A DNA stretch of 32,556 bases, from positions 1 through 32,556 of IMG/VR virus record IMGVR_UViG_3300028388_002120. One strand, 5' to 3'. Positions 1 through 32,556 of the stretch are shown one piece after another. The stretch's first letter is position 1. Each line of letters starts with the position of its first letter. This DNA is from a virus. The position numbers were made by a program, and so were the translations under genes. Below the pieces are notes generated by a model. The model did no database searches. It had not been told where the DNA came from and saw only the letters and a list, made by a program, of their open reading frames with translations.

Positions 1-2
1 CG

Positions 3-68
3 GTAATAGAAGTTGCAGCTCCTGCAAAATTACTTATAGAAGCACTGAAAGTAGCACCTATAGACTGA
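3..68 (+). CDS. Short open segment ending at TGA 66-68, possibly the true N-terminal part of the hub gene
   Basis: The first 66 bases in frame 3 read as 21 coding-like residues (beginning VIEVAAPAKLLIEAL) and stop at TGA 66-68. The hub reading frame resumes in the same frame four bases later at GTG 72. Seen: same frame, no ATG and no clear ribosome binding site between the two. Inferred: this is either the C-terminus of an upstream gene or the N-terminal part of the hub protein interrupted by a nonsense change or base error. The left window edge prevents a decision. Confidence 0.35.
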   Translation, partial: VIEVAAPAKLLIEALKVAPID

Positions 69-71
69 CCA

Positions 72-3000
72 GTGTTGTTAAGTAGATTACTTGAAAAATA
101 TGCAAGTTATAATTGTATTTTTGAATTAGGTGCTTTAAGTGCGTTTACCGTAAATAATCCTCAAGAGACATATAGACTTAGCGGCGCCGATGTAACAATT
201 CTCCGCAGTGGAGGCGGCATAGACGAAAGACGAGTACAAACTGCTTACGATGCTCTAGGTAAAGAGCCTGGAAATCTAGAATATTTTATTGACGATGTGA
301 ATATACGTGCTATTGTTTCTCCGTCCAGACGCAGTGGTCTATCTCAAGCAACAAAGATAGAATTTACAGTAAATGAACCATATTCGATGGGCCTTTTTTT
401 ACAAGCTATGCAAGCCGCAGCACTACAAGCAAATTTTGCAAATTATCTCGAAGCGCCTTATATGCTCGAACTTGATTTTATAGGTTGGGATGATGAAGGA
501 AATGCAGTTCCAGTAGAAAACGCAAACAAAAAAATTCCGTTAAAATTAGCAAACATTGAATTTGATGTAGAACGTGGAGGAAGTGTATATAAAGTTAGTG
601 CATATCCTTGGAACGAAATGGCACTATTGGACAATTATCAAGTTATAGCAGACGATATTAGTATTTCTGGACCTAGTGTGTTTGAAATACTAACATCTGG
701 AGAACAAAGCCTTACAACCATTATAAACAGGGCAATTCTAACAGCAGCACAAGCAAAAGAAGAACCAGGCTCAGATACCTATTTGATTAGATTCCCTAGT
801 TCTAGAACTGGGTTAAACAACACGCAAACCGAAACAGCCGGTGACACTGGTGCAACTTCTGCTGGTGATCCTTTATCGGTTACAGCACAACTTGGAGAAA
901 ATGTAGGGGAATATGCAGCTGAAAGTCTTGCCGGCGGATTGTTTAGCAACACCGGAAATAGTGTAGTAGAAACCATTAGAAGTGACACATTAAATGATTT
1001 AAATCAGATAGGTGCTGCTTTCATGTTAGATCCAGATCCAATGAAAATTAGATCTAATGGCGATCATCCGTTTGGACTAGGTTTATATACTTGGGAGGAA
1101 AACGAAGATGGCGTGGGGGTTTATAGACGTGATGGCGTTGAACTTTCAATAACTGGCGATCAAAGAACATTTAAATTTAAACAAGGTACAAAAATTTCTA
1201 AAATTATTGAAGAAATTGTTTTAGCAAGCGATTATGGTAGAGCTGCTATTCAGAGTGTAAACGAAGAAGGAATGACGCCTTGGTTTAGAATTGAACCGCA
1301 AGTGTTTGTTTTAGATAATCCTGCACACGAACAAATTGCAGGTAGAAAACCTTTAATATGGGTTTACAACGTTGTGCCTTACGAAGTTCACATTTCGACG
1401 TTTAGTGCTCCTAACCAAGACATTGGAACTAAAGAAAGACAAAAACAAGCAGTAAAAGAATACAATTACATCTATAGCGGACAAAATCAAGATGTATTAG
1501 GTTTTGACATAAAATTTAATGCAGCATTTTTTACTGCTATTAATACCGACTTTGGTGAAAGAAGCGCAGGTGAAAGAAGTGCAACTTCTGAAGGTATTAC
1601 AGCTACATCTCCAGAAGCAGGAATTCAACGTGGTTCGGATACAATTTCAGATGAGCCTCAAGGGTCCACAGAAGTAGTGCCCTCTGCAACTGGCGTTGCC
1701 AGCGGAAATTATAATATTGATAGATTACAAAATATTGCAAGAACTTTTCATGAAGCTCTTCTTAATAGCGATGTTGATTTGATTACAGCTGATCTAGAAA
1801 TATGGGGAGATCCGTATTACCTTACTGATAGCGGTATGGGAAATTATAATGCTGAAAGATCAGGAGCATCAGTAATGGTTAATGCTGACGGATCTGCAGA
1901 CTATCAACAAGGAAATGTTCATATCGGTATAAACTTTAGAACACCAATCGATTACAATCAAGATGGTACTATGGAATTTCCTGAGGATACACAAGCTGTG
2001 AAAGGATTTAGCGGATTATATCGTGTACTCAGTGTAGATTCAAATTTTTCAAATAATCGGTTTACGCAAACGCTAGGATTACTTAGAGAAAGAAATCAAA
2101 GTTTAGAAGGTGCTGTTGAACAACAACAAGCGCAAGCAACAAGACAAACTGATGTTGCTACTAATACAAATGATGAAAACAATTCAACACCACCGGAGAC
2201 TACTGGTCAAGCAGTAAATGATAGAACAACAGCAACAACTGTTGCACCAGCAGCAGAACCCCTTAATGACAATGGCGATCTAGCTGAAATTGTTTCTAAA
2301 AATGGTGTAAGAGTTCAAGTGGCTGCACTATATGCAGATCGTTTTCAAGGATTTATTGACGAACTTGAAAACGACTATGGTTATGAAATAAGAACCTTAT
2401 CAGGTGAACGCAGAACAAGAGTATCGACATCAGGACGATGGAGTTATCATGCCAGCGGCTTAGCTATAGATATTAATGGCTCAGAAAATAGATGGATAGT
2501 TCCTAGATCGCCAACTGCTCCTGAACCAACAGACATGCCACAAAACGGCACCGGTTCTGCAATGCCAGCATTGGCTGCAAAATATGGATTAGGATGGGGC
2601 GGCGCATGGAACAGTTCTACAGATTCTATGCATTTTAGTTTAGCAGTTAGCGAAGGCGGAACAGTTGAGTGGGAGCCAAACGGATTAATTCCAGGGGCAC
2701 CTCAACCTAGAGAGCCTGTTGCAACAGGCGAGCCTCAAGAATTACCCACAGCTGGGCCCGACGATGGTTCTCGGTCTTCTGCACCAAGCGGAAGCCAAGA
2801 TCCAAATAGGAGAGCGTTTATTCAAGGAGAAATCGATAAATTAAATGCAAGTATTGCTCAAGGTAGAACTTCATTAGCAGATGCAGAAGAATTAGCAAAC
2901 ACTAGTACAAATCCAACTATAGTTTCGCAAGCAAATAGTGTTGCTGCCTCGCTTAGAGAAACAATACAAAACAAAGAAAGAGCATTAGCAAGAGCTAATG

Positions 3001-3287
3001 CTGATCTTAACAGTCTAGATCAATCACAAGTTGGGCTAGATGCTTTTGGAGGAACGGGTACTCCTGTGAGCAGTACATCCCCTGTTTCCAATACTCCTGT
3101 GAGCGGTACATCCCCTGTTTCCGATACTCCTGTGGCTACACCTAATCCAGCTAGTAACCCCCAAGGAAATGTATCTGGTCTCAGACCTTACTATGGTCTT
3201 AACATCGAAGATGATAGATATGACTTTAACACCGGCGATAAAATCAAAGCAATTCTTGCCGCATATAGGAATATAAACAATGGCTGA
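72..3287 (+). CDS. Baseplate hub-like structural protein with embedded M15-type peptidoglycan peptidase domain
   Basis: A 1071-residue protein directly upstream of the gp5 spike. Residues about 1-200 and 560-700 look like the beta-rich hub domains of large tail proteins in T4-like marine phages (for example 'LEIWGDPYYLTDSGMGNYN' and 'GFSGLYRVLSV'). Residues about 735-865 match an M15/VanY-type zinc peptidase: H793 and D800 in YHASGLAIDI, plus D851 and H854 in DSMHF, have the H-x6-D...H ligand layout of T5-type L-alanoyl-D-glutamate endopeptidase. It probably trims peptide stems of peptidoglycan during entry. Residues about 915-990 are a likely coiled coil, followed by a Ser/Pro/Thr-rich repeat linker. 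The GTG at 72 is a nominal start: it has no convincing ribosome binding site and lies four bases after an in-frame TGA, so the true N-terminus may be upstream. The TGA stop overlaps the next start by 8 bases. The family assignment is by recalled similarity and context; the peptidase motif is seen directly. Confidence 0.7.
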   Translation: MLLSRLLEKYASYNCIFELGALSAFTVNNPQETYRLSGADVTILRSGGGIDERRVQTAYDALGKEPGNLEYFIDDVNIRAIVSPSRRSGLSQATKIEFTVNEPYSMGLFLQAMQAAALQANFANYLEAPYMLELDFIGWDDEGNAVPVENANKKIPLKLANIEFDVERGGSVYKVSAYPWNEMALLDNYQVIADDISISGPSVFEILTSGEQSLTTIINRAILTAAQAKEEPGSDTYLIRFPSSRTGLNNTQTETAGDTGATSAGDPLSVTAQLGENVGEYAAESLAGGLFSNTGNSVVETIRSDTLNDLNQIGAAFMLDPDPMKIRSNGDHPFGLGLYTWEENEDGVGVYRRDGVELSITGDQRTFKFKQGTKISKIIEEIVLASDYGRAAIQSVNEEGMTPWFRIEPQVFVLDNPAHEQIAGRKPLIWVYNVVPYEVHISTFSAPNQDIGTKERQKQAVKEYNYIYSGQNQDVLGFDIKFNAAFFTAINTDFGERSAGERSATSEGITATSPEAGIQRGSDTISDEPQGSTEVVPSATGVASGNYNIDRLQNIARTFHEALLNSDVDLITADLEIWGDPYYLTDSGMGNYNAERSGASVMVNADGSADYQQGNVHIGINFRTPIDYNQDGTMEFPEDTQAVKGFSGLYRVLSVDSNFSNNRFTQTLGLLRERNQSLEGAVEQQQAQATRQTDVATNTNDENNSTPPETTGQAVNDRTTATTVAPAAEPLNDNGDLAEIVSKNGVRVQVAALYADRFQGFIDELENDYGYEIRTLSGERRTRVSTSGRWSYHASGLAIDINGSENRWIVPRSPTAPEPTDMPQNGTGSAMPALAAKYGLGWGGAWNSSTDSMHFSLAVSEGGTVEWEPNGLIPGAPQPREPVATGEPQELPTAGPDDGSRSSAPSGSQDPNRRAFIQGEIDKLNASIAQGRTSLADAEELANTSTNPTIVSQANSVAASLRETIQNKERALARANADLNSLDQSQVGLDAFGGTGTPVSSTSPVSNTPVSGTSPVSDTPVATPNPASNPQGNVSGLRPYYGLNIEDDRYDFNTGDKIKAILAAYRNINNG
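3060..3140 (+). repeat. 33-bp tandem repeat coding a TPVSxTSPVSx linker
   Basis: Two nearly identical 33-bp units begin at 3060 and 3093, and a degenerate third begins at 3126. They encode TPVSSTSPVSN, TPVSGTSPVSD and TPVATPNPASN near the C-terminus of the hub protein. The composition suggests a flexible Pro/Ser/Thr linker between the coiled coil and the last about 45 residues. The unit is a multiple of three, so copy number can change without breaking the frame. Confidence 0.8.
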
Positions 3288-6264
3288 AAGTAGACGAAGT
3301 TCTGATAACGAAAATAATGTAGCAAATGGGCGTAACGTACCTGCTGGAGTATACGAAGCAATAGTAGTAAGTCATCTTGATAGTACCTATATGGGAGGAT
3401 TATTAGTTGACGTCTTACATCCTACATCCTCTGGTTCTTTACCTGAAAGAATAGGAACAAGTGTTGAAGCAAGATACCTAATGCCATTTTATGGAACCAC
3501 ACATAGAGAGGCAACAAGTCCCAATGACGGGTATAGTGCAACACAAAAAACATACGGAATGTGGATGGTTCCTCCCGATGTTGGAACTAAAGTTTTAGTT
3601 ATTTTTCTTGAAGGCGGTTCTAGATGCTATTGGATTGGGTGCGTTCAAGACGAATATATGAATTTTATGATTCCGGACGGCCGACCAAGCACCGATCTCA
3701 CCACTGATATTACACCTAATAATCTAAAAGGTAAAAAATTGCCGGTGGGCGAATATAATAAAAAGGTAGAACGTGCAACAGGTAATGATCCAACTAGATT
3801 TAAGAAACCTTATAACAAGGATTTTACACAAGTACTAGAAGTACAAGGATTATTAGACGACGAAAATAGAGGAACAACGACATCGAGTGCAAGACGAGAA
3901 GTTCCTAGTGCTGTGTTTGGTGTAAACACTCCTGGACCATATGACAAGAGAGCTGGCTCTCCTCGTTCTCCTCAAGGCCAAGCTCAAAACAAAGCAAATG
4001 TCTATGCTAATAGGCTAGGCGGACATAGTTTTGTAATGGATGACGGCGACGATAAGTTTATTCGTAAAACTACTGCCGATGCAGGACCTCCAGAATACGT
4101 AAACAAAGAATTAGGCGAAGCAGGCGGTGATCCTACACTTCCCCATAACGAATTAATGAGATTTAGAACACGTACAGGACATCAAATATTGATGCATAAT
4201 ACGGAAGATTTTATCTATATTGCTAATTCAAGAGGCACTGCCTGGGTAGAACTATCCTCAGATGGTAAGATTGATGTTTATGCAAATGATAGTATTAGTG
4301 TACACTCTGATCAAGATATCAATCTAACAGCAGACAGAGATATTAATATCGAGGGCGGAAGAAATGTTAATATTCGTGCTAGTGCTGCGTTTAGTCAAGG
4401 AAATCCCGAAGCAATAGTTACAGTAGAATCTGTATCTACAGTGTATCCACAAGTTGATGATACTCCACCTGAGCCTATATCAGAAGATCCCCAGAATATT
4501 TTCGTTTTAGGAGATAGTCACGGAGTAGCTATTAAATCTGCAGGAGATTTCCAAGGATCCCCTGTAAACGGAGCAACGATACAAGCATCTGCTGGACAGA
4601 TCAGCGCCATACCGGATAATTCTACTGTGGTTGTTAGTGTAGGAAACAATAATATTGGCTCCGAACCAGGAGTGGTTTTAGATAATATACAAGTAGGAAT
4701 TTTAACACCACTTAAAAATAAAAACTGCACAATATTTGTAGTGGTGTTCCCTGACATCGATCTAAACGGAGCATATGCATCTACCTACAGTTCTGCAGGA
4801 TATACAGCTAACTATAATAGTGTAAGAGAAGTAGTAAAAAGTGCAGCAAGTGCTGTCGGTGCAACAACATTTGAGTTGACCAGTGCAGATATAAATCCTG
4901 CAGATCCGATGAAAATACATGCAACACCTGCAGCATATCAGAGAATTGCAGATCAAGTGAAACAAGCTGCACCAGGCGGTTCAGTACAGCCCTCTGAAAA
5001 TACTGCTAGAGCTCCAAGACCAGAACTTTCAGTAGAAACACAAACTTTTACAGCACCTAGTGGCAGAGTTACAATAGAAAGTAAGTTTGATACCCACATT
5101 AGGTCGGATAGAGACACTAAATTTCACGTTGAAAGAAATAGAGACGATTATGTAAAAGAAAACTATAAAACATTTGTTGAAGCAAATAGAGATATAAAAA
5201 TTACAGGTTATCTAAGGCATTCTAATGAAGGAAACATAAATTTCGAAACTACTGGTGGAAATTATTTTGTAACTGCTAGTTCAGGTAATTTAGATTTTAA
5301 TGCTAGCGATAATATAAGATCTCAGAGCGGTAATGACATTAGCTTAAAAGCTGGAGGCAAAATTGCAGGCGACGGTAACCCTGATGTTATTTGGAATAGT
5401 AGTGCTTCTGTGCCTGCACTTACAGCAACACCTGCTGTGCCTGCTGCAAAAGTTGTTTTACTTAAAAATTACGGAGTTACAAAAGTAACCCCAGGCGGCA
5501 CCGCCGGATCCACAGTTCCGAGCATTGTAAAAAGATCTCCAACACACGAACCTTGGACGCAACATGAAAATTTAAATCCTCTAGCATTTAAACCGGCTAA
5601 TCTTGATAGGGAATACGACGAGCAACCTTTACAAGCATCCTATAGTATAACACCTGATACATTTAGGAAAGGCGTAGGTATAACCCCTCCTTCTAGCGCA
5701 CCTGCATCAGTAGCAGGTCAAACACAAGAAGATGGAGAGATTGGATCACCTGATCAAGCATATACTCCACCAATCAATCTTGTAGAAAGTGCATCTAATG
5801 CCGAAGCCAGAGCCACTGCTGAAAATTATCTCGGTAGACCTATGAATGATCAAGAATGGGATTACCTTGTACGTGCTACAGTTGCAGAAGCAACCTCTAA
5901 TCCTCAAGAACAAGCAGGAGTAATGGCGGTTATGCTCAACAGAGTGGCTGCAAATGGATATGGAGGAAATGATGTAGTTTCAGTTTTAGAAGCGCCGAAC
6001 CAATTCCAAGCAGTCACCGGAACAAGAGCAGATGGTAATCGTCCAAGTAGAAACTTTACTAATCCTACAAGAAGTCAAATTGATGGCGCATTAACTGCTA
6101 CAGTAAATTATCTACCTAGTGCTAACAAAGATTGGTTAAACTTTACCGCTTACAATCCTGCTGCTTACGGTCCTGGAACGAATATAAACTTTAGGCAAGA
6201 TGTGTTAAACGCTCCGGGCTCAAGGGTTATAGGCGGAACAGTGTTCGGTACAGTTAGGGGGTAA
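3280..6264 (+). CDS. gp5: gp5-like baseplate spike with SGNH-hydrolase-like insertion and C-terminal SleB-type cell wall hydrolase
   Basis: A 994-residue central puncturing spike. Residues about 20-135 resemble the gp5/VgrG OB fold (VYEAIVVSHLDSTYMGGLLV). Residues about 290-370 form the first beta-helix stretch with alternating short repeats (SDQDINLTADRDINIEGGRN). Residues about 405-560 look like an SGNH/GDSL hydrolase: GDSH with candidate nucleophile S413, a GNNN block, and D542/H547 in DPMKIHATPAAY. Residues about 590-705 return to beta-helix repeats. Residues about 840-990 match the SleB/Hydrolase_2 family: VAEAT with catalytic-candidate E870, then GVMAVMLNRV and NQF. T4 gp5 is 575 residues with a T4-type lysozyme between its OB fold and helix; that domain is absent and the C-terminal hydrolase appears to replace it. 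ATG 3280 is preceded by AGGA at 3267-3270 and overlaps the hub gene by 8 bases. gp5 identity is strong; the enzyme calls rest on visible motifs. Confidence 0.85.
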   Translation: MAESRRSSDNENNVANGRNVPAGVYEAIVVSHLDSTYMGGLLVDVLHPTSSGSLPERIGTSVEARYLMPFYGTTHREATSPNDGYSATQKTYGMWMVPPDVGTKVLVIFLEGGSRCYWIGCVQDEYMNFMIPDGRPSTDLTTDITPNNLKGKKLPVGEYNKKVERATGNDPTRFKKPYNKDFTQVLEVQGLLDDENRGTTTSSARREVPSAVFGVNTPGPYDKRAGSPRSPQGQAQNKANVYANRLGGHSFVMDDGDDKFIRKTTADAGPPEYVNKELGEAGGDPTLPHNELMRFRTRTGHQILMHNTEDFIYIANSRGTAWVELSSDGKIDVYANDSISVHSDQDINLTADRDINIEGGRNVNIRASAAFSQGNPEAIVTVESVSTVYPQVDDTPPEPISEDPQNIFVLGDSHGVAIKSAGDFQGSPVNGATIQASAGQISAIPDNSTVVVSVGNNNIGSEPGVVLDNIQVGILTPLKNKNCTIFVVVFPDIDLNGAYASTYSSAGYTANYNSVREVVKSAASAVGATTFELTSADINPADPMKIHATPAAYQRIADQVKQAAPGGSVQPSENTARAPRPELSVETQTFTAPSGRVTIESKFDTHIRSDRDTKFHVERNRDDYVKENYKTFVEANRDIKITGYLRHSNEGNINFETTGGNYFVTASSGNLDFNASDNIRSQSGNDISLKAGGKIAGDGNPDVIWNSSASVPALTATPAVPAAKVVLLKNYGVTKVTPGGTAGSTVPSIVKRSPTHEPWTQHENLNPLAFKPANLDREYDEQPLQASYSITPDTFRKGVGITPPSSAPASVAGQTQEDGEIGSPDQAYTPPINLVESASNAEARATAENYLGRPMNDQEWDYLVRATVAEATSNPQEQAGVMAVMLNRVAANGYGGNDVVSVLEAPNQFQAVTGTRADGNRPSRNFTNPTRSQIDGALTATVNYLPSANKDWLNFTAYNPAAYGPGTNINFRQDVLNAPGSRVIGGTVFGTVRG

Positions 6265-6271
6265 ATACGAT

Positions 6272-6718
6272 ATGAGCACACTAGAAAAAAATTTATACAA
6301 AAGAGTACAAGTAGCAGATCCTCAAACCCAACAAAAACCTGCTAGCAGCTCTGCCTATCGTAGTATTTCAACTGTTAACGATGAAAATGATAGTTTTCGT
6401 CTTTACGACCTTGCTGTTATCAAGCAAGATATTATAAATCACTTTCATATCCGTCAAGGAGAAAAACTAGAAAATCCCGAATTTGGCACTATTATCTGGG
6501 ATGTGCTATTTGACCCACTAACTGAAAGTCTTAAACAAGCCATTGTAAGTAATGTACAAGACATTATCGACTATGACCCAAGAGTCGCTGCTGATCAAGT
6601 GATCGTCAACGAATATGAAAGCGGAATACAAATCGAATGTGTGCTAATTTATCTTGATTATAGTATTGCAGAAACTATGCAACTACAATTCGATCAACGT
6701 AACGGGTTGCTGTCATAA
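6272..6718 (+). CDS. gp25: gp25-like baseplate wedge protein
   Basis: A 148-residue member of the GPW/gp25 family, which joins the sheath-initiating end of the wedge to the baseplate core (homologous to TssE of type VI secretion). The family core is visible: GEKLENPEFGTIIWDVLFDP at about residues 67-86, then the helix leading to YDPRV, where D102-P103-R104 stands in place of the usual EPR motif. It is slightly longer than T4 gp25 (132 residues), with a polar N-terminal extension of about 40 residues. ATG 6272 follows a G-run at 6257-6261 inside the end of the spike gene, and only 7 bases separate the two genes, so it is probably co-transcribed and translated in sequence. The gp5-gp25-gp6 order is typical of T4-like marine phages. 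Confidence 0.9.
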   Translation: MSTLEKNLYKRVQVADPQTQQKPASSSAYRSISTVNDENDSFRLYDLAVIKQDIINHFHIRQGEKLENPEFGTIIWDVLFDPLTESLKQAIVSNVQDIIDYDPRVAADQVIVNEYESGIQIECVLIYLDYSIAETMQLQFDQRNGLLS

Positions 6719-6744
6719 AATAAAATACGCACTTTTCTTAATAC

Positions 6745-6752
6745 GATAAATA
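6745..6752 (+). promoter_or_regulatory. Late-promoter-like box upstream of gp6
   Basis: GATAAATA lies 21 bases before the gp6 start in the 55-bp gap after gp25. It matches the core of the T4 late promoter (TATAAATA) and the NATAAATA form described for T4-like cyanophages. A GAGGA ribosome binding site at 6763-6767 follows, six bases before the ATG. No terminator-like hairpin is seen in the gap, so read-through from upstream is also likely. Confidence 0.6.
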
Positions 6753-6773
6753 TCATATAACAGAGGAAAGCAA

Positions 6774-8243
6774 ATGTCAGCAACAGATAGACAAAATCGA
6801 TTATTAGTTGCGGAAGATTGGAAGAGAGTTTACCAGTCGTTCCGCAACGCAGATTTTCAGAGCTATGATTTCGACAATCTACGTCGAACAATGATTAACT
6901 ACCTTAGAGAGAATTATCCTGAAGATTTCAATGACTATATTGAAAGTTCAGAGTACCTTGCACTAATTGATCTTATTGCTTTCCTGGGTCAAAATCTTGC
7001 TTTCCGTGTCGACCTTAATGCCAGAGAAAATTTCCTTGAATTAGCAGAACGTCGTGAAAGTGTTTTAAGACTAGCTCGATTGTTGAATTATAATCCTCGC
7101 AGAAATCAAGCTGCTAACGGTTTACTTAAATTTACTGCTGTAAAAACCGACGAAGATGTTATTGATTCTAACGGACAAAATCTTTCAGGACAAACCATTC
7201 AATGGAACGATGTCACAAATTCTAATTGGTACGAACAATTTATTAAAGTTTTAAATACTGCTTTGCCAGTAAACGGAGTTTTTGGACGTCCAAATAAGCT
7301 AGACAACGTAGCAGGTATTACTACTGAACAATATCGATTTAATGGCGTAAATACCAATGTACCGGTATATAGTTTTGAAAAAACAATCGAAGGAAAAACC
7401 ACACCGTTCCAAGTTGTTTCAACAGACATTGTTAACGGCGAACTAAAGGAAGAAGATCCGTTACCGGGTAATAATTTTGCTTTTCTATACAGAGACGACG
7501 GCCAAGGGGCAGGAAGCACTAACTCTGGATTTTTCTCGCATTTCCGCCAGGGAGTTTTAGCAAATGGATCTTTTAGTATTACACAACCAACAGAAAATCA
7601 AACAGTAGCAATCGATGCTACTAATATTAATAATTCTGATGTTTGGTTATTCAAATTAGATTCTAATGGAGTTGAAACAGAAAGCTGGACTAAAGTTGAC
7701 GCTGTTGAAGGTAATAATATTATCTATAACAGTATCAACAAAGGTATTAGAAATGTTTTCAGTGTGTTAACAAGGATTGATGATAGAATCAACTTAATCT
7801 TTAGTGACGGTGTATTTGGCAACTTGCCAAAAGGTAATTTCCGTACTTACTATCGCACAAGTGCAAATCGAAATATGATTATCACACCTGCAAGTATGCA
7901 ATCGATTACAGTAAGAATACCTTATCTAAGTAAACAAGGCAGAGTACAAAATCTCACAATTACAATGGGATTACAATATACTGTATCAAATGGTGACATA
8001 GCAGAAACAAATAATAGCATTAAATCAAATGCGCCAGCAACTTATTACACACAAAATAGAATGATTACTGGTGAAGATTACAATGTAGCTCCTTTAGCAA
8101 TAAGTCAAGATATTGTTAAAGTAAAAAGTGTAAACAGAACTTCAAGCGGAATAAGTCGGTATTTTGATTTAATTGATGCTACCGGAAAATATAGTCAAAC
8201 TAATTTATACGGAAATGACGGTGTAGTATATAAAGGTATTTAG
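6774..8243 (+). CDS. gp6: gp6-like baseplate wedge protein, N-terminal part (frame broken at 8227-8243)
   Basis: 489 residues of a gp6-type wedge protein, the ring-forming subunit that clamps the central hub in T4. The start is solid: ATG 6774 with GAGGA at 6763-6767 and a late promoter box before it. The N-terminal block (MINYLRENYPEDFNDYIESS followed by SEYLALIDLIAFLGQNLAFR and the ERRESVLRLARLLNYNPRRN helix) is characteristic of gp6/Baseplate_J-like proteins. The frame ends at TAG 8241-8243 right after DGVVYKGI, without a plausible C-terminus. Coding-like sequence continues without a gap in the frame one base further on, so this is half of one gene, not a complete protein. Restoring the frame by +1 at about 8241 gives about 1070 residues, longer than T4 gp6 (660). 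Confidence 0.85.
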   Translation: MSATDRQNRLLVAEDWKRVYQSFRNADFQSYDFDNLRRTMINYLRENYPEDFNDYIESSEYLALIDLIAFLGQNLAFRVDLNARENFLELAERRESVLRLARLLNYNPRRNQAANGLLKFTAVKTDEDVIDSNGQNLSGQTIQWNDVTNSNWYEQFIKVLNTALPVNGVFGRPNKLDNVAGITTEQYRFNGVNTNVPVYSFEKTIEGKTTPFQVVSTDIVNGELKEEDPLPGNNFAFLYRDDGQGAGSTNSGFFSHFRQGVLANGSFSITQPTENQTVAIDATNINNSDVWLFKLDSNGVETESWTKVDAVEGNNIIYNSINKGIRNVFSVLTRIDDRINLIFSDGVFGNLPKGNFRTYYRTSANRNMIITPASMQSITVRIPYLSKQGRVQNLTITMGLQYTVSNGDIAETNNSIKSNAPATYYTQNRMITGEDYNVAPLAISQDIVKVKSVNRTSSGISRYFDLIDATGKYSQTNLYGNDGVVYKGI

Positions 8244-9987
8244 AGTAGGGTCCGCTACAACAAACAGTTTAAAATTTGTTGAGCCTGGAGCAGTAATTAA
8301 ATTTGTTACAGGCGATCCTAATAAATGTTTTGATAAAAATAATAATATTGTAAACCGACCAGTAACACAAGCTGGCGATAAAGAATATATTTGGACTAAG
8401 GTTTTACAAGTAATAGGAACAGGTGCAAATTTAGAAACTTATCAAGGTCCCATCACACTAGCAGATAAGATTCCATCAGGTGCAACCGTTGATGAAATTT
8501 TACCAAAATTAGCTGAAAGTTTAACTGACGACCTGAAGGTAGAAATTATTGACCAAACATTTGCTTATAATGATTTTGGACTACGTTATGATGTAGATGC
8601 TAGACAATGGCGGCTAATTAAAAATTCTAACCTTGATAAAACAAGTAGTTTTAACACAGGCTTTACAGGCGATGTTTCTAATTTAAATCTCGACAGTAGT
8701 TGGTTAATACTGTTTGAAACAAACGGCGAAACATATACAGTCACTTATAGGGGACTTCGTTACATATTCGAAAGTGATAAAGAAATTAGATTCTACTATG
8801 ACTCTAATGATAAGGTATATGACAATAAAACAGGAAAAGTTATAAAGGATAAAATTAGTGTGCTTAGTATCAATACTAAGCCTGATGATACAAGTGCCTT
8901 TACTAATGGCTTTCAATGGGAAATATTAGAAGAATATAGAGACGGTGAAGGTTATGTAGATAGCACTAAAGTAGAAATTACATTTGCTGACCAAGACAAC
9001 GACGGCACAATTGATGATCCTGATTTGTTTAATAATATTGTTGGTCCAGATCCAAGTCGTTCTAATGTAGGTAAAATTATAGTTTTAGAAAAATATTTTA
9101 CTGAAGCAGGAACAGAAGATTTCCGCTATATAGATTATGAGCAAGCCGGCATACGCATAGGACGAGGCGATCCACTTTTATTAAGTTTGTATAACGACGG
9201 TGACGTATTTTATGATCAAGATACAAATACATTTAAATATCTAAATGCATCTATTCCAGAATTAATTGTTACATCTAATTATAGAGCATTCAAAGGCAGA
9301 GATAAATTAAAATTCCATTATGTGCATGTGGCAGATAGTAATAAACGTATTGATCCAAGTGCAAGCAATTTAATTGATGTTTATATGTTAACAAAAGGAT
9401 ACGACAGAAACTTTAGATTGTATCTAGATAATCAATTAAGTCAGCGTCCTTTACCGCCAAGCAGCGACGAACTATTCCGATCTTATGGTTCTGAAATTAA
9501 TAAAATAAAATCAATATCCGATGAAGTTGTATATCATCCGATAAAATATAAAGTGTTGTTTGGTCCTAAGGCAAACCCAGATCTACAGTCAGTGTTTAAA
9601 CTAGTCAAAAATCCAGATCTAGTTTTAAACGATAACGACATAAAAACACGAGTAATTGATGCAATCAACCAGTATTTTGCGTTAGAAAACTGGGATTTTG
9701 GAGATACGTTTTATTTCCAAGAATTGGCGACATATATAATGAATACTCTAGCACCAGACCTAGTAACAATTGTAATTGTTCCAAAACAAACAAATCAATC
9801 ATTTGGTAGTTTATTTGAAATACGTTCAGAATCAGATGAAATTTTTATTAACGGTGCAACAGTTGATGATGTAGAATTGATCAATGAAATTACAGCATCG
9901 AGATTAAACGCAAGCGGTAATGTAGTTACAGCAAGTTCTATTACAAACAGTACCGGTATCCAAAGTAGTACAACAGGAAGTTATTAA
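8227..9987 (+). CDS. gp6: gp6-like baseplate wedge protein, C-terminal part (+1 frame)
   Basis: Open frame of 586 residues that continues gp6: RVGSATTNSLKFVEPGAVIKF, then WTKVLQVIGTG, DFGLRYDVDARQW and YTVTYRGLRYIFES, a pattern I recall from gp6 of T4-like cyanophages. The frame opens at 8227, after TAG 8224-8226. There is no ATG near its start. The nominal GTG at 8860, with AGGA at 8846-8849, lies in the middle of conserved sequence and would drop about 211 residues, so it is unlikely to be a real start. The last residues are Ser/Thr/Gly-rich. Its TAA shares one base with the ATG of the giant gene. The 8244-8859 stretch is therefore coding, not intergenic. Confidence 0.75.
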   Translation, partial: YIKVFRVGSATTNSLKFVEPGAVIKFVTGDPNKCFDKNNNIVNRPVTQAGDKEYIWTKVLQVIGTGANLETYQGPITLADKIPSGATVDEILPKLAESLTDDLKVEIIDQTFAYNDFGLRYDVDARQWRLIKNSNLDKTSSFNTGFTGDVSNLNLDSSWLILFETNGETYTVTYRGLRYIFESDKEIRFYYDSNDKVYDNKTGKVIKDKISVLSINTKPDDTSAFTNGFQWEILEEYRDGEGYVDSTKVEITFADQDNDGTIDDPDLFNNIVGPDPSRSNVGKIIVLEKYFTEAGTEDFRYIDYEQAGIRIGRGDPLLLSLYNDGDVFYDQDTNTFKYLNASIPELIVTSNYRAFKGRDKLKFHYVHVADSNKRIDPSASNLIDVYMLTKGYDRNFRLYLDNQLSQRPLPPSSDELFRSYGSEINKIKSISDEVVYHPIKYKVLFGPKANPDLQSVFKLVKNPDLVLNDNDIKTRVIDAINQYFALENWDFGDTFYFQELATYIMNTLAPDLVTIVIVPKQTNQSFGSLFEIRSESDEIFINGATVDDVELINEITASRLNASGNVVTASSITNSTGIQSSTTGSY

Positions 9988-12900
9988 TGGCTTACAATAA
10001 AGATCAAACAGAATCACCATTGCCAGTTGGAAATGATGAAAAGCGTACTAGCATTGACTTTTTGCCAAAGTATTTTAGAACACAGGCAAATAAAAAACTA
10101 TTATCGAGCACTTTAGATCAACTAATTCAACCAGGTGTTGCGGAAAAATTAAGCGGTTACTACGGTCGCACTACTGCTAAAAGTTTTAGAGCAAATGATA
10201 CATACATTGAAGATGTGAGCGAACAAAGACAAACTCGTCAGCTAGAACCTGCGACAGTAGTCAAAGACGATCTTAAAAACGTACTATTCTACGGTGATTA
10301 TCCTGATTATGTAAATCAGATCACAAATTTTAACGGTAATGCTGTAAATCAAAGTCTACTTAATTCGCAAGAATATTATGCATGGAATGCTAATATTGAT
10401 TGGGACAAGTTTGTAAACTTTCGTGAGTATTATTGGTTACCTAACGGTCCTCAAACAGTTACAGTCTTTGGACAATCAAAAGATGTAACCAGCACATATA
10501 CTGTTACTGCTGAACTACAAGACGATAATACGGTATACAAATTTAGTCCTCCAGGGTTTACCCCAAATCCAAGTTTGCGTTTGTTTAGAGGACAGACATA
10601 CCGTTTTGAAATCAACACTCCGGGACATCCTTTTAGTTTTTCTACTAATTTAAACTTCGCTGATACTCCTTCGGAAGTCAAACAAACAGACAGTGGATTG
10701 TGGATTGTAAGCACCATTGGCGGCGGCGAAAATGAAAGCTCTCTATATGTTCAAGGTATGCGAGCATACGACCTAGAAGGAAATGAGATTGCTCCTGTGA
10801 ATATCGAAGAAGGTGTTTTGGAATTTGAAATACCTTTAGAGGCACCTGATCGATTGTATTATGCAAGCAAAAATAGTATTAATACAAGCGGACTTGTAAA
10901 AGTTATGGATATAGAAGAAAACACTGCTATCGATATAACTGAAATTATTGGTAAAAAAACTTATACAAGTTCTAACAAAGTAAAATTTACAAACGGCTTA
11001 AAAGTCCGTTTTGTAGGAGAAGTAATTCCTGAAATTTATAATTCTGACGAATGGTATGTAGAAGGCGTTGGAGATAAAATCCGTCTTGTTAAAGAAAGTG
11101 ATTTAACTATTCCTGCAAGTTATAGTGAAGATATTCCTGTACCATTCGATAGTGCCGGTTTCGATAGACTGCCATTCGGAAATGCAAATAGTTATGCAGG
11201 CACAAAGGATTATATAGTTGTCAATAGGGCAAGTGTTGATAGAAATGCATGGACAAGATATAACAGATGGTTTCATAAAGATGTTATAGAACAAAGCGCA
11301 ATATATAATAGATCTCCGTCGGAACTTGATCAAACAGCCAGAGCAAGTAGACCGATTATAGAATTTGAAGCAGGACTAAAACTTTATAATTTTGGAACAC
11401 AGGCAAAGCAAGACATTGATCTTATTGACACTGTAACAACAGATGCATTTTCAAATGTAGAAGGTGCATCGGGGTATAATATTGATGGCATTGCTCTTGC
11501 TGAGGGAATGAGAATTATTTTTTCAGCAGAAACTGATATTAGGGTAAAAAATAAAATTTATAAAGTAAGTTTTATTACGCATAATGGAAATAGGCAAATT
11601 AGCTTATTAGAAACTGATGATACTATTCCGCAAGAAAATGAAACCGTATTGGTTAAAAACGGTAACACAAAAAGAGGGCAATTATATTGGTTTAACGGAA
11701 ATATATGGCAATTAGGACAATTAAAGAGTGACGCGAATCAGTGTCCTCTTTTTGATATGTTTGATAAAAATGGAAATAGTTTCGGTGACAATACAGTATA
11801 TGATACTACGTCATTTAGAGGAAATAAAGTTTTTGCATATATCGAAGGAACCGACGAAGCTATTGATACTGAATTAGGGTTTCCGTTAACATATAGATCG
11901 ATTGAAAATTTTGGCGACATTAGTTTTGAATTTCCACTTATTAGTGATACATTCAATTACCAGCAAGATGACGATCTTGTAGAAGTAAAAACAGAAACTG
12001 GTTATTTACGAAAGTATGAAGATCTAAATAATTATGCAAGCCAAAACGGCTGGGCGAAAGCAAATAAGTTAAGTAGACAAGCAGTAATTAGACAGTATGT
12101 TGTTGAAACACAAACAAATGATTTTGCAATTGATGTTTTTGATCGTAGTGGAGATTTAAACGATCTCCAAGTAAAAGTTATTTTAAATAACGTTTTACAA
12201 GCTGAAAATATCAAATATGAAATAAACAGAATAAACGGTGTAGCATATATTAGATTTACAAATGATCTAAGTGTAGATGATAATCTTATTTTAAAATGCT
12301 ATAGTACTACCAATAAAAACAAAAATGGATATTACGAAATTGCACATAATCTAGAACGTAATCCTCTCAATACAAATATAGGAGTGTTTACCCTAGGCGA
12401 AGTTATTGATCATGTAAACACTATTACAGAAGAACATCCAGATTATAATGGAAATCCCTATCCAGGAGCCAGTAATTTAAGAGATATTAGTAATCTTGAT
12501 AGTTATGGTAAGCGTTTTGTAAAACACAGCGGTCCTGTTAATCTTGCACTTTATCATTTAGTTGACAAAGAAGCAAATATAATTAAAGCACTTCGTTTTG
12601 CAAGAGCCGAGTATGCAAAGTTTAAGAGACTTTTTATACAAACTGCTGAAACACTTGGGTACGATGGTCCTATAAAACAGCATGTAGATTTAATTATGCA
12701 AACCATCAACGCTCAAAAAACAGAGCGCATGCCTTTTTATTTTACAGACATGTTACCGACCGGCGGATCAAAGCGTTTAGAGTATAATATAACAGCCAGT
12801 ACAGGCGAATACTTTGCGCTATCTAAACCATTTACGTTAACTGAAAAAACTGCTAAATCTGTGCTTGTATATCTCAATGGATTACAGTTAACTTATAACA

Positions 12901-14435
12901 AAGATTACACTTTTAATGATCAAGGATTTGTAAGAATTACAACAAATACAAATCCGGGCGATCTTGTTGAAATTTATGAATACGATACAACTGACGGAAG
13001 TTATGTTCCCAGCACACCATCAAAACTTGGATTATATCCTAAATATGAACCTCAAATATATATAGATGATACAACCCTTGAACCTAGACAAGTAATTCAA
13101 GGGCACGACGGTAGTATTGTTTTAGCCTATGGTGATTTTAGAGATCAATTGCTATTAGAATTAGAATTAAGAATTTTTAATAATATTAAACAAGAGTATC
13201 GTCCTGATATATTAGATATAAATGATTTTGTAGGCGGTTTCTATAGAAATACAGGATTTTCTAAAACTGCAATTGATGGTCCTATTATTGCAGATTTTGT
13301 TGAATGGTCGAATATTGCTGGCGATCCTGATTATACTACAAGTGAGTTTTATGAAACAGGAAACGGATTTACTTATAATTATAATAGTATGAGCTCTCCT
13401 AACAATGATGTACTTCCTGGATTTTGGAGAGGAGTTTATCGTCAAGCATATGACACTGATCGTCCTCATACTCATCCTTGGGAAATGCTTGGATTTACTA
13501 TTAAACCTACATGGTGGGAAATGGTATATGGTCCTGCACCTTATACGAGTGCCAACCTTATACTTTGGGAAGACCTAGAACAAGGCGTTATCCGTGAACC
13601 CAATGTACCTGTACAAAGAAATAAAAAATATGCAAGACCCGGCCTCACCAATCATATTCCAGTGAATGATCAAGGACAGCTTTTAGATCCACTAGCAAGC
13701 AATTATGCTCAAAATTTTATACAGTCTAGAACTAGAGATCTGTTCAATTATGGTGATGAAACGCCTGTTGAAAGTGCTTGGCGCAAGAGTTCAGAATATC
13801 CATTCGCACTTATTACATCATGGATACTTAATCAGCCTACAAAAATAATTGGTATTGGATTTGATCTTAGTAGAATAGAGAGAAATCTAGTAGGAAATCT
13901 AGTTTATACAGAATCTGATGTAGTAATAAGATTAACAGATCTTGTATTTCCTAATACGTTTGAAGATAATTTACGTGTAACTACAAGTGGACTTGTAAAT
14001 TATGTTTATAATTACATGGCAAGTAGTACTACTGCAATTTATGAGAATTATCAAAATAATATTAAAAATATCAACAATCAGCTTTCAATAAAAGTTGGCG
14101 GCTTTACAGAAAAAGACAAGTTTAAATTAATTCTAGATAGTCGTACACCTTTAAATAAAGGCAACGTTTTTGTTCCAGAAGAAAACTATCAAATTTTCCT
14201 TAATACAAGTTCGCCTATTGATACGGTAAGTTTTAGTGGAGTTATAATACAAAAAGAAGCTGCTGGTTATATTATCAAGGGCTACGATAAAGAACTTTCA
14301 AAGTTTACATATTATGAACCTGTTGTAAAAACAAATGATCCCGTTATCAATGTCGGCGGAGTAAGTGAAGAGTATGTTGACTGGAACGAGCGTAAACAAT
14401 ATGTTAAAGGTCAAAATGTAAGATACAACGGTTAA
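9987..14435 (+). CDS. Giant baseplate/tail structural protein, N-terminal part (T4 gp7 position)
   Basis: The first 1482 residues of a giant virion protein. ATG 9987 overlaps the gp6 TAA (TAATG) and has AGGAAG at 9975-9980. The N-terminus (SIDFLPKYFRTQANKKLLSS, then GVAEKLSGYYGRTTAKSF) resembles large structural proteins that follow gp6 in T4-like marine phages. Visible modules are a cupredoxin-like segment near residues 190-225 (FRGQTYRFEINTPGHPFSF), beta-sandwich modules near 12094-12312 and 12765-12990, and an aromatic-rich block near 13430-13620. The frame stops at TAA 14433-14435 inside a perfect 28-bp tandem duplication. Without the extra copy it reads straight into the next frame, giving about 5005 residues in all. 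The gp7 role is inferred from position only; T4 gp7 has 1032 residues. Confidence 0.75.
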   Translation: MAYNKDQTESPLPVGNDEKRTSIDFLPKYFRTQANKKLLSSTLDQLIQPGVAEKLSGYYGRTTAKSFRANDTYIEDVSEQRQTRQLEPATVVKDDLKNVLFYGDYPDYVNQITNFNGNAVNQSLLNSQEYYAWNANIDWDKFVNFREYYWLPNGPQTVTVFGQSKDVTSTYTVTAELQDDNTVYKFSPPGFTPNPSLRLFRGQTYRFEINTPGHPFSFSTNLNFADTPSEVKQTDSGLWIVSTIGGGENESSLYVQGMRAYDLEGNEIAPVNIEEGVLEFEIPLEAPDRLYYASKNSINTSGLVKVMDIEENTAIDITEIIGKKTYTSSNKVKFTNGLKVRFVGEVIPEIYNSDEWYVEGVGDKIRLVKESDLTIPASYSEDIPVPFDSAGFDRLPFGNANSYAGTKDYIVVNRASVDRNAWTRYNRWFHKDVIEQSAIYNRSPSELDQTARASRPIIEFEAGLKLYNFGTQAKQDIDLIDTVTTDAFSNVEGASGYNIDGIALAEGMRIIFSAETDIRVKNKIYKVSFITHNGNRQISLLETDDTIPQENETVLVKNGNTKRGQLYWFNGNIWQLGQLKSDANQCPLFDMFDKNGNSFGDNTVYDTTSFRGNKVFAYIEGTDEAIDTELGFPLTYRSIENFGDISFEFPLISDTFNYQQDDDLVEVKTETGYLRKYEDLNNYASQNGWAKANKLSRQAVIRQYVVETQTNDFAIDVFDRSGDLNDLQVKVILNNVLQAENIKYEINRINGVAYIRFTNDLSVDDNLILKCYSTTNKNKNGYYEIAHNLERNPLNTNIGVFTLGEVIDHVNTITEEHPDYNGNPYPGASNLRDISNLDSYGKRFVKHSGPVNLALYHLVDKEANIIKALRFARAEYAKFKRLFIQTAETLGYDGPIKQHVDLIMQTINAQKTERMPFYFTDMLPTGGSKRLEYNITASTGEYFALSKPFTLTEKTAKSVLVYLNGLQLTYNKDYTFNDQGFVRITTNTNPGDLVEIYEYDTTDGSYVPSTPSKLGLYPKYEPQIYIDDTTLEPRQVIQGHDGSIVLAYGDFRDQLLLELELRIFNNIKQEYRPDILDINDFVGGFYRNTGFSKTAIDGPIIADFVEWSNIAGDPDYTTSEFYETGNGFTYNYNSMSSPNNDVLPGFWRGVYRQAYDTDRPHTHPWEMLGFTIKPTWWEMVYGPAPYTSANLILWEDLEQGVIREPNVPVQRNKKYARPGLTNHIPVNDQGQLLDPLASNYAQNFIQSRTRDLFNYGDETPVESAWRKSSEYPFALITSWILNQPTKIIGIGFDLSRIERNLVGNLVYTESDVVIRLTDLVFPNTFEDNLRVTTSGLVNYVYNYMASSTTAIYENYQNNIKNINNQLSIKVGGFTEKDKFKLILDSRTPLNKGNVFVPEENYQIFLNTSSPIDTVSFSGVIIQKEAAGYIIKGYDKELSKFTYYEPVVKTNDPVINVGGVSEEYVDWNERKQYVKGQNVRYNG

Positions 14436-14458
14436 AGGTCAAAATGTAAGATACAACG
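14403..14458 (+). repeat. Perfect 28-bp tandem duplication that breaks the giant gene
   Basis: Bases 14403-14430 and 14431-14458 are identical copies of a 28-bp unit beginning GTTAAAGGTCAAAATG and ending ATACAACG. Because 28 is not a multiple of three, the second copy shifts the frame by one and exposes TAA at 14433-14435. Deleting one copy restores WNERKQYVKGQNVRYNGVYY, a continuous CBM5/12-like motif. The duplication is thus recent, or an assembly overlap error. Confidence 0.95.
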
Positions 14459-17400
14459 GAGTATACTATCGTGTAACAAACAGTCATGTAAGCTCTACAG
14501 ATTTTGACGAAAATAATTTTGCTAAATTATCTTCTTTACCGCAAGTGGGTGGCAGAGATGCAGTGTTAAGACGAACGTTTACTCAAAGAGAACTAACATT
14601 ACCTTACGGCACACTAATAAGAACAGTACAAGAAGTTGTAGATTTTATTTTAGGATATCAAGAGTGGTTAAAAAATCAAGGTATTATATTTGAATACTTC
14701 AATGAAGAAACTAATCAAATTGAAGACTGGAACTTCTCAACAAAAGAATTTTTATTTTGGACCACCCAAAATTGGGCAGCAGGCAGTGTAATAGCATTAA
14801 GTCCTGGTGCACAGGAAATACGTTTTAAGAGAGATTTTGTTGTTGTAGATAATATTTTTGACGATTTTTACAATTACAGTTTATTAAAAGCCGACGGCAA
14901 AAAACTTGAAAGACGATTTAGCTCTATTGCTAGAGATAGCGAAAATGATTTTGGTTTAAGATCAAAAAACACAGCAGACGGCATTTATGCAATTCGTTTA
15001 CCGTTAGTACAAAAGGAACACATAGTCCTTCTAGACAATAAAACTGTGTTCAATGATTATATCTATGATCCGGAAGCAGGATATCGCCAAGAGCGTATTC
15101 GTGTTACCGGCTTCCGCTCTGACGCATGGTCCGGCGGATTAAACATTCCTGGATTTATTTACGATAATGCCAGCGTAACAGAGTGGGAAGCATGGAAAGA
15201 CTATTCAATTGGATCACTTGTAAAATATAAAGAATTTTATTATGTTGCATTGGGTAACTTAACTGGCGTAGAAGTTTTCAATAGTTCTGACTGGGAACGT
15301 TTGGAAGAACGCCCACAAGCACAGATGTATCCTAACTTTGACTATAGAATCAATCAATTCGCAGATTTTTACGATCTTGATAGTGATAATTTTGATGTTG
15401 AGCAACAGAAACATGCACAGCATCTTATAGGTTATCAAAAACGTCAATATTTGCAAAATATTATCAACGACGAAGTAAGCCAATTTAAATTCTATCAAGG
15501 ATTTATTCAAGACAAAGGCACAATTAATTCTTTAACAAAATTATTTGATGCACTTGCAAGTGCGGACAAAGATAGTTTAGAGTTTTATGAAGAATGGGCT
15601 GTGAGATTAGGACGCTATGGCGCTACTGATAACTTTGAAGAAGTAGAATATATAATTGATGAAAAGGAATTAAAACTTGACCCTCAACCTATCGAATTAG
15701 TTGATAGTATTCCGCCTAACGATGTTGATCTAACATATAAATTATCTAGAGGTGATGTATACAGCTCACCTAGGAATTACGATCATGCACCGTTTCCAAT
15801 TACAACAAATCCACAAGCAACAACTCGTTCTGCAGGATACGTTTTTGATCAAGATGTAAGATTTAGAATTGATAATAAAAGCGATATGATCGGAAAGAGT
15901 ATTAGTGTTATTGGTCCCGAAGATTATATTTGGGTCACAGGTCGAGAGGAAGATTGGGACGTTCTACAGCTTATTAACACTGATTATAGAGTAATAGACA
16001 TTCAAGTTGAAGATGAAGGCGCTGATGGGCTAGGTCAGTCGGTTACTCCGACTGCAATTTTTACACTTGATAGATCTGCGGAAGACTTCGATATAAATCA
16101 AGTAATTGGAATGTCAAACGTAAAAGAGCAGAACAAAGGATTTTTTGGAATTATTGAAATCCAAAATAATAAAATCACGGTCGAAGTTGCATCAACACAA
16201 GTATTAGTTCCAAAAGAGGAAGACGAAGAAATTAATGGTTATATTGCTGTTCTTAGAAGTGTAAGAGCAAAGTCTACGTCGAATCAATCTCCTATCGAAG
16301 TAGCTAATAACACCTTTGGAAATAATACACTACTTGATAAACAAAGAGTTTGGATTGACGGTATTACTGAAACTTCGTGGAAAGTGCTGCAAAAAGAAAA
16401 ATCGTTTGATACTTACTATCAAGTAATAAATCCAGACAACACTGTAAGTAATAGTGTTGAGTTTGGAAGTGATATTGCAGTAAATAGATCCAATACTGTT
16501 ATGGTAGTCGGTGACAAAAATAATAGTAAGATTCATTCTTATGTGAGACCGAGTATTTCAAATGAATTTCAATTAGTCGAATCTAAAGATCCAAATACAA
16601 GTATCAATGGCTTTGGCGATAATATTGCAATAAGTGAGGATTCAGAGATACTTATTGTTGGATCACCAGAAGCAACAGGATTTAGCAGTAATTTTGTTGG
16701 TAATTATAGTAAGTCTATATCTTATCAACAAAATTCTATTGTAAAATATCAAGAAAATTACTGGAGTGCTATAAGACAAGTGCCTGCAGAAAATAATGCA
16801 GTTACATTTACTACATTTGACAGTTATGCATTTATTGAAAAAAATAATGATAGTAGTAAACTGGATCTTTTACTACAAGGCACTCCTTATCTTGCAAACG
16901 AACTTACTGATCACTTATTAGTTAAGGCTCCTATAGATCAATATAGAGCAACAGAAGCGGGAGATAAACTTTATCTTAGATGGAATCTATACACTAACTT
17001 TAACAGAGTCGAAGGTAGTAATATCGCAGTTCAACCGTTTCCAACAAGGATCAATACTGCTAATACAGGACAATATAAAGCCCCTGATGCAAACTTTATA
17101 AACGGTGAGCATGTAATTGTTGAAAAAATTGATCAAGTTATTTTGTTGACTGAATATGCAAATCCTCCTAAAGAAGGCGACATAGTTAGTACAAGTAGCG
17201 GTCAAGGTACAGTAGACAAAGTCTTCAAGAAAGACTTTAGTATGGTATTATATATTAAAAATATAAACGGAGAATTTTTAGAACAAGATGATTTATTCTT
17301 AAATGAGCAGTTGGTTGGTTCTTATCAAACACCTCATTATAATACTGCTTCTGGAACAGGAGGTTGGTGGTATATCAACACAAACAATCAGTATTTTACT

Positions 17401-20400
17401 AGTAATGAATTTACTGCACTAGAAGATTTTTCAGACCCGGGTTATGGGTTAGTATACCAAGATATATTCACGTATAATGAAGACACAGAATCATATGCAA
17501 GAACCAACCCAAACTATTATTACAACAGTTTAGACGGTGTGCAAGCATATGGAATTAATAAAGAAACTGCATTTATTACAACATTAAGTCATCGAGGCGA
17601 TGCTTACGAAAATCCTGTAAGAGATATAAACGACAGCCGCTGGTTGATAAGGTTACCAAAAGAGTTAGAGAGTCAAGTCTCGGTTGACGATTATTTAAAC
17701 ATTTGGATTGACGATGATGCAGACCCTGTTGATGAATTATTGACCGGAATTGATGCTACAATTATTAACATGAATCCAACAGGCAGCAACGAAGGCACCC
17801 ACAGAATTAGAGATTTCTGGGATGGTTATATTGATTTCAAACACTTTAACACGCAGCGTGATGTAGATTTTGATAGTGACAGTCAAACTGGCGACTTTTT
17901 TGAACCAAAAATAGGTGATATTGTAGAAGACGGGCTAACAGGTACAGAAGCAGAAGTTGTATACTACATAAAAAGAAATCAAAGTGACGCAAGAATTTAT
18001 TTAAAAAATATATCAGGACAAGGTTTTACATTATTAGATCAAATAAAACTAAAAACTCTGGAAACTAACAATATACGTGACGACATTAATGGTCTTCCTA
18101 ATAAACGTCCTATGGGTATAATTCAAAAAATTAGTCTCGCAGATGCAACCGTAGGCAAATTAGCTGTATTTGAAGAATCACAACCTGTTGCAACTGATAC
18201 AAACGGACTTCCGCTTTATGCACCAGGTGCATTCACGTGGCCTGCGAATGCCAATTCTTATTTTGGTGATCTAAATGATTTTGCGTATGTCAATAAAGAA
18301 TATTGGATCTATAAAGAAGTACGCGACGAAGTGGGAATAAACTTGTCAGCAAGTATCCCAAGTACATCAAACAGAGACTGGCAAATTGTATACAATATTC
18401 CTGTTGTAGAAGACGGATTAACAACATATACAAATTCAAAAGGTATTTACAGTTTATATAGACGAACAGGTAATATTTGGCAACACATAAACGACTATAC
18501 TCTGCCTTCAGATGATACACTAGTAGGTAAAACTGTTGCAGTTACACGAGACAATAATCTGTATAGAATTTATATTGGAACCCAAAATCGTGTTCATTTC
18601 GTTAAACATGGCATCGATAATACAGAAACTGCCTATGTGTATGCATTAGATATTGATAAAAATTACAGAGGTGAATACTCTGCAGAAAACTTATATAGAT
18701 TGAATGAAATTGTTAGATACAATTCAGGTTTTTATAAATCTTTGACATTTAATTCTAATGTTACTCCAGCAGGAAGTTTAAAATGGCAATTTATAAGTGA
18801 AGAAGTTGCAAATAGTCATTACGTTCCTATTGATGACAATATATATAACGATACATTGTTTGATCCAATTGATGCTGTTAACCATTTTTCAAAAGATATT
18901 GCAGTATCAGAAAAGGGTGATGTTTTCGTTACTTCGATTGAAACAGACACAAGTGTTGATGTAGATAACAAAATAGCAATTTATCGACTTAATTCCGAAG
19001 GAAGATATGTATGGAGCCAAACAATACTAGCACCACAAAGCAGTACTGGTTGGGCATCTAGCATTGATTTATCTAAAGATGGAAAAACATTAGTTGTTGG
19101 TGATCCAGGTAATAATACCAACGAATCAGATAATGGACTTGTTTTTGTTTATCAGTTAAATTCTAATGCAAATCCGCAGTTTGAGATAACACAGGTCTTG
19201 AATTCTCCTAGAGAAGAAAAATTTGAAAAATTTGGCACAAAAGTAAGTATTACCGATAATTGGATAGCAGTTTCTAGTTTTAATGGTAATATTAGAATTA
19301 ATACTACTATTGATAACGATAGTACAACTTTTGACCGTAAATTTACAACTTATAGTAAACGCCTAACTGACAGCGGTAGTGTAACACTTTATCAAAGAAT
19401 TGATAATGATTATATAATTGCAGAAGAATTAGAGCATCCAGATGCAACAGATGCAAGATTTGGTGAAAATTTATTAATCAATGGTAATGAAATATACATA
19501 GGAAAGCCTAGAGCAATTAATACAATTGACGGGGTTACATACAAAGGCGCAGTATGTAATTACGGGATGCCTAAAGAAAAATACTCCTGGACAGTGTTGA
19601 GAGAAAGCGTTGACGTAGTTGATACTAATAAAATCAAACAAGCATTTTTATATAACACTAAAACCAATCAACTAGTCGAATATTTAGATTATATTGATGT
19701 ACAACAAGGTAAAATTCCTGGACCAGCAGATCAAGAAATTACATTCAAGAGTTACAATGATCTTGCAAAATATAATATAACTACACGCCGCGCCATTTTT
19801 AGTGAATTAAACAATTGGGAAGAACAATATGTTGGAAAACTTTGGTGGGATTTAAGCACAGCAAGATTTAAAAATGCCTATCAAGGTGATGTAATTAACC
19901 AGCTTAATCGCTGGAATAAAATTTTACCAAACTATCAAATTGATGTATATGAATGGGTAGAAAGTGACATTCCTCCCCTAGAATGGGACGAACAAGCAGA
20001 TACGCCTACGGGTTTTGCAAAGGGTATAAGCGGACAAAGTCGTTACGGTAATTTGGCATATTCACAAAAACTGGTTTATGATCCTGTCGCACAAAACTTT
20101 GCTACAAAATATTATTTCTGGGTAAGAAATAAATTTACTATTCCTGATATAGCAGGTAGATCTATAAGTGCAGGTGATGTTGCAAAACTAATTGAAAACC
20201 CTGCCGGTCAAGGTTACCGCTATATTGCATTGTTAAGTAATCGAAGATTTGGACTTGTTAATTGTAAAAATCTAATTTCTGATACTGACATTGCTCTCAA
20301 TATAGCATACTATACACAAGATAATCAAGAACAAAATACACATACCGAATATCAAATAATTTCAGAAGGATTAGAAACTAGTCAACCAAAAGAAGATGTA

Positions 20401-23400
20401 ATATCCAAGTGGGTCGATAGTTTAATAGGCTATGATTCCGCCGGTAGTCCAGTACCAGATCCTAATCTATCACCAAGACAAAAATATGGTAATCTAAATT
20501 ATCCAAGACAAAGTTGGTTTATTAATAGACAGGAAGCTCTTAAACAAGTAATTGAAAGAGCAAACATTGTAATGTCTAGAAATATCATGGTTGACGAATT
20601 TAATTTTGATAGATTGAACAGCAAACAGCCTGAACCTAGAATTACCTCGTTTACATATGATTACGTTATTGATACTATCGACGAACTTCGTTTTGTTGGT
20701 ACAGTCAGATCTAAACCCGCAAAAATTCAACTTAGAGTGAATAACGGTAGTGTCACAAAAGCAAGTATCATCGATCAAGGTAGAGGATATGTTGATCTGT
20801 CTTATGTAGCAGGCAAAAGCTCTAGAAGAAAAGGGCCAAGTTACAGTGTAATTGGAACTGGGCAAGATTTAGAATTAGATTTTACTATTAATAATCTTGG
20901 CCAAGTTACCAATGTTGATATTGTTAATCCTGGATCAAACTACGAGAGTAATACATTAGTTGAAGTTCGTAGATTAAGTGTTTTAGTTCGTAACGACAAT
21001 ACAGTTAATGGTCGTTGGTCGATATATGAATGGAACGAAATTGATAATAAATGGGTAAGGAAAAAGGTACAGAGTTATAACACAACACTGTATTGGAGAT
21101 ATATTGATTGGTACGCAGATGGTTACAGTCAATTTACTACATTTGATTATTTGGTAGATTATAGTTATCAGTTACAAGCATTAGATGATCGTATTGGCGA
21201 TATTGTTAAAATTGGATCAATAGGCTCCGGAGGTTGGCTGTTACTTAGAAAGATAGCAAACACCGGATCAAGAGATTATACTGCCGATTATGAAACAATT
21301 GGTAGAGAAAACGGAACTATAGAATTTGATGCAAAACTTTATGATGTTGCAGTTAGTAATGTAGGATTTGATGCGTTTGCATACGATAGTAAATTCTTTG
21401 ATTCAGAACCTGTCACAGAGACTAGGCAGATTTTAGAAGCACTCAAAGAAGACTTAATGATAGATAATTTAGCCAAAGATTATAACGAATTATTCTTTGC
21501 AAGTATTCGCTATGTGCTATCAGAACAGTTTAATGTAGACTGGGTATTTAAAACTAGCTTTGTTAAAGCCAAACACAATGTAGGTGAACTAGAGCAAAAA
21601 ATTACATATCAAAACGATAATTTACCTAGCTATAATGATTATATCGAAGAAGTTAAACCTTATAAGACAAATGTAAGAGAATATCTGTCAGCATACGATC
21701 GTATTGAGGATACAAACACTCTTACAACGGACTTTGATGTGCCACCATTTTACGATAAAACACAAGGCAAAATCGTTGGAAGTAGCTTGAAAGTAATTAA
21801 CAATGCGCTTGTTGGTGCAGAACCAAGATTTGATAATTTTCCAGACAAAGGCTATATTGATAATGCAGGCTTTGAAATCATAGATATTGCAATAGCTGAC
21901 GCCGGCGCAGGTTATTCAAATACTCCTAAAGTGTTTATCGAAGGCGGCGGCGGAAGTGGAGCTACTGCAAGAGCATATGTGGGTCGAAACAAGATCACAA
22001 ATATCGAAATTACTAATTCTGGAAGCGGATATTTAAGTGCGCCAATAGTCAGGTTAGTTGGCGATGTGGATGACGGCGGCAGAGAAGCAAAGCTAACAGC
22101 CATTTTAGGCAATTCTTTAGCTAAAAGTTTTAAAGTTATTACTAAATTTGATAGGGTAAGTGGCGAGTATTTCATAGTAAGTATGCCTGAAACTGAAACA
22201 TTTACAGGCACTGCTCAAAATACAACATTTAATCTAAGTTGGCCTATGGAATTAAAAACCAATCGTGTTACAGTTACTATTGATGGCGAAAAACAACTAC
22301 GAAGTAAATATTCATTTAGAAATGTTGAGGACAATACTTTATCATATAAAAGACACAAAGGACAAATAGAGTTTGCAACTCCGCCCGCACTTGGTGAACA
22401 AATTGTTGTAGAATATAATAAAGACCCTGCAATGTTAACTAGTGCTGATCGTATTAGAGAGTTTTATAAACCAACAGCAGGCATGCCGGGTATTGACCTA
22501 GGACAACTTATGCAAGGTGTTGATTACGGCGGAGTTGAAGTTCGTAGCTTTGATTTTGATGGTCCTGCAGGGTATGACACAGACGGATGGATGTCAGAAC
22601 CTTGGGATACCTATGACAATACTTATGAAGATATACTGTTTATTGCAGATGGTACAACCGTCGTAATTGATTTAGATCAACCATTAGAAGATGGAGTAGA
22701 ATATAATGTATATCGCAACGGAATTAGGATTGACGATCCTGATTATAATCTTACACCAACAAATCCAAATGCAGAAATGCAATCAATTACAGGTGCAGGA
22801 CAGTCTCTTGTAAATCTTTCAGGTATAACTGCACAGGACGGCGACAGATTTATACTTCGAAAAAATACATCCGACGGTAGCTTCTTACCAGACGGCGATA
22901 GCTTTGACACATTACTAGAAGGCGGCAACTTGTTGTACGGCAATGCAAGTGGAATTAACGCTGAAGATATAATTGTAGACGGCGACTTGTTTGTCACTCC
23001 AGTTTCGTCAGGCGGCCCTGAAGAACTGGTTCCGGGACAAGTTTTAGATACAGTGGATATTAAAGTATACGAGCGTTTTGGTCAAGGTCAAGGTGAAGTT
23101 TATAACCAAAATTATATTACAGACGGTTCTACAAATACCTTTGATTTGGGATTATTTCCAAACAACGACGATGCAGTAATTGTAAAACTAGGTAGTACCA
23201 TATTAAGTGATGATCAATATCTTGTTGATAGGGTTTCGCAAACAGTTAGACTTTACCAAACACCTATAGAAAATCAAAGACTTACAATATTAAGTGTTGG
23301 TCAAAACGGAAAAAATATTATCGATATTAATACAATTATTGCTTCTGGTAATACACCTATATTAGAGACAAAAGTTCAATGGACTAGTGATCTACAATTT

Positions 23401-25032
23401 GTATTCTCCGTAAACGGAGAAACACCAGAATCAGGCACAGTAATTCCTACACAGAATAACGATGGATTTGTAATATTTGAATTTGCGACCGGAAACCCTC
23501 CTGCAGGAACACAATTTGACTATGAAATTTATTCAAATAAGGATCAACAGAATTATAGTAAAATTTCTAAGGATACTTTTATTGCAGACGGTAGCACAAC
23601 AAGCTATGAACTTACAGTAGCGCCACAATACAAGAAACCTGCCGAATATTATACAATAGTAGAAGTTGACGGCAGAATACTAAGTAGCGGCTATAATATC
23701 CAGTATATTGTAGACAACACTTTACAGAGAGAATACGAACTTGAAAAATTCCAAGTTCCAAATTCCACTATTAGTACTGCTTTCTTAGAAGTTTATGTAA
23801 ACGACAGACTTTTAAATCAAGGAGATGAATATCTTGTAAATGTTGGTAATTCTAGTATAATTGTTGATTCTGGACTTCTTTCAGTAGGAGACGAACTTGA
23901 AATTTTCCTTAGAAACTTAGGTGATTATCAGATAAACGGAAATACACTTGAATTTTCAGAAGATTCAATACCAACTGAAGATTCTGTTGTGAATGTTTAT
24001 ACATTTACAAATCATGATGTTACCGGTTTAGAGCGTGTTACGTATGATGTTGTAGCAAGAAGTAGCCTAACAAAAGGCTTAGATGAATTTTCGAGATATC
24101 ATAATTTAACAGGAGGTAAGATTGAGCTAGCTAAACCAGCAGTTGGCGTACAATATGTTTGGGTAATGGTTGACGGTGAGTGGTTAATGCCAACCGTTGA
24201 CTATGAACTAAGTTTAGACAAGCGTATTGTATATCTAAAAGATACACCACAACAGGGCGTCAAGGTAGACATACTACATTTTGCTGCTCCTGTGAGTACT
24301 CCGAGGATTGTATTTAGACAGTTTAAGGACATTCTTAACAGAACTCACTACAAGCGTGTTGACAATGCTCAAGGTATCGTTCTTGCAGAAGACCTTAATA
24401 ATTATGATTTTAGAATAGAAGTTGAAAATGCAAGTTTGCTTCCAAATCCGGATCGTAGACAAAACAAGCCGGGCATTATCTTTGTCAACGGTGAACGTAT
24501 TGAATACTTTGTTAAAGATGGTAACACTCTGCGTCAATTGCGCAGAGGAACACTTGGTACCGGAATCGGAGATGTTTATCCTGCAGGAACCGTAATTGAA
24601 GCTCAAGGACCAGATAAAAATATTCCTTACGCTGATCAAATTATTACTACTAATGTTGAAGCAGTAAGCGAACAATCAAGATTTAGCTTAGATTGGATAC
24701 CAACGTATGGAGTTAACGAATTTGAAGTATTTGCACTAGGACGTCGACTTCGTAAAACTGAACTAGAAGTTTTTGATCCCTCGCTTGCTCAAGATTCACC
24801 CGAAGGGGACATAACAGATCCTGCAGAATTTACAGTAGAATATACATATAACGAAAACGGAATTGCTGTAAATGCAGAATTAGTTTTAACAAGTGCGCTT
24901 GCAGAAGGTCAGAGACTTACTATTGTAAGAAAACTAGGAAGAATTTGGACAGATCCAGGAACACCTCTAAAAGATGCACAAAATGATATTGGTAATTTCT
25001 TACGTCAAAGCGTAAGTGAACTACCTGAATAA
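14422..25032 (+). CDS. Giant baseplate/tail structural protein, C-terminal part
   Basis: About 3535 codons continuing the gene that starts at 9987. The open frame begins at 14422. The nominal GTG at 14545 lies within conserved sequence and has no ribosome binding site, so independent translation is doubtful. Modules in order: CBM5/12-like aromatic segments near 14373-14520, 15175-15310, 16700-16830 and 18658-18803; FG-GAP-like propeller blades near 16460-16690 and 18880-19515, separated by a 2-kb insertion; paired GDIV...IYLKNI modules near 17164-17290 and 17911-18045; Gly-rich GxGY repeats near 20760-20960 and 21895-22070; and repeated beta-sandwich modules from about 22195 to 24300. The C-terminal block with VNGERIEYF and LRQLRRGTLGT resembles large tail proteins of marine T4-like phages. 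No enzymatic motif was recognised. It is probably a wedge-attached, surface-exposed scaffold or adhesin. Confidence 0.75.
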   Translation, partial: DTTVKGQNVRYNGVYYRVTNSHVSSTDFDENNFAKLSSLPQVGGRDAVLRRTFTQRELTLPYGTLIRTVQEVVDFILGYQEWLKNQGIIFEYFNEETNQIEDWNFSTKEFLFWTTQNWAAGSVIALSPGAQEIRFKRDFVVVDNIFDDFYNYSLLKADGKKLERRFSSIARDSENDFGLRSKNTADGIYAIRLPLVQKEHIVLLDNKTVFNDYIYDPEAGYRQERIRVTGFRSDAWSGGLNIPGFIYDNASVTEWEAWKDYSIGSLVKYKEFYYVALGNLTGVEVFNSSDWERLEERPQAQMYPNFDYRINQFADFYDLDSDNFDVEQQKHAQHLIGYQKRQYLQNIINDEVSQFKFYQGFIQDKGTINSLTKLFDALASADKDSLEFYEEWAVRLGRYGATDNFEEVEYIIDEKELKLDPQPIELVDSIPPNDVDLTYKLSRGDVYSSPRNYDHAPFPITTNPQATTRSAGYVFDQDVRFRIDNKSDMIGKSISVIGPEDYIWVTGREEDWDVLQLINTDYRVIDIQVEDEGADGLGQSVTPTAIFTLDRSAEDFDINQVIGMSNVKEQNKGFFGIIEIQNNKITVEVASTQVLVPKEEDEEINGYIAVLRSVRAKSTSNQSPIEVANNTFGNNTLLDKQRVWIDGITETSWKVLQKEKSFDTYYQVINPDNTVSNSVEFGSDIAVNRSNTVMVVGDKNNSKIHSYVRPSISNEFQLVESKDPNTSINGFGDNIAISEDSEILIVGSPEATGFSSNFVGNYSKSISYQQNSIVKYQENYWSAIRQVPAENNAVTFTTFDSYAFIEKNNDSSKLDLLLQGTPYLANELTDHLLVKAPIDQYRATEAGDKLYLRWNLYTNFNRVEGSNIAVQPFPTRINTANTGQYKAPDANFINGEHVIVEKIDQVILLTEYANPPKEGDIVSTSSGQGTVDKVFKKDFSMVLYIKNINGEFLEQDDLFLNEQLVGSYQTPHYNTASGTGGWWYINTNNQYFTSNEFTALEDFSDPGYGLVYQDIFTYNEDTESYARTNPNYYYNSLDGVQAYGINKETAFITTLSHRGDAYENPVRDINDSRWLIRLPKELESQVSVDDYLNIWIDDDADPVDELLTGIDATIINMNPTGSNEGTHRIRDFWDGYIDFKHFNTQRDVDFDSDSQTGDFFEPKIGDIVEDGLTGTEAEVVYYIKRNQSDARIYLKNISGQGFTLLDQIKLKTLETNNIRDDINGLPNKRPMGIIQKISLADATVGKLAVFEESQPVATDTNGLPLYAPGAFTWPANANSYFGDLNDFAYVNKEYWIYKEVRDEVGINLSASIPSTSNRDWQIVYNIPVVEDGLTTYTNSKGIYSLYRRTGNIWQHINDYTLPSDDTLVGKTVAVTRDNNLYRIYIGTQNRVHFVKHGIDNTETAYVYALDIDKNYRGEYSAENLYRLNEIVRYNSGFYKSLTFNSNVTPAGSLKWQFISEEVANSHYVPIDDNIYNDTLFDPIDAVNHFSKDIAVSEKGDVFVTSIETDTSVDVDNKIAIYRLNSEGRYVWSQTILAPQSSTGWASSIDLSKDGKTLVVGDPGNNTNESDNGLVFVYQLNSNANPQFEITQVLNSPREEKFEKFGTKVSITDNWIAVSSFNGNIRINTTIDNDSTTFDRKFTTYSKRLTDSGSVTLYQRIDNDYIIAEELEHPDATDARFGENLLINGNEIYIGKPRAINTIDGVTYKGAVCNYGMPKEKYSWTVLRESVDVVDTNKIKQAFLYNTKTNQLVEYLDYIDVQQGKIPGPADQEITFKSYNDLAKYNITTRRAIFSELNNWEEQYVGKLWWDLSTARFKNAYQGDVINQLNRWNKILPNYQIDVYEWVESDIPPLEWDEQADTPTGFAKGISGQSRYGNLAYSQKLVYDPVAQNFATKYYFWVRNKFTIPDIAGRSISAGDVAKLIENPAGQGYRYIALLSNRRFGLVNCKNLISDTDIALNIAYYTQDNQEQNTHTEYQIISEGLETSQPKEDVISKWVDSLIGYDSAGSPVPDPNLSPRQKYGNLNYPRQSWFINRQEALKQVIERANIVMSRNIMVDEFNFDRLNSKQPEPRITSFTYDYVIDTIDELRFVGTVRSKPAKIQLRVNNGSVTKASIIDQGRGYVDLSYVAGKSSRRKGPSYSVIGTGQDLELDFTINNLGQVTNVDIVNPGSNYESNTLVEVRRLSVLVRNDNTVNGRWSIYEWNEIDNKWVRKKVQSYNTTLYWRYIDWYADGYSQFTTFDYLVDYSYQLQALDDRIGDIVKIGSIGSGGWLLLRKIANTGSRDYTADYETIGRENGTIEFDAKLYDVAVSNVGFDAFAYDSKFFDSEPVTETRQILEALKEDLMIDNLAKDYNELFFASIRYVLSEQFNVDWVFKTSFVKAKHNVGELEQKITYQNDNLPSYNDYIEEVKPYKTNVREYLSAYDRIEDTNTLTTDFDVPPFYDKTQGKIVGSSLKVINNALVGAEPRFDNFPDKGYIDNAGFEIIDIAIADAGAGYSNTPKVFIEGGGGSGATARAYVGRNKITNIEITNSGSGYLSAPIVRLVGDVDDGGREAKLTAILGNSLAKSFKVITKFDRVSGEYFIVSMPETETFTGTAQNTTFNLSWPMELKTNRVTVTIDGEKQLRSKYSFRNVEDNTLSYKRHKGQIEFATPPALGEQIVVEYNKDPAMLTSADRIREFYKPTAGMPGIDLGQLMQGVDYGGVEVRSFDFDGPAGYDTDGWMSEPWDTYDNTYEDILFIADGTTVVIDLDQPLEDGVEYNVYRNGIRIDDPDYNLTPTNPNAEMQSITGAGQSLVNLSGITAQDGDRFILRKNTSDGSFLPDGDSFDTLLEGGNLLYGNASGINAEDIIVDGDLFVTPVSSGGPEELVPGQVLDTVDIKVYERFGQGQGEVYNQNYITDGSTNTFDLGLFPNNDDAVIVKLGSTILSDDQYLVDRVSQTVRLYQTPIENQRLTILSVGQNGKNIIDINTIIASGNTPILETKVQWTSDLQFVFSVNGETPESGTVIPTQNNDGFVIFEFATGNPPAGTQFDYEIYSNKDQQNYSKISKDTFIADGSTTSYELTVAPQYKKPAEYYTIVEVDGRILSSGYNIQYIVDNTLQREYELEKFQVPNSTISTAFLEVYVNDRLLNQGDEYLVNVGNSSIIVDSGLLSVGDELEIFLRNLGDYQINGNTLEFSEDSIPTEDSVVNVYTFTNHDVTGLERVTYDVVARSSLTKGLDEFSRYHNLTGGKIELAKPAVGVQYVWVMVDGEWLMPTVDYELSLDKRIVYLKDTPQQGVKVDILHFAAPVSTPRIVFRQFKDILNRTHYKRVDNAQGIVLAEDLNNYDFRIEVENASLLPNPDRRQNKPGIIFVNGERIEYFVKDGNTLRQLRRGTLGTGIGDVYPAGTVIEAQGPDKNIPYADQIITTNVEAVSEQSRFSLDWIPTYGVNEFEVFALGRRLRKTELEVFDPSLAQDSPEGDITDPAEFTVEYTYNENGIAVNAELVLTSALAEGQRLTIVRKLGRIWTDPGTPLKDAQNDIGNFLRQSVSELPE

Positions 25033-25035
25033 ATA
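25028..25035 (+). promoter_or_regulatory. Late-promoter-like box overlapping the giant gene stop codon
   Basis: AATAAATA contains the TAA stop of the giant gene (25030-25032) and lies 27 bases before the ATG at 25063. It differs from T4 TATAAATA at the first base only. The following leader (ACATACAGTATAGGA) is closely similar to the one at 31160-31184, which supports a shared control element. Confidence 0.6.
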
Positions 25036-25062
25036 CATACAGTATAGGAATGGAACTTAAAC

Positions 25063-25671
25063 ATGGTAAATGAAAACAGTGGCGTATATGTACAAGGTTA
25101 CATCAAAATCCATAATCCGGAAACAGGTGAAATCTTTGTTGACAAAAAGAATGCTATTCATTATGAAAATATGAGTATAGCACTTGCGGAAAGTCTTGGT
25201 AATGCTGGCCAAGGCCCTATCAGCGAAATGTGTTTTGGTAACGGCGGCACAAATGTAGATCCAACCGGTATTATTACATATCTCACACCTAACAGCACAG
25301 GAACTAATGCAGGACTTTATAATCAAACTTTCACAAAAGTAGTTGATGATCGTAATGCTAATAATACAGATCCAACACGTAACAAAATAGAAACACGACA
25401 CGTAAGTGGTAATAATTATACCGATATCTTAGTGACTTGTTTACTTGACTACGGCGAACCAAACGGACAAGATGCATTTGACACAGCCACTGACCAAGAT
25501 GCTCTTTATGTGTTTGATGAAATTGGTCTTAGAGCCTCAGGGTCAAACGGGTTAGGATCCGGAAAATTAATTACTCATGTTATCTTTCATCCGGTGCAGA
25601 AATCACTTAATAGACTTATTCAAATTGATTACACTGTGAGAGTACAAAGTTTAAGTGGGGGTAATGCATAA
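25063..25671 (+). CDS. Conserved T4-like virion structural protein of 202 residues
   Basis: A compact, probably beta-rich protein (KIHNPETGEIFVDKKNAIHY, MSIALAESLGNAGQGPISEM, FHPVQKSLNRLIQIDYTVRV). I recall very similar sequences annotated only as structural proteins in T4-like cyanophages, next to the baseplate genes. No enzyme motif, signal peptide or membrane segment is visible. It is not similar to T4 gp8, the gene expected by strict T4 order. ATG 25063 has AGGAA at 25046-25050 and a late-promoter-like box before it; the end overlaps the next ATG by one base (TAATG). Its position between the giant protein and the fibre set suggests a baseplate rim or fibre-attachment role, which is inference. 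Confidence 0.7.
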   Translation: MVNENSGVYVQGYIKIHNPETGEIFVDKKNAIHYENMSIALAESLGNAGQGPISEMCFGNGGTNVDPTGIITYLTPNSTGTNAGLYNQTFTKVVDDRNANNTDPTRNKIETRHVSGNNYTDILVTCLLDYGEPNGQDAFDTATDQDALYVFDEIGLRASGSNGLGSGKLITHVIFHPVQKSLNRLIQIDYTVRVQSLSGGNA

Positions 25672-27779
25672 TGCCTTATACTATACGCTTTACTGACGAA
25701 ATTAATAAAGGTACAATTGTTGTTGAAGACAGAGAAATTAATACAACTGACACTAGTCTTCAATTTCCTGGAAAACAAGCTACAGCATATGGAACAGCAA
25801 TTGGCGAAAACTTTTTACATCTGCTAGAAAATTTTGCGAGTAATAATCCCCCAAGCAATCCTGTGGAAGGTCAAACTTGGTATGATAATACAGTAGGCAT
25901 TGATCAACTTAAAGTATATGATGGTACAAATTGGGTAGCAGCCGGAGGCTTAAAAAGAGGCGATTCTGCACCCGAAATTGCAAATTCAGTAAGAGGCGAT
26001 TTATGGGTTGACACAGATAATCAACAGTTATATCTTAACAATGGTGCAAGTTGGATTCTTGTAGGTCCAGAGTTTAGTGCAGGACTAGCAACAGGTGCAA
26101 AAGCTGAATCGATACTAGGCACAGATGATGAGCAGTATACAATTTTAAGAATTGATGTAAACGATCAGCCAGCAGTTATTATATCTTCAGTAGAATTTAC
26201 TCCTAAAATTACAATTAGAGGATTCACAGTTCTTAAGCCTGGATTCAATCTAAGCACAGTTAATTTTGGTAACGGTATATTAAAATATAACGGTGTAGCA
26301 GAAGCCGCGGAATCGCTAGTAGTAAGTGGATCAACGCTTCCAATTAGTGCTAACAGTTTTCTAAGAGGCGATGGCGCAGCACCTACAACATCAAATAACC
26401 TGATTCGTGTAAAAACAAACGAAGGTATACAAGTTGGAGCCAATGGACAACTAGGTCTAGTAGCATCAGCTGAGAGAGGTGTAATTCAAAGTAATTTTAC
26501 CGGAGCAAGTTTAGATCTAAAGGTAAAAAATGAAAATGGTTATTCTACTGTAATTAGAGCTAAGAGTGATACAAGTGTAGGTATTAATAAAGAAAATCCA
26601 GAAACTAGTTTAGATGTTAATGGTGTTGTACAGGTAAGCGAGCAACTTAAAATACTTGGTGTTGAAGATAGCGATTTAACATTTGACGATAATCTGACAG
26701 ATGGAAGTATAATCACTTCGGGCGGAGCTAGTATTTCTAAGCATCTTAAAGTTGGAAACGGTGCTACTATTAAAGGAAATTTCCAACTTGACGGGAATAT
26801 TACAACTAACCCAGAAGCATTAATAACACCAAACATAAGCGGATTTAACACAATTACAGCAACTACTTTTATTGGTAATTTACAAGGATCAGTACAAGGA
26901 ACTATTGAAGGTTCTGCATCTAGTGCTTCTAAACTAACCAACAGAACTACATTTAGAATGATTGGTGATGTAAGTGCAGAATCATTTACATTTGACGGAT
27001 CCGGAGAATTAATAAAAACATTCAATACAGAGCTTTCGAATGAGTTTATTGCTGCAAAACCCACAGTTGTCGATCCTGAAGCAGGAGACGAACTTCTTAT
27101 TAATAGAACTATTGGGGATGTAGGTCTTAAAAGAATTACAAGAGCAAATTTGTTAAAAGATATTCCAAAAAATCCAGTGGGATTAATTTCAGCATTTGGC
27201 GGACAAACTCCGCCGGACGGTTGGTTAATTTGCGACGGAAGGATTATACAAAAATCAGAAGCATTTGATTTGTGGTTGGTAATACAACATCAGTTTCTTG
27301 ATCCTAGTTTGATTCCAGGAAGATTAGCAGGCGCAAGTGCTGCAACCCATTTTGCATTGCCAGATTTAAGAGGTAGATTTGCCTTAGGTGCAGACAATAT
27401 GGGGGGAATTCCTGCAAACAGAACAACAAATGTTGCTGCTGACTTAGTAGGTAATACAGGCGGCACCGAAACAAAAAATATTAGACCGCGAAACTTACCT
27501 CAACACGAACATGATATGAAATCTTCTGGAGGACAACAGTTCTATGGAATTTTAGATACTACTGACGACGATGCATTAGGTCAAGAAGTTGAAGGATTGA
27601 ACATTTCGTCTAGTTCGCCTCCATCGTCGGGTATTCCGTCAAGTGGTGGTATACGTAACGGAGGTATAGACGGTAATGATAACTATAGAGTAGTGGAAGG
27701 CGAAGAATTAGGTAGTGCATTTGATATTATGCCTCCATACCAAACAATTAATTATATTATTTTTGCAGATAATGCATAA
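25671..27779 (+). CDS. Appendage/short tail fibre-like protein with phage tail collar domain
   Basis: 702 residues. The N-terminal about 240 residues form a module shared with the next two genes: GENFLHLLENF, GQTWYD, then GDLWVDTDNQQLYL and ILVGPEF. The middle is beta-rich and fibre-like (YSTVIRAKSDTSVGINKENP). The C-terminus from about residue 504 is a phage tail collar domain: GLISAFGGQTPPDGWLICDG, ALPDLRGRFALGADN, then NLPQHEHDM with an HxH motif, ending in INYIIFA as collar domains do. In T4 this domain occurs in the short tail fibre gp12, which anchors the phage to the cell surface; a similar receptor-contact role is inferred. ATG 25671 overlaps the previous TAA by one base, with a G-run at 25657-25661 as ribosome binding site. 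Confidence 0.8.
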   Translation: MPYTIRFTDEINKGTIVVEDREINTTDTSLQFPGKQATAYGTAIGENFLHLLENFASNNPPSNPVEGQTWYDNTVGIDQLKVYDGTNWVAAGGLKRGDSAPEIANSVRGDLWVDTDNQQLYLNNGASWILVGPEFSAGLATGAKAESILGTDDEQYTILRIDVNDQPAVIISSVEFTPKITIRGFTVLKPGFNLSTVNFGNGILKYNGVAEAAESLVVSGSTLPISANSFLRGDGAAPTTSNNLIRVKTNEGIQVGANGQLGLVASAERGVIQSNFTGASLDLKVKNENGYSTVIRAKSDTSVGINKENPETSLDVNGVVQVSEQLKILGVEDSDLTFDDNLTDGSIITSGGASISKHLKVGNGATIKGNFQLDGNITTNPEALITPNISGFNTITATTFIGNLQGSVQGTIEGSASSASKLTNRTTFRMIGDVSAESFTFDGSGELIKTFNTELSNEFIAAKPTVVDPEAGDELLINRTIGDVGLKRITRANLLKDIPKNPVGLISAFGGQTPPDGWLICDGRIIQKSEAFDLWLVIQHQFLDPSLIPGRLAGASAATHFALPDLRGRFALGADNMGGIPANRTTNVAADLVGNTGGTETKNIRPRNLPQHEHDMKSSGGQQFYGILDTTDDDALGQEVEGLNISSSSPPSSGIPSSGGIRNGGIDGNDNYRVVEGEELGSAFDIMPPYQTINYIIFADNA

Positions 27780-27790
27780 AGGACAAGGGA

Positions 27791-29641
27791 ATGAGTTATA
27801 AGTTAAACAAAACAGACGGATCGCTTTTAACAGATTTAATTGATGGCGTCCTTGATACAAATACTACAGATTTGGCCCTTGTTGGTAGAAACTATACAGG
27901 GTTTGGAGAATTTTTAAATGAAAATTTTATAAAGTTATTAGAAAATTTTTCAAATCCTAATGAACCAGTAAACCCACTACGCGGACAGTTATGGTACGAT
28001 ACATCAGAAAATAAATTAAAAATTTATGACGGAACAGATTTTCAATCAGCTGCCGGTTCTTTTATTAGCGAATCAGAACCTACAGGACCAATTCCGGGAG
28101 ATACGTGGTTTAGTACTGATAACAAGCAATTTTACCTATATGACGGAACAGAGTTTGTCTTAATTGGTCCTGCTTATAGTAGATTACAGGGCGAATCCGG
28201 TATTATAGTCGATACTATTTTTGATACAAATCTCAATGGCAAGACGGTATTAAAAATTTATGTAAAAGATTCACTACAGGCTATTATTGCAGGAGAAACA
28301 TTTACTCCAAATCCTCTTCCTGGAAATATTGTACAAGGACTTGTTACAGACAGCAATCTTGCAGGTACAATATTTAAAGGTGTAAACCTAATAGATAAAG
28401 AAAATTTTCAGTTTTACGGAACAGCTGAAAATGCTTTTAATTTAAGAAGTGCAACTGGACAGATTGTTCCTGAAAGTCGGTTATTAAAAAATGACGAAAA
28501 CGGTGTTTTAAATGGTAGCCTTGACATAAGAACTTCAACAGGTATTACTATCGGAGTTAATAGTGATACAAGATTACTCATACAAAATGGATTTACGATT
28601 AAAAATACAAGAGTAGGACAAGATTTTAATTTAATTGTAAATTCTAATCAAAGCGAGTTGTCAGAAACTCCTGCAATTACTGTAAAATCAAATAGTCAAA
28701 GAGTTGGAATTTTTCAAGGAGCCCCGGCATATAACCTAGATGTAACCGGTGATGTAAGAATTACAGGAAATCTTACTGTAGAAGGCGATAGTGTAACTAC
28801 AGAAGTAGAAACGCTTCAAATAGAAGACAAAAATATTGAACTTGGTCTTGTAGATAATGCTAATAATCTTACAGCAGATGGCGGCGGCATTACACTAAAA
28901 GGCACAACAGACAAAACATTTAATTGGGTAAACTCAACAAGTAGTTGGACTTCTAGTGAAAATATTGATATTGCAAACGGAAAAGTAATAAAGCACAATG
29001 GTAATGATCTATTAAGTAGCACACGTTTGTTTGATACAGTAACTCAAGCTACTGGTATAACAAGGGTTGGCACTTTAACAGAATTAACTGTAGATACTAC
29101 AAGAATTGACGGATCTACTATTTCGAGAACAAGCGGCACAGGGTTAACACTGAGTGTCGGAGGCGGCGATATTGATGTACAAAGCAGTAGGATTAGTCAA
29201 CTAAACGAGCCTACGCTAGATCATCATGCTACTCCTAAAATATATGTAGATAGAGAAGTAGTAAACGAGCCGATTGTATTTGGATTTGATATTACAGGAT
29301 ATACAAGCCCAAATGATAGAATTATTGATATTCTTAATACTGCATATCCGCCGAGCACATTTGCTCAGGGAAAAGCAGCAAGAGTAATTTGTACAGATTA
29401 TGATGCAGTGCAATCAACAGATCCGATTGACATTGCTACAGCATCTAGTACAACAGAAGTAGATGTAAATGCAGCAGCCGGCGGCACAGTAAGTGTTATA
29501 CAAGGCATTAACTTGCCAAATAGTTTGCAGCCAACCTTTACTTTAACTATCAACAGGGAAATACGTTTCTTTGTAATTAACGCACTTGGCAACTGGGAAG
29601 TAGACAGCTCAGAAGCACAAAATCCGCTAAATATAACATAA
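27791..29641 (+). CDS. Paralogous appendage/fibre protein with unrecognised C-terminus
   Basis: 616 residues sharing the N-terminal module of its neighbours (NENFIKLLENF, GQLWYD, GDTWFSTDNKQFYL, VLIGPAY). The middle carries a segment frequent in phage fibre proteins: VRITGNLTVEGDSV, IEDKNIELGLVD, then DGGGITLKGTTDKTF with flanking tryptophans. The last about 130 residues (from IVFGFDITGYT to the end) contain alternating beta-like strands, and I cannot assign them to a family. There is no collar domain and no G2-type motif, so the tip function differs from the genes on either side. ATG 27791 has AAAGGA at 27778-27783. The gap to the previous gene is 11 bases with no promoter box, so it is likely co-transcribed. 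Confidence 0.75.
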   Translation: MSYKLNKTDGSLLTDLIDGVLDTNTTDLALVGRNYTGFGEFLNENFIKLLENFSNPNEPVNPLRGQLWYDTSENKLKIYDGTDFQSAAGSFISESEPTGPIPGDTWFSTDNKQFYLYDGTEFVLIGPAYSRLQGESGIIVDTIFDTNLNGKTVLKIYVKDSLQAIIAGETFTPNPLPGNIVQGLVTDSNLAGTIFKGVNLIDKENFQFYGTAENAFNLRSATGQIVPESRLLKNDENGVLNGSLDIRTSTGITIGVNSDTRLLIQNGFTIKNTRVGQDFNLIVNSNQSELSETPAITVKSNSQRVGIFQGAPAYNLDVTGDVRITGNLTVEGDSVTTEVETLQIEDKNIELGLVDNANNLTADGGGITLKGTTDKTFNWVNSTSSWTSSENIDIANGKVIKHNGNDLLSSTRLFDTVTQATGITRVGTLTELTVDTTRIDGSTISRTSGTGLTLSVGGGDIDVQSSRISQLNEPTLDHHATPKIYVDREVVNEPIVFGFDITGYTSPNDRIIDILNTAYPPSTFAQGKAARVICTDYDAVQSTDPIDIATASSTTEVDVNAAAGGTVSVIQGINLPNSLQPTFTLTINREIRFFVINALGNWEVDSSEAQNPLNIT

Positions 29642-29667
29642 GATAGACTTTCAGGGGACATGCAAAA

Positions 29668-31164
29668 ATGGCATATCAAATTAATAGATTTAACCGATCA
29701 CTATTAACAACCGTTGAAGATGGAACGCTCGACGAAACAACAGACATTAAGTTTGTAGGTAAAAACTACGCAGGTTATGGCGAAGTACATAACGAAAACT
29801 TTTTGTTCTTGTTAGAAAACTTTAGTGGTGCAAACGAACCACCAAAGCCTATTTCAGGACAGCTTTGGTTTGATAGCAATGCACAGCGTATGAAATTTAG
29901 AGATTCTAACAACAAATGGCGCACAGTAGGTGGTGCCGAAGTAAGTACAAGTCAACCAGCAGGTTTAGCAACAGGTGATTTTTGGTGGGACAGTGCAAAT
30001 GAGCAACTTTATGTCTACAACGGTACAGAGTTTATTTTAATTGGCCCACAAGATGCAGGCGATGGCATAACACAAATGGTAAGCCAGACAGTCATTGATA
30101 CAACAGACGTAAGTAGATCGGTAATTGTGTCTATTGTAAATGATGTTCCTATTACGATTTATTCCCCTGTAGAATTTACAATTAAGAATGTAGCAGGAAA
30201 TACAATTGACGGTTTTGGTACAGTACGTCGTGGTGTTACATTGAGAGACACTGATAATACAACTGGTGAAACAACTACATTATTTAGATTCCACGGTACT
30301 GCAACTGATTCGGATAGACTAGGCGGACTGTTAGCAAGCGAGTTTGCAAGAGCGTCAAACCCAAGTTTCAATACACAAATTGAAGCGCCATCGTCTGGAA
30401 TTATAACTGCTGGAGTATTCAGCATGTTTGTTGAGGCTGGGCTATTTGGAGATGAAGATTACGGTGTATTTAAAAATACCAGCGGCCCAGGCAACGATAT
30501 TAGATTTATCACACGCAATAGTCAAGGTACAGAAGTAACTAGTATAAAAATAAATTCAGATGGTGTTTTTCCTCTTACAGATAATACATTTGATCTTGGA
30601 TCGTCAAATTTAAAATTTAATGAGGTATATGCTACAAACTTTAAAGGCACAGCTGATCAAGCAAATGAACTGCGCCTTGGATTAAGTGGCTCTGATTATA
30701 GATATGCAAGTGAAGCAAACGTAGCTGGTACTATTGCTGTGCGTGACGATAACAGAACCATAACAGCAGATGTATTTAACGGTATTGCAAGTCAAGCAAG
30801 ATTTGCTGACTTGGCAGAAAAATATACTACAGAAGCAGAATTTCCAGTAGGTACTGTAATGACTGTGTGTGAACACGAAGAACACGAAATTTGTCCTTGC
30901 AGATTAAGTAGTCATCCGGTAGGTGTTATTTCTGCAGATCCTGCATATTTAATGAACAAAGATCTTGAAAATGCACAAGCAATTGCACTAGAAGGTCGTG
31001 TACCAGTAAGGGTAGTTGGATCAGTAAAAAAAGGTCAGAAACTTTTTGTTGATGCAGACGGTTGCGCAAGTGTGCATTTTGATGGCAATCCTTTGGTAGG
31101 CATTGCATTAGAATCAAATGCCGACGAATCCGAAAAATTAGTAGAAGCAATTCTTAAACTATAA
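29668..31164 (+). CDS. Paralogous appendage protein with peptidase-G2-like C-terminal domain
   Basis: 498 residues. Residues 1 to about 230 are the shared appendage module (NENFLFLLENF, GQLWFD, GDFWWDSANEQLYVYN, ILIGPQD). A linker of fibre type (FPLTDNTFDLGSSNLKFNEV) leads to a C-terminal domain (about residues 370-498) resembling the Peptidase_G2/autoproteolytic domain of phage appendages: EKYTTEAEFPVGTVMTVCEH, HPVGVISADPAYLMN, then GRVPVRVVGSVKKGQKLFVD. Between these sits a Cys/His cluster, CEHEEHEICPC, that could bind a metal. In relatives this domain may cleave itself or cap a trimer; activity here is not shown. ATG 29668 has AGGGG at 29653-29657; an ATG at 29660 is out of frame and was not chosen. 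Confidence 0.75.
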   Translation: MAYQINRFNRSLLTTVEDGTLDETTDIKFVGKNYAGYGEVHNENFLFLLENFSGANEPPKPISGQLWFDSNAQRMKFRDSNNKWRTVGGAEVSTSQPAGLATGDFWWDSANEQLYVYNGTEFILIGPQDAGDGITQMVSQTVIDTTDVSRSVIVSIVNDVPITIYSPVEFTIKNVAGNTIDGFGTVRRGVTLRDTDNTTGETTTLFRFHGTATDSDRLGGLLASEFARASNPSFNTQIEAPSSGIITAGVFSMFVEAGLFGDEDYGVFKNTSGPGNDIRFITRNSQGTEVTSIKINSDGVFPLTDNTFDLGSSNLKFNEVYATNFKGTADQANELRLGLSGSDYRYASEANVAGTIAVRDDNRTITADVFNGIASQARFADLAEKYTTEAEFPVGTVMTVCEHEEHEICPCRLSSHPVGVISADPAYLMNKDLENAQAIALEGRVPVRVVGSVKKGQKLFVDADGCASVHFDGNPLVGIALESNADESEKLVEAILKL

Positions 31165-31167
31165 ATA
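31160..31167 (+). promoter_or_regulatory. T4-type late promoter box TATAAATA
   Basis: This is a perfect TATAAATA match, containing the TAA stop (31162-31164) of the preceding gene and lying 23 bases before the ATG at 31191. The AGGAG ribosome binding site at 31180-31184 follows. It is the best late-promoter match found in the window and marks a probable start of a late transcript for the last gene. Confidence 0.75.
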
Positions 31168-31190
31168 TACATACATTATAGGAGTTTAAG

Positions 31191-32556
31191 ATGCCAGCAG
31201 TAGGAGATTCGATCACAGCCGCAACATTTAACGCAATCGTCAATAAAATTAATAAAGTTCTAGGCGACGACGGCGTTGACCCGCAAGTTGGTTATGGCAG
31301 ATCTATTGAAAGCTCTACAGTAAGTTCAGGAGATATAATCGACGACAGCTTAATGACGGCGTTGTTTAACGATCTCGTACGTGCAAGAACTCATCAAAAA
31401 GGTAGTGCAAATTGGGATACAAGTGCAGACGGACTTGCCACACCAGGCGAAGGAGAGTACATCGGTGCTTTTGCAGCAGATATTGGCACTAGTGGTACAA
31501 GTGCTGACGCTACAGCTGATCAAGCAGAAGGCTTTTTAGATTTTGAACAAGCTGCACAAGACATTTTAGATGATATCTATGATGTTAGCGCAGGTCAAAC
31601 AGGTATATTAGCATTTGCACCAAGTGTAAGAACCACAGAATGGAATGGCACTATCAATCATGAATTTGATATCACCTTCTCAAATGCTAATGAAAGACGA
31701 TACTTTTTTAACAGCGGCGGATATATTGAATTTAGTGCAGGTTTAACCGGCGGCAATAGTGTTGCTGGAGATCAAACTCAAACATATCCTGACACTCCTG
31801 CATATCAGAAAGACGAAATTTGGCAAACCATGCTCAATACTATGGGCAGTATTCGAATGACAAGAACAGGTACATCTAGTACAGGATCGGGCACGGGAAC
31901 ATCAATTGGCAATTATGCTTTGACTAGTTCATACCAGACTGTTTTTACCAAAACGGGCTCTGGTGTTTACAGTGAAAATAGCTACGTACTTGAAGCAAAA
32001 ACTCAAACAAACAATACTATTAGGTTCAAGGCGTCGTTTAACGATAATGACATTGGTGATAACCGAGATGCTGATCTAGGTTTTCCTGGAGAAGGAACTC
32101 CTGTAGACGAAAATGTAACAGGTACAATTACGCATAGTATTCAATCTAGAGCTGCTACAGGTTTGGGTATTAACCATCCGGCATTTACAAATATATCAGA
32201 ACTTAGTGGTTCGGTTCAAGCAACAAGTTATCTACTTACTGCTGCGGATACAACTCTTAATGAAGGAGATACTGCGGTAATTACACTTACTACAACTGGT
32301 CTACCAAACGGCACTATTGTTCCTTATACGTTGTCAGGTATTCAAAGTGCAGATGTAGGAAACAATCCAGGCAGTTTCAATATACAATCAAACTCAGATA
32401 CAGTAAACATACCAATCGTTGCAGATAATTTGACAGAAGGTGCGCAAACAATGACACTTTCTTTAAGTAACGGACAAGCAAGTATTAATATTGATATTGC
32501 TGATACAAGTAAAACTATTGTATATTCGATCACTCCAAATAAGTTTAATGTAAACG
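31191..32556 (+). CDS. Virion structural protein with Calx-beta-like domain, 3' end outside the window
   Basis: The open frame runs 455 codons from ATG 31191 to the window edge without a stop, so the gene is partial. The ATG is well supported by AGGAG at 31180-31184 and the TATAAATA box. The N-terminus (MPAVGDSITAATFNAIVNKI) and the middle (NERRYFFNSGGYIEFSAGLT) resemble a class of structural proteins in marine T4-like phages. Residues about 345-440 look like a Calx-beta or Ig-like domain: LNEGDTAVITLTTTGLPNGT, a loop, then TEGAQTMTLSLSNGQ, with acidic residues that in relatives bind calcium. Such domains usually occur on surface-exposed appendages. A role in adhesion is inferred from this and from its place after the fibre genes. 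Confidence 0.75.
   Translation, partial: MPAVGDSITAATFNAIVNKINKVLGDDGVDPQVGYGRSIESSTVSSGDIIDDSLMTALFNDLVRARTHQKGSANWDTSADGLATPGEGEYIGAFAADIGTSGTSADATADQAEGFLDFEQAAQDILDDIYDVSAGQTGILAFAPSVRTTEWNGTINHEFDITFSNANERRYFFNSGGYIEFSAGLTGGNSVAGDQTQTYPDTPAYQKDEIWQTMLNTMGSIRMTRTGTSSTGSGTGTSIGNYALTSSYQTVFTKTGSGVYSENSYVLEAKTQTNNTIRFKASFNDNDIGDNRDADLGFPGEGTPVDENVTGTITHSIQSRAATGLGINHPAFTNISELSGSVQATSYLLTAADTTLNEGDTAVITLTTTGLPNGTIVPYTLSGIQSADVGNNPGSFNIQSNSDTVNIPIVADNLTEGAQTMTLSLSNGQASINIDIADTSKTIVYSITPNKFNVN

Follow-up and report, generated by a model that had tools for sequence, protein, structure and literature searches.

Described hub and spike systems

In contractile tails, contraction pushes the spike across the outer membrane, and the enzymes carried by the hub and spike end at the wall. 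The gp27–gp5 complex of phage T4 resembles the locus described here in that a hub is combined with a trimeric OB/beta-prism spike bearing a glycan-cutting domain, with gp25 and gp6 adjoining. Unlike T4, in which one lysozyme lies between the OB domain and the beta-helix, the present locus distributes its predicted enzymes over three sites: the hub, the interior of the spike beta-prism and the spike C-terminus. Multi-enzyme hubs are already known from cyanophage A-1(L), whose hub gp15 has three enzyme-like domains, with endoglucanase and peptidase activities demonstrated (PMC10966104; PDB 8kea). This gp27-type hub with several wall-degrading domains is also the best structural match to our hub; its enzymes are lysozyme-like, endoglucanase and peptidase, as against M15, SGNH and SleB here, and, in contrast to our locus, they are confined to the hub, the spike carrying no enzyme. 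In Staphylococcus phage 80alpha, the Tal protein fuses a gp27-like N-terminal domain to a predicted GDSL/SGNH domain (PMC7048315). Unlike the phage considered here, 80alpha is a siphophage without a beta-prism spike, and its SGNH domain, of putative activity, is located on the hub.

A homologous chassis is found in jumbo phages of the RaK2/CBB type, whose spikes (RaK2 gp078 and CBB_240) bear a C-terminal lysozyme. Unlike the payload of our locus, this lysozyme is of the GH24 type, with a possible M23 domain reported; the RaK2/CBB proteins gave no SGNH or SleB match, and their hub lacks M15. Mass spectrometry of CBB virions detected both CBB_240 and CBB_241, which are homologues of our spike and hub (PMC5259590); the spike of RaK2 had been predicted and was not detected (PMC3622015). 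VgrG spikes, which belong to a bacterial secretion system rather than to phage entry, likewise have exchangeable C-terminal effector domains, and a VgrG3-like C-terminal domain occurs in two of the relatives identified here. Against this background, the new elements are an SGNH insert within a spike beta-prism, a payload split over hub and spike, SGNH siblings of which some are apparently active and others apparently inactive, and the scale of payload exchange.

A hub and spike locus with three enzyme-like domains

The window (the whole stretch of DNA analysed, a 32.6-kb viral metagenome fragment) encodes a hub and a spike, followed by gp25 and gp6 (Table 1). With a probability of about 0.68, we read it as specifying the hub–spike puncturing complex of a large T4-like myophage, in which a swappable enzyme payload is mounted on a conserved chassis. 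The source phage is probably marine. An earlier note on this DNA had described two adjacent, overlapping genes encoding an M15 peptidase, an SGNH hydrolase and a SleB hydrolase, and had assigned them to the hub and spike of a contractile tail. Both statements are borne out: the hub and spike ORFs share 8 nt, Pfam recognises M15_4 and, weakly, Hydrolase_2, structure prediction recovers the SGNH fold, and structure matches, phrog_13211 and gp5/VgrG profiles identify the chassis. For the further expectation that both proteins reside in the tail, the detection of their homologues in CBB virions (PMC5259590) supports the chassis, not the payload of the window phage.

Table 1. Features of the hub and spike locus, in positions of the window.
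Feature	Position	Strand	Basis
gp27-like baseplate hub, read as 1071 aa	72..3287	+	Similarity of the AlphaFold model to hubs
gp27/gp44/VgrG-N-like hub body, residues about 5-680	84..2111	+	Predicted structure
Low-confidence linker before M15 domain, residues 679-733	2106..2270	+	pLDDT under 50
M15_4 peptidase domain, hub residues 741-877; H793, D800, D851, H854	2292..2702	+	Pfam E 1.7e-14
Predicted long helices (coiled coil), hub residues 911-987	2802..3032	+	Hub model
Central spike protein (gp5-like), 994 aa	3280..6264	+	phrog_13211 E 1.1e-50; profile matches gp5/VgrG spikes in PDB
Part of OB domain (Phage_base_V), spike residues 89-121	3544..3642	+	E 0.03
First beta-prism part (Gp5_trimer_C / DUF2345), residues about 301-371	4180..4392	+	Pfam, PDB profile
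212-residue insertion, spike residues 381-592	4420..5055	+	Absent from five nearest spikes, alignment
SGNH-hydrolase-fold domain, residues 406-563; Ser413 (GDSH), Asn457 (GNNN), His547 (KIHAT)	4495..4968	+	Structure prediction
Remaining beta-prism and following region	5056..5532	+	
RSPTHEPW motif 3' of beta-prism; candidate spike apex	5533..5556	+	Kept in 58/70 spikes
SleB-type (Hydrolase_2) domain, residues 861-994; candidate catalytic Glu870	5860..6261	+	Pfam
Baseplate wedge gp25	6272..6718	+	PF04965 E 2.6e-8
Baseplate wedge gp6, broken by apparent one-base frameshift near 8235	6774..9987	+	phrog_10646 on both pieces

The hub displays the tandem tail-tube-like fold of gp27-type proteins. In its AlphaFold model, the body of the protein matches the A-1(L) hub with Z 13.7 over 274 residues, Mu gp44 with Z 12.3 and T4 gp27 with Z 9.5; hub sequence profiles found no solved structural relative. 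Since homologues extend about 165 residues further at the N-terminus, the 5' part of the window hub was probably cut or corrupted by the contig edge, and the true start probably lies upstream; an in-frame stop occurs at 66-68, just 5' of the start as read. The spike shows the gp5-type succession of an OB domain, matched weakly by Phage_base_V, and a trimeric beta-prism. Its RSPTHEPW motif has invariant His/Glu residues nearby, a pattern from which this region could be a metal-binding spike apex. Further along the window, the two pieces of gp6 match one family in different frames on either side of positions 8225-8250, and the break may be a sequencing error or a programmed frameshift. A single ORF of 3495 residues (14545-25032) lies downstream of the baseplate genes.

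The enzyme-like domains might instead be lysis genes, fused by chance or misannotated, that serve mainly in lysis from within and not in entry. Endolysins do occur among the M15 and phrog_90 families; however, the domains are internal or terminal in a conserved hub and spike that lie beside gp25 and gp6, and homologues of the chassis are present in virions (PMC5259590). Such an origin is therefore highly improbable.

Predicted peptidase and glycan-cutting domains

On the hub, the M15_4 match covers residues 787-856, near the C-terminus, and all metal/catalytic residues of the HxxGxAxD and DxxH motifs are present. The His/Asp/His set is kept in all 31-32 distinct homologues that cover these positions, and the second Asp in 30/32. 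Confidence of the hub model is low across the M15 region, and a PDB sequence search with this region gave no match.

On the spike, the SleB-type assignment combines a profile match with a candidate catalytic Glu. Hydrolase_2 gave E 7e-5 with the whole spike, under the Pfam cut-off, and E 6.6e-6 with the domain alone (27.1 bits against a cut-off of 27). Homologues of the domain score up to E 2.9e-8, those of loci L026 and L087 being clear matches, and the Glu870 position is kept in all four aligned SleB domains (window, L026, L087 and L090). No SleB relatives were found in annotated phage records by tblastn. Bacillus anthracis SleB is described as a lytic transglycosylase, according to a reference given in PMC6660665.

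An SGNH-fold insert in the beta-prism

The SGNH domain occupies a clean insert that breaks the beta-prism, and the five nearest spikes (L001, L002, L004, L091 and L120) are continuous across the insertion point in the alignment. A model built from seven sequences (pLDDT 79) has the three-layer SGNH fold, with SGNH hydrolases throughout its match list (Foldseek E 2.2e-5; Z 14.0 over 156 residues). Pfam and PHROGs gave the window domain no name, a PDB sequence search with the SGNH profile returned no match, and no relatives were found in bacterial genomes by a pattern-based scan or in annotated phage records by tblastn. A 1440-aa protein of L074 was rejected as an SGNH relative, being a weak match whose alignment lost all motifs.

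Blocks I, II and III and the His of block V are present in the window and in L082 as GDSH, GATI, GNNN and KIH. The block V Asp, canonically three residues before the His (DxxH), is missing; the window has Met at this position and an Asp five before the His. An SGNH lipase from Streptomyces rimosus is active without the block V Asp (PMC10779480). Because the Asp is missing, the window domain is assigned to SGNH by fold and not by activity, although some active members also lack this residue.

The nearest folds are tied between sialate O-acetylesterase, acetyl-xylan esterases and the peptidoglycan O-acetyltransferase PatB, and SGNH domains are common in phage tail fibres and tailspikes. Both observations would suit a device whose target is not peptidoglycan but surface polysaccharide or capsule, with SGNH as a deacetylase and SleB and M15 in secondary roles. 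Yet peptidoglycan is the substrate of the M15 and SleB families, and placement on the spike suits the envelope interior, not reception, so a surface target appears rather doubtful.

Conserved chassis and exchanged payloads

Spike relatives were found at a minimum of 598 viral loci. From the fetched loci, the first of which were those nearest the window, 69 non-redundant spikes besides that of the window were assigned to payload classes with profiles made from small clusters, and the payload family names were taken from Pfam and PHROGs. The spikes carry M15 (14), GH19-like (9), GH24 (6), SGNH with endolysin-like and M15-like domains (6), phrog_90-type (4), phrog_27932-type (4), other M15-like (4), VgrG3-like (2), SleB (1) or Phage_lysozyme2 (1) payloads. 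In the other 18 of the 69 no payload was recognised, so the design does not depend on any one enzyme. In L061, the spike is apparently split into two adjacent overlapping ORFs (2876-6390).

On a chassis tree from a quick search without bootstrap, the payload changes at least 19 times and the hub M15 twice, and SGNH and SleB each appear at two separated places. The nearest relatives of the window combine an M15 hub with a GH24 spike that lacks SGNH; thus, relative to them, SGNH and SleB are recent arrivals in the window. Hub M15 domains were found in nine relatives (L001, L002, L009, L091, L092, L097 and L145, with L004 and L120 read from partial hubs), which are mostly of one clade and hence not nine independent cases. 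All nine have spikes with a different type of payload module (GH24, phrog_90-type or phrog_27932-type), each of them a predicted glycan cutter, and none has a second M15.

In the L082 clade, SGNH, endolysin-like (phrog_90) and M15-like domains occur together in one spike. The middle domain is putatively lambda-R (GH104)-like, as read from its motifs and supported by phrog_90; a PDB sequence search with the endolysin-like region of L127 gave no match. This clade is an independent version of the same kind of trio, and the three-activity device, with its activities predicted, is a real and recurrent architecture.

Apparently active and inactive SGNH copies

After near-identical copies were merged, eight distinct SGNH domains were compared. 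Ser and His are both present in two (window and L082) and both lost in six from a sister clade (L125, L126, L127, L128, L129 and L133), in which K, F or G replaces the Ser and F or R replaces the His. None of the eight sequences has a mixed state (Fisher p 0.036, ancestry ignored). In the inactive SGNH copies, dN/dS is 0.15-0.29, similar to that of neighbouring domains, which suggests that the fold is useful without its catalytic pair; the loss of both residues in six homologues further indicates that SGNH can persist as an inactive module.

These losses bear on whether SGNH acts as an enzyme at all. It could be a carbohydrate-binding or structural module, leaving two working activities, a peptidase and a glycan cutter. 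Consistent with this, the aligned spikes with inactive SGNH keep the candidate Glu of the endolysin-like domain and the H/D motif of the M15-like domain while the SGNH fold remains under the constraint noted above, and the window itself lacks the canonical Asp. Conversely, the window and L082 retain Ser, Gly, Asn and His, the coupling of Ser and His in 8/8 is as expected if they are co-catalytic where both are kept, and the S. rimosus lipase is active despite lacking this Asp (PMC10779480). A purely non-enzymatic SGNH is thus possible, at well short of even odds. Judging from sequence, the Ser–His pair is probably catalytic in the copies that keep both, and the fold probably retains a use in binding where the pair is lost.

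The earlier note had named amide, ester and glycan targets for the three domains and had looked to their co-occurrence in other viruses. The three modules are real, and M15 and SleB have the expected catalytic residues, whereas ester activity of the window SGNH is plausible only, because its canonical Asp is missing and six homologues are inactive by sequence. As for co-occurrence, a peptidase is repeatedly accompanied by a glycan cutter and the L082 clade has an analogous trio, but the specific trio that includes M15_4 and SleB was found in the window alone among the loci examined.

Proposed action at the cell wall

For the puncturing complex proposed here, the spike would pass the outer membrane once the sheath contracts; the M15 domain, tethered flexibly to the hub, would then cut peptidoglycan peptides, and the C-terminal SleB of the spike would cleave glycan strands by lytic transglycosylation. 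Together, M15 and SleB cutting would give the tail tube a local opening. The SGNH domain in the side of the spike would most likely remove esters, e.g., O-acetyl groups, from surface polysaccharide or peptidoglycan or, if inactive, may bind the same sugar. The simultaneous presence of the modules is supported; that they might act in sequence, as the earlier note suggested, and in which order, we infer.

O-acetylation inhibits lysozymes and lytic transglycosylases (PMC6174289). The SGNH domain might therefore be a peptidoglycan O-acetylesterase that unblocks lytic transglycosylases, such that the device deprotects and then cuts, a tentative idea that we consider unlikely. The two spots at which SGNH occurs are distant on the chassis tree, and at both the spike also has a predicted lytic-transglycosylase-type domain (SleB in the window, lambda-endolysin-like in the L082 clade). 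If the idea were true, the inactive SGNH siblings would mark hosts without O-acetylated walls, and the phage would possess a means of entry that counters a known modification conferring lysozyme resistance.

The family constitutes a natural payload series on one device, with matched SGNH copies that are apparently active or inactive, so that it can be asked which wall chemistry fits each payload and whether the payload helps to set host range.

Synechococcus phage S-H38 gp166 (L193, 4184-7774) was considered as a comparable hub or spike and set aside, as it looks like a tape-measure protein instead. Its single chain includes M15 and an SGNH fold, the latter recognised by structure match only and having GDS and DKIH, and tape-measure proteins of Rhizobium phages carry the same M15.
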